DNA from: Verrucomicrobiales bacterium
Lineage (GTDB): Bacteria; Verrucomicrobiota; Verrucomicrobiae; Limisphaerales; UBA1100
Length of the DNA: 64,000 nucleotides
Assembly: GCA_002721895.1 (NCBI GenBank)
Contig: PBLV01000011.1
Location: 1-64,000 of the forward strand
Direction: 5' to 3'
Shown here piece by piece: positions 1-64,000 of the stretch. Under the pieces are notes generated by a model, which ran no database searches, was not told the origin of the DNA, and was given only the letters and a program-made list of their open reading frames with translations. A program made the translations under genes and the position numbers. Position 1 is the stretch's first letter; the number at the start of each line of letters is the position of its first letter.

Positions 1-945
1 CGTGCACCTTATCCCTTCGAAGACTACGCCCAGCCCCTGCCCGCCCCCGTCGTCCAGTTGCGCGTGCGCGAGGGTGACGATGCCAGCTGCCTGAACTTGA
101 ACCAGACGCGCGAGCCGCGGCTGCTCGGCGTCGATCCCGCCAAGCTGAAAGACCGCTTCACCTTTGCCACTACTCTCGACGATCGCCCCGGATGGGAACT
201 GCTGAACGAGGATTATGGCGAAGGCATCGTCCCCGCTGTCGTCGACCAGAACACCGGCATGTGGGCGCTGCACGTCAAGCTCGGCGACACGCTCGACTAC
301 CCCGCCGAGAGCGGCGGCACCATCAAGTTGAAAATCGTCGGCATGCTCGCCTTCTCCATGATGCAGGGCGACGTGATCGTGTCCGAGGAAGCGCTCGTCC
401 GCCACTTCCCGAGCAATAGCGGCTACCGCGCCTTCCTTCTCGACCGCCCCACCGACGGCAACGCCACCGCCACTCTCGCCATGCTCAACGACGGCCTTGC
501 GAACCACGGACTCGACCCCATCTCCGCCGCCGAACGCCTCGCCAACTTCAGCCAAGTGCAGAACACTTACATCACCATCTTCCAGGCGCTCGGCGGGTTG
601 TCATTGCTGCTGGGCAGCCTCGGCCTCGGGGTGGTCGTGCTGCGCAACGTGCTGGAGCGCCGTGGCGAATTGGCCGTCATGCAGGCCGTCGGCTTCCGCA
701 AGGCCGCGCTGCGCTGGCTGGTCTGCACCGAGCACGGGCTGCTGCTGCTGCTCGGCCTGGCTGTCGGCGTCGGTGCCGCGCTGCTGGCCGTGTGGCCCTC
801 CTTAAACACCCCCGGCGCGCAGATGCCCTGGGCCTCGCTGGGCTGGATGCTTGCCGCCGTCCTCGCCAGCGGCCTCCTCTGGACCTGGCTCGCCGCCACC
901 GCCGCCCTCCGCGGCCACCTCCTCCCCGCCCTACGTAGCGAGTGA
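1..945 (+). CDS. ABC transporter permease, FtsX/MacB family (3' part)
   Basis: The reading frame is open from base 1, so the gene starts outside the window; 314 codons are visible. Residues 1-175 are soluble, extracytoplasmic-like sequence of the kind found between the membrane helices of MacB/LolE permeases. From about residue 190 there is a glycine-rich hydrophobic segment, then the amphipathic ERRGELAVMQAVG stretch typical of the FtsX domain, and two further hydrophobic segments before the stop. Known role of the family: membrane subunit of ABC systems that move lipoproteins, peptides or drugs, or that transmit force to periplasmic partners. The partner ATPase is not in view. The substrate cannot be judged. 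Confidence 0.8.
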   Translation, partial: RAPYPFEDYAQPLPAPVVQLRVREGDDASCLNLNQTREPRLLGVDPAKLKDRFTFATTLDDRPGWELLNEDYGEGIVPAVVDQNTGMWALHVKLGDTLDYPAESGGTIKLKIVGMLAFSMMQGDVIVSEEALVRHFPSNSGYRAFLLDRPTDGNATATLAMLNDGLANHGLDPISAAERLANFSQVQNTYITIFQALGGLSLLLGSLGLGVVVLRNVLERRGELAVMQAVGFRKAALRWLVCTEHGLLLLLGLAVGVGAALLAVWPSLNTPGAQMPWASLGWMLAAVLASGLLWTWLAATAALRGHLLPALRSE

Positions 946-1050
946 GTGGGCTTGCGTTTCACCAATCGTTCTCCTAGCTTGGAAGGAACAAGTAACCCCT
1001 CTGCTTGGATGAGTGTAATCACCTCCGAGTCGAGACGGCTTGGATACGTT

Positions 1051-2781
1051 ATGAAAACTCTTCAAAGACTGCTCTTCACCTTAACCGGCTGGTTCCTCAG
1101 CGTGACAGCTTTTGCTGCGGGCCATTCACTGGCGAATGTCATGCCGGCCGGCGTAATTGCCTTCGCTGAAACGGATGGGCTCGGCGCCAAGGTTCACCAA
1201 TTTCAAAAATCAAAATTGTTCGAGCTCATTCTTCAGAGCCCACAATACCAAGAATTCGAAAAGGGGCCCGATTATGCCCAATTTATGGCGGGCAGAAAAA
1301 TCGCGGAAACGTTTCTTGGAATGGATTTGTGGACGACCGCAGAAAAACTCTTGAGCGGACAGGTAGCACTTGGGCTGTATCCTCAACCAAACAAGAACGA
1401 TCCGCAGGCAGTTGCGATTCTGCGCACAAAGGACGCTGAAACCCTGGAAAAACTGCGCGGCCGATTGGCGCCGTTTGTCTTGCTTGCGGGTGACACCGTG
1501 AAAAAGGAGGAGCTGGCTAATGGAGCGGAGCTGTACACGCTGGAAGATGGCGTTCTGCTTGCCGCGAAAGCGAATTGGCTGGCGGCTGCACAGAGCCGAC
1601 CGCTGCTTGATCAAGCCATGAAGATGTTGACCGGCGAACCGGGGAAGTCTGTTTCCCAAGATGCTGGTTATCTAAAATTTCGTGAACAAATGGGACGTCA
1701 CGACTTGGGGCAAGCCTATATCGACTTGAGACCGTTCAGGAAACAAGCGGGTCCACGGTTGGGCATTCAAAAAAAGGAGAAAGATGGAGGCGCGTCCTTT
1801 TTCCTCCATGGCATCCTCGAGTTGGCGGCACACAGTTCCTACGCCGGCCTGACACTGAACATGGGTGAGGCCGGAATGGCCATCAAGGCCGGTGTCGAGG
1901 GTGGACCGGAATCCCTGCCCGAAAAGTTCCAGTGGTTTTTTTCCGACCCCAACAGCCCCGGCACTGGCAACCTTCCGGAAGTACCCGGCCTGCTTGGCGG
2001 CATAGCCATTCACCGGAACATTGGTGCGTGGTACCGTCAAAGGGAGCAGCTTCTTGCGGAACAACTGCTGCCGGAGTTTGACAAATTTGAAGGTGAGATC
2101 GGCAACCTGTTCGGTGGGCAGGATTTTGGCGAAGATGTGCTGCCTGCGATTGGCTCAAACATGACATTGGTCACCGCCCGCCAAACCTTTGAGCATTTAG
2201 ATGGAGAGCCAGGCGTCAAAATCCCCGGATTTGCGCTCATTGTTGATCTGGAAAAACCTCAGGAAGGAGCAGATCTGTTCCAACTCTTGTTCCAGACCAT
2301 CATTACGATTACAAACTTTGAGGGGAAAGACAAGATGCGCGCACCATGGATTCTCTCCGCGCAGGCATACAAAAAACACAGCATCACCTTCGCCAAGTAC
2401 ACACGCAAGCCTCAGGGAGCCAACCTGCCCGTCTCAGCAAATTTCCAGCCAGCAGCCGTGTTGGTTGGCAACAAGTTTGTCATAAGCAGCACGGTGCAAC
2501 TGGCCAAGGCGCTGACCGACGCACTGGAACGCCCCACGCCAAAGGCCCACACCAATCGCAACTTCAATCTCGAACTGCGGCCCGCCGATTGGGTGCCGGT
2601 GCTTCACGACAACCGCAAGCAGGTGATTGCCCAAGCCATCCAGAAAGGTCAAACCATCGAACAGGCCAGGTGGGGCGCGAACGCAGCGGAACAAATTCTC
2701 AAATCCATTGGACTGCTTCGTTTGAGCACCTCCGTGGGTCGGGAAAATTTCACCATGAAACTGGAGGCCCGCCGGCAATGA
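1051..2781 (+). CDS. Secreted protein of unknown function
   Basis: 576 residues from the ATG at 1051. The frame is open back to a GTG at 946, but the 1051 start puts a clean signal peptide at the N-terminus (MKTLQRLLF..., cleavage near AFA-AG), so I prefer it. The mature protein opens with a 'MPAGVIAFAETDGL' stretch and continues as mixed alpha/beta sequence with no motif I recognise. The layout (a protein that begins with an ordinance like 'levels of some quantity in a secreted subunit') recalls DUF3352-type proteins, but only loosely. The stop overlaps the start of the DUF1800 gene (ATGA), so the two are translationally coupled, and the product probably works with the DUF1800/DUF1501 pair. 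Predicted location: periplasm or cell surface. Confidence 0.7.
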   Translation: MKTLQRLLFTLTGWFLSVTAFAAGHSLANVMPAGVIAFAETDGLGAKVHQFQKSKLFELILQSPQYQEFEKGPDYAQFMAGRKIAETFLGMDLWTTAEKLLSGQVALGLYPQPNKNDPQAVAILRTKDAETLEKLRGRLAPFVLLAGDTVKKEELANGAELYTLEDGVLLAAKANWLAAAQSRPLLDQAMKMLTGEPGKSVSQDAGYLKFREQMGRHDLGQAYIDLRPFRKQAGPRLGIQKKEKDGGASFFLHGILELAAHSSYAGLTLNMGEAGMAIKAGVEGGPESLPEKFQWFFSDPNSPGTGNLPEVPGLLGGIAIHRNIGAWYRQREQLLAEQLLPEFDKFEGEIGNLFGGQDFGEDVLPAIGSNMTLVTARQTFEHLDGEPGVKIPGFALIVDLEKPQEGADLFQLLFQTIITITNFEGKDKMRAPWILSAQAYKKHSITFAKYTRKPQGANLPVSANFQPAAVLVGNKFVISSTVQLAKALTDALERPTPKAHTNRNFNLELRPADWVPVLHDNRKQVIAQAIQKGQTIEQARWGANAAEQILKSIGLLRLSTSVGRENFTMKLEARRQ

Positions 2782-4070
2782 GCAAGCCCACCGGCTTGCT
2801 CTCGCCCCGCGGCGAAACCGGCTGGACCAGCCGGGACGCAACCCATCTCCTGTGGCGCACTCAGTTTGGCGCCTCGGCGCATGAAATCAAACGCGCCACC
2901 ACGGAAGGCTTGGCCAAGACCGTAAATCGGCTCCTGAAAGACCAGCCGGAGACTGAAGAGTTTCGCACCGTCGAACCCCTGTTGCGGTCTGCTGCATTGG
3001 ATTCCGGCAACATCGATAACCTCAAGGCATGGTGGCTGCACCGCATGCACTACACCGCCAACCCCCTTCGGGAGCGTCTTGCACTTTTCTGGCACAACCA
3101 TTTTGCCACCTCCAACGACAAGGTGAACGACGTCGCCGCCATGGCCGCCCAGAACGACCTGCTGCGCCGCGAGTCCCTTGGCAGTTTCCGCCGGCTGCTT
3201 CACGGAATGGCCAAAGATCCGGCCATGCTCATTTGGCTGGATGGAAACGCAAATCGAAAACGCCACGCCAACGAAAATTTTGCGCGCGAAGTGATGGAAC
3301 TCTTCAGCCTTGGCGAGGGAAACTATTCCGAGACCGACATCAAGCAGGCAGCACGGGCTTTCACTGGCTGGCACGTTCGCAAGGGCCAATTCTGGTTCAA
3401 CCGTGCCCAGCACGATTTCACGGACAAAACCCTTTTTGGCGTCACGCGCAATCTGGATGGCAGCGACGTGGTCGAACTCTGTCTCGCGCATAAGTCCTGC
3501 CCGCGCTTCCTTGCCTTCAAGCTGCTTCGCGCCTTTGTGTTGGAGCAGCCAACGGCCGCCCAAGTGGGCGCATTGGCGGCGCGCATCCGCGAGCACAATT
3601 TCGAGATGACCCCCATCATGCGGAAGCTGCTTACTTCAAAACTTTTTTACAGCCCAACCAACCGCCATGCCCTGATCAAAAGTCCCCTGCAACTCGTGCT
3701 GGGGGCCTTCCGCGCCTTGGGCGGGCGCCCGGACCTTTCCAAGGTCGCCCCTCTCCTGGCCCAACTGGGGCAAGACATCATGGCTCCCCCCACCGTCAAG
3801 GGCTGGGAAGGCGGCCGTCTCTGGATCACATCCGCCACGCTTCTGCAACGCAACAACTTCGCCGCAGCACTTTTAAGCAATCAGCTGGGGCGTATCGATA
3901 CCTCTCGCGGTGTTGTGGATCAGTTTGCCGAGCTGCTCTTGGCCCGAGATCTGCCGGCCTCACGCAAACGCCTCGCAGGCTATTTAAAGGAAGCTGAAGG
4001 GGACCCGGAAGAACGACTCCGTGGCGTGCTACACCTCATCACCACGATGCCCGAATATCAATTAACCTGA
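2778..4070 (+). CDS. DUF1800 family protein
   Basis: 430 residues. Start chosen at the ATG overlapping the previous stop (ATGA at 2778-2781); the frame is open upstream only as an antiphase shadow of the previous gene. The sequence carries the DUF1800 hallmarks: WWLHRMHYTANPLRERLALFWHNHFATS near residues 85-115, then NENFAREVMELFSLG near 168-185 and the TDIKQAARAFTGW stretch. DUF1800 proteins are almost always paired with DUF1501 proteins, as here (4 nt gap to the next gene). Their biochemical role is not established. No signal peptide is obvious at the N-terminus. Confidence 0.9.
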   Translation: MSKPTGLLSPRGETGWTSRDATHLLWRTQFGASAHEIKRATTEGLAKTVNRLLKDQPETEEFRTVEPLLRSAALDSGNIDNLKAWWLHRMHYTANPLRERLALFWHNHFATSNDKVNDVAAMAAQNDLLRRESLGSFRRLLHGMAKDPAMLIWLDGNANRKRHANENFAREVMELFSLGEGNYSETDIKQAARAFTGWHVRKGQFWFNRAQHDFTDKTLFGVTRNLDGSDVVELCLAHKSCPRFLAFKLLRAFVLEQPTAAQVGALAARIREHNFEMTPIMRKLLTSKLFYSPTNRHALIKSPLQLVLGAFRALGGRPDLSKVAPLLAQLGQDIMAPPTVKGWEGGRLWITSATLLQRNNFAAALLSNQLGRIDTSRGVVDQFAELLLARDLPASRKRLAGYLKEAEGDPEERLRGVLHLITTMPEYQLT

Positions 4071-4074
4071 AATC

Positions 4075-5307
4075 ATGACAACCAGACGATCTTTTATCAG
4101 GCAAATGGGCGCTGCGAGCGTTGTGGCTGTGGGTGCGCAACCGCCCGCGCTGTTTGCCCGCGCAGCCGAAGTCGCCCCTCCCGTCGATCCCGATGGACGC
4201 ATCCTAGTTCTCGTCCAACTGGCCGGCGGCAATGATGGACTCAACACCGTTGCACCCTTTGACAACGACGCGTACCGGCGCCTGCGCCCCAGCTTGGCCC
4301 TGAACCGGAACGCCGTGCACAAGCTCAATGATCAACTGGGATTGCATCCCGGCATGGCAGGCTTCAAGGAATTGTTTGATGATGGAGCACTGGGGATTGT
4401 CCAAGGCGTGGGTTACCCAAATCCCAACCGTTCGCACTTCCGCTCGACAGACATCTGGCACACTGCCCGGCCAGACAATGAGGACAAGCGCGACGGCTGG
4501 TTGGGCCGCGCTTTCAACGTCACTGCCGCGCGGCGCGGCGGACGCACACCGGCGATTGCCTTGGGCACAGGCCGCCTGCCTCTGGCGTTGGTGTCCACAC
4601 GAGTGACCATCCCCACGGTTCAGAGCCTCAAAGATTACCAGTTGCAGTTGGGCCAAGACTCCAGCACCAACCAGCGTAAGCGCGCCAAGCTCATCCGCGA
4701 ACTGGCAGAAACCCCGACACCCGCGGAATCTGAACTGGCCTTCCTGCGACGCACGGCGGTGACGGCGCTGGATACGGCCGAAAGGCTCAAGACCGTCACC
4801 GACAATTACCGGCCCGCCACATCCTATCCGCTGAACGGCCTGGGTCAGCGATTGAAGACCGTAGCCCAGTTGATTCAGGCAGGTCTCGAGGCCCAAGTGT
4901 ACTATGTTTCCCTCGGCGGTTTTGACACCCATGCAGACCAGGAAGCTGCCCACACCGCACTTGTCACGGAAGTGTCTTCAGCACTGCACGCTTTCCACAG
5001 AGACCTCAAGGCGCACGGCTTGGGCAGGCGAGTGTTGGCGGCAACATTTTCCGAGTTTGGCCGCCGCGTAAAAGAAAACGGCAGCCTCGGCACCGACCAC
5101 GGGGCCGCCAGCCAGATGTTCCTCATCGGCGACGCCATCAGGGGTGGTCTCCACGGCGCGCACCCCAATCTGGACAAGCTTGACCAAGGCGACCTAATCC
5201 ACCATACGGATTTTCGCCGAGTTTACGCCACCCTGCTCGAAAAATGGCTCGGCTGGCCCGCCAAACCAGCCTTGGTCGGGAATTTTGAGCCCCTCGACGT
5301 CATTTGA
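4075..5307 (+). CDS. DUF1501 family protein, Tat-exported
   Basis: 410 residues. The N-terminus has a twin-arginine signal (TRRSFIRQMG) followed by a hydrophobic stretch and an Ala-rich cleavage region. DUF1501 motifs are clear: LVQLAGGNDGLNTV near residue 47, SLGGFDTHADQ near 280, and SEFGRRVKENGSLGTDHG near 320. The family belongs to the alkaline-phosphatase/sulfatase-like superfamily, but no substrate is known. It follows the DUF1800 gene by 4 nt, forming the usual DUF1800-DUF1501 pair. Tat export implies that it folds, probably with a metal, before reaching the periplasm. Confidence 0.92.
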   Translation: MTTRRSFIRQMGAASVVAVGAQPPALFARAAEVAPPVDPDGRILVLVQLAGGNDGLNTVAPFDNDAYRRLRPSLALNRNAVHKLNDQLGLHPGMAGFKELFDDGALGIVQGVGYPNPNRSHFRSTDIWHTARPDNEDKRDGWLGRAFNVTAARRGGRTPAIALGTGRLPLALVSTRVTIPTVQSLKDYQLQLGQDSSTNQRKRAKLIRELAETPTPAESELAFLRRTAVTALDTAERLKTVTDNYRPATSYPLNGLGQRLKTVAQLIQAGLEAQVYYVSLGGFDTHADQEAAHTALVTEVSSALHAFHRDLKAHGLGRRVLAATFSEFGRRVKENGSLGTDHGAASQMFLIGDAIRGGLHGAHPNLDKLDQGDLIHHTDFRRVYATLLEKWLGWPAKPALVGNFEPLDVI

Positions 5308-5403
5308 TGGCAGCCAAAAAGTTTGACTTGGCCACTCAATCCATTATCAAGTGCGTCCGCACCCACCAACGGATGCCCGAAACCTGTTCCAAAATGGATC
5401 GCC

Positions 5404-5991
5404 ATGCCAATTAAAACCCTGATGTCATTCATGATATTCAGCGCCGAGGTGCTGAATCCTAGGCAAAAAATCGGGGCAGCTTGGCCCAGCGGCCCCACCC
5501 TGACCCGGCGCATGGCCAGTTTTCTCCCCACCAATCCCTCCGGATACGTGGTGGAATTGGGCGCGGGAACGGGAGCCATCACAGACTCGCTTCTCAAGCA
5601 TGGCATCAACCCCAAGCGCTTGTTCGCCGTTGAAATGTCCGAGAAAATGTCGGGCCATCTCAGGAAAAGATTCCCGAAAATAAACGTGCTCACCGGCGAT
5701 GCCGCCCACCTGCGAGAGTTGCTACCCCGCAAAGTGAATCCAGACCACATCAGCTACATCGTTTCCAGCCTCCCCTTCAAGGTCATGAACGACGGACTTG
5801 TGCGCCGGATCGCCAACGAAGTTCGCGAGACGTTGCCCGAGCATGGCCGGCTGATTCAGTACACCTACGACATTCGCCCCCGGCGCAACCGCTGGATGGA
5901 CGGCATTCTTGAGCGTGTTGATGGCTCCCTTGTTTGGACGCATATTCCACCCGCCGTCGTGGATGTCTTTCGCCCGATCAAGAGCGCGTGA
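5404..5991 (+). CDS. SAM-dependent methyltransferase, phospholipid N-methyltransferase-like
   Basis: 195 residues from the ATG at 5404 (another ATG lies at 5422; a TTG at 5323 would add a non-conserved tail). The N-terminal FxxxLxNPRQKIGAAWPSGxxLxRRM pattern and the motif I VVELGAGTGAITDSLL near residue 47 match class I methyltransferases of the PmtA/Rossmann type, which methylate phosphatidylethanolamine or related lipids. Motif II-like SSLPFKVMN is near residue 120. The last third has the Arg-rich RPRRNRW segment. No membrane helix beyond a weak N-terminal one. It is about 100 nt after the DUF1501 gene and may be in the same transcript. A ribosomal-RNA dimethyltransferase is the main alternative, but the length and N-terminus fit the lipid enzyme better. 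Confidence 0.75.
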   Translation: MPIKTLMSFMIFSAEVLNPRQKIGAAWPSGPTLTRRMASFLPTNPSGYVVELGAGTGAITDSLLKHGINPKRLFAVEMSEKMSGHLRKRFPKINVLTGDAAHLRELLPRKVNPDHISYIVSSLPFKVMNDGLVRRIANEVRETLPEHGRLIQYTYDIRPRRNRWMDGILERVDGSLVWTHIPPAVVDVFRPIKSA

Positions 5992-6285
5992 CGGTTTCGT
6001 AACGTCTGCAAAACTTTTTTGCATTTGCCGGTTGCATTTTCCCCCCCAATGCCGCAAAAAAACCCCGCCGACATCGTCGGCGGGGTTAACCAACCTGTTC
6101 TAACCTCCTTTGCTCAACTCCGTCGGGGTTGAGCTGTCTAAAAAGGTAGACGCCGTTTTCCCCTCTGGAGTTCCAAACTTTTTTCAGCCGGAAACATTTC
6201 TTAAGAAAACCATCCGCCTCCAGGGAACGACCGTGGGAACAATACGGCCGGGGATTCAATCCCGGGAGACGAATGGCATTGCTGG
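5992..6285. other. Gene-free stretch between methyltransferase and lipoprotein genes
   Basis: No credible coding frame. Besides the terminator at 6061-6087 it holds a second hairpin (6112-6118 pairing with 6128-6134). The minus strand has an AAAGGAGGT Shine-Dalgarno-like string at about 6103-6111, with no start codon in a sensible place. The 3' part (about 6145-6275) has no recognised RNA family. The whole may simply be a long 3' UTR of the lipoprotein gene. Confidence 0.6.
6061..6087 (-). terminator. Rho-independent terminator for the small lipoprotein gene
   Basis: Perfect 12-bp stem (6061-6072 with 6076-6087) and a 3-nt loop. The A-run lies at 6056-6062 on the plus strand, which is a U-run for transcripts running on the minus strand. 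It therefore ends the transcript of the lipoprotein gene 6286-6513, leaving a roughly 220-nt 3' untranslated region. It lacks a U-run in the plus direction. Confidence 0.8.
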
Positions 6286-6513
6286 CTAGTAGTTTCCTTG
6301 GCGGCTTTTGTCGATTTCGTTACCCACGCCGTATCCCACGGCGGCACCCACCCCAGCGCCGATCAGCGTGCCTTTGGTGTTGTCGCCCATGGCCTGTCCG
6401 GCCAGAGCACCGATCAACCCCCCGGCAAGCGCGCCGTTTGAGGCATTCGACATTCCCGCGCAGCCCGAACCCAGCCCGGCCGCGATTGTTAGTATAACCA
6501 GAATCTTTTTCAT
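6286..6513 (-). CDS. Small glycine-zipper lipoprotein
   Basis: 75 residues. Signal peptide with lipobox GSGC, Cys18 being the lipidated residue. The mature part has two glycine-zipper blocks (GALAGGLIGALAGQAMG and GTLIGAGVGAAVGYGVG), as in the Gly-zipper/YMGG outer-membrane lipoprotein families. Such proteins insert into or coat the outer membrane and are often stress-induced. It has its own promoter (6561-6588) and terminator (6061-6087), so it is a monocistronic gene. Precise function unknown. Confidence 0.85.
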   Translation of the reverse strand: MKKILVILTIAAGLGSGCAGMSNASNGALAGGLIGALAGQAMGDNTKGTLIGAGVGAAVGYGVGNEIDKSRQGNY

Positions 6514-6560
6514 GAGATGATGTGTCTAAATGTTTTAGGCGCATTGATACGCACACGTAC

Positions 6561-6588
6561 AAAATAGTATGTACGCGTAATTTGTCAA
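6561..6588 (-). promoter_or_regulatory. Sigma-70-type promoter of the glycine-zipper lipoprotein gene
   Basis: On the minus strand a perfect -35 TTGACA (6583-6588) is separated by 16 nt from TATTTT (6561-6566). The expected transcription start is near 6554, leaving a leader of about 40 nt. Five-base inverted arms CGTAC/GTACG (6556-6560 and 6571-6575) flank the -10 region and could be a repressor site. Confidence 0.6.
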
Positions 6589-6702
6589 CACTCGGACTAA
6601 ACTTTTTTGAAAAAATTTTCAGGCTTCGTGAAGAGTTTCCTGACAACTTTTCTTTCCGTGACATTGCGCATTGAGCCAAGGGGCGTACATTGAGGGGAGC
6701 AC

Positions 6703-7050
6703 ATGAAAGTCATGGGATGGATATTTGGAATGGCCTGTCTCTCGGCCAGCTTGTGGGCCAGCTATCTCCTATTCTATCAACCCAACAGCGGATGCGCGAC
6801 CGCAGCCAAGCAAATCCAGCAGCGCCTGCTGGATTCGCGCGACGCCATGCGCACCCTGCGCTCCCTCCCCCGCAATGACATGACAATTCCCGCCAACAAG
6901 ATGACGCCTTATATCGGCAACCAACTGCCGATGTGCCCGGATGGCGGGCGATTTGTCATTCATGTCAGTGCCCCTGCTGAGTCACACGAAGGCGGCACCC
7001 GAACGCGATTCCATGTCAACTGCACCGAACACCAGTTTCACAAGTGGTAA
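6703..7050 (+). CDS. Small membrane-anchored or exported protein of unknown function
   Basis: 115 residues, preceded by a good ribosome-binding site (GAGGGG about 8 nt upstream). One N-terminal hydrophobic helix (residues 4-25) is either a signal peptide or an anchor. The rest is short and soluble. The C-terminal MCPDGGRF...NCTEHQFHKW part, with two cysteines and a His, resembles the CPxGGxY...CxxH end seen in some type IV/II pseudopilins, but the prepilin GFTLIE signature is absent. It is followed by a strong terminator (7169-7206), so it is probably transcribed alone. Confidence 0.6.
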   Translation: MKVMGWIFGMACLSASLWASYLLFYQPNSGCATAAKQIQQRLLDSRDAMRTLRSLPRNDMTIPANKMTPYIGNQLPMCPDGGRFVIHVSAPAESHEGGTRTRFHVNCTEHQFHKW

Positions 7051-7168
7051 GATCCCGGTTGTATAATCTTTTACGTTCATTGTAGTAGTCGCACGCGCAC
7101 TAAAACGCTTACTCTTGAATCGGTGGCGATGCCGAGATAGGCCGGCCGCCGCCACAGTGCGTTGGGTC

Positions 7169-7206
7169 GACCGTCGGGAGTCTGCGGACTTCCGGCGGTC
7201 ATTTTT
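7169..7206 (+). terminator. Rho-independent terminator after the small anchored-protein gene
   Basis: 14-bp stem (7169-7182 with 7187-7200, two G-U wobbles), 4-nt loop TGCG, then a run of five T (7202-7206). It lies 118 nt after the stop at 7050 and about 50 nt before the DUF1080 gene, so it separates the two transcripts. Confidence 0.8.
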
Positions 7207-7254
7207 CACGAGCCAAACAGGGCCGCCATTTGCTACACTGCGCCCAAGCACAAC

Positions 7255-8310
7255 ATGAAAACAACCTGCGCATTCATTCTCACGGCGCTGTTTCTCAGCG
7301 CAAACCCTGCCTCCGCGGCAAACGGCCTCTGGACAGATCCCAAGGACCCAACCCTTCCTCTGGATTTCAAGGTTCAGGGTGAATACATCGGCGAGCAATC
7401 CTGCGGCTGCACCATTGGCGCGCAAGTGATTGCCCTAGGCGGCGGAGCATTCCAGGCCGTCCTGTACCCGCTCGGCCTGCCGGGAGGCGAATGGGACAAG
7501 ACTGACCGCACCCTGCTCGCGGGCAAACTGGTGGACGGGAAGGCGGTATTTGAAACGGCCACAGGCAAGCGGCGTTACCTGGGCAACAAGCCGTCGGAAT
7601 TCAGCGCCACCAAACAGTTCCCCCCCAAGGGACACAAGACAGGCACGGCAACCATTGAAAACGGCAAGATGACTGGTATTTATGGCAAAAAGAAATTCGT
7701 GCTGGAGCGTATCGTCCGCAAGGCGGACACGCTGGGAACCAAGCCTCCCAAGGGTGCGGTGGTGTTGTTTGATGGCTCAAACAAGGACGAATGGCTGGGC
7801 GGCCGTCTTGATGCCAAGACCAAGCTACTGAACACCGACGGCCGGGACATCAAGACCAAGCGCAGCTTTGGCAACTACCACATGCACGTGGAATTCCTAC
7901 TCCCCTTCAAACCCGCAGCGCGCGGCCAAGGCCGGGGCAACAGCGGCTTTTACCAGGTGGACCACTACGAGGTGCAGATTCTCGATTCCTTCGGGCTTGA
8001 GGGTGAACACAACGAGTGCGGCGGCATCTATAGCAAACGCAAGAGCGACGTGAATGCCTGTCTCCCACCGTTACAATGGCAGGCGTATGACGTGGACTTC
8101 ACCTTGGCCGAAACCAAGGATGGCAAAAAGGTAAAGAACGCGCGGGTGACTGTGCGCCTCAACGGCGTGGTGATTCACGACAACGTGGAAATCCCCGGCA
8201 AGACCGGTGGATCACGCGGCGGTGCTGAAGGCACACCCGGCCCCATCAAACTCCAAGGCCACGGCAATCCGCTCCAGTTTCGCAATGTCTGGATCGTGGA
8301 AAAGAAGTAG
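7255..8310 (+). CDS. Secreted DUF1080 protein (3-keto-disaccharide hydrolase-like)
   Basis: 351 residues from the ATG at 7255, which places a signal peptide at 1-21 (cleavage near ASA-AN). The C-terminal half (about 160-351) is a DUF1080 concanavalin-like domain with the family strings VLFDGSNKDEW, NYHMHVEFLLPF, GRGNSGFY, EVQILDSFG, and the closing LQFRNVWI. DUF1080 proteins include 3-keto-glycoside hydrolases and are very numerous in Verrucomicrobiota and Planctomycetota, where they act on sugars in the periplasm. The N-terminal 140 residues are a separate small domain seen with some DUF1080 proteins; its role is unknown. It ends 1 nt from the convergent aminotransferase gene. Confidence 0.88.
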   Translation: MKTTCAFILTALFLSANPASAANGLWTDPKDPTLPLDFKVQGEYIGEQSCGCTIGAQVIALGGGAFQAVLYPLGLPGGEWDKTDRTLLAGKLVDGKAVFETATGKRRYLGNKPSEFSATKQFPPKGHKTGTATIENGKMTGIYGKKKFVLERIVRKADTLGTKPPKGAVVLFDGSNKDEWLGGRLDAKTKLLNTDGRDIKTKRSFGNYHMHVEFLLPFKPAARGQGRGNSGFYQVDHYEVQILDSFGLEGEHNECGGIYSKRKSDVNACLPPLQWQAYDVDFTLAETKDGKKVKNARVTVRLNGVVIHDNVEIPGKTGGSRGGAEGTPGPIKLQGHGNPLQFRNVWIVEKK

Positions 8311-8311
8311 C

Positions 8312-9385
8312 CTACGCTAGGCATTCATCCAGCGCGGCGTAAAGTTCGCTCATGGACTCGACGGTTTCGTCTCCCATGTTGGAGAGCCGGAAGGTTTTGC
8401 CTTTTATCTTTCCATACCCTCCATCGATGAGGATACCCCGTTGCTTCATATCCGCCTGAAGTTGAGGCACATCAACCACGCGGCCGCCATCCTTTGCGCC
8501 ATTGTTGATACAAGTCAGCGTCGCGGACTCGTATTTTGGCTCCGGGAAAAGGGTGAACCCCTGTCTCACCGCCCAGTCGCGAGTCATTTGTGAAAGTTGA
8601 GCATGCCGCGCATAACGGTTGTCCAGCCCCTCGTCCATGAACACGTCCAACTGCGAGGATAAGCCGTGGATCAATCCAATGGCCGGCGTGCTGGGAGTCA
8701 TGTTCTTCTCCGCATTCTTTTGAAACTCGACGAGGTCAAAATAGTACCCCCTGTCCGGCATTCGGGCCGCCTTCTCCAGCGCTCTTTCAGAACAGGCAAA
8801 CACCGTCAATCCCGGCGGCATCGCGAACGCCTTTTGCGTCCCCGCAAGCATCACGTCAATGCCCAAGGCATCAAACTCTAACGGCATGGCGCTCATTGAA
8901 CTGACTGTGTCCACGATGAACATCACCTCCGGATATTTATCCTTCAGCGCCGCGATTTCCGCGAGTGGACTCATCGTCCCGGTGGAAGTCTCATTGTGAA
9001 CCAATGTCAGGGCATCATATTCACCACTGGCCAAGCACGCATCGACCGTCCCGGGAAAGATCGGCGACCCCCATTCTGCCTGCAGCGATTCCGCCACCAA
9101 TCCGCTCCGCCGGGCCACATCCAGCCACTTGTCCGAGAATGCCCCGTTCATGCAGCACAACAACTTGCGGCTGCAAAGATTTCGTATGGCTCCTTCCATC
9201 ACACCCCATGCCGAGGAGGTGGACAGATAAACCAGCCGATCCGTACCCAGCAAAATCTGCAACTGCGGCTGCACCTTGGCGTACAAGTCCTTAAAATCCT
9301 GGCTCCGATGACCTATCATCGGCGCGCACATTGCACGAAATGTCTTTTCGCTGACCTGAACCGGCCCAGGAATGTGAAGTTTCAT
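8312..9385 (-). CDS. Class V aminotransferase (alanine/serine-glyoxylate type)
   Basis: 357 residues from the ATG at 9385, which has an AAGGAAG ribosome-binding site; the frame extends 23 codons further up but without family similarity. The N-terminal HIPGPVQVSEK...IGHRS and the AGTQKAF motif, with Lys185 as the pyridoxal-phosphate lysine, plus the VDTVSSMSAMPLE segment (Asp159) are those of the alanine-glyoxylate/serine-pyruvate aminotransferase family. It likely interconverts glyoxylate, pyruvate, serine and glycine in the cytoplasm. A phosphonate (AEP) transaminase is a less likely alternative. The neighbours give no pathway context. Confidence 0.88.
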   Translation of the reverse strand: MKLHIPGPVQVSEKTFRAMCAPMIGHRSQDFKDLYAKVQPQLQILLGTDRLVYLSTSSAWGVMEGAIRNLCSRKLLCCMNGAFSDKWLDVARRSGLVAESLQAEWGSPIFPGTVDACLASGEYDALTLVHNETSTGTMSPLAEIAALKDKYPEVMFIVDTVSSMSAMPLEFDALGIDVMLAGTQKAFAMPPGLTVFACSERALEKAARMPDRGYYFDLVEFQKNAEKNMTPSTPAIGLIHGLSSQLDVFMDEGLDNRYARHAQLSQMTRDWAVRQGFTLFPEPKYESATLTCINNGAKDGGRVVDVPQLQADMKQRGILIDGGYGKIKGKTFRLSNMGDETVESMSELYAALDECLA

Positions 9386-9505
9386 CTTCCTTGTGTTGTG
9401 TTGGCCCCGCCAAGGGCGCCCGGCATTGGTGCCATCAAGCCCACCCTTGAGCAAGGCGGAGGAAAGTGCCGTGTCGGCGGCGACATGTAAAGGATTGTGA
9501 CGCCT

Positions 9506-10165
9506 TCAGGCTGCTTGGGGAAACATCTCGAGAGGCTGAACCGTCAGCGTTCGCCGCTGTTCCTCAGCCAGCATCGCTCGCAAGGCATTGCGCAAACGCC
9601 CGCGAGCCCGGTGCGCCCGGACCCGAACACTGACACTGCTCCAGCCCGTGAGCCGACTGATATCATCCACGCTCCAGCCCTCGATGCTCTGCAAGGTAAT
9701 CACCTTCCGGTCATCCTCCGAAAGCTGCGCCAACAGGTAGCCCAACAGTTCGCAGGCCTCCGCCTTTTCCACATCCCTCTCACTATTCTCTGACCGCAAC
9801 CAATCCAAGGGCGCGTCCCCCAAGTCATCAAATCCCGTTTCCCTGATGCGCCTCGTAGCGCGGCGAATATGATCCAGCGCCACGTTCACAGCAATTCGTG
9901 AAATCCAGTGCTGGAACGGAGCGCTTGCCCGATACTGTTCCAAGCCCTTCCACGCCTTCAGAAAAGTATCCTGGGCCAAATCCTCCACGCGATGGCGATC
10001 TCGTTCGTACCTTGAAAGAATCGCGAATACCTGCTGCTGGTGCCGCTCCACCAGTAGCGCAAAGACCTCGTTGTCTCCCGCACGGACACGCGCCACCAAA
10101 TCGGCATCGGTCAAAGGCTCAGAGCTGCCAGTAGATTCCTCATGAGCATGGGCAATAAGTTGCAT
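9506..10165 (-). CDS. ECF-type RNA polymerase sigma factor
   Basis: 219 residues. Region 2 spans about 30-100, with RYERDRHRVEDLAQDTFLKAWKGL and the PFQHWISRIAVNVALDHIRR segment. Region 4 spans about 145-195, with the DISRLTGWSSVSVRVRAHRARGRLR helix-turn-helix. There is no region 3, as expected for ECF factors. No anti-sigma gene is adjacent on either side, which is unusual. The gene is divergent from the two-component pair at 10290-12916, and the 124-bp gap between them is probably shared regulatory DNA. Confidence 0.9.
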   Translation of the reverse strand: MQLIAHAHEESTGSSEPLTDADLVARVRAGDNEVFALLVERHQQQVFAILSRYERDRHRVEDLAQDTFLKAWKGLEQYRASAPFQHWISRIAVNVALDHIRRATRRIRETGFDDLGDAPLDWLRSENSERDVEKAEACELLGYLLAQLSEDDRKVITLQSIEGWSVDDISRLTGWSSVSVRVRAHRARGRLRNALRAMLAEEQRRTLTVQPLEMFPQAA

Positions 10166-10194
10166 TGCGATTCCCTTCGCTTGGTAACCTTGTG

Positions 10195-10209
10195 GACTCC
10201 GGCGGAGTC
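10195..10209. promoter_or_regulatory. Perfect inverted repeat GACTCC-GGC-GGAGTC between divergent regulators
   Basis: Six-base arms around a 3-base centre, 30 nt upstream of the sigma factor start and 80 nt upstream of the response regulator. No T-run follows on either strand, so it is not a terminator. It could be an operator or part of the sigma factor leader. Confidence 0.35.
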
Positions 10210-10269
10210 TTGTTGGGCATATTAGAACGGAGTTCTGTTAAGATTTTGTGTTGCGGACGGGGAAAATTT

Positions 10270-10284
10270 GTAAAGATTTGTAAA
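10270..10284 (+). promoter_or_regulatory. CpxR-type box GTAAA-N5-GTAAA upstream of the response regulator
   Basis: Two GTAAA half-sites 10 bp apart centre to centre, inside a perfect tandem 10-bp repeat at 10266-10285. This is exactly the published CpxR consensus of enterobacteria. It ends 5 nt before the ATG of a CpxR-like regulator, so autoregulation is likely; the overlap with the ribosome-binding region would favour repression. Confidence 0.6.
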
Positions 10285-10289
10285 GCGCG

Positions 10290-11006
10290 ATGATGAGCCA
10301 AACGACGCCGACAACACCCACCCACGTTTTGATGGTGGATGATGACCCGAAACTTTGCGGGTTGGTGAAAGACTATCTGGAGCCACTGGGTTATGCCATC
10401 GAGGCCACCCACACGGGCCCTGATGGCGTCGAGGCGGCCCGGAAAGGGTGCTTTGACGCAGTGATCCTTGACGTAATGCTTCCGGGCATGGATGGCTTCG
10501 AGGTGTTGCGTGAGATACGCCGCGAATCAGCCGACCTCCCCGTGCTCATGCTGACCGGCCGCGGCGAAGAAGCTGACCGTGTCATGGGACTAGAGCTCGG
10601 CGCAGACGATTACCTTCCCAAGACCTTCTCCACCCGCGAACTCCTTGCCCGCCTGCGTGCAGTCACCCGCCGATCTTCACGCCAACCCGCGCACGACAAT
10701 GAAGGCGAACTCATCAACGGTGATCTCCGCCTTCGCGCCGAAGCCCGTGCCGCCTCCATTGGTGACAAGCCCCTGCGCCTCACCGCACTGGAGTTTGACC
10801 TACTCGTCAGCCTGCTGCATAACGCCGGCCGTGTACGTAGCCGAGAGCAACTCCTGAACGATGTCGCCGGGCGCAACTATGATGTGTTTGACCGCTCAAT
10901 CGATGTCCACATGAGCTCCCTCCGCCGCAAGCTCGGCGACAACCCACGCGAACCACGCTTCATCCGGACCATCCGTGGCGTCGGCTACATGATGCAAAAA
11001 CACTGA
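10290..11006 (+). CDS. OmpR/CpxR-family response regulator
   Basis: 238 residues. Receiver domain 10-125 with the acidic triad Asp17-Asp18-Asp19, phosphoacceptor Asp61 (ILDVMLPGMDG) and conserved Lys in DDYLPK. C-terminal winged helix (about 140-236) with the LTALEFDLLVSLL and SIDVHMSSLRRKLGD...IRTIRGVGYM motifs. The start at 10290 retains the first beta strand HVLMVDDD; the ATG at 10332 would lose it. The stop overlaps the kinase start (TGATG), showing tight coupling. A CpxR-type box overlaps its own translation start region. The regulator probably binds direct repeats like this box elsewhere in the genome. Confidence 0.95.
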   Translation: MMSQTTPTTPTHVLMVDDDPKLCGLVKDYLEPLGYAIEATHTGPDGVEAARKGCFDAVILDVMLPGMDGFEVLREIRRESADLPVLMLTGRGEEADRVMGLELGADDYLPKTFSTRELLARLRAVTRRSSRQPAHDNEGELINGDLRLRAEARAASIGDKPLRLTALEFDLLVSLLHNAGRVRSREQLLNDVAGRNYDVFDRSIDVHMSSLRRKLGDNPREPRFIRTIRGVGYMMQKH

Positions 11007-12916
11007 TGGACATCCGCAGCTCACTCTTCACCAAGATCATCGCGTGGTTCATCCTAAACCTTGTGCTCCTCGCCATTGCCTTGGGCATCATCTTCAAGTA
11101 CCGCATCGGCCCGGCCTCCCCCTTCGTTGGCCCCTCCGAGACACGCATTCGCAATGTCGCCCGCCACGTCTCCGACCGTCTTCTTGAACTGCCCTCCAGC
11201 GAATGGGAAACAGAACTGGGCCGCTTCTCAGCCAACTATGATGTTACCTTTCACCTCTGCACCGCGGAAGGACAAGCGTTGGCCGGCCCAAACCCGACAC
11301 TCCCCGAGCCCGTCCTTCAGGCACTGCGACCGGCCGAACGCAATCAGCCCAGTTCACTGTTTCGCCAGTTTGTCCAGCGCACCTATGCCGACCTCAATGC
11401 CACCGAAACCCAGTTGACCCACATCGAATCGGCCTGGACCCGTCGCAGCCGAGCCGTTCGCGAGATCGGCAATGACCCCGCGTTGCGACAAATGAACCAT
11501 GAGGAGCGTCAGGCAGAGACCACCAAGAGACGCGACAATCTCACCGCTTCCTTTCACAAGTCAATCGAGTCTATTTTAAGGCCAGAGCAAAAGCCGGCCT
11601 ACGCCCGAATCAACGCCCGCCTCAGTTCGCGCCCGGGCAATCGGCTCCCCTTTCATCGCTTGGGTTTCGGGCTTCCGCGAATGAACGACCAACAACTCGC
11701 CCGCCATTTCAATCAAGCCGATGCCAATAAGGACGGCACACTGGATCCGCGTGAAATGCGCCGGTTCATCCTGAATGCTCCGCGGCCACTCCCCCGCCCT
11801 TCCCAAGGGCACCCTCCAGAACGCGGCCCGCGCACCTTCATGCTAACCACCAAGTCACCCGAGCGCTATTGGGCAGGCGTCGACATCCCCCTCCGCATCC
11901 AAGCCGATCACACCGGCGCCCCCCCCGAGGATGCCACCGGACTGCGCCCCGTGCGTCGCCGTGACGAAACCCACTACTTGGCCACCCTCTTGATTGAAAG
12001 CGACACCCTGGGTGGCAAGAGCCTCTTTTCCGACCCACTGCCATGGATCCCCATATTCCTTGGAGCCATCAGCCTCTCCGCGCTTTTCTGGCTGCCTATG
12101 GTGCGCAACATCACCCGGCCCATTGCCGAGGTCACCGCTGCCACAGAGCAAATTGCCGAGGGCCGTTTCGAGACCCGCGTCGGCACCAATCGGGCCGATG
12201 AAATCGGACGTGTCGGCCAGGCGGTCGATCACATGGCGGATCGCCTCGCCGGATTCGTGAAGGGCCAAAAACGATTCCTAGGGGATATCTCCCACGAACT
12301 TTGCAGCCCCATTGCCCGCATTCAGGCTGCCCTTGCCAACCTTGAGCAACGCTCCGATGACACCCAGAAAAAATACGTTCAGGACCTGCGTGAAGAAGTG
12401 GAACACATGAGCGAACTTGTTGACGAACTCCTCATGTTCAGCCGGGCCGGAATGAAACCCGCCGAGATCAAGCTACAACCCGTGTCCCTTGAGGAAACCG
12501 CGCGACGCGTCATTGACCGTGAAGGCGCAGCCGCGGTCAGCCTGCAGGTCGACATCCCTGAAAACCTGAAGGTCATTGCCGATCCCACCCTTCTCGCTCG
12601 AGCCCTTGGCAATCTGCTGCGCAACGCCGTCCGTTACGCCGGCGAGGCCGGCCCCATAGAATTGACCGCAAAAAAGGAACTCAATCAAATCAAGCTGGCC
12701 CTTGCCGACCACGGCCCTGGCATATCTACCGATGCGCTGCCCCACATTTTTGATCCCTTCTTCCGCCCCGAACAAGACCGCAGCCGAGACACCGGGGGCG
12801 CGGGCCTAGGCCTGTCCATTGTAAAGAGCTGCATCGAGGCTTGTGGCGGAAAAGTAGCCTGTGCCAACCGCGATTCCGGCGGTCTGGAATTCACGCTCAC
12901 CTTGAAAAGCGCGTGA
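11006..12916 (+). CDS. CpxA-like sensor histidine kinase with extracytoplasmic EF-hand
   Basis: 636 residues. Membrane helices at about 10-31 and 343-364 enclose a 310-residue extracytoplasmic sensor. HAMP at 365-418, His430 in the HELCSPIARIQ H-box, Asn540 in the N-box, DHGPGIS G1 box and the GGAGLGLSIV G2 box are all intact, so the kinase should be active. Within the sensor, residues 239-250 form a complete 12-residue EF-hand loop (D-A-N-K-D-G-T-L-D-P-R-E), with acidic or Asn residues at positions 1, 3, 5, 9 and 12. Residues 160-205 (LRPEQKPAYARINARL) resemble the helical LTxxQ region of CpxP/Spy proteins. It overlaps the regulator gene by 1 nt. Inference: envelope stress or calcium sensing. 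Confidence 0.93.
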   Translation: MDIRSSLFTKIIAWFILNLVLLAIALGIIFKYRIGPASPFVGPSETRIRNVARHVSDRLLELPSSEWETELGRFSANYDVTFHLCTAEGQALAGPNPTLPEPVLQALRPAERNQPSSLFRQFVQRTYADLNATETQLTHIESAWTRRSRAVREIGNDPALRQMNHEERQAETTKRRDNLTASFHKSIESILRPEQKPAYARINARLSSRPGNRLPFHRLGFGLPRMNDQQLARHFNQADANKDGTLDPREMRRFILNAPRPLPRPSQGHPPERGPRTFMLTTKSPERYWAGVDIPLRIQADHTGAPPEDATGLRPVRRRDETHYLATLLIESDTLGGKSLFSDPLPWIPIFLGAISLSALFWLPMVRNITRPIAEVTAATEQIAEGRFETRVGTNRADEIGRVGQAVDHMADRLAGFVKGQKRFLGDISHELCSPIARIQAALANLEQRSDDTQKKYVQDLREEVEHMSELVDELLMFSRAGMKPAEIKLQPVSLEETARRVIDREGAAAVSLQVDIPENLKVIADPTLLARALGNLLRNAVRYAGEAGPIELTAKKELNQIKLALADHGPGISTDALPHIFDPFFRPEQDRSRDTGGAGLGLSIVKSCIEACGGKVACANRDSGGLEFTLTLKSA

Positions 12917-13019
12917 AATTCCCACACCAACGCGCGCGGACTGCGCACGGTTTTCCCGCTTCGGCCACCACTCCCCGCCAAACCCCTTAAAAACCATCAA
13001 TTAAAAGCCATTTATAAAT

Positions 13020-13035
13020 TGGCACGGCGATTGCT
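13020..13035 (+). promoter_or_regulatory. Sigma-54 promoter (TGGCAC-N5-TTGCT)
   Basis: Perfect match to the -24/-12 consensus: TGGCAC at 13020-13025, five spacer bases, TTGCT at 13031-13035. Upstream DNA (12985-13019) is AT-rich, as is usual for such promoters. The expected start is near 13046. No annotated plus-strand gene follows before the terminator at 13128-13165. Confidence 0.75.
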
Positions 13036-13045
13036 TTATCCTTTC

Positions 13046-13167
13046 CAGCAGGCAATTTAACAGCCTCTTGAAAACAAAATAGGATTTTTGGAGAGGAGAA
13101 GAAGGTCTGTGACATGCCTCGATTGGAGGGCGGCGTTCCGGCTAAGGGAGCGCCGCCCTTCTTCTTT
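13046..13167 (+). ncRNA. Candidate sigma-54-dependent small RNA (about 120 nt)
   Basis: Defined by the sigma-54 promoter just upstream and the terminator at its 3' end. The region between lies in the gap between the histidine kinase gene and a convergent lipoprotein gene, so the transcript cannot be a leader of a downstream gene unless the terminator is read through. A purine-rich GGAGAGGAGAAGAAGG stretch at 13090-13105 could base-pair with pyrimidine-rich targets. It also precedes a 22-codon frame (13114-13182), so a micropeptide is possible. Confidence 0.45.
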
Positions 13168-13182
13168 GTTCATCGCGTTTAA
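13114..13182 (+). CDS. Possible 22-residue micropeptide within the sigma-54 transcript
   Basis: ATG at 13114 to TAA at 13180-13182 encodes a 22-residue peptide beginning MPRLEGG and ending FFFVHRV. A purine-rich Shine-Dalgarno-like stretch (GAGGAGAAGAAGG) lies about 10-20 nt upstream. Against it: the terminator hairpin lies inside the frame, and a transcript ending at the T-rich stretch near 13167 would lack the stop codon. I consider it less likely than a non-coding role. Confidence 0.15.
   Translation: MPRLEGGVPAKGAPPFFFVHRV
13128..13165 (+). terminator. Rho-independent terminator, plus strand
   Basis: Eight-base-pair all-GC stem (13128-13135 with 13151-13158), partly extended across the loop, followed by TTCTTCTTTG. 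It fits plus-strand transcripts, either the small RNA or the response regulator-kinase mRNA. On the minus strand no T-run follows. Confidence 0.7.
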
Positions 13183-13230
13183 CACTTTTTAAAGATGAAT
13201 GAATAAAGAAAGCTGCCTAGCTTTGCATCC

Positions 13231-14481
13231 TTACTTCTTGGGATGCGCCTTCAGCCAATTGGTAATCGCCGTGTCGGCGGTTTTCTTTTCCTCCGCCTCC
13301 AGCAGCTTGGCCACCTCGTTTTGGTTGTTGCCGGCGCTGGCATTTCCACGGGCCTTGGCAATGCCATGCCATCGATAAGCGGCAGCATTGTCCTGCTTGA
13401 CCCCTTGGCCAGTGAAATACATTCCGGCCAACAATGCGGGCGCCTCGGAGTTGCCCTGCTCGGCGGCTTTCTCAAACCATTCGGCCGCACCCGCCAGATT
13501 CTTGGGCAGGTCTTTCCCCAAGTACAGCATCAGTCCAAGACGAAACTTGGCCATGTCATCGCCGCGCGCTGCAGCATCCTTGAGCAGGACAATCTTGTTC
13601 TTGATTAAATTTCGCGCCCTGGGATGGGCCTCCGCCAATTGACCCGCCGGCAGGCTGTTGGCGGCTTCATTCATCCCCGCCTGCGCCAAACCGCCGCCGG
13701 GGCTCGAGGCGGCATGCAGCAGACGCAGCCCCTCGACAGGATCCCGCCCCACACCATCACCGGCCATGTATAGGTGGCCCAACAATGCAGCCGCACCGAC
13801 ATGCCCCTGCTTTGCGGACAATTCCAGCCACTTGGCGGCCTCGGATCGGTTGCGCGGCACCAAGTCATCCCCAACAAAAAAGCGAAGGCCCAATGCATAT
13901 TGCGTGGCCGAATCCCCCTCGTCGGCCTGATCACGCAGAGCTTTCATTTGATCTTCAAAAAGTTTCTTGGCGGCCTGTCCGGCCTCCTCCACTTGAACCG
14001 AGGTTAGCATGGACGCCAGCCGCGCGCGGTCCTTCAGGATCATGCTCCGCTCAATGCCTTCGCTGCGTGCCACCGCAAGCGCCACAAGTTCGTAGGCCTT
14101 CACCGTGTTTGTTTCCACGCCACTGCCCAGCTCGTGTTTCAGTCCGAGAACCCAACTCGCCTTGGCGTTGCCTTTGTCAATCAATTGCTGCAACTCCGCT
14201 ACGGCCAACGCGGGGTAATCCGGCTCGGCGGGTGCCGATGCCACCGGCGCGGCGTTGGTCTCAGCTGGAGCGGTGGGGGCAACCGCAACATTGTTAGTCT
14301 CAGCGACCACAGGCGCGGCGTTTGTCGGGGTTGCTGGAGTGGCAGGCGCGGGAATAGTCGTGGGCGATGGGGGTGGAGCCGTATACCCACCCCGCGACGG
14401 AGGTCTGCGCTGGTCGCATCCAGAAACAATTGCCAAGGAAATGAGTGCTAGTGAAAGTGTAACAAGCATCCAGCGAGTCAT
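13231..14481 (-). CDS. Sel1-repeat lipoprotein
   Basis: 416 residues from the ATG at 14481; the frame is open much further up, but this start has an AAAGAG ribosome-binding site and gives a signal peptide ending in the lipobox IVSGC (Cys22). After it comes a Pro/Ala/Thr-rich linker (about 25-90), then Sel1/TPR-like repeats, for example ATQYALGLRFFVGDDL...AAKWLELSAKQGH and AKFRLGLMLYLG...AAEWFEKAAEQGN. Such proteins are periplasmic or surface scaffolds. It is divergent from the coiled-coil giant with 94 bp between starts, so the two may share regulation. Confidence 0.85.
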   Translation of the reverse strand: MTRWMLVTLSLALISLAIVSGCDQRRPPSRGGYTAPPPSPTTIPAPATPATPTNAAPVVAETNNVAVAPTAPAETNAAPVASAPAEPDYPALAVAELQQLIDKGNAKASWVLGLKHELGSGVETNTVKAYELVALAVARSEGIERSMILKDRARLASMLTSVQVEEAGQAAKKLFEDQMKALRDQADEGDSATQYALGLRFFVGDDLVPRNRSEAAKWLELSAKQGHVGAAALLGHLYMAGDGVGRDPVEGLRLLHAASSPGGGLAQAGMNEAANSLPAGQLAEAHPRARNLIKNKIVLLKDAAARGDDMAKFRLGLMLYLGKDLPKNLAGAAEWFEKAAEQGNSEAPALLAGMYFTGQGVKQDNAAAYRWHGIAKARGNASAGNNQNEVAKLLEAEEKKTADTAITNWLKAHPKK

Positions 14482-14553
14482 GGGCTCTTTGTAAAGGCGC
14501 GCCATGGCGCTGGCAAATGGAAACTTGCGCGCGAACAAAGTCGCATTAGACTC

Positions 14554-14574
14554 CCCCCACGCGCCGCGTGGGGG
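14554..14574 (+). promoter_or_regulatory. Hairpin covering the ribosome-binding site of the coiled-coil gene
   Basis: Nine-base-pair stem (14554-14562 with 14566-14574) and a 3-nt loop, ending one base before the ATG at 14576. The 3' arm GCGTGGGGG contains the only Shine-Dalgarno-like purines. Folding would hide it, so translation may be controlled by something that opens the stem, unless the start at 14504 is used. Confidence 0.45.
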
Positions 14575-14575
14575 C

Positions 14576-17500
14576 ATGAAACACACCTTGGCAACAATCG
14601 GCGGATTCGCACTGGCTTGGCTAGCCGCCGCCGACTCCGTGGTGCTGCGTGACGGCCAAACCCTGCACGGCAAACTCGCCCTTACCAAGGACGGTGCCAT
14701 CCAAGTCACCGACGCCAATGGTACAAGAATCTTGGATGCCGGCAAATGGAAGCGGGTCATCCGCGACACCGCCACAAGGCCGCCCGGCCTTTCGGGTGTG
14801 GAATTCAAATTCTACGGAGGAAACTGGCCCAAGCTTCCAAATTTTGCAGATCTTCCAGCCGACCGCAGCGGAGTGATGTCCACCACCAAGCTCGACCTCA
14901 CCCCGCTGGGTATCGTGGGCACGGCTCAAAGGCTTTTTGATCTCCGGGCCGGCCAAGTCATGAGCCACGACGCCTCGCCGCGCATGCAGAGCCGCCCCTT
15001 CACCATCACGGCTGAAGTTACCGCCACCGCACCCGATGGCGTCATCCTCGCACAAGGAGGCCGCGTCGCGGGCTATGCGATTTATCTCGAGGAAGGCCGG
15101 CTCATATTTGCCACGCGCATCAACCACAAGCTCACCACCGCGGTCTCCGCCCAGAACTTTCCCCTGAACCAGCCCGTCACCATCACTGCCCAGTTGCGAC
15201 GCGATGCCATCATGGAACTAACCGTCAACGGACAGCCCGTCGCCCAAGGCGCGGGCGCCTCACTGCTTCCCAGCCAACCCCGCGATGGCCTAAGTGTGGG
15301 AAAGGATGTTGATGTGCGCGTGGGCCCTTACAAGAACGAGAACCCGTTTCAGGGCACCATCAAGCGCATCAGGCTACAGCTTGAAGGCGGCGGCGTGGTT
15401 TACACAGGTCGCCTTCACACCGCTGCGGGCCGCCATGAATTCAACCTCAATACAAGCTATGCCGCGCGGCTGAAAATTGATGGCCGCGCTTACATCGACA
15501 AACTTGACCCCAAAGCTCCAAACCAACAACGGGCTGCGTTACAACTCCCCGCCGGCCCACATTTCTTCCAGCTCGAGTTCGCACAGCTTGACCCCACCCA
15601 AGGCGGCAGCCAAGCCAACGACTTTTCACTCACATGGAGCGGCCCAAGCATCGCCGACCCAACCCTCACGGCCGCACCACCCGCGGATACGCAAACCTGG
15701 GTACGGGACGACACTGCAACGCCCGGCCCCGGGTTGCTCACATGGAACGGCTCCTTCCTCCCGCACACCGTGAAAACCATCGACGCCGACAAAGTGTTTT
15801 ACAACAACACCAGCATCAGTCGCGCAAATGTCAGCATCGTTTTGTTGCAAAAATTGACCGTCCCCAAGGCTCGCACGCTCAACGGCAGCCCTCCCGGAGT
15901 GCTGCTCCAAAGCGGGGACTTCGTGGAAGGCAAAGTTACCGCGATGAACAAGGACACCATCACGGTTGAATCCATCCTCATTGGCCGGAAAACCTATATG
16001 CGCCTCATCGAAGCCGTTGCCCTGGTCTTCAACCGTCCCTCGCGTCCCATGCCCGGCACACGATTCTCCATGCGCGACGGTTCGCGTTTCGTTTCCACCC
16101 GGCACGAGTTCCGGGAGGGAAACATCCACTTGATCCAGCCCCCTTTTCGCGGGCGTGTTCTTCCCTTCAATGAGATTTCAGAAATCACCACCGGCACCCT
16201 GTCCAACCTACTGCAGGAAGCCTCCGCGCACTGGGACGCCCACACAATCGCAGGGCAAAAATTCCTCGCCCGCCGCGAAACCATCAATGCCGGCATCATC
16301 CGCCAACACAATGACCTGATCCAAACCCACGTGAACGCCGCCAAGCGTGCCGCCCAAGCCACTGGCGAACTCCCCGCCCTTGCCAAGTTTGAAACCGAGG
16401 CCAAGAACGCCGAACAAACCCTGCGCACCAAGCGAGACGCCCTGCGCGGCCAGGTTTCCCAACTCCAAAACACCTACAATCAGACCAAGAACGCCCTGAC
16501 AACGGCCCGGAACAACCTGGACACCGAGTGCGAACGAGCCAATAGCGCACTGCAACAACACAATGCTGCGCTGACATCACAAGCCCAAGCCACGCTGACA
16601 TCACACGCTCTCGCTCTACAAAACGACCTGACCGCCACTTGGTCACAGAACATCAGCAAAAACGAACTCGACCACTCAAGGACAACCGAAGTCCGCGCCA
16701 CCACCGCCCGCGACATCGCACGCAAGACCCTCGCCCATAGCCAAAACATTCTCCACCCAGCCCGCAGTGAATCCTCCAAGGCACAAGGAAGTGAATCAAA
16801 CAGCCTAGCCAACAAACGAGCCAAACTGCAGGAACTGGACAACAAGCATCGCGCTTTTCTCGCCAGTCAAGAGCAGACCGGCCTCGCCCTCATGGGTGCC
16901 GCCTCATCCGGCCAACGCATCCTGCAGATCAGGATCAGTCGTACCCGCGCCATGGACGAGTTGGCCCAGCTAAAAATCAGCTTGGAACAAGCGGAGCAGA
17001 AAATAAAAACCGCCGAGCAAGCCGCGATGGCCGCTGCCACATCCGTACAAAAGATCGTCAACAGCACGCACGCCGCGAGGAACGAACACACAGCTGCATC
17101 AACCGCACTGGCTCAGGCTCAAAAGACATCGGATGAGGCAAGCCTCATTGTCGACTTGATAGGTGGAGGAGAATTGGATCGACAGATCACGCAATCAACC
17201 ACACGCCAACAAGCTATGGAGAAAGCCGCAAAAGCCGCGGACACTAGCCTAAACGATGCGCGAGCCGTATTGGACAAAACCACAAAGGCAGTCGATTCCG
17301 CAAAGTCCAAGGCGGACGCAAAGCGGAAGGCCAAAGGGGCTGCTCTCCAAAAACTGGAAACCAAGCTATCCGCGCAACAAGCGGCACTACAAAGCCTAGC
17401 CGAGACCTCCGAAAGCGTGACCCATGCAAATATCCTGAAAACATCGTCCAACCGTGAGATCAAGACCGCCAAAGAACGACTCGACCGAGCCACAAAAACC

Positions 17501-19402
17501 GAGTCGCTGGCAAACACCGCGCTGCAGTCAGCTGTCAACGCACACAATACAGCGCGCAAAGCCCAGTCCGTATCAAGCAGGGAACTCAGCGCCGCCAGTT
17601 CCAAACACACAAGCACAAAAAATACATCCGCCGCTGCATTCAGGGCTTACCAAACCAGCTTCGCCAGACATCAGCCTGCCGCCGACAAGTCCGCCGAGGC
17701 AAATGCCGCGCTCGCCAAATTGCGCAGGGAAATCTCCGTCGCCAAGAGAGCCGTTGACGATGCCACCCGCCGGATTGCCGGAGCCCAAAATGAGCTCAAA
17801 AAGGCCGACCATGCCGCCAACACCAATCAGGACACGGATCAAGCAAATGCCCTGCGCCAACGTGTTGCCGATGCCAAGTCTCTCCTTACCCGACTCACCG
17901 GCACCACTCTTCGGTTGGCCAACAACAGATTGAAAGCCGCCAACTCCGCCTACTCGAAGGCGCTCTCCACCAAGGCCTCAGCCGAGCGCACGCTAACGGA
18001 ACAGTCCAAGCAACTTGCCACTGCCAGGATGAACCTGCGCACGGCACAAACCGATTTCCAAGCCGCCAAGGCCGGGCTGCAAAGGGCGCTAACCCGATTT
18101 GAGCAGGCCGCAATCGGGGAACAACTGGCACAGACAGGCTACAACCAAGCCACGCACAATCACAACGTGTCCAAGCAGGAACTTGCCAACGCGAAAGACG
18201 GGCACTTGAAATTGACCACACAAAGCAAACAGGCCACGAACGCTGCCGGCCTTGCCTCCACCAAGCGTTCCGGTGCCGAGAGGTTGCTCGCAACCGCGAC
18301 CCAGCAATCCTCCTCCGCGTTGCTTGAGTTCCGCAAAGCAGAAAAGGATTTTCAGGATGCGGAGGCCATTCACCAAGCGGCCCTGATGGAGATGAACGCC
18401 GCCCAGAGAGTTCTCAAGAAAGCAGAGGATAAAACCAAAACAAACCACGCCAAGGCGGCCACAGAACGACGGACACTGGAACTCTTGACCCAGGCAAAAC
18501 AGAACAACCTCACCTTGCCACAGGCCGAAATGGCGGCGGGCAAGGCGATGGAAAATTTGAAACAAGCCCATGCGACCGAGACAGAGAAAAAGACCCAGCG
18601 GGATCTGGCCATTGAAAACCAATCCAAGCTTGAAATGGCTTCTGCTACTGCCACCCTATCGTTTGAAGAAGCCAAAGCGAACCATGCTACGCTCACCGCC
18701 CAGCAAAAGTCGCTCGAGGAACTGGCAAGGAACCTAGATGCCCTCATAACCGCCACCACGGGTAGCCGCGACGCCGCGCGCAATCAAGCCAACTCCCACA
18801 AGGCCAACTGGACACGAGCGCACCAGACAACCGCGGCTGCCACGATTGGCCTTCGCGAGGCCGACATTCAGACCCAAGCGGCCAGACTGGCCACCCGCCG
18901 CATTTTCCAAACCCGGGACGCCCACGCCCTGCACACGGATCTATGGCTGAAGGAATTTAGGCGGCTCGATGCGGAATTTGCGCGGGTTCAATCAAGAAAA
19001 GTTTCGCCGGCGATTCATCTGGCCGGCGCTCACAAAAACGCCACGACCCAGACAAAGGCCGTCCAATTTTCCACGGTCAACAACCTGAATAAAGCCAACG
19101 CCGCCACGGTTACCGTTGATCTCGCTTTCCGCAATGCCGTCAAAACCAACTGGGAAAAGGACGTCGCCGAGTTGGAGGCGCAGCGACTGGAGTCCGTAGC
19201 GTGGGGGAAATTGTCGACAGCCCAACTCACGCTCGACCAAGTGATGGATGAGTACAAGGTGGTTTACGATGATTACATCAAGAAGAAACGTGCCGCGGAC
19301 GCGATCCGCGGCAAAATCGCGAGCGCCCTGCGCGAGCGCGACATCGCCAAGCAACGGCTGGACGCCTTGAAGCCCGCGCATCGCGCCATTGTTTCCCCTT
19401 GA
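14576..19402 (+). CDS. Giant secreted coiled-coil protein with PA14/LamG-like N-terminal domains
   Basis: 1608 residues from the ATG at 14576; an ATG at 14504 would add 24 residues ahead of the signal peptide (KHTLATIGGFALAWLAAADS). About 20-60 is a small beta domain. FKFYGGNWPKLPNFADLPADR at about 80-100 looks like the start of a PA14 domain. A LamG-like jelly roll follows (FTITAEVTATAPDG... to about 285), then the PA14-like core GRLHTAAGRHEFNLNTSYAARLKIDG. A second small beta domain ends near 530. From about 550 to 1590 the sequence is almost purely Ala/Lys/Gln/Thr/Glu helix, strongly coiled-coil. I know no named family for the whole. Likely a long fibrous periplasmic or surface protein. 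It ends 7 bp from the convergent operon. Confidence 0.8.
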   Translation: MKHTLATIGGFALAWLAAADSVVLRDGQTLHGKLALTKDGAIQVTDANGTRILDAGKWKRVIRDTATRPPGLSGVEFKFYGGNWPKLPNFADLPADRSGVMSTTKLDLTPLGIVGTAQRLFDLRAGQVMSHDASPRMQSRPFTITAEVTATAPDGVILAQGGRVAGYAIYLEEGRLIFATRINHKLTTAVSAQNFPLNQPVTITAQLRRDAIMELTVNGQPVAQGAGASLLPSQPRDGLSVGKDVDVRVGPYKNENPFQGTIKRIRLQLEGGGVVYTGRLHTAAGRHEFNLNTSYAARLKIDGRAYIDKLDPKAPNQQRAALQLPAGPHFFQLEFAQLDPTQGGSQANDFSLTWSGPSIADPTLTAAPPADTQTWVRDDTATPGPGLLTWNGSFLPHTVKTIDADKVFYNNTSISRANVSIVLLQKLTVPKARTLNGSPPGVLLQSGDFVEGKVTAMNKDTITVESILIGRKTYMRLIEAVALVFNRPSRPMPGTRFSMRDGSRFVSTRHEFREGNIHLIQPPFRGRVLPFNEISEITTGTLSNLLQEASAHWDAHTIAGQKFLARRETINAGIIRQHNDLIQTHVNAAKRAAQATGELPALAKFETEAKNAEQTLRTKRDALRGQVSQLQNTYNQTKNALTTARNNLDTECERANSALQQHNAALTSQAQATLTSHALALQNDLTATWSQNISKNELDHSRTTEVRATTARDIARKTLAHSQNILHPARSESSKAQGSESNSLANKRAKLQELDNKHRAFLASQEQTGLALMGAASSGQRILQIRISRTRAMDELAQLKISLEQAEQKIKTAEQAAMAAATSVQKIVNSTHAARNEHTAASTALAQAQKTSDEASLIVDLIGGGELDRQITQSTTRQQAMEKAAKAADTSLNDARAVLDKTTKAVDSAKSKADAKRKAKGAALQKLETKLSAQQAALQSLAETSESVTHANILKTSSNREIKTAKERLDRATKTESLANTALQSAVNAHNTARKAQSVSSRELSAASSKHTSTKNTSAAAFRAYQTSFARHQPAADKSAEANAALAKLRREISVAKRAVDDATRRIAGAQNELKKADHAANTNQDTDQANALRQRVADAKSLLTRLTGTTLRLANNRLKAANSAYSKALSTKASAERTLTEQSKQLATARMNLRTAQTDFQAAKAGLQRALTRFEQAAIGEQLAQTGYNQATHNHNVSKQELANAKDGHLKLTTQSKQATNAAGLASTKRSGAERLLATATQQSSSALLEFRKAEKDFQDAEAIHQAALMEMNAAQRVLKKAEDKTKTNHAKAATERRTLELLTQAKQNNLTLPQAEMAAGKAMENLKQAHATETEKKTQRDLAIENQSKLEMASATATLSFEEAKANHATLTAQQKSLEELARNLDALITATTGSRDAARNQANSHKANWTRAHQTTAAATIGLREADIQTQAARLATRRIFQTRDAHALHTDLWLKEFRRLDAEFARVQSRKVSPAIHLAGAHKNATTQTKAVQFSTVNNLNKANAATVTVDLAFRNAVKTNWEKDVAELEAQRLESVAWGKLSTAQLTLDQVMDEYKVVYDDYIKKKRAADAIRGKIASALRERDIAKQRLDALKPAHRAIVSP

Positions 19403-19409
19403 TCGACGA

Positions 19410-22400
19410 CTACTCGTCCTCGTCCCGGCCAAAACCATACATGGGGAGCAGACGGTAGTACACTTCTAGGCTGAGGACGGCCAAGCCTGTGGCGAGTACG
19501 CGGCCCCCAGTGTTCACATGCTGCCCCTTGGGTTCCCAACTGCCCTTGTTCGCGCCGGTGGCTTGCTGCAATGCCACGTAGACTTCCTTAAGATTATCGT
19601 TCCACTCCTTCCAGATCGGCCCCTGGTGCTGATAGAGCGAAAGTGTGGCGTAATAGTCGTAGTAGAAATCAACCCGATTGGCCTTGAGCATGTTCGCCTT
19701 CAGGTAAGCAGCGCTTTCCTTCATATTCGGCGCGGTGGGGGGCGACAAGTCCAGTTGCCGTAAAAACATACCCGTGGCCGTCATGGCTGGTGGCCCGTTG
19801 CCCTTGCCCGTATAGCCATAGCGGCCGCCCACCTTTCCGCCGGCGACGGAGTCAATGAACTTGCGGGTCAACACAAAGGCCTGCTCAGGCACTTCAAGAT
19901 CCGCCATCCGCGCCGAATGCATGGCCATGTACTGCCAGCCCGTCACCGAAAGGTCGCCCTTCTCTCCCGGGTTGTACCGCCAACCACCACCCTCCTTGTG
20001 TTGCGCCTTCAGGATGAACTCGATGGAGCGCAGGGCGGGATCCTTGAGCTTGGGATCCTTGGTCAACCCGTAGGCCTCACACAGGGCAATGGCCGCAATG
20101 CCGTGGCAGTACATGCGCCCACCGGTGTTTCCGCGCAAATCACCATCCGGCTTCTGCTGTTTCAGCAGCCAATCCAGCGCTTTGCTTTGGGCTTGCGCGT
20201 GGCGGGTGTTGTCGTTGTGCTTGATGCCCCAGCCGTAATAGCAAAGAAGCGCCAAGCCAGCGCCAGCGGTGTTGTACCTGGAATTGCTGTTGAACTTGCC
20301 CATCTCCCACCGGCCGTCCGGTTCCTGATTGGCCGTAAACCAGTCCAGCCCCAGTCGTATGGCCCGCTCGGTAGCCTCGGAGCCGCCCAGTTGCTCAATG
20401 ACCTCCTGCGAGGGTTTGCCTCGCAGTTTCTTGACGAACTGGCCCAGATTTTTGACGTCCGGGTTGTCCTTGGGCAACTCCAGCTTGATGCCGCCGGAAA
20501 GGCGGTCGATGGTATCCTCACCGGGCAGGTTCATGGACAACATCGGCTGGTCGATCACGCCCTCCAGCTTGGGTGACTTGATGTTGGCTTCCAGCCCATC
20601 CACGGGATTGATGGTATCGCCGCCCGTGTCCGTGGTCGGCGCCGGCTGGCCGCTGGCGGCAATGGATTTCGCGTTGGATTGCACGTCTGCCTGCTGATTG
20701 CCCGCGGCACCGGTTTGGCCCTGCGAGGTCCGCACCCTCTGGAGGTCGCCCTCGTTGCGCTTGAAGTCACCCTCGCTCGGGTCCGCCGGGTTCACCTCCA
20801 GCTCCAAGCCCTTGGCGAGTGAGTCCACCGGGTTTTCCCCCGGTAGATTGTTCGACAGCGAATCCCGGCTGATATCGCTCTTCACCGGACGCGGCAAGTC
20901 ATTGGCCTCCAGTCCCTCCAAGGGATCCACCGTGTCCGTCGTCAACGCCGGCTTGCTGCTGGCCGCGGCAGATTCCGATTTGGACACTACGTCCACCTTC
21001 CGGTTCTCACCGGGATCCACTTCCGCCTTTTCGGTCCGGACCTTCTGGAGCGTTTCCTCGTTGACTTTGAAGTCATCCTTCGCCGGATCCACCGGTTCAA
21101 CCGGCTCCGCGCTGGCCACCTCGCCCACCTCCAGTTCGGCCACCTCCAAACCCGGCAATTCCATGGGCGCCAGTTCCTGCAGCACCGCTGAATCACGCGC
21201 TGGCGCGTTCACCGTTTCCGGGGTAGACTGGCCCTTAGATTCATTGGCCTTGGACGGCCTGAAATTGCTCACCAGAGACTGATCGGTCGTACGTTGCGGA
21301 ACGGGCACGGGAGCCGTAGCTGCCTCGGCCGGATTAAACTCCACCTCACGAAATTCCTGAACGTTTTTGTTCACGATCAGCTGCGTGGTCCGTGACACTT
21401 CGGCCAGTTCCTGCTCCGACTCCATGGCCAGTTCTTCCTCCGCCAAATTGTCCACCGACACCGCCACCTCGGGCGCCTTGGGCTCGCGACCGCCCAAAGC
21501 CTGCGTGATCAGCCAATAGGACAGCAGAAGAAGCAACAACAAGTGTACCATCGCCGATCCCGCAAGGCATTTGTGATAAAGGTTGGTGATGTCACGCCAT
21601 TTCTCCAGCAGGTAAATCAGCGCAATCAACGACGCGATGGCCAGAAGAATCCACCAGATGATATTGCTCATCAACTGCTTGAACTGCGCCAATTCCGACA
21701 AATCCGTATAGCCGATCACCTCGCGCGTGGTGGACTGGTACAAGCGGTATTTCGGCTTGGCCGCGGCCAACTCTTCACCACCCTCCAAGTCACCATCCGC
21801 GCTGAACAACAGATCAAAGCCCTCCATCCGCACCGCCGGATCCGTCGCGTTACCGCGCTTGATGTAAACATCCACTTTCTGCGGCGCCTGCATCTTGCCT
21901 TTCACCACGCGGGACAAATAGAGGTTGAAACCCACTTTGCCCTTATGGCCACGATCCGAGGCGAGAAACACGTGACTGCCCCTGCCGGTCAGAGCTGTTT
22001 CGATGTCATCCGCGCTTGAATTAAGCACACTCACGGGCTTCGCCTCAGTAAATTCCGGTATCGGCGGCAGCGCCGAAGCCACGGGTGGCTGAGTCGCATT
22101 GTCCTCGCCGGAAACAGGCGCAGCCAGTTTGCGACGGGCCACATGGATATCCTGCGCCTTGCCGCCCGTCTTGCGGTTGGAGGAAAAGAAAAGCCGTGCA
22201 TCATCCGCAGAAGCCGCCGGGCCAGTCTCGTCATTTGCCGAGTTGATCTCTCCGCCAAGCCGCTCCACGCCCATCCACTCCCCATCTGCAAACCGGGCCA
22301 CATACAAATCGTATCCCCCCGCCCCGCCATCACGATCCGAGCTGAAATAAAGATAACGGCCATCCTGTGAGAATGCCGCCCCCCGCTCATTGGCCTCGGT

Positions 22401-22862
22401 GTTCAGCGCCACCATCGGCTTCGGACGGCTCCACAGGCGACCATCCCAAGTTGAAAGATACAAGTCCGCCCCAGTCTCCGACACCTCATCTTTCGCGTCA
22501 GAATCCTTGGCCCAACGCGTCAAAACCATCATGGCCCCATCCGCTGAGAATGTCGCCTCCACACGCTCGGAAAATACGTGAAATCCCACCGTTGCGTTGG
22601 CATCCGTCACTCCGCCAAACACCCTTTGGCGCGGATCCTCCCACAGCACCATTCGCTCTTTCTTCGCCTTCGCATCCACCCGCAACCCCTCATCATCCGT
22701 AAAGTAGGCCCAGACATCCTCATGCAATCGATCCTTCAGAATCGCGCCCAGCGCCACCACCACCGCCAACGCGATTACCGGGAGTATCCAGCGTGTCCAC
22801 GAGCGCTTCCGGACAGGGGTCTCATTCTCCTCCACCCGCACCTGTTTATTCTCCTTACTCAT
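19410..22862 (-). CDS. TonB-like membrane protein with PD40 propeller and prenyltransferase-repeat toroid
   Basis: 1150 residues. Start at the ATG at 22862: GGGGAG lies 9-10 nt upstream and the previous stop is 1 nt away. Order: membrane helix 24-42; PD40/TolB-like propeller blades about 100-390 (for example YLYFSSDRDGGAGGYDLYVAR); helix 401-419; helix 433-456 containing SAMVH, a TonB-type SxxxH motif (Ser436, His440) at its cytoplasmic end; acidic, Pro-containing linker 457-829 with a duplicated segment of about 100 residues; toroid 830-1140 built of QxxDGRW-type terpenoid-cyclase/prenyltransferase repeats. The DxDD cyclase motif is absent, so binding rather than catalysis is likely. Last gene of the operon with exbB and exbD. 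Inference: an energy transducer from ExbBD to a periplasmic or outer-membrane partner. Confidence 0.8.
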   Translation of the reverse strand: MSKENKQVRVEENETPVRKRSWTRWILPVIALAVVVALGAILKDRLHEDVWAYFTDDEGLRVDAKAKKERMVLWEDPRQRVFGGVTDANATVGFHVFSERVEATFSADGAMMVLTRWAKDSDAKDEVSETGADLYLSTWDGRLWSRPKPMVALNTEANERGAAFSQDGRYLYFSSDRDGGAGGYDLYVARFADGEWMGVERLGGEINSANDETGPAASADDARLFFSSNRKTGGKAQDIHVARRKLAAPVSGEDNATQPPVASALPPIPEFTEAKPVSVLNSSADDIETALTGRGSHVFLASDRGHKGKVGFNLYLSRVVKGKMQAPQKVDVYIKRGNATDPAVRMEGFDLLFSADGDLEGGEELAAAKPKYRLYQSTTREVIGYTDLSELAQFKQLMSNIIWWILLAIASLIALIYLLEKWRDITNLYHKCLAGSAMVHLLLLLLLSYWLITQALGGREPKAPEVAVSVDNLAEEELAMESEQELAEVSRTTQLIVNKNVQEFREVEFNPAEAATAPVPVPQRTTDQSLVSNFRPSKANESKGQSTPETVNAPARDSAVLQELAPMELPGLEVAELEVGEVASAEPVEPVDPAKDDFKVNEETLQKVRTEKAEVDPGENRKVDVVSKSESAAASSKPALTTDTVDPLEGLEANDLPRPVKSDISRDSLSNNLPGENPVDSLAKGLELEVNPADPSEGDFKRNEGDLQRVRTSQGQTGAAGNQQADVQSNAKSIAASGQPAPTTDTGGDTINPVDGLEANIKSPKLEGVIDQPMLSMNLPGEDTIDRLSGGIKLELPKDNPDVKNLGQFVKKLRGKPSQEVIEQLGGSEATERAIRLGLDWFTANQEPDGRWEMGKFNSNSRYNTAGAGLALLCYYGWGIKHNDNTRHAQAQSKALDWLLKQQKPDGDLRGNTGGRMYCHGIAAIALCEAYGLTKDPKLKDPALRSIEFILKAQHKEGGGWRYNPGEKGDLSVTGWQYMAMHSARMADLEVPEQAFVLTRKFIDSVAGGKVGGRYGYTGKGNGPPAMTATGMFLRQLDLSPPTAPNMKESAAYLKANMLKANRVDFYYDYYATLSLYQHQGPIWKEWNDNLKEVYVALQQATGANKGSWEPKGQHVNTGGRVLATGLAVLSLEVYYRLLPMYGFGRDEDE

Positions 22863-22863
22863 T

Positions 22864-25272
22864 TCAGGCATTCTCCCCAACTTCCTGTCTTTCCTCCGTG
22901 GGTTGCGCCGAATTCGGCTTGGGATCACGAATTGCGTACCACGTGCTTCCCACCAACACCATCAATGCCCCCGCAAGTGCCAGAATCATCTGGATGTTGT
23001 CCGCCATCCACGCGCCCGTGGGCATCTTTGAGTAGTCATACCGCCTTTCAACGCGCCGGCTCATGGCTCCATATAGTGCATCGCTGTTCTTGTCCCGGGC
23101 AGAATTGAACATCAGGTTGAAGCCGGCCATACGCAACGCGGGCGCGGTTTCATCAGAAGCCGAGTTGATTTCCGGGCCAAGGTTTTCCGCTTCACCCGGT
23201 AACAGGCGCCCTCCCAAATCCGCCCCACCCGGTCGCTTAAAACGCGCGCGGTAAATATCCATCCCCCCCTGTCCTTCCGAACGGCTCGACGCAAAGTAAA
23301 TGAAATCCCCATGCTCCGTCACCACGGGATCCAAATCTTCCCCGCTCGAGGAGAGTCCCGGAATATGCTGCGCGTGGCGGAACAACGGCGTCGACGGCAG
23401 TTGGCCACCGGTCTTCAGGCCCTCCGCTTCGCTCATTGGCCCCGCCGGATCCGGCTCAAAACCCAGCCCATAAAGCGGCGTGTAACGATAATGCGCCTCC
23501 AGCGAAAGCGCCGCCAAAGCCGTGGCCACCACCGTGCCCATGGCCCCGCCGTGTGCGCCGGACGCCGCCCAGGAACCATCCTCCGCCTGTGCAGCCACCA
23601 GCTTTTCCCGCATGGCATCCAGCCAGCGTCGCCATGCCGGCCCCTGCTGCTGATAGGACGCCAAGGTGCCATAGTAGGAGTAGTAAAGATCCGCAACCGA
23701 CAATCCCTGCTGGTCCACAATCTCCGAAGCTTCCGCCGCCAGCTCGCTGTTATTGGACAGGCCCAGAAGCTGACTACAGAAGAAGCCCACCGCATTCATC
23801 GCCGGCGACTTGCCCTTGGGCGGCACGTTCTCTCCATGCGCGTAGCCAAAGGATCCTCCGTGCTTACCCCCGCTCATGATTTTTAAAAACTTGCGGGCAC
23901 CCTCGATGGTCTCCGGCTTTACCTTCAATCCCGACATTTCCGCGCTGGCCAAGACCATGATAATCCAGCCCGACACTGACAGGTCGCCCTTCTGAGAATC
24001 AAACCCGCCGTCCGAGTACGCCTTGTAACGCCAGCCTCCTGTCGTTTTGTTCTGTGAAGCCTCAATAAAGTCCACTGCCGATTGCGCGCGCGGCCGCAGT
24101 TTCTGGTCTTTCGTCACACCGTACGCCTCTACCAGCGCCAGCCCGGCGATGCCATGGTCATACATATCCCCTTTCGGGCTGACGCCGCGCAAGTCACCGT
24201 CCGCCTTGCCCTGCTGTTCCACCAGCCAATCAATCCCCTTTCGCACAGTTTCCTGATAGGTGCAGTTCAAATCATGCCGTTCACCTCTTCCGTAAAACAC
24301 CAGCAGCGCCGCCCCGGTCGCCGCCATATCGTGGTTGCCAGCTCCCTTGTGCTCGCTCAGGTCCCATCGCCCGTCCTCGGACTGAGTGCTCGCCAGAAAC
24401 GCCAACGCCTTGTCCACCGCCGACTCCGTGGCCGGCGTGCCACCTAGCTTGCCCATCACGTTAGTGCTGGCCAGTGCCCCCTCGCGCAACGAATAAAGCA
24501 TGCTCAGGCGCCGCTCCACCATCAGATCATACGGGCGCTCCTGTGCCAGGTCCGCGGAATACAAGTCGTGATCCACTTTCAGTTCCTCAACCTGCCTGAT
24601 GGAAAGCTGCTCCTCGGCCCCATCCACCCTTTTGCGTGGCCGGTTGCTGGAGAAAAACAATTCAAAATGATCCGGCGAAATCGCCGGACCCAGCTCATCA
24701 AACGGCGTATTCACCCGGCTCGTCAATGGCAGCGGCCACGCATATTCCGCTCCATCCCACTTGGCCACCCAGATGTCATAACCGCCCAGCCCTCCCGGCC
24801 GGTTACTGGAGAAATAAAGAAACGTTCCGTCACCACTGAGACTGGGGGATGACTCCTGAAAATTGCTGTTCAACGCCCGCATAGGCCGGGGCTTGCCCCA
24901 GGCACTGCCATCCCACCGGCGCAGGAACAAGTCCTCCGTTCCGTCCTTGCCCAGGCGAGCATAAACCATCCTCGTGCCGTCCGAGGAGATGGCCGGCTCG
25001 GAAACCACATCCTCCGGCAACAAGCCCGCCTTCACTGGCTGCGCTTTTTCCCAGAGGACAAACCCCACCTCCACATCATGCGCCACCTGCTCGAAGGAGA
25101 CCACGTCCGTGTACTTGTACCAACGGTGCGGCTTTAGGTGCGCCACCATCCAAATGGCTGACCCCACCAGTACCACTGCCGCCAGCCAGCCATAGGCCCG
25201 GAATCGCTGCGTGCGATCCATGCCCAGCAACTTGCGCTCTTCCAGCTTCGTGTCCTGACCCAGTTCGCTCAT
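22864..25272 (-). CDS. Membrane protein with PD40 propeller and prenyltransferase-repeat toroid
   Basis: 802 residues. Membrane helix 26-44; PD40 blades about 90-210 (SGDGTFLYFSSNRPGGLGGYD); toroid 280-600 of terpenoid-cyclase-like repeats (for example QSEDGRW at 297-303, KADGDLRGVS, KTTGGWRY); more PD40 blades 640-735; C-terminal helix 762-781. No SxxxH motif and no DxDD cyclase motif. It shares its domain types with the next gene product but in a different order. The gap to exbD is 7 nt and to the following gene 1 nt. By analogy it may form a periplasmic complex with the TonB-like protein. Enzymatic terpene chemistry is unlikely. Confidence 0.8.
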   Translation of the reverse strand: MSELGQDTKLEERKLLGMDRTQRFRAYGWLAAVVLVGSAIWMVAHLKPHRWYKYTDVVSFEQVAHDVEVGFVLWEKAQPVKAGLLPEDVVSEPAISSDGTRMVYARLGKDGTEDLFLRRWDGSAWGKPRPMRALNSNFQESSPSLSGDGTFLYFSSNRPGGLGGYDIWVAKWDGAEYAWPLPLTSRVNTPFDELGPAISPDHFELFFSSNRPRKRVDGAEEQLSIRQVEELKVDHDLYSADLAQERPYDLMVERRLSMLYSLREGALASTNVMGKLGGTPATESAVDKALAFLASTQSEDGRWDLSEHKGAGNHDMAATGAALLVFYGRGERHDLNCTYQETVRKGIDWLVEQQGKADGDLRGVSPKGDMYDHGIAGLALVEAYGVTKDQKLRPRAQSAVDFIEASQNKTTGGWRYKAYSDGGFDSQKGDLSVSGWIIMVLASAEMSGLKVKPETIEGARKFLKIMSGGKHGGSFGYAHGENVPPKGKSPAMNAVGFFCSQLLGLSNNSELAAEASEIVDQQGLSVADLYYSYYGTLASYQQQGPAWRRWLDAMREKLVAAQAEDGSWAASGAHGGAMGTVVATALAALSLEAHYRYTPLYGLGFEPDPAGPMSEAEGLKTGGQLPSTPLFRHAQHIPGLSSSGEDLDPVVTEHGDFIYFASSRSEGQGGMDIYRARFKRPGGADLGGRLLPGEAENLGPEINSASDETAPALRMAGFNLMFNSARDKNSDALYGAMSRRVERRYDYSKMPTGAWMADNIQMILALAGALMVLVGSTWYAIRDPKPNSAQPTEERQEVGENA

Positions 25273-25279
25273 TTCCCGC

Positions 25280-25696
25280 CTACTTCAAGGTTTTCACCAT
25301 GATATGCGATTCCTTAACTCCAACGAATTTGCAGATCGAAAGCACGTTGGCCACATAAAGGTGCTTGGTCTCCTTGTCTGCCCGCACCATCACCTTCAGC
25401 TCAGGCCGTTTTTGCACCGCGGTCTGCATGGTCTTCTCCACTTCCTCCTCGCTCACCGGCTCGCCCATGATTACGTAGGCACCTGACTTGCGAATATTCA
25501 CCTTTACCACGTCGCCCGCCTTGTTGGAAATCGCCTGGTTGCGCTGATCCACCGGCAGTTCCACCCGCCGGTCATCCTCCTTCTGTTTGAACGTGGTCGT
25601 GACTAGGAAAAAAATCACCAGGATAAACATCACGTCCAAGAGCGAGGTCATGTTGATGTCTTCCTCCTCTTCAGCCATCCGCGCACGAATACTCAT
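25280..25696 (-). CDS. exbD: ExbD/TolR biopolymer transport protein
   Basis: 138 residues, normal for the family. Short cytoplasmic acidic N-terminus, a single helix at about 16-37 with the conserved proton-path aspartate (Asp21, in NMTSLLDVMFILVIFF), then a periplasmic domain ending in VMVRADKETKHLYVANVLSICKFVGV. With ExbB it forms the proton-driven motor that powers TonB- or Tol-type proteins. It overlaps exbB by 4 nt (ATGA). Confidence 0.95.
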   Translation of the reverse strand: MSIRARMAEEEEDINMTSLLDVMFILVIFFLVTTTFKQKEDDRRVELPVDQRNQAISNKAGDVVKVNIRKSGAYVIMGEPVSEEEVEKTMQTAVQKRPELKVMVRADKETKHLYVANVLSICKFVGVKESHIMVKTLK

Positions 25697-26499
25697 GATT
25701 TGCCACCTTTCTTCGCGCTTTTCTTGGTCGATTCCTCAGGTTCATCCTGCTCGGCCGATTCGACGGGTTCCAGCAAGCCTTCATCGCCGCCTTCGCACGA
25801 GAACACAAATTCCGCGCCAGCCTCGTCAATGTCATCAATCAGCCGATCCACCCGGGTCGAGAGAAAGTGATAAAACAAGAGCACGGGAATGGCGATCGTA
25901 AGCCCCGCCGCCGTGGTCACCAACGCCTCATAAATACCGCGCGCCAGCTCCGTCGTGCTGGCATCCACCGAGGTCACCTGAAATGCCTTGATCATGCCAT
26001 ACACCGTCCCCAGCAGGCCCAGCAACGGCGCCACTGTAGCAATGTACCGTAACGGTCTCAGGCTGCGTTTCATCTTGTCCGCCTCACGCGAACCCACATC
26101 ATCAATCGCCTTTTCCACGGCCTCGCGGCCCAGCTTGATGCGCCGAATGCCCGCCTTGAAAATATGCCCCACAGTGCCCCCCGCATTGTCGCAATACGAA
26201 AGCGCCTCGCGGCCCGTCGAATCCTTCCCCCAAGCCTTGCTCAGGCCCGGCAGAAAACTCGACGGCATCACCCGGTCACGGCTCAGCGAGATGAGGCGCT
26301 CCAGCCCCAGCGCCAACGCCAGAATCGAGGCCAACCCCAAGGGATACATGACCGGGCCACCCTTCTGGATAAGCGACAACACGGTTTCCTGCTCCACGCC
26401 TGTCTTTGCGTCCACCTCCGCCCCAAGTGCGCTGGTGGCGCAAACGGCCAGCAGCATCACCGCCATGGTCCCGGCACATTGATAATGATTGTTCTTCAA
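25693..26499 (-). CDS. exbB: ExbB/TolQ/MotA-family proton channel
   Basis: 268 residues. An N-terminal signal peptide (about 1-26) precedes three helices at roughly 50-68, 150-172 and 190-215, with the family strings LRYIATVAPLLGLLGTVYGMIKAF and LVTTAAGLTIAIPVLLFYHF. The charged tail ends in Lys/Glu repeats. It is the stator partner of ExbD. The extra signal peptide is a feature of a subset of ExbB proteins, often ones serving outer-membrane import. It starts 32 nt after the TPR gene. Confidence 0.95.
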   Translation of the reverse strand: MKNNHYQCAGTMAVMLLAVCATSALGAEVDAKTGVEQETVLSLIQKGGPVMYPLGLASILALALGLERLISLSRDRVMPSSFLPGLSKAWGKDSTGREALSYCDNAGGTVGHIFKAGIRRIKLGREAVEKAIDDVGSREADKMKRSLRPLRYIATVAPLLGLLGTVYGMIKAFQVTSVDASTTELARGIYEALVTTAAGLTIAIPVLLFYHFLSTRVDRLIDDIDEAGAEFVFSCEGGDEGLLEPVESAEQDEPEESTKKSAKKGGKS

Positions 26500-26531
26500 T
26501 CGATTGCTCCTTTCTTTGGAAACCTGTCCGG

Positions 26532-29500
26532 CTACCGGTTCAACCGCAGCTCATCCAGGTATCTTGTCGCGACCTTTGCCGCATTGGTTTTGGGAAAACG
26601 TTTGATTACATCCTTCAGCCGCTCCTCCGCCTCCTCATTCTTCCGTTGCGCAATGAAAATTCGCCCCATCTCCAGCACCGCCTTGGCCCGCATGTCCGGG
26701 TAACCCTGCGCATTGATCTCCACGCTCAGAAACTCCGCCATGGCCTTGTCGTAATCCGTCAGGTTAAACCAACATTCCCCAATCTGGTACCGCGCCTGGA
26801 CCATCCACTTGTCCTGCCGCACCGGGTTGTTGCCCTCGCGCGGAAGCAGTTGGTTGTATTCCCCAATCGCCTGTTTGTATTTCATCTGCTTCTCCAGCGC
26901 CCGCGCCATGCCGTAGCGAGCGTTCCGAGTCCACTGGCTTTCCCGATATTGTTCGAGGAATTTCCGGTAACTCTCCTGCGCCTCCTTGTGCTGCCCCGTC
27001 AGATTTTGGGTTTCCCCCAATCGCAACAGGATGGATTCAGCCAAGCCCGCGGGCACCCCCTTCGCCTTGTAAGCCGTCAGGAAATGCTCCCTCGCCGGCA
27101 CGGATTCCGTGAGGGCCAGTCGCGACTCCGCCGCCTGAAATAGGATTGAAGGCATCAACTTGGATTCCACGGCGCGAGGAATCAGAGCCTCGAACATCTT
27201 CGCGCTGGACTCGTAATCACGCTTCTTGAAATGCGCGCTCGCGAGCTGATATTCCAGTTCGAACTTCAACTCCGGCTTCTTCACCGTTTTCATGGTTTCA
27301 GTCAACTTGGCGATCACCGCATCCTGCGCCCCCACATCCAAGTTCAATTCCGCCAGCTCCGACTGCACCTTGGTCGCCAGTTCGCTTTCCGGATACTGCT
27401 TAAGCAACAGTTCGTAACGCTCCGTCGCCTCCTTGTTGCGTTTCATCGAACGCTCGCACCACGCCCATTCATACGCTGCCTTGTCGGCAAACTGCGCCTT
27501 GGCGTGGTTCTCCACCACCTGCTTGAAAAAACCCGCGGCCGTTCCCCAGTTCTTGACCCGCGCGTACGAAAGTCCAGTGTAGTACAGAATCAAGTCCCGC
27601 CGCGGGTGTTCGCGGTACTGGTTGGCCACGTTTTGCAGATGCTTGGCTGAGTTCTCGTAGTCCTTCGCCTCAACCAGCGCGATCCCCTGTTGTAGGGCTG
27701 CGCTGGCCGCTAGCGAACTGCCGTCCTTGGCCTTGCGCCCGCCGCTGTTTGCCGCCGCAATGCCAAAATGATTAGCCGACTCCTTAAACCGGTTCTCCTT
27801 GAAATCAATCCAGCCCAGATAATAGTGTACCCGGCCCAGTTCAGTACCTGAGGCCGGGAAGAACTTGCTGTTCTTGTTATTACGCTCATTTACAAAACGC
27901 TCCAACACACCCCGCGCGCGCTTCAACTCATCCGCATCATACAACAGCTTGCCCTGTTCCGAAAGCCCCAGCGCCAAGTGCGGCGTCTCCGAGCCATAGT
28001 TGCCCACGAGATGTTGCAACTGCTCCACCGCCTCCGCTCCCCGGCCCAAGCGCGCCAAGGCCACGCCCTGCTGAACCAGTGCCGCGTCCAGATTTGGCCC
28101 CTTCAGCAACTTGGGTTTCTGGTTTGGGTTTTTCTTCTCCTCAAAATGGGTGGCGATGAATGCCTCAAATGGCTTGATGGCCTCCGCCCATTGGCCCAGC
28201 CGAAAGTAATTTTCGCCCACCACAAACGACAGCTGCGCAAATAACTGCCCGTCCGGGTTGCGCGCCAGCAGCGGAACCGCGCGCTTGTTGGATTCCGCCC
28301 ACTGCTGTTTGTGGTGATGCACCTGGGCAATCCTGAACTCCGCCGCCAATCGCTGGTCATGGGTCTTTTCTGTCGTCAGGAAAGTCGTATAGGCCGTCAC
28401 CGATTCATCCAGCCGGTTGAGCAGGAACAGGTTTTCCGCGTGTAAAAAACGGACATCCCCAATCAGCGGGCTCTTGGCCCTTTCACGAATAAACCGATCC
28501 GTGGTCTGGAAACTGGGATTGAATTGCTTGAGTTTGTGCTGGCAAATCGCCTGCTGGCTCATCACTTCATCCATCTGCCCGTAATCCCCGCGCCGCTGCT
28601 GTATGCGCACCAGCAGCTTCAAGGCGCCTGTCCAGTCAGGATTGGACTGCAGCATCAGGGCGTTGGCGTACTCAAAATCAATGTCCGCCACAATCGATGT
28701 CCGTGGCTGGCCCGGCTTGGGCTGAAACCCTTTCTTGTACCATTCCTTATCAATTGCCGACCGCAACGCATTGGCCGCCTCAGCAAACTTGCCGTTGCGC
28801 GAATACAACCGACCTCGCCAGAGATAAGCCCGCCCGGCGACCTCATCATTGCCCTGCCCCAAGCCATTGAACCGCTGGTCCGCCTTTCCCGTCTCATTCT
28901 GCTCCATCAAGCACCGCGCCACCTTAATCTGTGCCTCACGCACACGCGGATCCTCATTGGCCGGTTTCTTGTTGTCCTTCAAAAAAATCTCATAGTCCGC
29001 CTGCGCCTCCTCCCATTTCTTCTGATTGAACTTCACCGTTCCCAACCGGTACTGGCAATCGACCGCATCCTCACCCCGCAATCCCGCCAGTGCCGACTGC
29101 AGCGATTTCTCCCCCAAATCCAGTTTGCCATTCGCCACGTGACATTCCCCCAACAAGTAGTCCAAGCGAGTTTCCCACGCCGCCGATTTCTCGGTGGAAG
29201 CCGTCACTCGCGCCTTGGTCAATGCCGCAATAGCCTCCGGATATTTCTCCAGCTTGTACTGTGCAAACCCTTCCTGATATCCAGCCCTAATAGCCTGTGG
29301 CGCCGTCGGCTGGACCGTTGCCACCTTGCGCGCCCACAAAACCGTCTTGTCCCAGTCTTTCTTGGCAAAGAACAAGTCCGCCACCGCCGCGGTCGCGCCC
29401 GTCCGATGCACACCCGCCTTGAGGTTACTTGCGGCCGCAATCAACCGGGCCTGCGCCTCGTCCCGTTTATTTGTGAACAGAAGACACTGCGCGTGCAACA

Positions 29501-29825
29501 AAGTCAGCCGACCCCGTTCAATCTTTGAATCCAACTTCTTCTCATCCAACAACCGCTTGAACTCACCCACCGCCCGGTCGTATTGCTTCAGCTTGAACTG
29601 GCTCAACCCCAGACCATATCGCGCCAGATGCGCCTTTTCGTGCGCTGCGTACGCCGCCAGAAATTTCTGATAATTCCCCGCCGCAATTGGATACAGCATT
29701 CGATTGTAGGCGGCATTCGCGGCAAAATAGAGTTCCAATGCGGGATCAGCCTTGGGTTGCGCGAATAGGGAAGGAGCCAGCGTGCCAGCCAGTAGAAGAA
29801 CCACCGCCGATAGAGAAGTTCTCAT
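26532..29825 (-). CDS. Large secreted TPR-repeat protein, first gene of the ExbBD operon
   Basis: 1097 residues from the ATG at 29825, which gives a signal peptide ending near LFA-QPK. The frame is open 32 codons further up but without a signal. The rest is TPR-like helical repeats, about 20 units (for example YGLGLSQFKLKQYDRAVGEFKRLL), similar to the YbgF/BamD-type TPR proteins that accompany Tol-Pal and ExbBD systems. Probable periplasmic scaffold for the two propeller-toroid proteins or for the outer-membrane partner. No Shine-Dalgarno sequence precedes the start; a promoter placed very close suggests a leaderless message. Confidence 0.85.
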   Translation of the reverse strand: MRTSLSAVVLLLAGTLAPSLFAQPKADPALELYFAANAAYNRMLYPIAAGNYQKFLAAYAAHEKAHLARYGLGLSQFKLKQYDRAVGEFKRLLDEKKLDSKIERGRLTLLHAQCLLFTNKRDEAQARLIAAASNLKAGVHRTGATAAVADLFFAKKDWDKTVLWARKVATVQPTAPQAIRAGYQEGFAQYKLEKYPEAIAALTKARVTASTEKSAAWETRLDYLLGECHVANGKLDLGEKSLQSALAGLRGEDAVDCQYRLGTVKFNQKKWEEAQADYEIFLKDNKKPANEDPRVREAQIKVARCLMEQNETGKADQRFNGLGQGNDEVAGRAYLWRGRLYSRNGKFAEAANALRSAIDKEWYKKGFQPKPGQPRTSIVADIDFEYANALMLQSNPDWTGALKLLVRIQQRRGDYGQMDEVMSQQAICQHKLKQFNPSFQTTDRFIRERAKSPLIGDVRFLHAENLFLLNRLDESVTAYTTFLTTEKTHDQRLAAEFRIAQVHHHKQQWAESNKRAVPLLARNPDGQLFAQLSFVVGENYFRLGQWAEAIKPFEAFIATHFEEKKNPNQKPKLLKGPNLDAALVQQGVALARLGRGAEAVEQLQHLVGNYGSETPHLALGLSEQGKLLYDADELKRARGVLERFVNERNNKNSKFFPASGTELGRVHYYLGWIDFKENRFKESANHFGIAAANSGGRKAKDGSSLAASAALQQGIALVEAKDYENSAKHLQNVANQYREHPRRDLILYYTGLSYARVKNWGTAAGFFKQVVENHAKAQFADKAAYEWAWCERSMKRNKEATERYELLLKQYPESELATKVQSELAELNLDVGAQDAVIAKLTETMKTVKKPELKFELEYQLASAHFKKRDYESSAKMFEALIPRAVESKLMPSILFQAAESRLALTESVPAREHFLTAYKAKGVPAGLAESILLRLGETQNLTGQHKEAQESYRKFLEQYRESQWTRNARYGMARALEKQMKYKQAIGEYNQLLPREGNNPVRQDKWMVQARYQIGECWFNLTDYDKAMAEFLSVEINAQGYPDMRAKAVLEMGRIFIAQRKNEEAEERLKDVIKRFPKTNAAKVATRYLDELRLNR

Positions 29826-29831
29826 GCGCGG

Positions 29832-29860
29832 AAGTATTGAACACCCTCGACTCATGTCAA
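29832..29860 (-). promoter_or_regulatory. Candidate promoter of the TPR-ExbBD operon
   Basis: Minus strand: perfect -35 TTGACA (29855-29860), 17-nt spacer, ATACTT as a weak -10 (29832-29837). The predicted start falls at about the ATG (29825), implying a leaderless mRNA. The -10 match is poor, so this is tentative. Confidence 0.4.
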
Positions 29861-29948
29861 GCCCACGCACCGATGAATAAGCCCTCTTTCTCATCGTCAG
29901 TTTCCAGAGGTGGGTGCCCACCGGATATCACAGAAAATAAGCGGGAAA

Positions 29949-31907
29949 ATGAAATGGCTCGGAACATATATCCTTGGTGCTGCCAGTGTTTGCCGCCTGA
30001 TGGGCGCAGATCCTGCCGATGTGACTTTTTTCGAGGAGAAAATCCGGCCGATATTGGCGGAGAAATGTTATAAGTGCCACTCGGATCGCGCGCAGAAGTT
30101 GAAGGGGGATCTCAAGCTCGATTCGCGCGCGGCGATTTTGAAGGGCGGCGAGGAAGGGCCCTCGGTCACGGTGGGCAAGCCGAACGAGAGTCTTTTGATA
30201 AAAGCCATTCGCCACGAGATTCCCGACTTGGAAATGCCGCCCAAGGAAAAGCTGCCGGCGGCGGTGATCAAGGATTTCGAGCAATGGGTCGCGCGCGGCG
30301 CGGTGTTTCCCGAGGGCGCGAAGAAGGTCGATGTCGCGTGGTGGGATCGCGTGAATGACAAAAGGCTGTTGCCGAAGGGAAAATCCATCGCCGAGGTGGT
30401 GGATCATTATGTGGATGCCAAGCTCGCTGCCAACAAGGTGAAACCCGTCGATGCCGCGGACGATTACGAGTTCATCCGCCGCACCACGCTCGATCTCGCC
30501 GGTCGCATCCCCACCGTGCCGGAGCTGGAAAAATTCGTCGCCGACAAGGCCAAAGACAAACGCGCGAAACTGGTCGACCACCTGATGGCCTCCGAATCCT
30601 TCCTGCGCCACCAAGCCATCGAGTTCAACTGGCTGCTGATGGACAAGCAGGACAGCAAAATGGCCAACTACCTCACCACAGCCCTGAAGGAGGGGCGGTC
30701 TTGGGACAAGATTTTCCGCGAGGTGATTTTGCCGAATCAAGCGGATGAAAAGCAGCGGGATGCGGCGGTGTTCATCAAGGAGCGCGTGAAGGATACGGAC
30801 GTGCTCACGGTGGAGGTGAGCGTGAAGTTTTTCGGCATCAATGTTTCGTGCGCGCGCTGTCACGATCATCCCGAGGTGCCGTCTTGGAAGCAGGATCACT
30901 ATTATGGAATGAAGTCCTTTTTTAATCGGACGTTTGACAACGGCGATTTCTTTGGCGAGCGCGAGTACGGGCAGGTGAGTTTCACGACGACGAAAGGGGA
31001 ATCGAAAAAGGCGAAGTTGATGTTTTTGTCCGGCAGCGAGTTGAAGGAGCCGGAAGCCAAGGATCCGGACAAGAAGGCGAAGGATGCGGAGAAAAAGCGG
31101 AACGAGAAATTTAAGAAGGACAAAAAGCCGTTGCCGGTGCCGAAGTTCAGCCGTCGCGCGCAGCTCGTGGACGCAGGGCTGAAGCCGGGCGATGACGGCT
31201 TCTTCGCGCGGTCGATCGTGAACCGCTTGTGGCACCAGATGTTTGGGCACGGCTTGGTGATGCCGCTGGATCAACTGCACGGGGCGAATAGCCCGAGCCA
31301 TCCCGAGCTGCTCCAGTGGCTCGCGCGCGATCTCATTGAGCACGACTACGACCTACGCCGCACGATCCGCGGCTTGGCGCAAAGCAAGGCGTATGCCCGC
31401 GCCAGTCGCTGGGGCGATTCGCAGCGCCCGTCACCCTCGTACTTCGCCGTCGCTATGCCGCGGGCGATGACACCCCACCAATATGGCGCCTCGCTTGCCA
31501 TCGCGGTGCAGGATCCGGGCGATATCGCCAAGCAACCGACCGCTGAGCAAGCCAAGCGCATCGCCGGCTGGGAAAAGCACGGGCACGGTTGGGCGAGCCA
31601 ATTCGAGCGTCCGCGCGAGCTGTTTCAAATCAGCGTTGACGAGGCGCTGTACCTCAGCAACAACGACCGCATTCGCCGCGAACTGCTCGCCGAAAGCGGC
31701 AAGCTCGTCGGTAATCTCCTCAAGCTCAAGGACCGCCGCGAACGCATCGAGGCCGCCTGGCTCGCCGCGCTCTCCCGCAAACCCGCCAAGGACGAACTCA
31801 ATGCCGTCGAAGACTACCTCACCGCCCGCGACGACCGGCTCGCCGAAGCATGGAAACAAATCGTCTGGTCCCTCCTCACCAGCGCGGAAATGCGGTTTAA
31901 TCATTGA
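29949..31907 (+). CDS. Cytochrome-like (CxxCH) DUF1549/DUF1553 protein
   Basis: 652 residues. The ATG at 29949 gives a signal peptide (MKWLGTYILGAASV...). A cytochrome-c-type CYKCH motif at 40-44 is in the short N-terminal PSD1-like domain. DUF1549 follows at about 130-340, with a second CxxCH (CARCHDHP) and the GMKSFFNR string. DUF1553 runs from about 395 (NRLWHQMFGHGLV) to the end (LLTSAEMRFNH). These proteins are almost confined to PVC bacteria and are thought to be periplasmic, but their chemistry is unproven. Divergent from the TPR operon. First gene of a long cluster. Confidence 0.9.
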   Translation: MKWLGTYILGAASVCRLMGADPADVTFFEEKIRPILAEKCYKCHSDRAQKLKGDLKLDSRAAILKGGEEGPSVTVGKPNESLLIKAIRHEIPDLEMPPKEKLPAAVIKDFEQWVARGAVFPEGAKKVDVAWWDRVNDKRLLPKGKSIAEVVDHYVDAKLAANKVKPVDAADDYEFIRRTTLDLAGRIPTVPELEKFVADKAKDKRAKLVDHLMASESFLRHQAIEFNWLLMDKQDSKMANYLTTALKEGRSWDKIFREVILPNQADEKQRDAAVFIKERVKDTDVLTVEVSVKFFGINVSCARCHDHPEVPSWKQDHYYGMKSFFNRTFDNGDFFGEREYGQVSFTTTKGESKKAKLMFLSGSELKEPEAKDPDKKAKDAEKKRNEKFKKDKKPLPVPKFSRRAQLVDAGLKPGDDGFFARSIVNRLWHQMFGHGLVMPLDQLHGANSPSHPELLQWLARDLIEHDYDLRRTIRGLAQSKAYARASRWGDSQRPSPSYFAVAMPRAMTPHQYGASLAIAVQDPGDIAKQPTAEQAKRIAGWEKHGHGWASQFERPRELFQISVDEALYLSNNDRIRRELLAESGKLVGNLLKLKDRRERIEAAWLAALSRKPAKDELNAVEDYLTARDDRLAEAWKQIVWSLLTSAEMRFNH

Positions 31908-31951
31908 CCGGCTGGCTTGCTTTTTTCGTTCGTCGTCGCTAGAGTTTCACC

Positions 31952-32176
31952 ATGAGCTACGAGGATTACATCGAGGTGCGTCGTGAAGTGCGCAGCGGCA
32001 AACCCTGCTTCAAGGGTACGCGCATCACGGTTTATGATGTGTTGGAGTACCTCGCCGGCGGCATGGCGGAAGCAGAATTGTTGGAGGAGTTTCCCGCACT
32101 GACACCGGAGCACATTCGCGCGGCGCTGGCGTTTGCCGCGGCGCGTGAGCGGCGGCTGGCATCGGGGCTGGCGTGA
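31952..32176 (+). CDS. DUF433 antitoxin-like protein
   Basis: 74 residues with the DUF433 pattern: KPCFKGTRITVYDVLEYLAGGMAEAELLEEFPALTPEHIRAAL. Such proteins are winged-helix DNA-binding antitoxins paired with DUF5615 (PIN-like) toxins. Its stop overlaps the GTG of the next gene. It probably binds its own promoter. Confidence 0.85.
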   Translation: MSYEDYIEVRREVRSGKPCFKGTRITVYDVLEYLAGGMAEAELLEEFPALTPEHIRAALAFAAARERRLASGLA

Positions 32177-32511
32177 AACTGCTCCTCGATGAAAACCTTA
32201 GCCATCGCTTGACGGCGCGGTTGTCTGCGGCATTTCCAAGAACCCAGCATGTGGATGACTTGAACATGCGCGGCCAGCCGGACACCCTGATCTGGGATCG
32301 AGCTGCGCGGGATGGGTTCGTAATCGTCTCGAAGGATGATGACTTTCGCCAACTCAGCCAATTCCGCGGGGCGCCACCGAAAGTCGTTTGGCTGGTGGTG
32401 GGCAATGCGGGCACGGGAGAAATCGCAAAAATGATTCTCGATCAGCAAAAGGCGATCGAACAATTTGCATCGCACCCCGAGGACGCACTCTTGACTTTGC
32501 GATTAGACTAA
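32173..32511 (+). CDS. DUF5615 PIN-like toxin
   Basis: 112 residues, GTG start overlapping the antitoxin stop by 4 nt. MKLLLDENLS at the N-terminus and VSKDDDF near residue 55 carry the acidic residues expected of Mut7-C/PIN-like nucleases. It forms a canonical toxin-antitoxin module with the DUF433 protein. An RNase target is likely, but unknown. Confidence 0.85.
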   Translation: MKLLLDENLSHRLTARLSAAFPRTQHVDDLNMRGQPDTLIWDRAARDGFVIVSKDDDFRQLSQFRGAPPKVVWLVVGNAGTGEIAKMILDQQKAIEQFASHPEDALLTLRLD

Positions 32512-32555
32512 ATGAATCCACCGGCCCATGCGTCCAAACAACGAGTATTTGAATC

Positions 32556-33863
32556 ATGAAAGAGGGAAACAACTTTTGCGGGTCGGCCGAGCATGATGTC
32601 AGCCGGCGGGCGTTTCTCGGCACGATGGGTGCGGCGGGGCTGGTGGGCACTTCCGGCGCGGTGCATGCGCTCAGCGAAAAGGGGCTGACCGGTGCGCTTA
32701 AAAACAGCAAAAAACGGGTGATTTTGCTGTGGCTCGCGGGCGGCTCCAGCCAGCTGGAAACGTGGGATCCCAAGCCCGGCGCAGTGACCGGCGGACCCTT
32801 CGCCGACATCGGCACCGACATCCCCGGCGTGCGCATCAGCGAGCTCATGCCGCAAATGGCCAAGCGCATGAAACACTCGTGCATCGTCCGTTCGCTCAAC
32901 ACTCGCGACGGCGGCCATGGCGGCGGTGCGCAGATGATGATGCGCGGGCGCAAGGATGAGCCGAATCTCAAGTATCCGGATCTCGGCGCGGTGGTCGCGC
33001 GGGAGTTGGGCCAAATGGACAGTCAGGTTCCAGATTACGTCAATTTTTATACCAGCACGGAGGGCCGCAATTCCGCGCGTGTATCACCGGGCTTTCTCGG
33101 GGCGCGGTATGGCGCGATTCATTTGCACGACGGCGAAAAGCTCACGCTGCCGAACATCAAGAAGCTGGACAGCATTACGCAGGGCGACCACGAGGCGCGG
33201 GCGCAGTTGCGGCGGTTCCTGAGCGACCGCTTCGAGCAGGGGCGCGAGCTGCCGGTGGTGAAAAGCCACGCCGCCGCTTACGCGCGCGTGCACGGGTTGA
33301 TGAGCAGCGAGAAGCTTTTCGACCTGTCGAGCGAGCCGAAAAAGATTCGCGAAATGTACGGGCCCACACAGTTTGGCGAGCAGGTGTTGATGGCGCGGCG
33401 CATGGTGGAGGCTGGCGTGCCGTTCGTACGTGTGAGCCGCGCGTGGTGGGACAGCCACGGGCAGAATTTCGAGACGCACCTCGAGTTGGTGCCGGAGTTG
33501 GACCGCGTGCTTGCCGCGCTCATTGACGACCTCAAGCAACGCGGCATGCTCGACGATGTGCTCATCGTCACCATGGGCGAATTCGGTCGCACGCCGCGCA
33601 TCAACGGCAGCCTCGGTCGTGACCACTTTGCCACTGCGTGGAGTGCCTCGCTGCACGGTTGCGGCGTGAAGGGTGGTGCGGTTTACGGCAAGACCGATGC
33701 CAAGGGCGAGAAGGTCACCGAGGGCGAGATTGGCGCGGGCGAATTTTTCGCCACCATCCTCGAGGCGGCGGGCATCGATCACACCAAGGAATACCACGTC
33801 GGCGCACGGCCCATCCCGCTGGTCAACCCCGGTATCAAGCCCATCAAGGAAGTGTTGGCGTAA
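32556..33863 (+). CDS. DUF1501 family protein, Tat-exported
   Basis: 435 residues. Tat signal SRRAFLGTMGAAGLVG near 16-32. DUF1501 motifs: LWLAGGSSQLETWDPKPG near 53, PEFGRTPRIN-type MGEFGRTPRINGSLGRDHF near 340 and LHGCGVKGGAVYG near 367. It is the 'short' DUF1501 class that pairs with DUF1549/DUF1553 proteins, here the one at 29949-31907, from which it is now separated by the toxin-antitoxin pair. Periplasmic; function unproven. Confidence 0.92.
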   Translation: MKEGNNFCGSAEHDVSRRAFLGTMGAAGLVGTSGAVHALSEKGLTGALKNSKKRVILLWLAGGSSQLETWDPKPGAVTGGPFADIGTDIPGVRISELMPQMAKRMKHSCIVRSLNTRDGGHGGGAQMMMRGRKDEPNLKYPDLGAVVARELGQMDSQVPDYVNFYTSTEGRNSARVSPGFLGARYGAIHLHDGEKLTLPNIKKLDSITQGDHEARAQLRRFLSDRFEQGRELPVVKSHAAAYARVHGLMSSEKLFDLSSEPKKIREMYGPTQFGEQVLMARRMVEAGVPFVRVSRAWWDSHGQNFETHLELVPELDRVLAALIDDLKQRGMLDDVLIVTMGEFGRTPRINGSLGRDHFATAWSASLHGCGVKGGAVYGKTDAKGEKVTEGEIGAGEFFATILEAAGIDHTKEYHVGARPIPLVNPGIKPIKEVLA

Positions 33864-33880
33864 CCTCAACCATTCACGAC

Positions 33881-34903
33881 ATGGCGGACGACAAGAGCAC
33901 CAATTTTAAGGTCAAGAAAGACTTCGGGCGCAGCGATATCTGCTTCAGCATGGCGCGCGAGCCCGGCACAGGCAAATGCTACGTGGGCAGTAGCGACGGT
34001 GGCGTGTATCACATGGATCTTGCCAGTGACAAGCCCGAGCCCAAGCGCTGCGAAGGCGAAGGTCATAGTAGTTATGTGACGGGGACGACGTTGACGGCGA
34101 AGCACATCGTCACCGGTGCGTGGGACCGTCATCTTGCATGGTGGGATCGCGAGAGCGGCAAGCTTGTCCGCCGCCAAAAGGCGCACGACAAATGGTTGCG
34201 CGGCGTGGAGGTGTCACCCGACGGCAAACTCATTGCGAGCGTCGCCGACGACATGGTTTGCCGCCTGTGGAATGCCGAAACCGGCAAGCTCGTCCGCGAG
34301 CTGCGCGGGCACAAGAAACAGACGCCGCACAATTATCCGAGCATGCTTTTCTGCGCGGTGTTCAGCCCGGATGGAAACCGGCTCGCCACCGCCGACAAGC
34401 CCGGGCAAATCGTGATATGGGACGTGAAGACCGGCAAACAACTGCAGACTTGCGAGTCACCCGGCATGTACACGTGGGACCCCAAGCAGCGTCGCCATTC
34501 CATCGGCGGCATTCGCAGCCTGCGCTTTTCGCCCGACGGCAAAGTGCTCACCGCCGGCGGCATTGGCCAGATTGGCAACATTGACCATCTCGGCGCCAAA
34601 TCGCGGCTGGAGTTTTTCGAACTGGGCAAAGACGAAAAAGGAAAGTCGCTCAAGGTCATTGAGGCGGGCGACAAGTTCAAAGGGCTCGTCGAGCATATGG
34701 AATATCATCCGGAGAAGAAGTGGCTCCTTGCTGGTGGCGGCGACCACAACGGCTGGTTACTCTTCATCGACCCCGATGCGCTGAAAATCACCCGCTCCGA
34801 AAAAGCCCCGATGCACATTCACGAGTTTAACCTCAACGAGACCGCCGACAAAATCTACGCCGTCGGCCACAACAAGCTCGCCCGCTGGGAACTCGAGGCA
34901 TGA
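33881..34903 (+). CDS. WD40-repeat protein
   Basis: 340 residues. Start ATG at 33881, 17 nt after the DUF1501 stop; the longer frame upstream is a shadow. No signal peptide. WD40-like blades are clear, for example HIVTGAWDRHLAWWDRESGKLV and GNRLATADKPGQIVIWDVKTGKQL. A seven-blade propeller probably fills the whole length. Likely a protein-interaction platform for the cluster; without a signal peptide it may be cytoplasmic, unlike its neighbours. Confidence 0.85.
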   Translation: MADDKSTNFKVKKDFGRSDICFSMAREPGTGKCYVGSSDGGVYHMDLASDKPEPKRCEGEGHSSYVTGTTLTAKHIVTGAWDRHLAWWDRESGKLVRRQKAHDKWLRGVEVSPDGKLIASVADDMVCRLWNAETGKLVRELRGHKKQTPHNYPSMLFCAVFSPDGNRLATADKPGQIVIWDVKTGKQLQTCESPGMYTWDPKQRRHSIGGIRSLRFSPDGKVLTAGGIGQIGNIDHLGAKSRLEFFELGKDEKGKSLKVIEAGDKFKGLVEHMEYHPEKKWLLAGGGDHNGWLLFIDPDALKITRSEKAPMHIHEFNLNETADKIYAVGHNKLARWELEA

Positions 34904-34942
34904 TGGCTTGAATCACGCGATTGTTTTCGATAGTCTTCGGAC

Positions 34943-35347
34943 GTGAGGAGCATTTCCCGAAGATTCCCTCAAGTTCTGCTCTTGCTTACTGTTTTGATTT
35001 GTTTGGCGTGCCCAACCATGCGCCCTCCCCAGCCTGTCAATGCCCGCGAAGCTGAAATTGCACAGATTTTCCGTGACATGGGCGGTGTGGTGCGTGTGGA
35101 TACACAAGGCAAGGTCAATGAGGTCATCCTCGCTCGCACAGCCGTCCGTGATGATGATCTACTTCTGCTGAAGGAATTATCAAACCTCCGAATTCTCTCG
35201 CTGGCTCATACGCGCATCACTCCGGCCGGCTTGGAGCATCTAAAGCAACTGCGCCAGCTAAAAACCCTGCTCCTTTATAAGACCGCGACCTTCGCCGCCG
35301 TCGATTCTCTCCGGGAAGCCATGCCGTGGTGTATCATCACTGACTAA
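34943..35347 (+). CDS. Short leucine-rich-repeat lipoprotein-like protein
   Basis: 134 residues, GTG start at 34943. N-terminal signal with a lipobox-like LICLAC around residues 18-23. The C-terminal half has two leucine-rich repeats (LSNLRILSLAHTRITPAGLEHLKQL). Short LRR proteins of this type are common beside PVC gene clusters and have no known function. Confidence 0.6.
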   Translation: MRSISRRFPQVLLLLTVLICLACPTMRPPQPVNAREAEIAQIFRDMGGVVRVDTQGKVNEVILARTAVRDDDLLLLKELSNLRILSLAHTRITPAGLEHLKQLRQLKTLLLYKTATFAAVDSLREAMPWCIITD

Positions 35348-35399
35348 CACCAGGCCTTTGCCCTTGTACGGCACCGCACACCTGCTAGAATGACCGCGT

Positions 35400-35576
35400 A
35401 TGGAGTTCTTGAAAGCATTCGGATTGATCACCCTCATGGGCGTCGTGATGGGCGCAAGTGTCGTGATTCTTGCCAAAGGCGGCACATTGTTTGCGGCCGT
35501 TCCATTTTTCGCCAACCTAGGCATTGGCGTCTGGGCGTTCACTAAATGGGGCTGCCTACCCTCGGGCGGCCATTAG
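35400..35576 (+). CDS. Small two-helix membrane protein (58 residues)
   Basis: ATG at 35400 to TAG at 35574-35576. Two hydrophobic segments (about 7-25 and 30-49) separated by KGG. No recognised family. It stops 12 nt before the next DUF1501 start. A ribosome-binding site is not obvious, so it is tentative. Confidence 0.5.
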   Translation: MEFLKAFGLITLMGVVMGASVVILAKGGTLFAAVPFFANLGIGVWAFTKWGCLPSGGH

Positions 35577-35587
35577 GAGAATACAGC

Positions 35588-36916
35588 ATGCTCGGCATTG
35601 GGGATTTTAAAGCGCGGTCCTGCGGCGGGCAGACCCGGCGGTCGTTTTTGCAGACGGCGGCGGCGTTGCCGATGGCGTTTGGGCTGGGGAACGAGGCTTG
35701 GGCGGCAGGGAAGGCGCCGCGGGCGAAGTCGGTGATTGTGCTCTGGCTCTGGGGCGGCCCGAGTCATATTGACATGTTTGACCCGAAGCCGGATGCGCCG
35801 AGTGATCATCGCGGACCGTTTGGCACGATCCCGACGCGGACGCCGGGCATGCATTTCACGGAGCTGCTGCCGAAGCTGGCGAAGCGATCGGACATGTTCA
35901 GCGTGATTCGTTCGATGCAGAGCACCAACGGAGGGCATCCGGGCGCGGGCACGGTGGGTTTGACGGGCTTTGAGGAGCGGCCGACGGTGCATCCGAATTT
36001 TGGCGCGATCGTCGCGAAGCATCGCGGACATGCGGATGCGTTGCCGCCGTTCTTTTATGTGGGGCACGGCATCCCGCGTGATCTGCCGCGGCGCATCGCG
36101 GGCTATGGCGGCGGCACGTTGGGCAAGGCGCACGATCCGTTTCTCGTGGAGTGCAGCGAAAAGGGCGAGGCGAACATTCCGACGCTGAAGCTGCTTGAGG
36201 GACTAACGCCGAACCGCATCTCGGATCGGAAAGATTTGCTGGCGCAACTGGACGCCGCTGAACGCAAGCTGGACAACGCCGGCATCGCCGACTGGAAACG
36301 CACGCACCAAAGTGCGTACGGGCTGCTGGCGGATCCGAAGGCGCGGGCGGCGTTTGACCTGACGAAGGAGAAAGCGAAGACGCGCGAGGCGTACGGCCAG
36401 ACGACCTTTGGCCAAAGCTGCCTGATGGCGCGGCGCCTCGTGGAGACCGGCGTGCCGTACGTGCAGGTGAACTGGAGCGAGTACGTGGAAACCTTTACGC
36501 CGAACGGCGACTGGGGTTGGGACACACACATTTTTAACTTCGAGCTGTTGCAGGATCGGCACTGCCCGATTTTTGATCGCGCGTTCTCTGCGTTGTTGGA
36601 CGACCTGAACGGGCGCGGTTTGCTGAAGGACACGCTCGTGGTGGCGATGGGCGAATTCGGTCGCACGCCCAAGATCAGCAAACGCGCCGCACGTGAACAC
36701 TGGCAGCACTGCTACTTCTCCGTCTGGGCCGGCGGTGGTGTGCAGCCAGGGCGTTGCATCGGCGAGAGCGATCGCGTGGGCAATTACCCCGTCACCCCGC
36801 CCATCACGCCGTTGATGACGGGCACGACCATCTGCGAGCTGGCCGGTGTGGATGCGCAGGCGCGGGCGGAGATGAAGGTGCTCGACGGCGGCAAGGTCAT
36901 CAAGGAGTTGATTTAA
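35588..36916 (+). CDS. DUF1501 family protein, Tat-exported
   Basis: 442 residues from the ATG at 35588, with an AGGAGA ribosome-binding site 7 nt upstream; a frame from 35546 would lack it. Tat signal TRRSFLQTAAALPMAFG near 20-36. Motifs: LWLWGGPSHIDMFDPKP near 53 and MGEFGRTPKISKRAAREHW near 353. Second DUF1501 of this cluster. The stop overlaps the start of the PD40 gene (TAATG). Confidence 0.92.
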   Translation: MLGIGDFKARSCGGQTRRSFLQTAAALPMAFGLGNEAWAAGKAPRAKSVIVLWLWGGPSHIDMFDPKPDAPSDHRGPFGTIPTRTPGMHFTELLPKLAKRSDMFSVIRSMQSTNGGHPGAGTVGLTGFEERPTVHPNFGAIVAKHRGHADALPPFFYVGHGIPRDLPRRIAGYGGGTLGKAHDPFLVECSEKGEANIPTLKLLEGLTPNRISDRKDLLAQLDAAERKLDNAGIADWKRTHQSAYGLLADPKARAAFDLTKEKAKTREAYGQTTFGQSCLMARRLVETGVPYVQVNWSEYVETFTPNGDWGWDTHIFNFELLQDRHCPIFDRAFSALLDDLNGRGLLKDTLVVAMGEFGRTPKISKRAAREHWQHCYFSVWAGGGVQPGRCIGESDRVGNYPVTPPITPLMTGTTICELAGVDAQARAEMKVLDGGKVIKELI

Positions 36917-37794
36917 TGCGCGCGAATTTGTTTTTCATTTTCATCGCGGGCACGATTGCGCTCGGCGCGGCGGAGGTGCGGTTGACAACCGACGGCACAA
37001 ACAAGCGGGATCCGCGCTTCATCAACGACGGCAAAGAAATCATGTACTCGTTCGACGAGACGCGGGCGTTGATTCGGCTGATGGTGATGGATGCGAAGGA
37101 TTTAAAGCCGCAGCCGATGTTCAAGGACGCAAACAAACATCAGCTCAACGCGGCGATGTCGCCCGACGGCAAGTACATTGCGTTCAACGAATGCACGGGC
37201 AACCTCACGGCGCACTTTGTCATCCGCCATCGCGACCCGCGCAAGGACGCGCACGTGAAGCACGGCGGGCGCGGCGGCTATCGCAGCCCGGTGTTTTCGC
37301 CGGACAGCAAGTTTGTGTTTTACTGCTTCGCCGAGACCGGCCCGCAGCACATCTGGCGCGTGACGCCCGACGGCAAAAACAAAAAGCAAATCACCGAGGG
37401 CACAGGCGTTAACAACTGGCCGAGCTTCACGCCCGACGGCAAGACGCTCGTCTTCGGCAGCAGTCGGACGAATACATACGAGATTTACACCAGCGATGCC
37501 GACGGCAAGAACGTGAAGCGCCTCACGAACAACACCGTGATGGACATCCGCCCGGAGGTGTCGCCTGACGGCCGGCGCATCGTCTTCACCAGTGTGCGCG
37601 ATGGCAACCGCGAGTTGTACGTGATGGATATCGACGGCAAAAACCTCCGCCGCCTCACGCACAACGACGAGCGCGACGACTACGCCAGTTGGCATCCCGA
37701 TGGGCGTCGCATCATTTATGTCGGCGAACGCGGCGGGCGCTTTGACCTGTATCTACTCGACATGCCCAGCGCCACCAAAACCGCCCGCAAATAA
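36916..37794 (+). CDS. Secreted TolB-like PD40 beta-propeller protein
   Basis: 292 residues; start overlaps the DUF1501 stop by 1 nt (TAATG). Signal peptide at 1-18 (AALGAAE). Six or more PD40 blades such as MSPDGKYIAFNE, FSPDSKFVFYCF, FTPDGKTLVFGSSR and VSPDGRRIVFTSVRDGNRELYVMDIDGKN. These are the TolB-type propellers that bind partner proteins or glycans in the periplasm. No catalytic domain is attached. Confidence 0.88.
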   Translation: MRANLFFIFIAGTIALGAAEVRLTTDGTNKRDPRFINDGKEIMYSFDETRALIRLMVMDAKDLKPQPMFKDANKHQLNAAMSPDGKYIAFNECTGNLTAHFVIRHRDPRKDAHVKHGGRGGYRSPVFSPDSKFVFYCFAETGPQHIWRVTPDGKNKKQITEGTGVNNWPSFTPDGKTLVFGSSRTNTYEIYTSDADGKNVKRLTNNTVMDIRPEVSPDGRRIVFTSVRDGNRELYVMDIDGKNLRRLTHNDERDDYASWHPDGRRIIYVGERGGRFDLYLLDMPSATKTARK

Positions 37795-37809
37795 CGCCGT
37801 TGACCGCCG

Positions 37810-39594
37810 ATGCATTCCGCGAAACCATCGGCCATGCGCCTCCCGCTTTTTCTCGCCTTCGCACTGCTCGTGTGTCGCGTTGCCGCCATGCCTTCCTTTT
37901 CCGGCACCGAGCCGCTCACTATCGCGCCCGGCAAAACCGGTGAGGTGAAAGTCATTGGTAACGGCTTCGGCGATGATCTTCGCCTCTGGACCAGTTTCGG
38001 CGTCGCCAAGCTCGTCAAACGCATCAACGCCCAGCAAGCCATCTTCACCATTACCGCGCCCGCAGATGCCAACGGCGTCGGCGTGCTGCGGTTGCATGAC
38101 CGTTCCGGATTGAGCGACGCGCGCTTCATCGCATTCGACTCCACGCCCGCCACAAAAAAAATAAGCACCGACAAAACCAAGCCTGCCCTTCTCAAGCTCC
38201 CCGCCGCAATCGACAGCAAAACCGGCGGCGTGCATTCGCACTGGTTCGCCTTCGACGCCAAAGCCGGCCAGCGCCTCGCCATCGAAGTTTTCGCCGAGCG
38301 CATCGGCTCCGGCGCCGACCCGATGATTCGTCTGCTCAATCCCATGGGCCGCGAAGTAAACTATGCCGATGATGATGAAGTACTCGGAAGCGATGCAGGG
38401 CTTGTCCACACCGCCAAGCAAACCGGCCAATACCGCCTCGAGTTGCGCGACGTGCAATACCGCGGCGGACAGGCATACCGGCTGCGCGTCGGAGATTTCG
38501 AAATCTGGCCCAAGGTGCGGCCCGCATCCGGCGCCGTCATCGAGAAGGAACCCAACAACACCCCCGCCCAGGCCACGCCGCTTTCGCTGGGGCAGCCGGC
38601 CTTTGGGCGCATCGAGGAACCGGGAGCTCGCGACCATTTTTCTTTCACCGGCAAGAAGGATGATTGGGTCACCATTCGCGCCTTCAGCCGCAGTGTCGGC
38701 TCGCCCGCATATATTTACCTCGAACTGCTTAACAAGGACGGTAGTGCCATCGCCACCGCTGGCACGGAGAACACGCGCCAAACCGTCCTGCGCCATCGCC
38801 TGCCCGCCGCCGGCGCGTACACGTTGCGCGTGGAGGAACTCATCCGCGCCGGCGGCCCGCATCATGCCTATCGCCTCACCACCCATGCGGGGCGCGGCGC
38901 ATTTCAGCTCAATCTCAAGACCGACAAAAACAAAGCCGACCGTTTTTGGGCTATCCCCGGTCAGCAGGTGAATCTGCCGTTGCAAATCGAGCGGCACGAC
39001 TACGACGGCGCCATCACGCTCGCCGCCGACTGGACGGCTGCCGAGCCCATCCAGGCCAAGGCAAAGGATTTCACCGCCAAGTTCACCGTGCCCGCCAACG
39101 CGAAACCCGGCACGTTGCATCACCTCCGCATCACCGGCGTCGGCGAGGGCGATTCGCCCGCCAAGAGTACGCTCGACCTGTTAGCCGCCCACCGAGCCCG
39201 CTGGCCGCAGCTTGCATTTCCGCCCGCGGCGTTGCGCAATGTCGTGCCTGTCGCCGTCATCGCACCCACGCGCATCACTGTTGCCGATATTAAATTAAAG
39301 GCTGGCGCCAAGGCGAAAGTGCGCGTCACCACCCTGCGCCCGCCGCCGCCCATCGGCCAAAAGGCGGCTCCGCAACCCATCGCCATCACACTCAAGAATC
39401 TCCCCGATGGCATCAAGGCGCCTGAGAAAATCACCGTTGCCACCAACAAAAATTTCGTCGAGTTCGAGTTGTCCGCACCCGCCGAGACCGCAGCGGGCAA
39501 GCACTCGCTGGTGGTCATCGCCAAGGGCAAATACCGCGGCGCGGACTGGACGCATGAAGGCCAACCGGTGGCGTTGGAGGTGTTGCCGAAATGA
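37810..39594 (+). CDS. Secreted protein with two PPC (pre-peptidase C-terminal) domains
   Basis: 594 residues. ATG at 37810; the ATG at 37834 is equally possible and both give a signal peptide. Two PPC beta domains: about 138-240 (SHWFAFDAKAGQRLAIEVFAE...GQYRLELRD) and about 245-365 (EKEPNNTPAQATPL...DHFSFTGKKDDWVTIRAF...AGAYTLRVEE). PPC domains usually aid secretion or substrate docking of hydrolases. No catalytic domain is present, so it probably serves the adjacent DUF1549/1553 protein, whose start overlaps its stop (ATGA). Confidence 0.82.
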   Translation: MHSAKPSAMRLPLFLAFALLVCRVAAMPSFSGTEPLTIAPGKTGEVKVIGNGFGDDLRLWTSFGVAKLVKRINAQQAIFTITAPADANGVGVLRLHDRSGLSDARFIAFDSTPATKKISTDKTKPALLKLPAAIDSKTGGVHSHWFAFDAKAGQRLAIEVFAERIGSGADPMIRLLNPMGREVNYADDDEVLGSDAGLVHTAKQTGQYRLELRDVQYRGGQAYRLRVGDFEIWPKVRPASGAVIEKEPNNTPAQATPLSLGQPAFGRIEEPGARDHFSFTGKKDDWVTIRAFSRSVGSPAYIYLELLNKDGSAIATAGTENTRQTVLRHRLPAAGAYTLRVEELIRAGGPHHAYRLTTHAGRGAFQLNLKTDKNKADRFWAIPGQQVNLPLQIERHDYDGAITLAADWTAAEPIQAKAKDFTAKFTVPANAKPGTLHHLRITGVGEGDSPAKSTLDLLAAHRARWPQLAFPPAALRNVVPVAVIAPTRITVADIKLKAGAKAKVRVTTLRPPPPIGQKAAPQPIAITLKNLPDGIKAPEKITVATNKNFVEFELSAPAETAAGKHSLVVIAKGKYRGADWTHEGQPVALEVLPK

Positions 39595-42002
39595 TGCGTG
39601 GTATTCTCGCCATCATTTTCACGGCGTTCGCGATGCAAGCTGCGCCGAAGGTTTCGCGAATTGAGGTGGAGCCGCGCGCGGTGAAGCTCGTGCACTTGCG
39701 CGACTCGGCGCAGTTGACGGTGACCGCGCATCTCGCCAACGGGCGTGTGATAGACGTGACGCACGCGGCCAAATTTACGTTGGGCAATCCGGCATTGGCG
39801 GACATCGACCGCGCCTTGCTGCGACCGAAAGGCGGTGGGGCGACGGAGGTGCTCGTGGAATACGCCGGGCAACGCGCGAAGGTGGCACTGGTGAATGAGG
39901 CGAAGTCGCGGGCGGTTTCGTTTAAGCATGACACCCTGCCGTTACTTTCGAAGCTCGGTTGCAGCAGCGGCTCGTGCCACGGCGCGCCGCACGGCAAGGG
40001 TGGATTCCGGCTGTCGCTGCGGGCGTTCGACCCCGTGCTCGACGAATACACGCTCACGCGCGAGGAGCTGGGGCGGCGCACGAACCCGCTGCAACCCGCC
40101 GCGAGCCTGCTGTTGGCCAAGCCGGCGATGGCGGTGGCGCACGAGGGCGGACGGCGGTTTCGCAAAGGGGACGAGTTTTACAATCTGCTGCGCGACTGGA
40201 TTGCCGAGGGTTGCCAAGTGCAGACCGATGAACCGACTTGCGTGAAGCTCACCGTGTCGCCCGACTCCGGTCGCGTGCTGAAGCATCCCGCGTGGACGCA
40301 GCAGCTTCGCGTGATGGCGCACTTCACCGATGGCAGCCAACGCGATGTCACGCGGCTGGCGGTGTTCGAAAGCTCGGACGACAAGGTGGCGGACATCGAC
40401 CGCACCGGGCGCGTCACCGGCATTCGCCGCGGCGAGGCTGCCGTGCTCGTGCGCTACCTCGAGCACATCGAAAGCGTTCTGATTACATTCGTACGCGATG
40501 TCGAAGGCTTCACTTGGCCGAACGTGCCGCAGAAAAATTACGTGGACCGCCACGTGGACACGAAGCTGCGGCAGCTGCAATTTGCGCCCGCCGGCTTGTG
40601 CGATGACGGCACCTTCGTGCGCCGTGTGCACCTTGACCTCATCGGCACGCTGCCCACCATCGCCGAGACGGAAGCCTTCATTGCCGACAAACGCCCCAAC
40701 AAACGTGCCCGGCTCATCGACGCATTGCTCAATCGGCCCGAGCACGCCAAGTTTTGGGCACTCAAATGGGGCGATCTCCTCCGGCTTTCCGTAAAACAAA
40801 TCGGTGCCCCAAGCGTGCACAAATACCACCGCTGGATCGAGGGAGCCATTGCGGCGAACATGCCTTATGACCGCTTTGCCACCGCGCTGCTCACCGCCCG
40901 CGGCAGCACGTTGCGCAATCCGCCCGCGAACTTTTTTCGCACCGCAGCCAATCGCGATGATGCGGTGGAGACCTCCGCGCAGATTTTTCTCGGAACACGC
41001 ATCGCCTGCGCCAAGTGCCACAATCATCCCTTCGAGCGCTGGACGCAGGATAACTATTATGGAATGGCGTCCTTTTTCAATCGCATCCAGCGCCACCGCA
41101 CAGGCAAGGGCGACGAGACGTGGATTCTCGATACCAAGTCCGGCGAAGTGACGCATCCCCTCAACGGCCGCACGATGAAGCCCTGGGCGCCGGCCGCCGG
41201 CGAGATGGCGCTGCCGGCGGAGGCGGATCGGCGCCGCGAGTTTGCCCGCTGGCTGACCCGCGCGGACAATCCCTTTTTTGCGCGGGTCGAGGTCAACCGC
41301 CTTTGGGCGCACGTGATGGGGCGCGGCATCGTGGAGCCGTTTGATGATTTTCGCGACACGAATCCGCCCGCAAATGCGCCGCTGCTCGATGCGTTGGCGG
41401 CGGATTTCGTGAAGAGCGGTTTTGACCGGCGACATATTTTGCGCGTGATTTTGAACAGCCGCGCGTATCAGGCTGCCTCGATCGCCAGTGCGTTGAATCG
41501 CGATGATCGCAAATATTTTTCGCATTACCGCGCGCGCATGCTCTCGGCGGAGCAGTTGCTCGATGCCATCGGGGAAGTGACGGGCATTCCTGAGCGGCTC
41601 AACGGACTGCCGCCGGACATGAAATGCACGCAGGTGCCCGCGCCGGAGTTGGCGAATGTGGATTTCCTGAAAGTCTTCGGGCAGCCCGAGCGGCAGTCGG
41701 CGTGCGAATGCGAACGCAGCGACGAGAGCAGTCTTGAGCGGGCGTTGGCGCTGTACAACGGGCGGCTGCTAGACCGGCGCTTGAAGGACGGCGGCAACCG
41801 TTTCCGCCGCGCCCTCGCCGCGGGCAAGCCGGATGCAGCGGTCATCGACGAACTGTACCTTGCCGCTCTCAGTCGCCGGCCGACGGATAGGGAGCGCAAA
41901 ATCATCACCGGTCACCTCGCCGCGAGCAAGGACCGCAATGCCGCCTATGAAAACATTCTTTGGGCGTTGCTGAACAAGACGGAGTTTCTGTTTCAGCACT
42001 GA
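39591..42002 (+). CDS. Ig-like (Big2)-DUF1549-DUF1553 protein
   Basis: 803 residues. Signal peptide at 1-18. A Big2-like Ig domain at about 22-100 (IEVEPRAVKLVHLRDSAQL) and a second at about 218-305. Between them is a GCSSGSCHGAPHGKGGF motif, a CxxxxCH variant. DUF1549 at about 310-515 includes CAKCHNHPFERWTQDNYYGM. DUF1553 from about 545 to the end carries WLTRADNPFFARVEVNRLWAHVMGRG. This is the long, PVC-typical class. Function unproven; sulfated polysaccharide breakdown has been suggested for related clusters. Confidence 0.9.
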   Translation: MMRGILAIIFTAFAMQAAPKVSRIEVEPRAVKLVHLRDSAQLTVTAHLANGRVIDVTHAAKFTLGNPALADIDRALLRPKGGGATEVLVEYAGQRAKVALVNEAKSRAVSFKHDTLPLLSKLGCSSGSCHGAPHGKGGFRLSLRAFDPVLDEYTLTREELGRRTNPLQPAASLLLAKPAMAVAHEGGRRFRKGDEFYNLLRDWIAEGCQVQTDEPTCVKLTVSPDSGRVLKHPAWTQQLRVMAHFTDGSQRDVTRLAVFESSDDKVADIDRTGRVTGIRRGEAAVLVRYLEHIESVLITFVRDVEGFTWPNVPQKNYVDRHVDTKLRQLQFAPAGLCDDGTFVRRVHLDLIGTLPTIAETEAFIADKRPNKRARLIDALLNRPEHAKFWALKWGDLLRLSVKQIGAPSVHKYHRWIEGAIAANMPYDRFATALLTARGSTLRNPPANFFRTAANRDDAVETSAQIFLGTRIACAKCHNHPFERWTQDNYYGMASFFNRIQRHRTGKGDETWILDTKSGEVTHPLNGRTMKPWAPAAGEMALPAEADRRREFARWLTRADNPFFARVEVNRLWAHVMGRGIVEPFDDFRDTNPPANAPLLDALAADFVKSGFDRRHILRVILNSRAYQAASIASALNRDDRKYFSHYRARMLSAEQLLDAIGEVTGIPERLNGLPPDMKCTQVPAPELANVDFLKVFGQPERQSACECERSDESSLERALALYNGRLLDRRLKDGGNRFRRALAAGKPDAAVIDELYLAALSRRPTDRERKIITGHLAASKDRNAAYENILWALLNKTEFLFQH

Positions 42003-42010
42003 CATATTTC

Positions 42011-42079
42011 AGACACGGATTTCACGGATGACACGGATTCAGAATTTATTAATCAGCGCCATCCGTGAAATCCGTGTCT
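42011..42079. repeat. 20-bp perfect inverted repeat (42011-42030 and 42060-42079)
   Basis: The arms AGACACGGATTTCACGGATG and their exact complement are separated by 29 bp. The left arm contains CACGGAT twice, and a third copy follows at once. The unit starts 9 bp after the stop of the previous gene and includes the ATG of the next one. It could form a REP-like hairpin and affect termination or message stability. Confidence 0.85.
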
Positions 42080-43401
42080 TGATTTTGGTTGGCGCATTTT
42101 CCGTGTCCGCCGCGGAGGTCAGTTTCAAACGCGACTTGGCGCCGATTCTCATTCAGCAATGCCAGATTTGCCACGAGGCAAAGAAGGCGAAGGGCGGGTA
42201 TCGCGTGGATACGTTCGAGCGGCTGATGCGTGCGGGCGATGGCGGCGAGCCGGGCATCACGCCGGGCAAGCTCGATGCGAGTGAGTTGTTTTACCGCCTC
42301 ACGACCAATGACCCCGACGAGCGCATGCCGCAGGATGCCGACCCGCTGCCTCCTGCGCAGATCGCACTATTCAAACAATGGATTGTTGCCGGCGCAAAAC
42401 TGGATGCGCCTAATCCGAAGGCACAATTGACCAGCCTCGTGCCGCCGCCCGCGCATTCAGACCCGCCCAAGGCTTATCCACGATCAATTCCCATCACGGC
42501 GTTGGCGTTTGGCGCGGATGGGGAGACACTGTTTGCCTCGGGCTATCACGAGGTGACCGTTTGGAATGCCGCCGAAGGGAAACTAATTCGCCGCATCATG
42601 CGCGAGGGCGAGCGAACGTACGGCTTATCGGTCAGCCCCAACGGCCAATGGCTGGCAGCGGCAAGCGGACAACCGGGGCGCTTGGGCGAGGTGCGCCTGT
42701 TCAAAACCGCTGATGGCAAGCTCGACAGCGTGCTGGCCACGGCGACGGATGTGATGCTGGACGTGGCCTTCAGCCCGAAAGGCGACCGATTGGTCGCGGG
42801 CGGTGCGGACGGGGAAGTGCGGGTAATTGACTTCGCCTCGCGCAAGGTTACGCAGCAGCTGCCGTTGCACTCGGACTGGGTGAACGCGGTGGCATGGGAT
42901 AACAACGGCTCGCGCATCGCCACCGCCAGTCGTGACCACACGGCGAAGGTTTACAGCCTCGCCGCGGGCAAGTCGCTCGCCACGTATGCCGGGCACGGGA
43001 AGAATGTTCGCGGCGTGGCGTTTCACCCGAAATCGGTCAACGAGGTTTTCACCTCCGGCATGGACAAGAAGCTGCGGCAGTGGAAAGTGTCGGACAACAA
43101 GACTGTGCGCGAGATTGGCATCGGCGGCGAACTCTTCAAGCTGGCGCGGGCGGGTGAGGCGATTTTTGTGCCCGCCGCCGACCACCACATTCGCCGCTTC
43201 CAAACCCCCGGCCAACCAAAGCAGACCGGCGACTACCAACTCGACGACTGGGCGGTGAGCGTGGCGATTTCGCCCGACGGCAAACGACTGGCTGCCGGCG
43301 GCTTCGACGGCAAAGTGCGTTTGTGGAATCTTGAGGATGGAAAAGTAGAAAGCACATTCACCGCCCTTCCCGGATTCAAACAGGCCACAGAAGACCACTA
43401 A
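42028..43401 (+). CDS. Cytochrome-like (CxxCH) WD40 protein
   Basis: 457 residues. ATG at 42028 lies in the left arm of the inverted repeat and gives a signal peptide of which the first 18 residues are repeat-encoded. CQICH (about 46-50) is a haem-binding-type motif and ERMPQ (about 94) a likely distal Met, in a PSC1-type cytochrome domain. WD40 blades fill about 150-457 (for example LFASGYHEVTVWNAAEGKLI). Such cytochrome-WD40 proteins accompany DUF1549 proteins in PVC bacteria. It ends 12 nt from the convergent FAH gene. Confidence 0.85.
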   Translation: MTRIQNLLISAIREIRVLILVGAFSVSAAEVSFKRDLAPILIQQCQICHEAKKAKGGYRVDTFERLMRAGDGGEPGITPGKLDASELFYRLTTNDPDERMPQDADPLPPAQIALFKQWIVAGAKLDAPNPKAQLTSLVPPPAHSDPPKAYPRSIPITALAFGADGETLFASGYHEVTVWNAAEGKLIRRIMREGERTYGLSVSPNGQWLAAASGQPGRLGEVRLFKTADGKLDSVLATATDVMLDVAFSPKGDRLVAGGADGEVRVIDFASRKVTQQLPLHSDWVNAVAWDNNGSRIATASRDHTAKVYSLAAGKSLATYAGHGKNVRGVAFHPKSVNEVFTSGMDKKLRQWKVSDNKTVREIGIGGELFKLARAGEAIFVPAADHHIRRFQTPGQPKQTGDYQLDDWAVSVAISPDGKRLAAGGFDGKVRLWNLEDGKVESTFTALPGFKQATEDH

Positions 43402-43412
43402 TCAAGAACGGA

Positions 43413-44264
43413 CTATCTTGCAGCAACTGCTTTTTGCCGGGATTCACCAAGCCCTGTAATCCCAAGCTCAACCACATCGCCCGGCTTCAGGAAGCGTGGG
43501 GGATCAAACCCCAAACCCACCCCGCTCGGGGTGCCGGTGCTAATCACGTCACCCGGCAACAAGGTCATGAACTGGCTCAGATAATGGACGAGGTGTTGCA
43601 CGCCGTAGGCCATGTCATTCGTGTTGCTATTCTGAAGCATTTCGCCATTTACATTCAGCCACAAGTCCAACGCCTGTGGATCCGGCACTTCGTCCGTCGT
43701 GGCCACATATGGGCCAATCGGCGCAAATGTGTCGCAGCTTTTGCCTTTCACCCACTGGCCATGCCGCTCCAATTGAAACGCCCGTTCACTGTAATCGTTG
43801 TGCAAAACATAGCCAGCCACATGATCCAGCGCATTCGCCTCCTCCACGTAGCTGGCTTTCTTGCCAATCACAAATGCCAACTCCACTTCCCAGTCGGTCT
43901 TTTCACTGTTCCGAGGGATGACGATGTCATCATTCGGCCCCACGATGGCACTGGTTGCCTTGAAAAATATCACCGGCTCGGGAGGTAATTCCATGCCCCC
44001 TTCCTCCGCGTGGGCTTTGTAGTTCAGGCCAATGCAAATCAATTTGCTCGGCCGCGCCACTGCTGGGCCCAGCCTTTCCTCCGCTCCGAAGGTCGGCAAC
44101 CCCTCCTGCCTTTCCAGCCATTGAATCAGCCGGGCAGGGCCATCCGTGCCAAAGAATGATTCACCGTAATCCTCTCCAAAGGCACTCACGTCCACCCGCG
44201 TGCCATCCTCGCGGAGCACACCCGGCTTTTCCTCACCCGGATTTCCAACTCGTATCAGTTTCAT
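43413..44264 (-). CDS. Fumarylacetoacetate hydrolase-family protein, probable 2,4-diketo-3-deoxy-L-fuconate hydrolase
   Basis: 283 residues. Metal ligands are in the expected places: Glu126 and Glu128 (DWEVELAFVIG) and Asp157 (LHNDYSER). The N-terminus MKLIRVGNPGEEKPGVL closely follows the pattern of the hydrolases that split 2,4-diketo-3-deoxy-L-fuconate into pyruvate and lactate. The neighbour is an SDR that fits the preceding step. Other FAH-family activities are possible, so the substrate is an inference. It starts 1 nt after the SDR stop. Confidence 0.85.
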   Translation of the reverse strand: MKLIRVGNPGEEKPGVLREDGTRVDVSAFGEDYGESFFGTDGPARLIQWLERQEGLPTFGAEERLGPAVARPSKLICIGLNYKAHAEEGGMELPPEPVIFFKATSAIVGPNDDIVIPRNSEKTDWEVELAFVIGKKASYVEEANALDHVAGYVLHNDYSERAFQLERHGQWVKGKSCDTFAPIGPYVATTDEVPDPQALDLWLNVNGEMLQNSNTNDMAYGVQHLVHYLSQFMTLLPGDVISTGTPSGVGLGFDPPRFLKPGDVVELGITGLGESRQKAVAAR

Positions 44265-44265
44265 T

Positions 44266-45036
44266 TTATCTTATGTAAAGTGTCCCGCCGTCCACGGGGT
44301 AAGGGCAGCCCGTAATAAATGACGCCTCGTCGCTACAGAGAAACACCGCCATCGCCGCCACCTCTTCCGGGCGGCCCATGCGACCCACCGGCTGCGACTC
44401 TGACAATTTCTGGAACATTTCATCCACGTTGTTAGGGTAGTTCTTTTTGATGAAGCCGTCCACGAACGGCGTTTGAATTCGCGCCGGCAGGATGGCATTG
44501 CAGCGAATGTTTTGCTTCAGGTAATCACGTGCCACCGAGTAGGTCATGGTCAACACAGCCCCCTTGCTTGCCGAATATGCAAACCGGTCGTCAATCGCCA
44601 TCACGCTCACCGTCGAGGCGATGTTCACAATGGCCCCGCCCTTATCCTGCATCAACTCCACCCCGGCCTTCAGGCAGTTGTAAACCCCCTTCACATTCAC
44701 TCTCAGCACGCGGTCAAAATCCTCCTCCGAGGTATTCAACACATTGCCCACATGCGCCACCCCCGCATTGTTTACCAGACAATCAATCCCGCCGCGTTCA
44801 CCTGCCACGCGCCCGAACACCTCGCGCGTCTCCGACTGGCTGGTCACGTCGCACCGGTGAGCCGCCGCCGTGCCATCTGCCGCCTCAATTTCAGCCACCG
44901 TTTCCGCCCCGCCCGCCTCGTCCAAATCAAGGATATCCACCACTGCGCCCTGCCCCGCAAATGCCTTGGCAATGGCCCGACCGATGCCGCTTCCTGCGCC
45001 GGTCACCACCGCATTTTTGCCTTCCAGAGAAAACAT
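44266..45036 (-). CDS. Short-chain dehydrogenase, probable 2-keto-3-deoxy-L-fuconate dehydrogenase
   Basis: 256 residues from the ATG at 45036. TGAGSGIG at 12-19, NNAG at about 89-92, catalytic Ser141, Tyr154 and Lys158. Asp37 at the end of beta 2 favours NAD over NADP. Start chosen from the family; a TTG at 45072 would add 12 residues. With the FAH hydrolase downstream it fits the non-phosphorylated L-fucose route: oxidation of 2-keto-3-deoxy-L-fuconate, then cleavage. The earlier enzymes of that route are not in view. Confidence 0.85.
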   Translation of the reverse strand: MFSLEGKNAVVTGAGSGIGRAIAKAFAGQGAVVDILDLDEAGGAETVAEIEAADGTAAAHRCDVTSQSETREVFGRVAGERGGIDCLVNNAGVAHVGNVLNTSEEDFDRVLRVNVKGVYNCLKAGVELMQDKGGAIVNIASTVSVMAIDDRFAYSASKGAVLTMTYSVARDYLKQNIRCNAILPARIQTPFVDGFIKKNYPNNVDEMFQKLSESQPVGRMGRPEEVAAMAVFLCSDEASFITGCPYPVDGGTLYIR

Positions 45037-45174
45037 GGCCCGGACTCTGCTCAAACCCGTCTCTCGAGGCAAGTTTCAACGTTGTTTCCCTGAATTCCAT
45101 TGTCTTGACCACGTCTTATTTTTGGGCGAACCTGTGGCCGTGGGGCGTGGGTGCCCTGTGTCAACAATGATGCC

Positions 45175-47304
45175 ATGAAACCTGTGGTTCAACTTTTTCT
45201 CGGAATGGCTCTCGGGCTGTTTGCATCCCTTCCCTCCAATGCCAACCCCGGTCAGGTGGACAAGCTCATCAAGGCCGACAACGCCAAACATGAGCGCGGC
45301 ATCACCCAGACCGCTGGGGGCATCAACGACATGGCCTTTTTGCGCCGCGTCACCGTCGATCTGATCGGGCGCATCCCAACCCATAAGGAGATCAAGCAAT
45401 ACCTCGCTTGGCCCGCCACTGAGCGTCGTGCGAAGCTGGTGGAAACGCTCCTGACAGAGGCCCGCTACGCCGACCGCTGGACGGTGTTTTTTGCCGACAT
45501 CCTCCGCATTCGCAGCAACGCCACCGGCGGCAATTCACTTTTGGCCTACATGCACAAGGCCGTGCGCGAAAACCGCCCGTGGGATGAGTTGGCCCGGGAG
45601 ATGATTTCCGCCAACGGCACCACCGGCAAGGTTCCGGCCGTCGGTTTCATCTTGGGCGAAGACGCCGATCCCATGTCGTTGGCGGCGGCCACCAGCCAAA
45701 TGTTTCTGGGTGTGCGCATGCAATGCGCGCAGTGTCACAATCACCCGTTTGATGTCTGGAAGCAAAAACAGTTCTACGAGTTGGCCACCTACTTCGGCAA
45801 GACACGCCGGGTCGAGAATCAATTCTCCCGTCGGGTTTATACCACCGAAGCCAAGGACACCACCGTTCTTTGGCCGCCCGAACGCCGTAAGCCACCGGAG
45901 CGCTTTCCGGTCGCACCCAAGTTCCCCATCGATTTTGATGAGTACACGGAAAAGCCCAGTTTCGTGAAGCGATTGGAAGCCAAGCGGGAGGCCATCCGGA
46001 TCGCTCAAACAAAGGGCGCCGAGGGCAAACAACTCGACGATCTTCTTGATGATGTCGACACCACCAAAGCCTTTACCAAGGCCGGCTTCAACCGTGACGT
46101 GGCCGAGGAAGCCAAGGCCCAGACCCGCGCCTTGGACGTGGTCGGCGACCTCTACAAACAAAGTGTCGACCGCACCACCTTGTCCAAGCTCATCACCCAC
46201 CCCTACAACCGCTATTTCTCGCGGAACATGGTCAACCGACTCTGGGCTGAGCTGGTGGGCCGCGGATTTTATGAGCCCGTCGACAACTTTCAGGACATCG
46301 TCAGCCACAAACAAACGCTCAACTACCTGTGCGAGGAATTCGTCGCTCAAGGGTACGATGTCAAATGGCTCATCAGCACCATTGTGCAAACTCAAGCCTA
46401 CGCGCGCGGACACCTCGGCGACAGCCATACCGTGGAGGAAATTCGTCACGCAGAGGAGGCCTTCACTGCCACCCGGCAACGGCGAATGATCAGCGAAGTC
46501 CTGTACGATAGCGTTGTCATAGCCGGACACCTCACCGATTACAAGTGGCCGGCCGGCGTAAACATCCGCACCTACACCGAGCGCGTGCGGATACCCATCG
46601 GCCCCGTGGAGGGCGGCGAAAGCCAGCCCGGCACCGCGTCGCCCCTACCTCCCTCGGGACAACCCAACATGCAGCCCAGCATGATGGCCATGAAGGCTGG
46701 TGGAGGCTATGACCTTGAAAACCAGATCTCACTCAACTTTGATGAATTGTTGAAGAGCGAGCTCAAGAAGGATCTTGAGTCCATGAAACAAATGAGCGAC
46801 GCCGAGTTGGAGCGTCAGCGCCGCATGCAGGAAATGGCCATGCAGCGACAGGCCAACAACCCGCGCATGCGCTACAAGAGCGAGTTGGTGGAGCGCAAAG
46901 TAGACGACAATCCACGCTTTGGCAGCACCATGCGGATGGCCACGCCAGCCCCGCCCGCGCACTTCCTGCGCGTGTTCGGCCAGCCCGCCCGTGACGGCCT
47001 CGGTCAGTTCCGTGACGAGACTCCTTCCATGCGGCAGCAACTGATGATGCTCAATGGCAAGGCCACCCACGAAGCTTCTCGGGTGGGGCCGTTCGAGCCC
47101 ATGTATAAACTCCTCGGCGTCGACAAGCAGAACGTCGATGGCGCCATCCGGCTGGCCTATCTGGAGATTCTCACCCGCCAGCCCGATGCGGAGGAATTGG
47201 CCTTTGCCAAGCAAGTCGTTGGCACTGGCAAACCTGCAATGGACGGCATGGCCGACCTTCGCTGGGCCCTGTTTAACAGCAACGAATTCCGATACCTCCC
47301 GTAA
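45175..47304 (+). CDS. DUF1549/DUF1553 protein
   Basis: 709 residues from the ATG at 45175, which gives a signal peptide ending near SNA-NP. DUF1549 about 40-215 (FLRRVTVDLIGRIPTHKEIKQYL) with the MQCAQCHNHPFDVWKQKQFY CxxCH motif near 180; DUF1553 from about 335 (RNMVNRLWAELVGRGFYEP) to the end. Unlike the other copies it has a Met/Gln-rich segment at about 500-570. It forms a two-gene unit with the DUF1501 gene 35 nt downstream. Confidence 0.9.
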   Translation: MKPVVQLFLGMALGLFASLPSNANPGQVDKLIKADNAKHERGITQTAGGINDMAFLRRVTVDLIGRIPTHKEIKQYLAWPATERRAKLVETLLTEARYADRWTVFFADILRIRSNATGGNSLLAYMHKAVRENRPWDELAREMISANGTTGKVPAVGFILGEDADPMSLAAATSQMFLGVRMQCAQCHNHPFDVWKQKQFYELATYFGKTRRVENQFSRRVYTTEAKDTTVLWPPERRKPPERFPVAPKFPIDFDEYTEKPSFVKRLEAKREAIRIAQTKGAEGKQLDDLLDDVDTTKAFTKAGFNRDVAEEAKAQTRALDVVGDLYKQSVDRTTLSKLITHPYNRYFSRNMVNRLWAELVGRGFYEPVDNFQDIVSHKQTLNYLCEEFVAQGYDVKWLISTIVQTQAYARGHLGDSHTVEEIRHAEEAFTATRQRRMISEVLYDSVVIAGHLTDYKWPAGVNIRTYTERVRIPIGPVEGGESQPGTASPLPPSGQPNMQPSMMAMKAGGGYDLENQISLNFDELLKSELKKDLESMKQMSDAELERQRRMQEMAMQRQANNPRMRYKSELVERKVDDNPRFGSTMRMATPAPPAHFLRVFGQPARDGLGQFRDETPSMRQQLMMLNGKATHEASRVGPFEPMYKLLGVDKQNVDGAIRLAYLEILTRQPDAEELAFAKQVVGTGKPAMDGMADLRWALFNSNEFRYLP

Positions 47305-47339
47305 TTGAAATCGGTTTAACCAAAAAATAAGGAGCACAA

Positions 47340-48602
47340 ATGAACCAAGGATGCCTTGACTACCAAATGACGCGGCGCCGCATGCTGGGACTCTCCAGCG
47401 CCACGCTGCTCGGCATGCCCATCGCCCAAATGCTGGCGCGAGCGGGAGAAACCAAGAACGCCAAGTGCGATCACGTCATCCTCTTCTGGAACGGCGGCGG
47501 CATGAGCCACATCGACACGTGGGATCCCAAACCGGGCCGACCCGTGGCGGGTGAGTTTGATCCCATCGCCACCTCGGCCGATGGCATTCAGATCAGCAGC
47601 ATTTTCCCCAAACTGGCCAAGCAGATGCATCATGCCGCACTGGTCCGCTCGATCGCCGGCACCAACGGTGCCCATGGCCGCGCCTCCTACCAGTTGCAAA
47701 CCAGCTACAACCAGAGCGGCAACCTTGTGCATCCGGGCATCGGCTCGATCGTAACACACGAGAAGGAGCGCCTTGGCGACCTGCCGTCTTTCATCACCAT
47801 CAGCGGTAATGCGCGCCGCGCCGGTTATCTCGGCCAGCGCTGCGAGGCCTACTATGTTGGCCGCCCCGGCGAAAAGGATCCCTACCTCGCCTTCCCTGCC
47901 GGCATCACCAATGTGCGCGGCAACAAGCGTCTGGATATCCTCAAGCAAATCAACCTGCGCAAACAGGCCAAGCTTAGCGCCACGGAGTTGAAGGCTGTTG
48001 ACACCGCCACACGCGAAGCCGTCAACCTCATGCGCAGCCCCACACTCAAGTCCTTTGAGCTTGAGAAGGAGGATCCCATGACCTTGGAGCGCTACGGCGA
48101 CACGGACTTTGGACGGGGTGCCCTGCTCGCCCGCAAGCTGGTGGAAACCGGCGTTCGGTTCGTGCAGATCAACCGCGGCGGGTTTGACACACACAACAAT
48201 AACTTCCCCGCCATGCAAAACCACGGCGACGTGATGGACCCGGCGCTGGCCTCTCTCATCGAGGACCTTGCCGCCAGCGGCAAGCTCGCCAGTACCATGG
48301 TTATCATGCTCAGTGAATTCGGCCGCACCCCGCGCATCAACAACAACGCCGGGCGCGACCACTGGGCGCGGTGCTTCAGTTGCTTCATGGCTGGCGGCGG
48401 CATTCAGGGTGGTCAGGTCATTGGCAAATCCGACGAGGATGCCATGGGCCCCGCCGAGAGGCCCGTAAACCCGAACGATCTCCACGCGACCATTTGTCAT
48501 GCGCTGGGCATCGACCACACCAAGGAAGTCGAGACTCCGCTCGGCCGTCCCATGCGTCTCATTAGCGAGGGTGCCAAGCCGGTGATGGAACTCTTCGGCT
48601 AG
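47340..48602 (+). CDS. DUF1501 family protein, Tat-exported
   Basis: 420 residues, with an AAGGAG ribosome-binding site. Tat signal TRRRMLGLSSATLLG near 11-25. Motifs: LFWNGGGMSHIDTWDPKPG near 49 and LSEFGRTPRINNNAGRDHW near 321. Partner of the upstream DUF1549/DUF1553 gene. A strong terminator follows at 48619-48651, closing the unit. Confidence 0.93.
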   Translation: MNQGCLDYQMTRRRMLGLSSATLLGMPIAQMLARAGETKNAKCDHVILFWNGGGMSHIDTWDPKPGRPVAGEFDPIATSADGIQISSIFPKLAKQMHHAALVRSIAGTNGAHGRASYQLQTSYNQSGNLVHPGIGSIVTHEKERLGDLPSFITISGNARRAGYLGQRCEAYYVGRPGEKDPYLAFPAGITNVRGNKRLDILKQINLRKQAKLSATELKAVDTATREAVNLMRSPTLKSFELEKEDPMTLERYGDTDFGRGALLARKLVETGVRFVQINRGGFDTHNNNFPAMQNHGDVMDPALASLIEDLAASGKLASTMVIMLSEFGRTPRINNNAGRDHWARCFSCFMAGGGIQGGQVIGKSDEDAMGPAERPVNPNDLHATICHALGIDHTKEVETPLGRPMRLISEGAKPVMELFG

Positions 48603-48618
48603 AAAACCGATCCTCAAG

Positions 48619-48651
48619 ACGCCCCGCCAATGCTCCGGCGGGGCGTTTTTT
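48619..48651 (+). terminator. Rho-independent terminator after the DUF1501 gene
   Basis: Ten-base-pair GC-rich stem (48619-48628 with 48637-48646), 8-nt loop, then T6. It ends the two-gene unit 45175-48602 and separates it from the RND efflux operon. Confidence 0.9.
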
Positions 48652-48760
48652 GTGCTCAAAATTATCAGTCTTACTCAAATTCCGCTCAATTTCCGGGAAA
48701 AAATGCCGATAACAACTTGAAGCCAGAGAGGGAATGCCCCCATTGTGCTGACCGATCAAA

Positions 48761-50152
48761 ATGAAAGGGCATTGTTACATGTCCCCCGCCGTTGTCGCGT
48801 GGGGATTCGTGGGTTGCGTGTCGCCCGATACGAAACCCGCCAGCAGCCTCAGTGTGCCTGCCCGTTTCAGCACGGCATCAACCAACGCGCCCGTGGCCAA
48901 CGGCTGGCTGACTGATTTCAACGCTCCTCGTCTCGAATCACTTGTCCGTGAAGCTCTGGAAAACAATCCGGACATCAGGCTCACAGCCGCCCGCTTGAAA
49001 ACTTCCGTGGCCGAGGCACGCATCGCCGGCGCAGATCGAAAGCCACAAATAGAGGCCAGCTTCAATGCCTCACGAACCAAGCGCAGCAGCAGCACGGGGT
49101 TCAAGTTGAACACCAGCCGTGCCAACCGCTTCGGCCCCAGCCTGAACCTGTCCTGGGAACTGGATGTCTGGGGCCGGCTGGCCGACGCCCGCGCCGCCGC
49201 CCATCTCGACGCGGAACAAGCCGCCGCCAACTTGGAAGCGGCCCGTTTGTCCCTTGCCGCCAACACCGCCAAGGCCTGGTTCGATGCCTCCGAAACACAT
49301 CTCCAAGTCCAACTTGCCAACCGTACCCTGGACAGTTACGAGAAAAATCTAACCGTCCTTGAAGAAGGTCTACGGCGAGGCCTTGTCGAGGCACTCGACG
49401 TGCGCCTGATGCGCACCAGCGTCCAGAACGCCCGCAACCAACTCGCTCTTCGAAAACGCCAACACGACGGTGCCCGGCGCACACTCGAAGTCCTGGCAGG
49501 CCGGTATCCCAGAAAGGAACTGGAAGCCTCCGCTGCCCTGCCAAAAATGGAAAAAACAGTCCCCACAGGATTGCCCTCGGGATTGCTCGAACGCCGGCCC
49601 GACATCATTGCCGCGCAAACCAAGTTCAACGCCACGCACCGGCGCGTAGCCGCGGCCCGCAAGGCTTTACTACCCAAGATCAGCCTCACCGCCAGCGGCG
49701 GCACATCCAGCGATGAGTTGAAGGACGTCCTCGATATCGACCACAACGTCTGGTCCTTGGTCGCAAACCTCACACAACCTCTTCTGAATGGCGGACGACT
49801 TCGGGCGCAGGTTGACCGTGCCCGCGCATTGCGCGAAGAGGCACGTTTTGAATTCATCCAAGCCGCACTGGCAGCATTTCAGGAAGTGGAAACCTCACTC
49901 GCTGCGGAAATGTTTCTGAAGGAACAAGTCGCCGCCCTTGATGAAGCAGCAGCCGAGGCGCGCAAGGCAGAAGCGCTTGCTCTGTCCGAATATCAAGCTG
50001 GCCTAGTGGAAATCATTGCCGTGCTGGAGGCGCAGCGGCGAAGCTTCGACGCCCAACGGTCCCTGATCGAGATGCAAAACGAAAGGCTGCAAAACCGCGT
50101 TGATCTTTACCTCGCACTCGGCGGCCCCTTCGAAAGTGCCCCCGAAAAGTGA
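48761..50152 (+). CDS. RND efflux outer-membrane lipoprotein (TolC/NodT family)
   Basis: 463 residues. Lipobox-like GFVGC (Cys19) at the N-terminus. The two outer-membrane efflux domains are visible as long helices (about 55-245 and 270-455), with the internal VSVAARKALLPKI-like AARKALLPKISLTASGG stretch and the repeated ALREEARFEFIQAALAAFQEVETSL helix. Forms the outer-membrane channel of a tripartite pump with the two following genes. Start may be 48761 or 48779. Confidence 0.88.
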   Translation: MKGHCYMSPAVVAWGFVGCVSPDTKPASSLSVPARFSTASTNAPVANGWLTDFNAPRLESLVREALENNPDIRLTAARLKTSVAEARIAGADRKPQIEASFNASRTKRSSSTGFKLNTSRANRFGPSLNLSWELDVWGRLADARAAAHLDAEQAAANLEAARLSLAANTAKAWFDASETHLQVQLANRTLDSYEKNLTVLEEGLRRGLVEALDVRLMRTSVQNARNQLALRKRQHDGARRTLEVLAGRYPRKELEASAALPKMEKTVPTGLPSGLLERRPDIIAAQTKFNATHRRVAAARKALLPKISLTASGGTSSDELKDVLDIDHNVWSLVANLTQPLLNGGRLRAQVDRARALREEARFEFIQAALAAFQEVETSLAAEMFLKEQVAALDEAAAEARKAEALALSEYQAGLVEIIAVLEAQRRSFDAQRSLIEMQNERLQNRVDLYLALGGPFESAPEK

Positions 50153-51633
50153 AGGACAAGCGTAAAGAACTCGCCCACGACAAGGCGGAGAAGCCCCATA
50201 CGGGTGGCCATCTGCTGCGCGCGGTTGTGGGATTGCTCGTAGGCGGGACGATTCTTGGCGGCAGCGCGTTTGCAGCCTGGCATTTCTGGAACACCCGACC
50301 TCTCACCCGGCCCATGTCCAAGGCGCGCCCCCCATTGCAGGTAGAGGTCATCCCGCTACAACCGATCGACTTTGCCGTGCGGGTTCCATCGCAGGGACGG
50401 GTCAAGGCCCGGGCGGTCAGCGGCATTGTTCCGGAAGTCACGGGGCGCATCGTGAAGATCGCCGCGGATTTTCGGGAAGGCGGTTCCTTCGAGCCCAGCC
50501 AGCCTCTTGTGTGGCTGGATCCCACCAACGCCATCCATGCCATCGCAGAGGCCAACGCAACCGTGCGCCAACTTCAGGCCAAGCTGGACCTCGAGCGCAT
50601 CAATCGCTCCAGTTACACCAATGCCGTCACCCTCGCTCAGGCTGAGCTTCGCAAGACAGAGGCCGCGCTTGAACTCGCGCACGCCAGGCAAGCCGCAGCG
50701 ATCGCCAGCCTCAAGCTCCTCGGCACTTTTGACAACTCGACCCCTTTGGCCCGGCACGAGCCACAGGTGAAAGAATCCACCGCCACGGTCCAGTCCGCCG
50801 CCGCGGAACTGGCCAAGGCGTTGGCAGATTTGAAACAGCGCCCATCCCGGATGGAGGCGGAGCTGCAGGCGCAGATCGACGCTGCCGGAGCTCGGCTGAG
50901 CCGCGCCCAAACCGACTTGGCCCGAACGATCATTCGCGCCCCCAGTTTCGACGGCCGCATTGTGGAAAAGAGCGCCGACGTGGGACAGCATGTGTCCACC
51001 AGCACCACCCTTGCGCGTGCCATTGCGGTGGATTACGCCGAAGTGCGCCTGCCCATATCCCGGAGCCTTCTCGCGCAGATTGAGATGCCCAGCATTTCTG
51101 ATTCCACAAACTCCGGCCCGGTCGTCGACATTCATCTTCCAACCAGCGATTCAAACAGTCCGCCCGATTGGACCGGCCGTATTGAACGTACCGAGGCGCG
51201 TGTAGATCGTTCCAGCCAGCAACACTTCCTGATTGCCCGAGTCAATGCTCCCTTTGCGCAACCTCCGTTCCTTCACGAGGGACTTTTCGTTCGGGCCCGC
51301 ATCCATGGCCGCGTGCATACAGGCGTCTTTGAAATTCCCCGAGTCGCCGTACGCCGTGGTGGCGAAATCCTTCTGGTTGACCAGGAGAACCGTTTGCGCC
51401 GAGTCCGCATGGCCGAGGCATTATGGCGGGATGAAAGGAAAATCCTGATCCGCGAGGTCATCCAAGACAATAAGCGACGCCCCTTGCGTGCTGGCGAACG
51501 GCTGTGCATTAGCAACGTGGATTATGCCCCGGAGGGCGAACTTGTAGTCCCCAACCGCGATGGCAAACCCCTGCCCCGGAGCCGGCCAAAGGGGCAAAAG
51601 CGGCCCGGCAAGGCGCATTTCAGCAAGCAATGA
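50149..51633 (+). CDS. RND efflux periplasmic adaptor (HlyD/AcrA family)
   Basis: 494 residues, GTG start overlapping the channel gene stop by 4 nt. Membrane helix about 22-45, then beta-barrel and lipoyl halves around a coiled-coil hairpin (about 125-265), with the IIRAPSFDGRIVEKSADVGQHVS lipoyl motif near 260-285. Longer than most adaptors by about 80-100 residues. Links the inner-membrane pump to the channel. Confidence 0.9.
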   Translation: MKDKRKELAHDKAEKPHTGGHLLRAVVGLLVGGTILGGSAFAAWHFWNTRPLTRPMSKARPPLQVEVIPLQPIDFAVRVPSQGRVKARAVSGIVPEVTGRIVKIAADFREGGSFEPSQPLVWLDPTNAIHAIAEANATVRQLQAKLDLERINRSSYTNAVTLAQAELRKTEAALELAHARQAAAIASLKLLGTFDNSTPLARHEPQVKESTATVQSAAAELAKALADLKQRPSRMEAELQAQIDAAGARLSRAQTDLARTIIRAPSFDGRIVEKSADVGQHVSTSTTLARAIAVDYAEVRLPISRSLLAQIEMPSISDSTNSGPVVDIHLPTSDSNSPPDWTGRIERTEARVDRSSQQHFLIARVNAPFAQPPFLHEGLFVRARIHGRVHTGVFEIPRVAVRRGGEILLVDQENRLRRVRMAEALWRDERKILIREVIQDNKRRPLRAGERLCISNVDYAPEGELVVPNRDGKPLPRSRPKGQKRPGKAHFSKQ

Positions 51634-54600
51634 ACGCCTTGATCGCATGGTTTGCCCGGAATGGCGTGGCGGCCAACCTGCTGATGGCATTCATCATCTT
51701 GGCAGGCTTGAATGGCATTGTAAACCGGCTGCCCGTGGAGGTCTTCCCAGATTTTGGCGCGGACGAGGTTGAGGTGCTCGTTAACTACCGAGGCGCCACG
51801 CCCGAGCAAGTGGAGGAAGCCATCGTGCAACCGATCGAGATGAGCATCGGCGATCTGGTGGGAGTCGAGGAGATCCGCAGCACGGCCTCCGAGGGACGGG
51901 CCAGCGTGGATATCGAGGTGGCACAGGATCACGATCCCGCCGAGCTACGCAACGACATCAAAAACCGGGTTGACGGCATCACCTCTTTTCCCGAGGGCAT
52001 TGAGCCACCCGTTGTCCGCTTGGAGCAAAGTTTGCACGAGGTCTTGACCTTAATCCTACACGGCGACCTGTCGGAGAATGACCTTCGAAAGCTCGGCGAA
52101 CAGGCGCGCGATGAAATCGGCCGACTGGAGGGCATTTCGCGCGTGAAAATGCGGGGGGTGCGCAACTACGAAATTGCCATCGAGGTTTCCGAGACCGTGT
52201 TGCGTGAGCACGGCTTAACGCTGCAAGATGTGGCCGACGCCGTACGCCGTTCCGCGGTGGATATTCCCGGCGGAAACATCCGTACCCACGCCGGGGACAT
52301 TCTCGTGCGTACCGAAGGCCGTGCGTATGTACAGGCTGAGTTTGAGCAAATCATCATCCGGCCCCGGGAGGACGGCACACACCTGACCTTGGGTGAATTG
52401 GCGACAATTTCAGACGGATTCGAGGAGGATGAGGCCATCATGAAATTCAATGGCCGCCGATGCATCGTTGTACATGTGGCCCGTACAGGGAACCAGAATG
52501 CCCTGGAAATTGCCGCCAAGGTGAAGGGTTTTCTGGTTGATTACCGTGCACGACTCCCCGAGGGCGTGGCCATCGACCTTTGGAATGACCGAGCCTCCAT
52601 CGTCTCCAAGCGATTAAACACCCTTTCCGACAGCGCCCTGTACGGCGGCATTTTCATCATCACCCTGTTAGGGCTCTTTCTCAGGCCGGCGGTAGCACTT
52701 TGGGTTTGTGTGGGTATCCCTGTGGCATTCATGGGTGGCTTTGCACTAATGCCGTGGCTGGGTGTCTCCATCAACCTGTTCACCCTTTACGGGTTCATTC
52801 TGGTCCTGGGAATTGTCGTCGATGACGCCATCGTCACCGGTGAGATTATCCATGTGCACCAGCAGCGCGGCGGCAACGGGCTTGATGCAGCCATCCGAGG
52901 GACGCAGGAAATCGCCGTGCCCGTGATCTTTGGTGTGCTCACCACGGTCATCGCCTTCACGCCCTTGATGATGGTTGAGGGGAGGCGCGGCCTCATCTTC
53001 ATGCAGATTCCAGCCGTGGTCATTCCTGTCCTCCTTTTCTCGCTGGTGGAATCCAAGCTCATCCTCCCCGCCCATCTGAAATACCTTTCCACCGGGAAAC
53101 CCAAGCGCGAAAAACTCAACCCACTCGCCCGCATCCAGCGTACTTTCGCGGATGGCTTGGAATGGTTTGTTGAGAAGATTTATCAGCCCGTTCTTTCCCT
53201 GGCGTCACGCCATCGCTATGTCACCCTTTGCCTGTTTCTCGGCGTTGGAGGAATGGTGTGCGCCTATACCTATTCCGGCCATATCAAATCCATCTACTTC
53301 CCACAGATAGACAGCGAATATGGCACCGTACGGCTGATCATGCCTCAAGGCACGCCGCTGGAGGTAACGGGTGACAAAATTGACCAAATCCGGCGTGCCA
53401 CAATTGAACTGCGGAAGGATTACACCGGGGAGTTCATGGATCCAAACACGGGTAATATATCGCGTCGCAGCCTCATCGAGGACATTCTGATCACGACCGG
53501 TGGCGCAAACATTGCCGGAGTTCGTGGACGCGCCGAATCAGGCACACCCCACATCGCCGAGGCCTCTTTCCACATGGTCCCGCCGGAGGATCGCGGCGGC
53601 TTTCTTGACGCCCGCATCCGTGATGCCAACACCCGCACCCTCATCGGCGAATTGCGAAAAAAAATCGGCCCCATTCCCGGTGCGGAGGAACTGACCACCC
53701 GAGCAGTCATTGGCCGGTTTCGCGAACCCATCGCCATCCTGCTCAAGATGCCCTACGTGCAGCGCACGGCCGAGGAGGCTGCGCAGGACTTGCAGTCAGC
53801 CGCCAATGCCATCAAGGCTGAGCTGCGCCGACATCCGGGATTGTTTGACATCAATGACACCTTTGAACGATCCAAGGAGGAAGCCAAGCCCGACCTCAAA
53901 CCCAGCGCCATGCAGCGAGGATTCACCCGGCTGGAAGTTGGCCAACAAGTCAGCGGTGCCTTCTTTGGCCACGAGGCTCAACGTGTCCAGCGAGGGCAGA
54001 ACGAAATCCGCGTGATGGTCCGCTATCCCCGCGCTGAACGCGAAAGCCTGGCCCACCTTGAAGCCATGCACATCCGCGCGCCCGACGGCGCCGACACACC
54101 ATTAGCCGAAATTGCCGACATTCGAATCGGGAGCAGTTACACCGCCATTCGCCGCACCGACCTTGCGCGGACGCTCATGGTCTTTGCCGATGCCGACAAG
54201 GAAAAAGCCAACCTGGAAGAAATCCGGAAAGCACTCGACAAGAAACTCGCCACCATCGTCGCCCCCTACCCCGGCATGATGTACAGCTTCGAGGGCGAAG
54301 GCCGTGAACGGCGGGAATCTTTTGATGCCCTGCACATCGGTGGCGTCATGGTGCTCCTCGGCATTTACGCCATGCTCGCCATTCCCTTTCGCAGTTATCT
54401 CCAGCCGCTCATCGTTATGAGCGTCATTCCCTTCGGGCTTGTCGGTGCGGTGTTAGGCCACATGGTCATGGGCGCGCCCATCAGCATCATGAGCGCCTTT
54501 GGCGCGCTGGCGCTGTGTGGAGTCGTGGTCAACGACTCCCTGGTCATGGCCCACTACATCAACCGCAGCCGTGATGAGGGCCTGCCCCTGCTTGAAGCCG

Positions 54601-54872
54601 TCCGGACCGCCGGCGGCGCACGCTTCCGCCCCATCCTCCTCACCAGCCTCACGACCTTTGGCGGCATCCTGCCCACCATGTTTGAATCCAGCACTCAGGC
54701 CAAATTTGTCATCCCCATGGGCATTAGCCTCGGCTGGGGCATCCTCTTCGCCACCTTCATTACCCTCTTACTCATCCCCATTTGCTACCTTATTCTCGAG
54801 GATATCCGCAGCCTATTTTCCCGCTACTGGGCTTGGCAAACCGGTCGCAAACCCTCCCCGGCCCCAACCTGA
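51630..54872 (+). CDS. RND efflux inner-membrane permease (HAE1-type)
   Basis: 1080 residues, ATG overlapping the adaptor stop by 4 nt. Family strings: PVEVFPDFGADEVEVLVNYRGATPEQVEEAI, GIVVDDAIVTGE (proton-relay aspartates in helix 4) and a second-half helix cluster ending in ATFITLLLIPICYLI. The substrate-binding loops are intact in length. The drug or lipid substrate cannot be told from sequence. Last gene of the operon. Confidence 0.93.
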   Translation: MNALIAWFARNGVAANLLMAFIILAGLNGIVNRLPVEVFPDFGADEVEVLVNYRGATPEQVEEAIVQPIEMSIGDLVGVEEIRSTASEGRASVDIEVAQDHDPAELRNDIKNRVDGITSFPEGIEPPVVRLEQSLHEVLTLILHGDLSENDLRKLGEQARDEIGRLEGISRVKMRGVRNYEIAIEVSETVLREHGLTLQDVADAVRRSAVDIPGGNIRTHAGDILVRTEGRAYVQAEFEQIIIRPREDGTHLTLGELATISDGFEEDEAIMKFNGRRCIVVHVARTGNQNALEIAAKVKGFLVDYRARLPEGVAIDLWNDRASIVSKRLNTLSDSALYGGIFIITLLGLFLRPAVALWVCVGIPVAFMGGFALMPWLGVSINLFTLYGFILVLGIVVDDAIVTGEIIHVHQQRGGNGLDAAIRGTQEIAVPVIFGVLTTVIAFTPLMMVEGRRGLIFMQIPAVVIPVLLFSLVESKLILPAHLKYLSTGKPKREKLNPLARIQRTFADGLEWFVEKIYQPVLSLASRHRYVTLCLFLGVGGMVCAYTYSGHIKSIYFPQIDSEYGTVRLIMPQGTPLEVTGDKIDQIRRATIELRKDYTGEFMDPNTGNISRRSLIEDILITTGGANIAGVRGRAESGTPHIAEASFHMVPPEDRGGFLDARIRDANTRTLIGELRKKIGPIPGAEELTTRAVIGRFREPIAILLKMPYVQRTAEEAAQDLQSAANAIKAELRRHPGLFDINDTFERSKEEAKPDLKPSAMQRGFTRLEVGQQVSGAFFGHEAQRVQRGQNEIRVMVRYPRAERESLAHLEAMHIRAPDGADTPLAEIADIRIGSSYTAIRRTDLARTLMVFADADKEKANLEEIRKALDKKLATIVAPYPGMMYSFEGEGRERRESFDALHIGGVMVLLGIYAMLAIPFRSYLQPLIVMSVIPFGLVGAVLGHMVMGAPISIMSAFGALALCGVVVNDSLVMAHYINRSRDEGLPLLEAVRTAGGARFRPILLTSLTTFGGILPTMFESSTQAKFVIPMGISLGWGILFATFITLLLIPICYLILEDIRSLFSRYWAWQTGRKPSPAPT

Positions 54873-54911
54873 ACTTGATTCTGTTAGCAATTCAAGTTAG
54901 TATGCTAATTG

Positions 54912-55346
54912 ATGATGCTGGCGGTCATTGAGATTTTCCTGGAGCTACTCATTGAGGTCATGTTCGAAGGCGCCATTTGCAGCTTCTTCTGTCTGCTGGG
55001 CGACTTCCTGTCCGCTATGCTGGAAAAAGCCAGTGATGCCGCAGAGGCCGTCAGCGACGCCGCCGCCACCGCCAAGGCCGGCTGTGGAATGTTCGTCCTA
55101 CTGCTCGTCATGGGTGCCGGCACCGGCTGGGTCATCTCCGAGGTGTTTCCGGAAAAAATATTCGCCTCCATCCCCATCACCGGCATCAGTCTTTTGATCA
55201 CCCCACTGTTAATGGGCGGCCTAATGAGCCTGTGGGGTGCCTGGAAAGCCGACCATGACTACGGCGCCTCATTCATGGCCACTTTTATCGGGGGAGCCCT
55301 GTTCGGCTTTGCAGCCGCCGGCGCGCGGCTTATGATCCTGAGCTAA
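54912..55346 (+). CDS. Small multi-helix membrane protein, unknown
   Basis: 144 residues from the ATG at 54912 (54915 equally possible). Four hydrophobic segments at about 2-32, 50-75, 80-105 and 118-140, with an Ala-rich amphipathic stretch (SDAAEAVSDAAATAKAG) after the first. It follows the RND permease by 39 nt and may be co-transcribed. No recognised family. Confidence 0.55.
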   Translation: MMLAVIEIFLELLIEVMFEGAICSFFCLLGDFLSAMLEKASDAAEAVSDAAATAKAGCGMFVLLLVMGAGTGWVISEVFPEKIFASIPITGISLLITPLLMGGLMSLWGAWKADHDYGASFMATFIGGALFGFAAAGARLMILS

Positions 55347-55425
55347 GTTTTAACATACATGACGAATCCTTTACCTCGAATAACAACAAAAATATAGACG
55401 CCATACGAAGTTAGGTTTAACTACT

Positions 55426-56040
55426 TTATTCGCCCAATAGTTTCAGCGCTAACTTTGCATCCTCTGCCATTTCCTTATTCGATCCTTTTGCGATCGCTTC
55501 AAGTTCCGCTTTCACTAGCAAAACAGCCTCCTTACTCGATTCGACAAGTATCACCAACACTTCTTCTTTAAATTCAGTGTCCTCTCCGGCTAGAACCGCC
55601 TTTACCACACTGGTAAATGAATCACTCGCGCCAATCATTAAAAGAGTTCGAAGCGCATTTCCACGCACGTCCATGTCATCATCATCAACCGCCAGGGTCT
55701 TCAAATCAACCAGAACCCCTGAATCTTGATACTGCCAAACCCCGATCAAGGAAACTGCAATATTTCGAATTTCCGCGGAGGAATCTTTCAAAAGCAGAGC
55801 AATCTTTGCTGCATGAGGTTTAGCTTTGTCACCCAGACTTGAAAGCTCATTAATTCCTTCAAGTCTAACGGCATCCGAATTGTCCTCGATTTTCACCAAG
55901 GCAGATTCCAGCGGATCAACTACTACGGCGTCCCTGTCGCCACAACCCATGAACAAATAATTGATGATCAAAAGCAAAATACAGCATGCCGGACCACCCA
56001 AATTCAAACTCGGGCCAAGTTTATTTAACACCACAATCAT
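55426..56040 (-). CDS. HEAT-repeat lipoprotein
   Basis: 204 residues. Signal-type N-terminus with lipobox-like LFMGC (Cys33). Four or five HEAT/ARM-type helical repeats follow (for example AVRLEGINELSSLGDKAKPHAAKIALLL). Base composition is clearly more AT-rich than that of most neighbours. Role unknown; HEAT lipoproteins act as binding scaffolds. Confidence 0.65.
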   Translation of the reverse strand: MIVVLNKLGPSLNLGGPACCILLLIINYLFMGCGDRDAVVVDPLESALVKIEDNSDAVRLEGINELSSLGDKAKPHAAKIALLLKDSSAEIRNIAVSLIGVWQYQDSGVLVDLKTLAVDDDDMDVRGNALRTLLMIGASDSFTSVVKAVLAGEDTEFKEEVLVILVESSKEAVLLVKAELEAIAKGSNKEMAEDAKLALKLLGE

Positions 56041-56179
56041 GTCTATTATAGAATTTGGTTAAAATTAATTTATTAAAAATAAGGAAGCGATCAATAGTTA
56101 ACCACGAAACCGTCATGCTCCAACATGGGCTTGTTCTCAAGCTCTTAAGCGCATTCGTACATATTCAATCGGCCTTAAA

Positions 56180-57487
56180 CTAACGAGGACTTTCAGCCGG
56201 CCCTTTTCCAGAAGGCTTGCCGTCTACTTTGTTGACAACAATTTTGTCTAACTTGGTCCCATCTTCACGCATCCATATATTGACAGTATGTACCCCAGCA
56301 TCAGGAACCTCCAAAATAACTCTGCTGAGGCCATTCCCTGAATTCACCCAACCCCAACTTTTATTATTACGTCCGATTCCATATTTTGAATTCCTAGTAA
56401 CCTGTTTTCCATTAATGCCGATATGCACGGAATCGCTGTTTCCTCCATAAGCACTCGCACAAGCCGTAAGAATTGAGACGTAATATTTGCCCCCACTCCT
56501 AAACTTAACATCGTAATCCAGTCGGGGCCCCGTAATGGCTTTTCCTGTCCCAACATGAGGAAGGGCCCCATCCTTGGATTTGTCCGGAAGTGCCTGCAAC
56601 GCCTTTCCTCCGCTAGCCTTAGTATCTCCTATCAACTCCCAGTTCCGATTAAGGGCAGATGTTTTTTTCGAATAATTTTCTGCCTCCATGACTGCTTGTG
56701 TGGTGCTTGCGAGAAAAGCACCCCCAACTGACGCTGAATCATCCGGAATGGAGGGATCGCCACCACACCGGACAATTAATAGATACGTAGCAGTGCTCAC
56801 ACCACCCTTCTCTTTGCTGTGACGCCCCGTAATTTCACCACCACTGCCCATATCAGCATCATCTGCGGCCAAGGTACTTCCATCGGCGCGAACCACGTTG
56901 CCTTCATTGCTGTTGAGGAGTGCCATTGTATTTTTGTTATCCGGATCCGTATCCGCACCGAGCCATCGAGTGGAAATGAGGTCGCCCGAGGTATTGCGAG
57001 TCAAAGCCAGCACGGAGAATTCGCGCTGCACATCTGCGCCCTTACAGAGGTTATAGCTAATGGCATTGCACTGCACCCCCGTGGCAGGCGTGACTGCGGC
57101 CCATGCATCACCGGCCTCCTCACTGCCAGCCTTCATCGCCGGATCACAGGGAGACGCGAGCACATCGGAATTCTTGAGCGCGTCCTTCATGGCAGGCAAG
57201 GCATAAACCGTTCCAGGATGCCACTTAGCCGCATCTCCTCCCTTCCACTGCACTGCAGCATTACGCGGGGTTAGTTGCCAGGGAAGCCGTTGATCATTTT
57301 CGCCGGCATAGGAGTTAAATGCCTTACCGACCTGGGCAAGGTTGCTAACACAGGCAGCTCGCGATGCCTTTCGCTTGGCGTTCGCCATGGCAGGAAGCAA
57401 CAGACTGGCAAGTATGCCAATAATGGCAATAACAACTAGCAACTCAATAAGTGTGAAACCGTAATTATACGGAGATATCCTTTTCAT
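56180..57487 (-). CDS. Type II-like pseudopilin fused to a carbohydrate-binding-like domain
   Basis: 435 residues. Prepilin leader and helix: [26 protein letters not shown], cleavage after Gly10. A PVC-type pseudopilin body follows, then from about 266 a beta-rich module: [62 protein letters not shown]. This resembles CBM6/35-like or GH115 C-terminal modules. The fusion suggests a surface fibre or secreted protein that holds polysaccharide. The gene is in the AT-richer patch. Confidence 0.75.
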
Positions 57488-57685
57488 AATAATGTTGATT
57501 CAAACGCCAAAAATCGACCTAGGTGTTGATGCTTGGCGGCTACATCACGCATTTTAAAAGCAAGAAACATGCCAAGGACATCTATGGAAATTTTTATCAT
57601 ACCCCCCTAAATTACTTCATCCGCGAGGAATGGGAAGCAATTGCTTTGCGTGAAAATGACGCAATTCATGAATTGCCTGCGTCCG

Positions 57686-58750
57686 TCAACGACCTTTTCG
57701 GCCACGCTTGGGGCTAGCCAGTTTTTTATCAGCCAAGTCCATAATGTCCGCAGCAAATGCATCCACATCTTCCTCCGTAGTGTCCCAGGCACACATGAGC
57801 CTCGCATCGCGGTCACCGTATAGGGTGTAAAAATGCCAGCCGCGCCGGTGCAGAGCGGCATTCAACTCCGGTGCCATGTCGATGAACACAGCGTTGGCTT
57901 GTGTGGGGTGCAGGAAACTCATTCCTTTCAATGCACGCCGCAATCGTCGGGCCATGCGATTGGCATGTACAGCATGCCGCAACCAAGCTCCATCCTCCAG
58001 CAGCCCCACCCACGGCGCGGCAAGGAAACGCATTTTGCTGGCCAATTGACCGGCCTGCTTGTTTTGCCAATCAAAGTCCGCGGCCAGTGCCTTGTCGAAA
58101 AAAACCAGTGCTTCACCCGCGTGGGTTCCATTTTTCGTGAGCCCAAAGCTCAGGAGGTCAACGCCCGCCTTCCAGGTAATGTCCTTGGGTTTCACGCCCA
58201 AGCTGGCCACGGCATTGGCGAAACGGGCGCCATCCATGTGAACCTTCAGTCCTGCTTTACAGGCAACTCGACATAATGCCTTGATTTGCGAAGGCGTGTA
58301 AACCGTGCCCAATTCGGTCGACTGAGTGAGACTCAACGCGCCCGTTTTTGGAAAATGTAGGTCCGTGCGTCGGGCGATAGCCGCCTGCAACGCGGCCGGA
58401 GTCAGCCTGCCGTCGCGTCCTTTTAAATAGCGCACCTTTGCGCCGCCACTGAAAAATTCCGGGCCACCGCACTCGTCGTTCTCCACATGTGCTGCCTCAT
58501 GGCACAGAATACTGTAGAATGACCGGCAAATGGTTGCCAGCCCCAGCGCATTGGCAGCGGAGCCCGTGAAGAGAAAGAAAACTTCGCAATCGGTTTCAAA
58601 AACACCGCGAACCAGATCGCATGCGCGAGCGGTCCAGTCGTCGTCCCCGTAGCCCGCAGCATGCCCGGAATTGGCGGTCTGCAGAGCGGCCCAAGCCTCT
58701 GGGCAAATGCCGGCATTGTTGTCACTGGCAAATTGACGCGCGCGTTTCAT
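57686..58750 (-). CDS. ltaE: Low-specificity L-threonine aldolase
   Basis: 354 residues from the ATG at 58750 (an upstream ATG at 58786 is possible). Typical start RQFASDNNAGICPEAWAAL, HMDGARFANA (Asp173) and the pyridoxal-phosphate lysine Lys206 in SFGLTKNG. Splits threonine or allo-threonine to glycine and acetaldehyde. Divergent from the second pseudopilin. Confidence 0.9.
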   Translation of the reverse strand: MKRARQFASDNNAGICPEAWAALQTANSGHAAGYGDDDWTARACDLVRGVFETDCEVFFLFTGSAANALGLATICRSFYSILCHEAAHVENDECGGPEFFSGGAKVRYLKGRDGRLTPAALQAAIARRTDLHFPKTGALSLTQSTELGTVYTPSQIKALCRVACKAGLKVHMDGARFANAVASLGVKPKDITWKAGVDLLSFGLTKNGTHAGEALVFFDKALAADFDWQNKQAGQLASKMRFLAAPWVGLLEDGAWLRHAVHANRMARRLRRALKGMSFLHPTQANAVFIDMAPELNAALHRRGWHFYTLYGDRDARLMCAWDTTEEDVDAFAADIMDLADKKLASPKRGRKGR

Positions 58751-58796
58751 GATTCCGTTGCTGACATTTCCCGGGGGCGCAGACATAATCACGAAA

Positions 58797-59660
58797 GTGA
58801 CTGATCACCAAGTTGAAACAAATCCACACACACGCCGTTCAGGCTTCACCCTGATCGAAGTGCTAGTGGTGATCCTGATTTTGGGGGTGGTCATGTCCAT
58901 CATGCTTCCCTCGTTGTCCCGCTCGAGCACGAAAATGCGAATTGAGCGAACCGTCAACAACCTTCGCGTCATTGGCGTGTTCATCAAGGATTATCATCTC
59001 AACAACGAGGGACTGGGCGCGCCGCACTCCGATGGAGGGTGCTGGAACACACCCGCCGACGGCAATCCCAAGAATCATTACTGGGGCTACCAGTACGGCG
59101 CAGACAAGGAATTGTTCAATTCGCCGCTGACTTGGAACACGATTGAGGAACGCTCCGACGGATCACGTGCCGATGGGCACAAGTTTGTGGACTTTGGCTT
59201 CAACGGCGTTTGCGCCAAGTGGTCGGATGATGGCGCCACTTTTCAGGATGTAAAAACCGGCTTGGCACGCGATCTGGACTCATACCCGTACCCCGCCACC
59301 ACCATCTGGGCTCATGATCATTCCGAGCCGATGATCGATGGCGACGGCGACGTTCCCTGCTACGCCTTCGGCCAGGACCAAAACGCGTTCAACAAGGGCC
59401 ACGCAAATTTCAACCCGGATGGCGTTCATCGCGAGAATTCTGAACTGGCGCTACAGGAGATTTATCGGAACCTCGGCTCCAGTTGTGTCCTGTGGGCGGA
59501 CGGCCACGTAAGCAAGGTGAGCATGGCCGAGGGTTGGAAACCGGAATGGTATACCGGTGGCATCCCCGAGGCCCAAACCGCTTGGGAGGAACACGAGGGC
59601 GGCAAATACACGCAGCCTGCCCCCTACCCCTACGGCCAGGCGTACATCGGCCGTTTTTAA
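58797..59660 (+). CDS. Pseudopilin (type II secretion/type IV pilus-like)
   Basis: 287 residues from the GTG at 58797; the frame is open to an ATG at 58749 but that would give a 31-residue leader. Prepilin sequence RRSGFTLIEVLVVILILGVV with cleavage after the Gly before FTLIE. The body has the PVC-type VLWADGHVSKVSMAEGWKP ending (H-x-DG-type motif). No CBM-like tail. Same family as the gene at 56180 but much shorter. Confidence 0.8.
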   Translation: MTDHQVETNPHTRRSGFTLIEVLVVILILGVVMSIMLPSLSRSSTKMRIERTVNNLRVIGVFIKDYHLNNEGLGAPHSDGGCWNTPADGNPKNHYWGYQYGADKELFNSPLTWNTIEERSDGSRADGHKFVDFGFNGVCAKWSDDGATFQDVKTGLARDLDSYPYPATTIWAHDHSEPMIDGDGDVPCYAFGQDQNAFNKGHANFNPDGVHRENSELALQEIYRNLGSSCVLWADGHVSKVSMAEGWKPEWYTGGIPEAQTAWEEHEGGKYTQPAPYPYGQAYIGRF

Positions 59661-61483
59661 TCCTCCAGCAGTTGTTGCTTCAAAAATTTCCCGGCTTCTC
59701 CGGCCAGCTCCCCGGCCTCGACTGTCTCCGCCTTTTTACCCGCTTGCCGCAACGCCTTGGCAATCACCGGCGCGCTTGCGCCAGCCAACAACACGGGACT
59801 TGTTGGCGAAACCGCCCGCAGGTTTTCCCCTCCAGCATCCAACGGTGAGATGGATTCCAGAAACGCGCGCGTCTTTGCGTCCCACTCTGTTCCAAACTCA
59901 ACGCGCAAGGCGGGTCGCCGCCATTCCGGCGCATTCTGTATGTGTTCGGGCCAATTGGGAATCGCATCTTTCACCACTCCGCAACGGATAAAAGCATTGA
60001 ACTCCGCCATGGCCAACAGTGCCAGGCTGCCTCCAGCTCTGCTGCCCCACAAGGCCACGCGTTCACCATTCAAGCCAGGCTGTTGGCGAATCCAGTTCAG
60101 AACAACATTCAAGTCACGAACCTGATGGGCCCGCAGCCGGCCATTGTCCAAATCACGGTGCCGGCTGCCGTAGCCACTCGCGCCGCGCAGGTTGGGACTC
60201 ACCACGGCAATCCCATGCCGCTCCAACAGCGGCGTCAGGAGACCGAGATGTGATGGCCGCACCTGCGTACCTGGGCCATCCGGCAGGACCACCAGCACCG
60301 GACGCCGTCCCTCAAAGCGCTTCATGTCCGGCATCCAGTAAACCAGAGGCACAATCTCGCCATCGAAAGCGCGAATGATTCCAAGGCTCGGCGCCGCATG
60401 AGCCTTGGGGTTATGACGCGTCCAGCGTGTGAGTTTTTGACTGTCGACATTCAGGGAGAAAACATCACCCGCGGAATCCGCTGCGCTGACAGAAAAACCC
60501 AACTCACCACCACCCCGCCAGTGCAGATCGCACACGACTCCGCGCGGCACATCAGCCACCGGTTTCAATTTACCACCTTTCAAGTCCAGCAAATGAAGCT
60601 GGCTAATGCCTGCAGCATTCACTACCACGGCCGCCTGTGCTCCGCTGGGCGCCACGGCAAACGCCTCCACATTCCATTTCAAATTCGCGGTCAACACCTT
60701 CGAAGTGCCACGACGCAGATCCAGACGGCACAACTGCTGAAACTCACTCTCCCGGTCCGACGTAAAATAAACCGCGTCCATTCCCGGCGAAAAACGCGGG
60801 TGCGCATGGGCCACTTTGGCCTGCCCTTTGGGAGTCAACACCGACAGCGTCCCCGTGCCGGCATCGGCCAGGTAAAGAAAACTCTCCGCATCAGAAGTTT
60901 CCTCGCGCATCAGCATCATGCCGCTGTTGACCGCCCAGTGTTCCAAACTCCAACCGCCTCCCGGCAGCGACTCCAGCCGCCGGGCCGTACGCGGCGCAAG
61001 AGGATTAAAAATCTCAAGCCCCAACCCCTCCTTTCCCGGCGAACGCGCAAGACAGGCAACCTGCTGGCCATTGGGCGCCCAGAGCGCGTGGGAATAGGGC
61101 CGCTTGGCATCGGAAAGCAGAATGGGCAGAGGCTTTTCGGAGTCCGCATGTACCCGAAAAAGTTGCGGCCCAGCCTTTGGTTCCCCCGCGGCAAAAAGCA
61201 CCCACTTGCCCGAGATGGGTTCAAACATCGCCTCATATACCGGCCGATTGGAAAAGGTTAATTGCCTCGGTTTGCCCATCGGTCCAGACACAACCCAAAG
61301 CTGGCGGATGCCTTTTCTTGGCGCGCTGATGAGCATCTCGCGTCGTTCCGGATGCCAGCCATGAAAACGCACCCCATCTGCATGCAGACCAACCTGCACA
61401 CACAATGCAGCCACGCAAAACCAAACTGACAACCATCGGGACAAGCCCCCATCCTCAACAACCAGCAGTTCAAGGCAAGCCAT
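59657..61483 (-). CDS. S9 prolyl-oligopeptidase-like protein with missing catalytic residues
   Basis: 608 residues from the ATG at 61483, with a signal-type N-terminus. TolB-like propeller about 50-370, alpha/beta-hydrolase domain about 385-608. The nucleophile elbow reads WGSRAGG, so by alignment with GxSxGG the Ser position is Arg482. The usual HGxxD motif is replaced by LLAGASAPVI and the terminal His is absent. It is therefore probably not a peptidase but a binding protein. Stop overlaps the pseudopilin stop by 4 nt, convergently. Confidence 0.75.
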   Translation of the reverse strand: MACLELLVVEDGGLSRWLSVWFCVAALCVQVGLHADGVRFHGWHPERREMLISAPRKGIRQLWVVSGPMGKPRQLTFSNRPVYEAMFEPISGKWVLFAAGEPKAGPQLFRVHADSEKPLPILLSDAKRPYSHALWAPNGQQVACLARSPGKEGLGLEIFNPLAPRTARRLESLPGGGWSLEHWAVNSGMMLMREETSDAESFLYLADAGTGTLSVLTPKGQAKVAHAHPRFSPGMDAVYFTSDRESEFQQLCRLDLRRGTSKVLTANLKWNVEAFAVAPSGAQAAVVVNAAGISQLHLLDLKGGKLKPVADVPRGVVCDLHWRGGGELGFSVSAADSAGDVFSLNVDSQKLTRWTRHNPKAHAAPSLGIIRAFDGEIVPLVYWMPDMKRFEGRRPVLVVLPDGPGTQVRPSHLGLLTPLLERHGIAVVSPNLRGASGYGSRHRDLDNGRLRAHQVRDLNVVLNWIRQQPGLNGERVALWGSRAGGSLALLAMAEFNAFIRCGVVKDAIPNWPEHIQNAPEWRRPALRVEFGTEWDAKTRAFLESISPLDAGGENLRAVSPTSPVLLAGASAPVIAKALRQAGKKAETVEAGELAGEAGKFLKQQLLED

Positions 61484-61526
61484 TCCTCCACTTGCGCCCG
61501 GCGAAGGCTTGGGCCATGCTCCGTAC

Positions 61527-61928
61527 ATGCCGATTGTGACCAAGCTGCTACACACCCGCTACCGCGTCGACGACCTTGAGCAGACTGTTAAATTCTATAC
61601 GGAAATCCTGGGCCTCACGGAGACCCGCCGCCACAAGTCGCCCCGCGGTTCGGAGCTCGTTTTTCTATCGACACCAAACAGTGAAGAGGAGATCGAGATA
61701 TGCTCCTACCCCAGCAGCGGCGGCGTGCAGGTGCAGGAAGACCTGACACACCTCGCCTTCCAGGTAGAGAGCCTCAAGGAATTCGAGCAGCACATCAATG
61801 CCCACGGAGTGGAATATTCCGATGGACCGCACATGAAAGACAACGGTGGTGGCTTCGCCTTCATCGACGCTCCCGAAGGCTACGAAATAGAACTCATCCA
61901 AAAAGCCCCCGGCGATAGCGGGTACTAG
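61527..61928 (+). CDS. gloA: Glyoxalase I (lactoylglutathione lyase-like VOC protein)
   Basis: 133 residues from the ATG at 61527. All four metal ligands align with E. coli GloA: His9, Glu57, His75 and Glu122. The LLHTRYRVDDLEQTVKFYTEILGL opening is characteristic. Detoxifies methylglyoxal; the thiol used is unknown, since PVC bacteria do not all make glutathione. Overlaps the sigma factor stop by 4 nt, convergently. Confidence 0.88.
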   Translation: MPIVTKLLHTRYRVDDLEQTVKFYTEILGLTETRRHKSPRGSELVFLSTPNSEEEIEICSYPSSGGVQVQEDLTHLAFQVESLKEFEQHINAHGVEYSDGPHMKDNGGGFAFIDAPEGYEIELIQKAPGDSGY

Positions 61929-62548
61929 ACCTCCGGTCCTTCGGCCCCAAACCGGCTCACTGCCTTTACCGCCTCCTCAAAGAGCGGCATCACCCGGTTT
62001 TTCGCCAAGTACACTTGGTTGGCACTGACGCCAACCAAATCCTGCACTTCCTTAACGCTCATTCCCTTGACACAGTGAGCCAAGAATATCTTGAATTGTT
62101 GTGGCTTAATCCGGGGCTTGATCCGCTCCAGTGCCGTATGCAGCAAATGGCTGCGTTCCTCCTCATCCCAAACGGACTCCCAGTCACTCGCTGAATCTGG
62201 CATTCTCCGAATCTCGGTTTCCGATGACACCCGCGGCTGTCCCGGGACCATGGGCGCAATTGGAATTTTACGAAAATGACTCGCCGCCTGTTGCTTGGCG
62301 ATCAGGCAAAGCCAATTCCTGAACTTCCCCTTTTTGGAATCATATTTAAACCTGCCGATATTTTGAGCCACCTTGATAAAGGTCTTCTGGACAACGTCCT
62401 GGGCATCGGCATGGGGCAGACCTGAGTTCGTGGCCACCTTGTAAACCAGCCTCCAGTAAATCTCGTAGAACTCGTCCCAATCCTTCTTGGCCACACTGGT
62501 CATCCGGAGTTTATCCAGCAGTTCCCGCCTTGTCTTGGGAGCTTCCAT
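61925..62548 (-). CDS. ECF-type RNA polymerase sigma factor
   Basis: 207 residues. Region 2 about 20-90 (WRLVYKVATNSGLPHADAQDVVQKTFIKVAQNI), region 4 about 130-190 (KEVQDLVGVSANQVYLAKNRV). No anti-sigma neighbour. Distinct from the sigma factor at 9506: it has the longer linker and the DVVQKTF form common in PVC ECF groups. Target genes unknown; the secreted protein at 62740 is divergent from it. Confidence 0.88.
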   Translation of the reverse strand: MEAPKTRRELLDKLRMTSVAKKDWDEFYEIYWRLVYKVATNSGLPHADAQDVVQKTFIKVAQNIGRFKYDSKKGKFRNWLCLIAKQQAASHFRKIPIAPMVPGQPRVSSETEIRRMPDSASDWESVWDEEERSHLLHTALERIKPRIKPQQFKIFLAHCVKGMSVKEVQDLVGVSANQVYLAKNRVMPLFEEAVKAVSRFGAEGPEV

Positions 62549-62739
62549 CGGCTTTGATTTAACACCAATCCGTCAATTTCGTCCAGCCCACTAAGCACCC
62601 AAATCCCCACAAAAACAGACTCTTTCTGGTGATGAAAAAAAATTTCAGGAAAATGACAGAAATCCGAGGCAGCCCCAGTACTATCCAATGAGAATAACAA
62701 TCTGCCTTCAGGCAGTGAACAAACTAAAAAAGGACGAAA

Positions 62740-63189
62740 ATGAAATTCTGGGCCAAAAAAATCACCCTTTTGGGACTCGCCGCCTTCGGCACATTTCTTG
62801 GGGACATTGCCAATGCACAAAGCCGTTACTCACCCCAATTCAGCAGTCGTTACTCGTACTACGGCGGAAACTACCACATGAACCCCTATCAGCGAATGAT
62901 GATGAATGCCATGCAGGCGCAGGAATCCGTCTCCCGCAACATGGGTTCCATGTTTCAGCAGGACGCAGCGTATTGGGCTGCGGTTCGTCGGAAACACGAG
63001 TACATGGAGCACGCCCGCCAGAATCAGGAACGCGCCATGGCGATGTACAAGCAAGCTCAGGAGATGTTGAAGAAAAACCCCTCTTATGCCTTCCAGTCGT
63101 TCCAATACAACCGGATCCAGTTCCCCATGCCCCAATTGCAAATGGGCTCCGCCATATCGCCCACCATTCCGACCCTTAGCCGGCGCTAG
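62740..63189 (+). CDS. Small secreted Met/Gln/Tyr-rich protein
   Basis: 149 residues, with an AAAGGA ribosome-binding site. Signal peptide at 1-26 (ANA-QS). The mature part is rich in Met, Gln, Tyr and Ser (YQRMMMNAMQAQESVSRNMG) and helical in the middle. No family recognised. Convergent with the FHA-GAF gene, overlapping by 14 nt. Confidence 0.65.
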   Translation: MKFWAKKITLLGLAAFGTFLGDIANAQSRYSPQFSSRYSYYGGNYHMNPYQRMMMNAMQAQESVSRNMGSMFQQDAAYWAAVRRKHEYMEHARQNQERAMAMYKQAQEMLKKNPSYAFQSFQYNRIQFPMPQLQMGSAISPTIPTLSRR

Positions 63190-64000
63190 GCGCGCCACTC
63201 CGCTCCACGGTCAACTTGCCGTGGATCAAGGCCCCGAGCACCTGTGAAGTGTTGATAAACAAAGCCAACTCTTCATGGGTGAACTCGGCCTTGGGGTTGG
63301 TGGAATCCACACACGCAACGCCAATCTGCTGGGAGCCGAAGGCAATGGGCGCGTAAATGCCCCCGCAGATATTCAGCATTTTGATTGAGTCAGACGTCAT
63401 CCCGCTTAAATCACGCTCCCAAGTAAATGCCCTCCCGGACGCCAAGACTTTCAGGGCCAGCGTGCGGCTAAACGCAGGCTCAAACACCGGGAAGTGCGCC
63501 CCAACCTCCAGCCGGGTATGCGATTCATTCAACAACAAGACCGCACCGCGCTCAGCCGGCTCCATGGTTTCCACAATCGCCTTAACAGCCAGCTCAAGCA
63601 ATTCTTCCAAAGGTTTCTCAGCCGAAAAAATATCCGCCAATCGCCCAAACAAGCCTGACGAATGACTTCTGGTAGCCAACCGCGTTCTCTCGGTATCCCT
63701 CCAAGTCCATTTTCTCCCCTCACCTCCCCCCTCCTCAACAGCCAACTCTTCCACCTCATCTTGTGCTCTCTCCTGAGCCACTACTTTTGCTTGGAGGCTG
63801 GGGCTTAGTTCAATCGTTTCATCCGAAATTCCAATATCCTTCACGAGATGAAAATCCAGCAACTCCTTTAGTTCGCCTCCGTCAGTCCCCAAGGAAATAT
63901 CCGCACGATCAATGGTTAGCGCCGAGTCTCCCAAGTTGAAACAATCCCCTGAACACAAACGCGCCGGCATCGTCAACCGATGCCCATCCTTGAAAGTCCC
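63176..64000 (-). CDS. FHA-GAF domain protein (5' part outside the window)
   Basis: The frame is open from base 64000, so the N-terminus is missing; 274 residues are visible. Residues 1-40 look like the end of an FHA domain (GTFKDGHRLTMPARLCSGDCFNLGDSALTI). A GAF domain fills about 110-255 (ELLELAVKAIVETMEPAERGAVLLLNES...FINTSQVLGALIHG). FHA domains bind phosphothreonine and GAF domains small ligands, so this is a likely sensor or signalling protein. The output domain, if any, is not visible. Confidence 0.8.
   Translation of the reverse strand, partial: GTFKDGHRLTMPARLCSGDCFNLGDSALTIDRADISLGTDGGELKELLDFHLVKDIGISDETIELSPSLQAKVVAQERAQDEVEELAVEEGGGEGRKWTWRDTERTRLATRSHSSGLFGRLADIFSAEKPLEELLELAVKAIVETMEPAERGAVLLLNESHTRLEVGAHFPVFEPAFSRTLALKVLASGRAFTWERDLSGMTSDSIKMLNICGGIYAPIAFGSQQIGVACVDSTNPKAEFTHEELALFINTSQVLGALIHGKLTVERSGAPSAG

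What the first reader, a model, noticed from the sequence alone, without database searches (positions are those of the whole stretch)
19410..29825. ExbBD-powered propeller-toroid system: a candidate new TonB-like machine
Five tightly spaced genes: TPR protein, ExbB, ExbD and two PD40-toroid membrane proteins. ExbBD normally drive TonB or TolA, and neither is present. The last protein looks like the transducer. I know of no described system with this composition.
Basis: partly seen in the sequence, partly recalled or inferred. Interest (0 to 1): 0.85.

Follow-up and report, generated by a model that had tools for sequence, protein, structure and literature searches.

The report
Toroid-tipped TonB-like force transducer operon
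Five neighbouring genes appear to encode a proton-driven membrane motor coupled to an unusual arm that ends in a ring-shaped (squalene-cyclase-like) domain instead of the usual TonB tip, and simpler relatives of that arm are widespread in planctomycete-type bacteria under names such as terpene cyclase or hypothetical protein.

Summary
On the minus strand, TPR, ExbB/TolQ, ExbD/TolR, propeller-toroid 1 (Tor1) and propeller-toroid 2 (Tor2) form a tight gene cluster. Tor2 carries a TonB/TolA-type SxxxH transmembrane helix, a disordered linker and a C-terminal alpha/alpha toroid. The helix is in 119 of the 120 listed homologues (the miss starts after it), against 2 of 120 Tor1-search proteins and 9 of 411 other membrane ORFs. 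Of 53 related loci with enough upstream sequence, 44 have ExbD upstream on the same strand. Its ExbD lineage is separate from TonB-linked ExbDs; TonB, in 28 of 36 genomes, lies elsewhere. I read Tor2 as a TonB-like force transducer with a toroid tip. Closest published class: vWA-tipped transducers (PMC12204202), same gene logic, other tip. The full five-gene form is patchy (full-length Tor1 in 1 of 145 sampled Verrucomicrobiota). Simpler SxxxH-helix-linker-toroid proteins are common in Planctomycetota (36 of 47 toroid ORFs sampled), mostly without adjacent ExbBD (8 of 36). Docking, force transfer, target and function are inferred or unknown.

The parts
26532..29825 (-). TPR protein (about 1,097 aa) with a signal-peptide-like start, first gene
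   Evidence: TPR_6 140 bits; NCBIfam tol_pal_ybgF 194.6 bits (cut-off 90.1), a TPR-repeat match; TPR gene upstream in 49 of 53 loci
25693..26499 (-). ExbB/TolQ motor subunit
   Evidence: Pfam MotA_ExbB 105 bits; best solved relative TolQ 8odt, E 2.6e-11
25280..25696 (-). ExbD/TolR motor subunit; motor Asp21 at 25634-25636
   Evidence: Pfam ExbD 93 bits; aligned to the TolR LLDV Asp
22864..25272 (-). Tor1: TM - half propeller - toroid - half propeller - TM
   Evidence: (pLDDT 84.8); no SxxxH helix in 118 of 120 Tor1-search proteins
24547..25062 (-). Tor1 first propeller part
   Evidence: Strands 71-242 of the model
23464..24531 (-). Tor1 toroid, inserted in the propeller
23050..23337 (-). Tor1 second propeller part
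   Evidence: Strands 646-741
19410..22871 (-). Tor2: the proposed transducer (database version starts at 22862)
22734..22790 (-). Tor2 TM helix 1
   Evidence: Hydropathy 2.42
21726..22562 (-). Tor2 beta-propeller (PD40)
   Evidence: Model strands; Foldseek best match TolB 4pwz, E 1.1e-8
21606..21662 (-). Tor2 TM helix 2
   Evidence: Hydropathy 2.7
21507..21563 (-). Tor2 TM helix 3, proposed motor-coupling helix
21543..21557 (-). SxxxH motif (Ser458, His462)
   Evidence: 119 of 120 listed homologues; in those 119, Trp at +14 in 119 and Cys at -4 in 118
20448..21506 (-). Tor2 linker, mostly predicted disordered
   Evidence: pLDDT under 50 for model residues 458-478 and 480-797; SxxxH-to-toroid distance median 285 aa in the 99 of 120 homologues where it could be measured
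19467..20447 (-). Tor2 C-terminal alpha/alpha toroid

Best explanation
Tor2 is a TonB/TolA-like periplasmic force transducer with a toroid in place of the TonB tip. Proposed mechanism: (1) ExbB and ExbD form a proton-driven motor (inferred from the family; key residues align). (2) Tor2 helix 3 docks on the motor through Ser458/His462 (inferred from motif conservation and gene linkage). (3) Motor motion is passed along the disordered linker to the C-terminal toroid (inferred). (4) The toroid grips a partner in the periplasm or at the outer membrane and pulls or remodels it (inferred; target unknown). Tor1, a paralogue with the same two domains but no coupling helix, is probably a fixed inner-membrane dock or client, and the TPR protein a periplasmic scaffold; the propellers probably bind partner proteins (all inferred). 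I favour an envelope task particular to these phyla, such as moving large polymers or outer-membrane components, over classical siderophore-type import.
For: SxxxH in a hydrophobic helix in 119 of the 120 best Tor2 homologues of 505 hits; it persists in Phycisphaerales relatives at 27-29% identity in the best segment. Controls: 2 of 120 Tor1-search proteins, one of which looks like a Tor1-Tor2 fusion bearing the helix, and 9 of 411 TM-bearing non-toroid ORFs. ExbD upstream in 44 of 53 loci, TPR in 49. All 41 ExbDs of these operons lie across a branch with 96/81 support from 19 TonB-linked ExbDs. TonB_C matches in 28 of 36 genomes never lie at the operon, and 12 of 20 TonB stretches fetched carry an ExbD of their own. 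Eight of 36 genomes, which are largely MAGs, have no TonB_C match yet keep the operon. The TolR motor Asp and the TolQ GTVxG and EALxxTA segments align. The simpler family, helix-linker-toroid, repeats the TonB plan: 103 of 120 listed homologues carry the helix. One secreted protein, P0355, carries two ExbD-like stretches and a toroid in one chain.
Against: No complex was modelled and nothing is experimental. Of the four-residue SHLS pattern only S and H are strict: the L position is L in 47 and M in 59 of 119, and the last S position is S in 0 of 119 (TonB spacing recalled). Tor2 has three TM helices, not one. Eight of 53 loci have TPR and Tor2 without ExbBD nearby and one has none of these genes. 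Only 8 of 36 SxxxH toroid ORFs in sampled Planctomycetota loci lie near ExbB/ExbD. Three loci (L074-L076) have ExbBD with a toroid protein lacking SxxxH. L102 and L103 keep TPR-ExbB-ExbD-propeller-TM helices with no recognised toroid, and L102 has AxxxH. The five-gene form is rare in even phylum samples.
Confidence: 0.78

Rival explanations
1. The operon is a Tol-Pal analogue: TPR stands for CpoB, the propeller for TolB and the toroid arm for TolA, and it constricts or tethers the outer membrane during division.
For: The motor subunits score better against TolQ/TolR than against ExbB/ExbD models and chains; the Tor2 propeller's best Foldseek match is TolB; the TPR protein passes the YbgF model.
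Confidence: 0.25
2. The toroids are enzymes (terpene-cyclase-like or glycosidase-like) that merely share an operon with a motor serving another transducer.
Against: DxDDTA and GCGEQ are absent from all 359 proteins checked (motifs recalled); the SxxxH helix is in the same chain. A shared fold shows no function either way.
Confidence: 0.07
3. This ExbBD is the general energiser of the cell's ordinary TonB, and the toroid proteins are bystanders.
For: 28 of 36 operon-bearing genomes have a TonB_C match and 32 of 36 have receptor plug domains; 8 of 20 TonB stretches fetched showed no ExbD, some of them cut by contig ends.
Against: TonB lies elsewhere in all 28, with its own ExbD in 12 of 20 stretches; ExbD lineages are separate; 8 of 36 genomes show no TonB_C.
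Confidence: 0.04

Closest known systems
vWA force transducers (Williams-Jones et al. 2025, PMC12204202, section 8)
   Same: TM helix with S/H motor motif, disordered linker, globular non-TonB tip; beside TPR, tolQ-like and tolR-like genes in PVC bacteria
   Different: Tip is an alpha/alpha toroid, not vWA; adds TolB-like propellers and a paralogous second protein; one ExbD instead of two; three TM helices
TonB-ExbB-ExbD
   Same: ExbBD motor; SxxxH helix, then linker and tip
   Different: No TonB_C domain; separate ExbD lineage; no plug-domain receptor among the window ORFs scanned
Tol-Pal (TolQRAB, Pal, CpoB)
   Same: TolQ/R-like motor, propeller fold and TPR protein in one operon
   Different: No Pal, TolB N-terminal or TolA/TonB C-terminal domain found; the propeller is fused to the transducer
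Class II terpene cyclases / complement TED domains
   Same: Toroid fold
   Different: No DxDDTA or GCGEQ motif; membrane-tethered and linked to ExbBD

Membership tests
TonB/TolA transducers | SxxxH motif in a TM helix | tested here: met
   119 of 120 listed homologues
TonB/TolA transducers | Full SHLS pattern | tested here: not met
   L position L in 47 of 119, last S position 0 of 119; spacing recalled from E. coli TonB
TonB/TolA transducers | TonB_C / TolA C-terminal domain | tested here: not met
   No Pfam hit at E 0.1; toroid by fold
TonB/TolA transducers | Single N-terminal TM helix | tested here: not met
   Three hydrophobic helices in Tor2; the single-helix relatives meet it
TonB/TolA transducers | Linked ExbB and ExbD genes | tested here: met
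   In the window; ExbD upstream in 44 of 53 loci
TonB/TolA transducers | Binding to ExbBD and response to proton motive force | not testable with these tools
   No complex prediction or experiment available
vWA force transducers | vWA-fold tip | tested here: not met
   No vWA Pfam hit; toroid fold
vWA force transducers | TPR, tolQ-like and tolR-like genes upstream | tested here: met
   (one ExbD in this operon; the paper describes a pair)
Tol-Pal | Pal lipoprotein and TolB N-terminal domain in the locus | tested here: not met
   Not found in the operon or the 30 other window ORFs scanned
Tol-Pal | Role in division or outer-membrane stability | not testable with these tools
   Needs an experiment
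Class II terpene cyclases | Catalytic DxDDTA | tested here: not met
   0 of 359; motif recalled

The most novel reading that the evidence does not exclude
Many toroid proteins of Planctomycetota and Verrucomicrobiota, named (where named) terpene cyclase, prenyltransferase or hypothetical protein, are a new and expanded class of PMF-powered force transducers. Some sit with dedicated ExbBD motors, as here; many are orphans sharing a motor in trans. They would drive envelope work particular to these bacteria, for example bulk polymer handling in the periplasm.
Probability: 0.5. Interest if true: 0.88.

Novelty: new variant of a known kind. Interest (0 to 1): 0.76.

Why it matters
It adds a second non-TonB tip to the transducer class that the 2025 paper opened, in a gene cluster found in several PVC lineages. 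It also gives a testable function to toroid proteins that match in 178 of 199 sampled Planctomycetota genomes and, where named, are called terpene cyclase, prenyltransferase or hypothetical protein. How these bacteria power work at their outer envelope is an open question, and the motif offers single-residue tests.

Tried and rejected
Ten paper searches returned listings only; no title or abstract start in them describes a toroid-tipped ExbBD transducer. PMC12204202 was seen as outline and abstract, passages and section 8; 'toroid' and 'prenyltransferase' occur 0 times in its main text. PMC12505986 was seen by passages. I recalled an Akkermansia mucin-use locus as a possible link; that paper is not held and nothing here rests on it. 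The convergent gene at 14504-19402 was left out because it is on the other strand. PSCyt/PSD1 genes nearby recur in the window and in loci and were not taken as partners. VIA-align lists are second looks at Foldseek matches, so absence from them shows nothing.

Limits and rows dropped. The homologue counts use the 120 listed of 505, 501 and 1299 hits, that is, the closest ones. The 80 loci are the best of 273 and were found by two toroid peptide patterns; several assemblies contributed two or more loci, so the 53 are not independent; 27 of 80 were left out of the tally for having under 2.6 kb upstream. The 36 genomes were picked by me from the 80 loci. Contig numbers were matched to accessions by ExbD coordinates in five genomes (G002, G005, G028, G032, G033) and assumed for the rest. 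The 20 TonB stretches are my choice from 39 matches, in 19 genomes. Tree rows with score under 90, length outside 100-300, duplicate loci and two overlapping ORFs were dropped; the trees warn of long branches that meet. Background ORFs are mechanical and may include spurious ones. The 40 Planctomycetota loci were chosen from the listed matches, 20 high and 20 lower; 3 of 50 toroid ORFs cut at the start were dropped; short contigs could hide ExbBD, and L166 shows an SVAAH helix that fell under the hydropathy threshold. The genome search scored at most 7 or 2 candidates per genome, so its counts of full-length forms are lower bounds.

Full report
Anatomy. Five genes run together on the minus strand. 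ExbB and ExbD overlap by four bases, Tor1 begins seven bases after ExbD, and Tor2 overlaps or abuts the Tor1 stop, depending on which ATG starts it. Pfam identifies the TPRs, MotA_ExbB, ExbD and PD40 above cut-off; the toroids are seen only below cut-off as squalene-hopene cyclase domains. The predicted structure of Tor1 (mean pLDDT 84.8) is TM helix, propeller part, toroid, propeller part, TM helix. Tor2 (mean pLDDT 65.9, its folded domains better) is TM helix, propeller, two TM helices, a long linker predicted disordered, and a C-terminal toroid. The two proteins are paralogues: 42% identity in the toroid and 33% in the first propeller part, with the toroid in a different place.

The coupling helix. 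The third TM helix of Tor2 contains Ser458-x3-His462. The motif was found in a hydrophobic segment in 119 of 120 listed homologues, one of which is the window's own protein. The one miss, P0038, begins downstream of that helix. In the 119, Trp at +14 is in all and Cys at -4 in 118. It recurs in Phycisphaerales relatives whose best segment is 27-29% identical. Controls: 2 of 120 Tor1-search proteins, one of which, P0169, looks like a Tor1-Tor2 fusion, and 9 of 411 TM-bearing non-toroid ORFs of 250 aa or more from fetched loci. The match to the four-residue SHLS pattern is partial: only S and H are strict.

Gene neighbourhood. A scan of one genome per species with alignment A1 gave 273 relatives, of which the best 80 were kept. 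Of 53 loci with at least 2.6 kb upstream of the main toroid ORF: 25 TPR-ExbB-ExbD-toroid-then-SxxxH toroid, 13 TPR-ExbB-ExbD-SxxxH toroid, 8 TPR-SxxxH toroid without ExbBD, 3 TPR-ExbB-ExbD followed by a toroid protein without SxxxH, 3 partial clusters with ExbD, and 1 with none of these genes. Five of the eight assemblies without ExbBD at that locus (L027, L033, L038, L041, L047) also contributed a locus of the ExbBD-type operon, complete or cut (L006, L037, L001, L060, L012), judged by accession prefix.

How common the full form is. In 145 genomes drawn evenly from the phylum of G005 (Verrucomicrobiota by record title), 64 match the Tor1 alignment at E 1e-3, nearly all by the toroid or propeller part; a full-length Tor1 match was seen only in the seed genome G005, and a Tor2-type operon in G051 (L095). 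In 199 genomes of the phylum of G033 (Planctomycetota by title), one unseeded genome, G297, gave a near full-length Tor2 match, with a Tor1-type ORF beside it. So the elaborate form is patchy.

Conventional Ton system. In 36 of the genomes behind these loci, TonB_C matched in 28 (26 over cut-off), plug domains in 32 and ExbD in 36 with 2 to 16 copies. No TonB_C match lies at the operon; in G005 both are on one contig, over 50 kb apart. Of 20 TonB stretches fetched, 12 carry an ExbD. In the ExbD tree, all 41 rows of the three-helix toroid operons, with 3 motif-less, 2 toroid-less and 1 unclassified row, lie on one side of a branch with 96/81 support, and the 19 TonB-linked, 12 single-helix-toroid and 2 DUF4159-cluster rows on the other; the alignment is short (139 columns) and 14 of 77 inner branches are open. 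In the ExbB tree the 42 three-helix rows, with 3 motif-less and 2 toroid-less ones, group with 89/92 support, but the label needs 2 changes and long TonB-linked branches meet.

The wider family. Toroid proteins with a single SxxxH helix sit in clusters with TPR, a small gene, ExbB and two ExbDs in Verrucomicrobiota genomes (L091, L092, L093, L096, L100); others there have no ExbBD found nearby (L094) or no SxxxH (L090, L097). In Planctomycetota, 178 of 199 sampled genomes have a toroid match at E 1e-20 or better. From 40 such loci, 36 of 47 toroid ORFs with an intact start carry the SxxxH helix (21 of 25 from top-ranked, 15 of 22 from lower-ranked loci), but only 8 of the 36 lie near ExbB/ExbD, all 8 among the top-ranked loci. 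Of the 120 listed homologues of one such protein, 103 carry the helix; the 17 misses include forms that look secreted and shorter pieces. P0355 carries two ExbD-like stretches (43.7 bits, cut-off 25.4) and a toroid in one chain; P0349 shows a sub-threshold ExbD match.

Noticed in passing
L062:13359-21047 and L056:5634-13328: Beside a toroid operon lies a TPR-ExbB-ExbD-ExbD cluster followed by a multi-TM protein with a DUF4159 domain (108 bits in L062): possibly another motor-linked envelope system.
   Followed up: partly
L102:7378-14087 and L103:7656-14504: TPR-ExbB-ExbD-propeller-TM helices without a recognised toroid; SxxxH in L103, AxxxH in L102.
   Followed up: partly
L074-L076: TPR-TPR-ExbB-ExbD, then a single-TM toroid protein lacking SxxxH, with a His at the start of the helix.
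   Followed up: partly
L090:8679-13610: Three tandem TM-linker-toroid genes without SxxxH and with no ExbBD found in the 20 kb stretch, in an unnamed 3.06 Mb contig.
   Followed up: partly
P0355: Protein with a signal-like start carrying two ExbD-like stretches and a toroid.
   Followed up: partly
window:14504-19402 (+): 1,632-aa protein convergent with the operon, coiled-coil-like by eye; only a sub-threshold Lepto_7_Nterm hit.
   Followed up: no
window:4075-5307 and 29910-48602: Repeated DUF1501 and PSCyt2/PSD1 (DUF1549/1553) genes.
   Followed up: no
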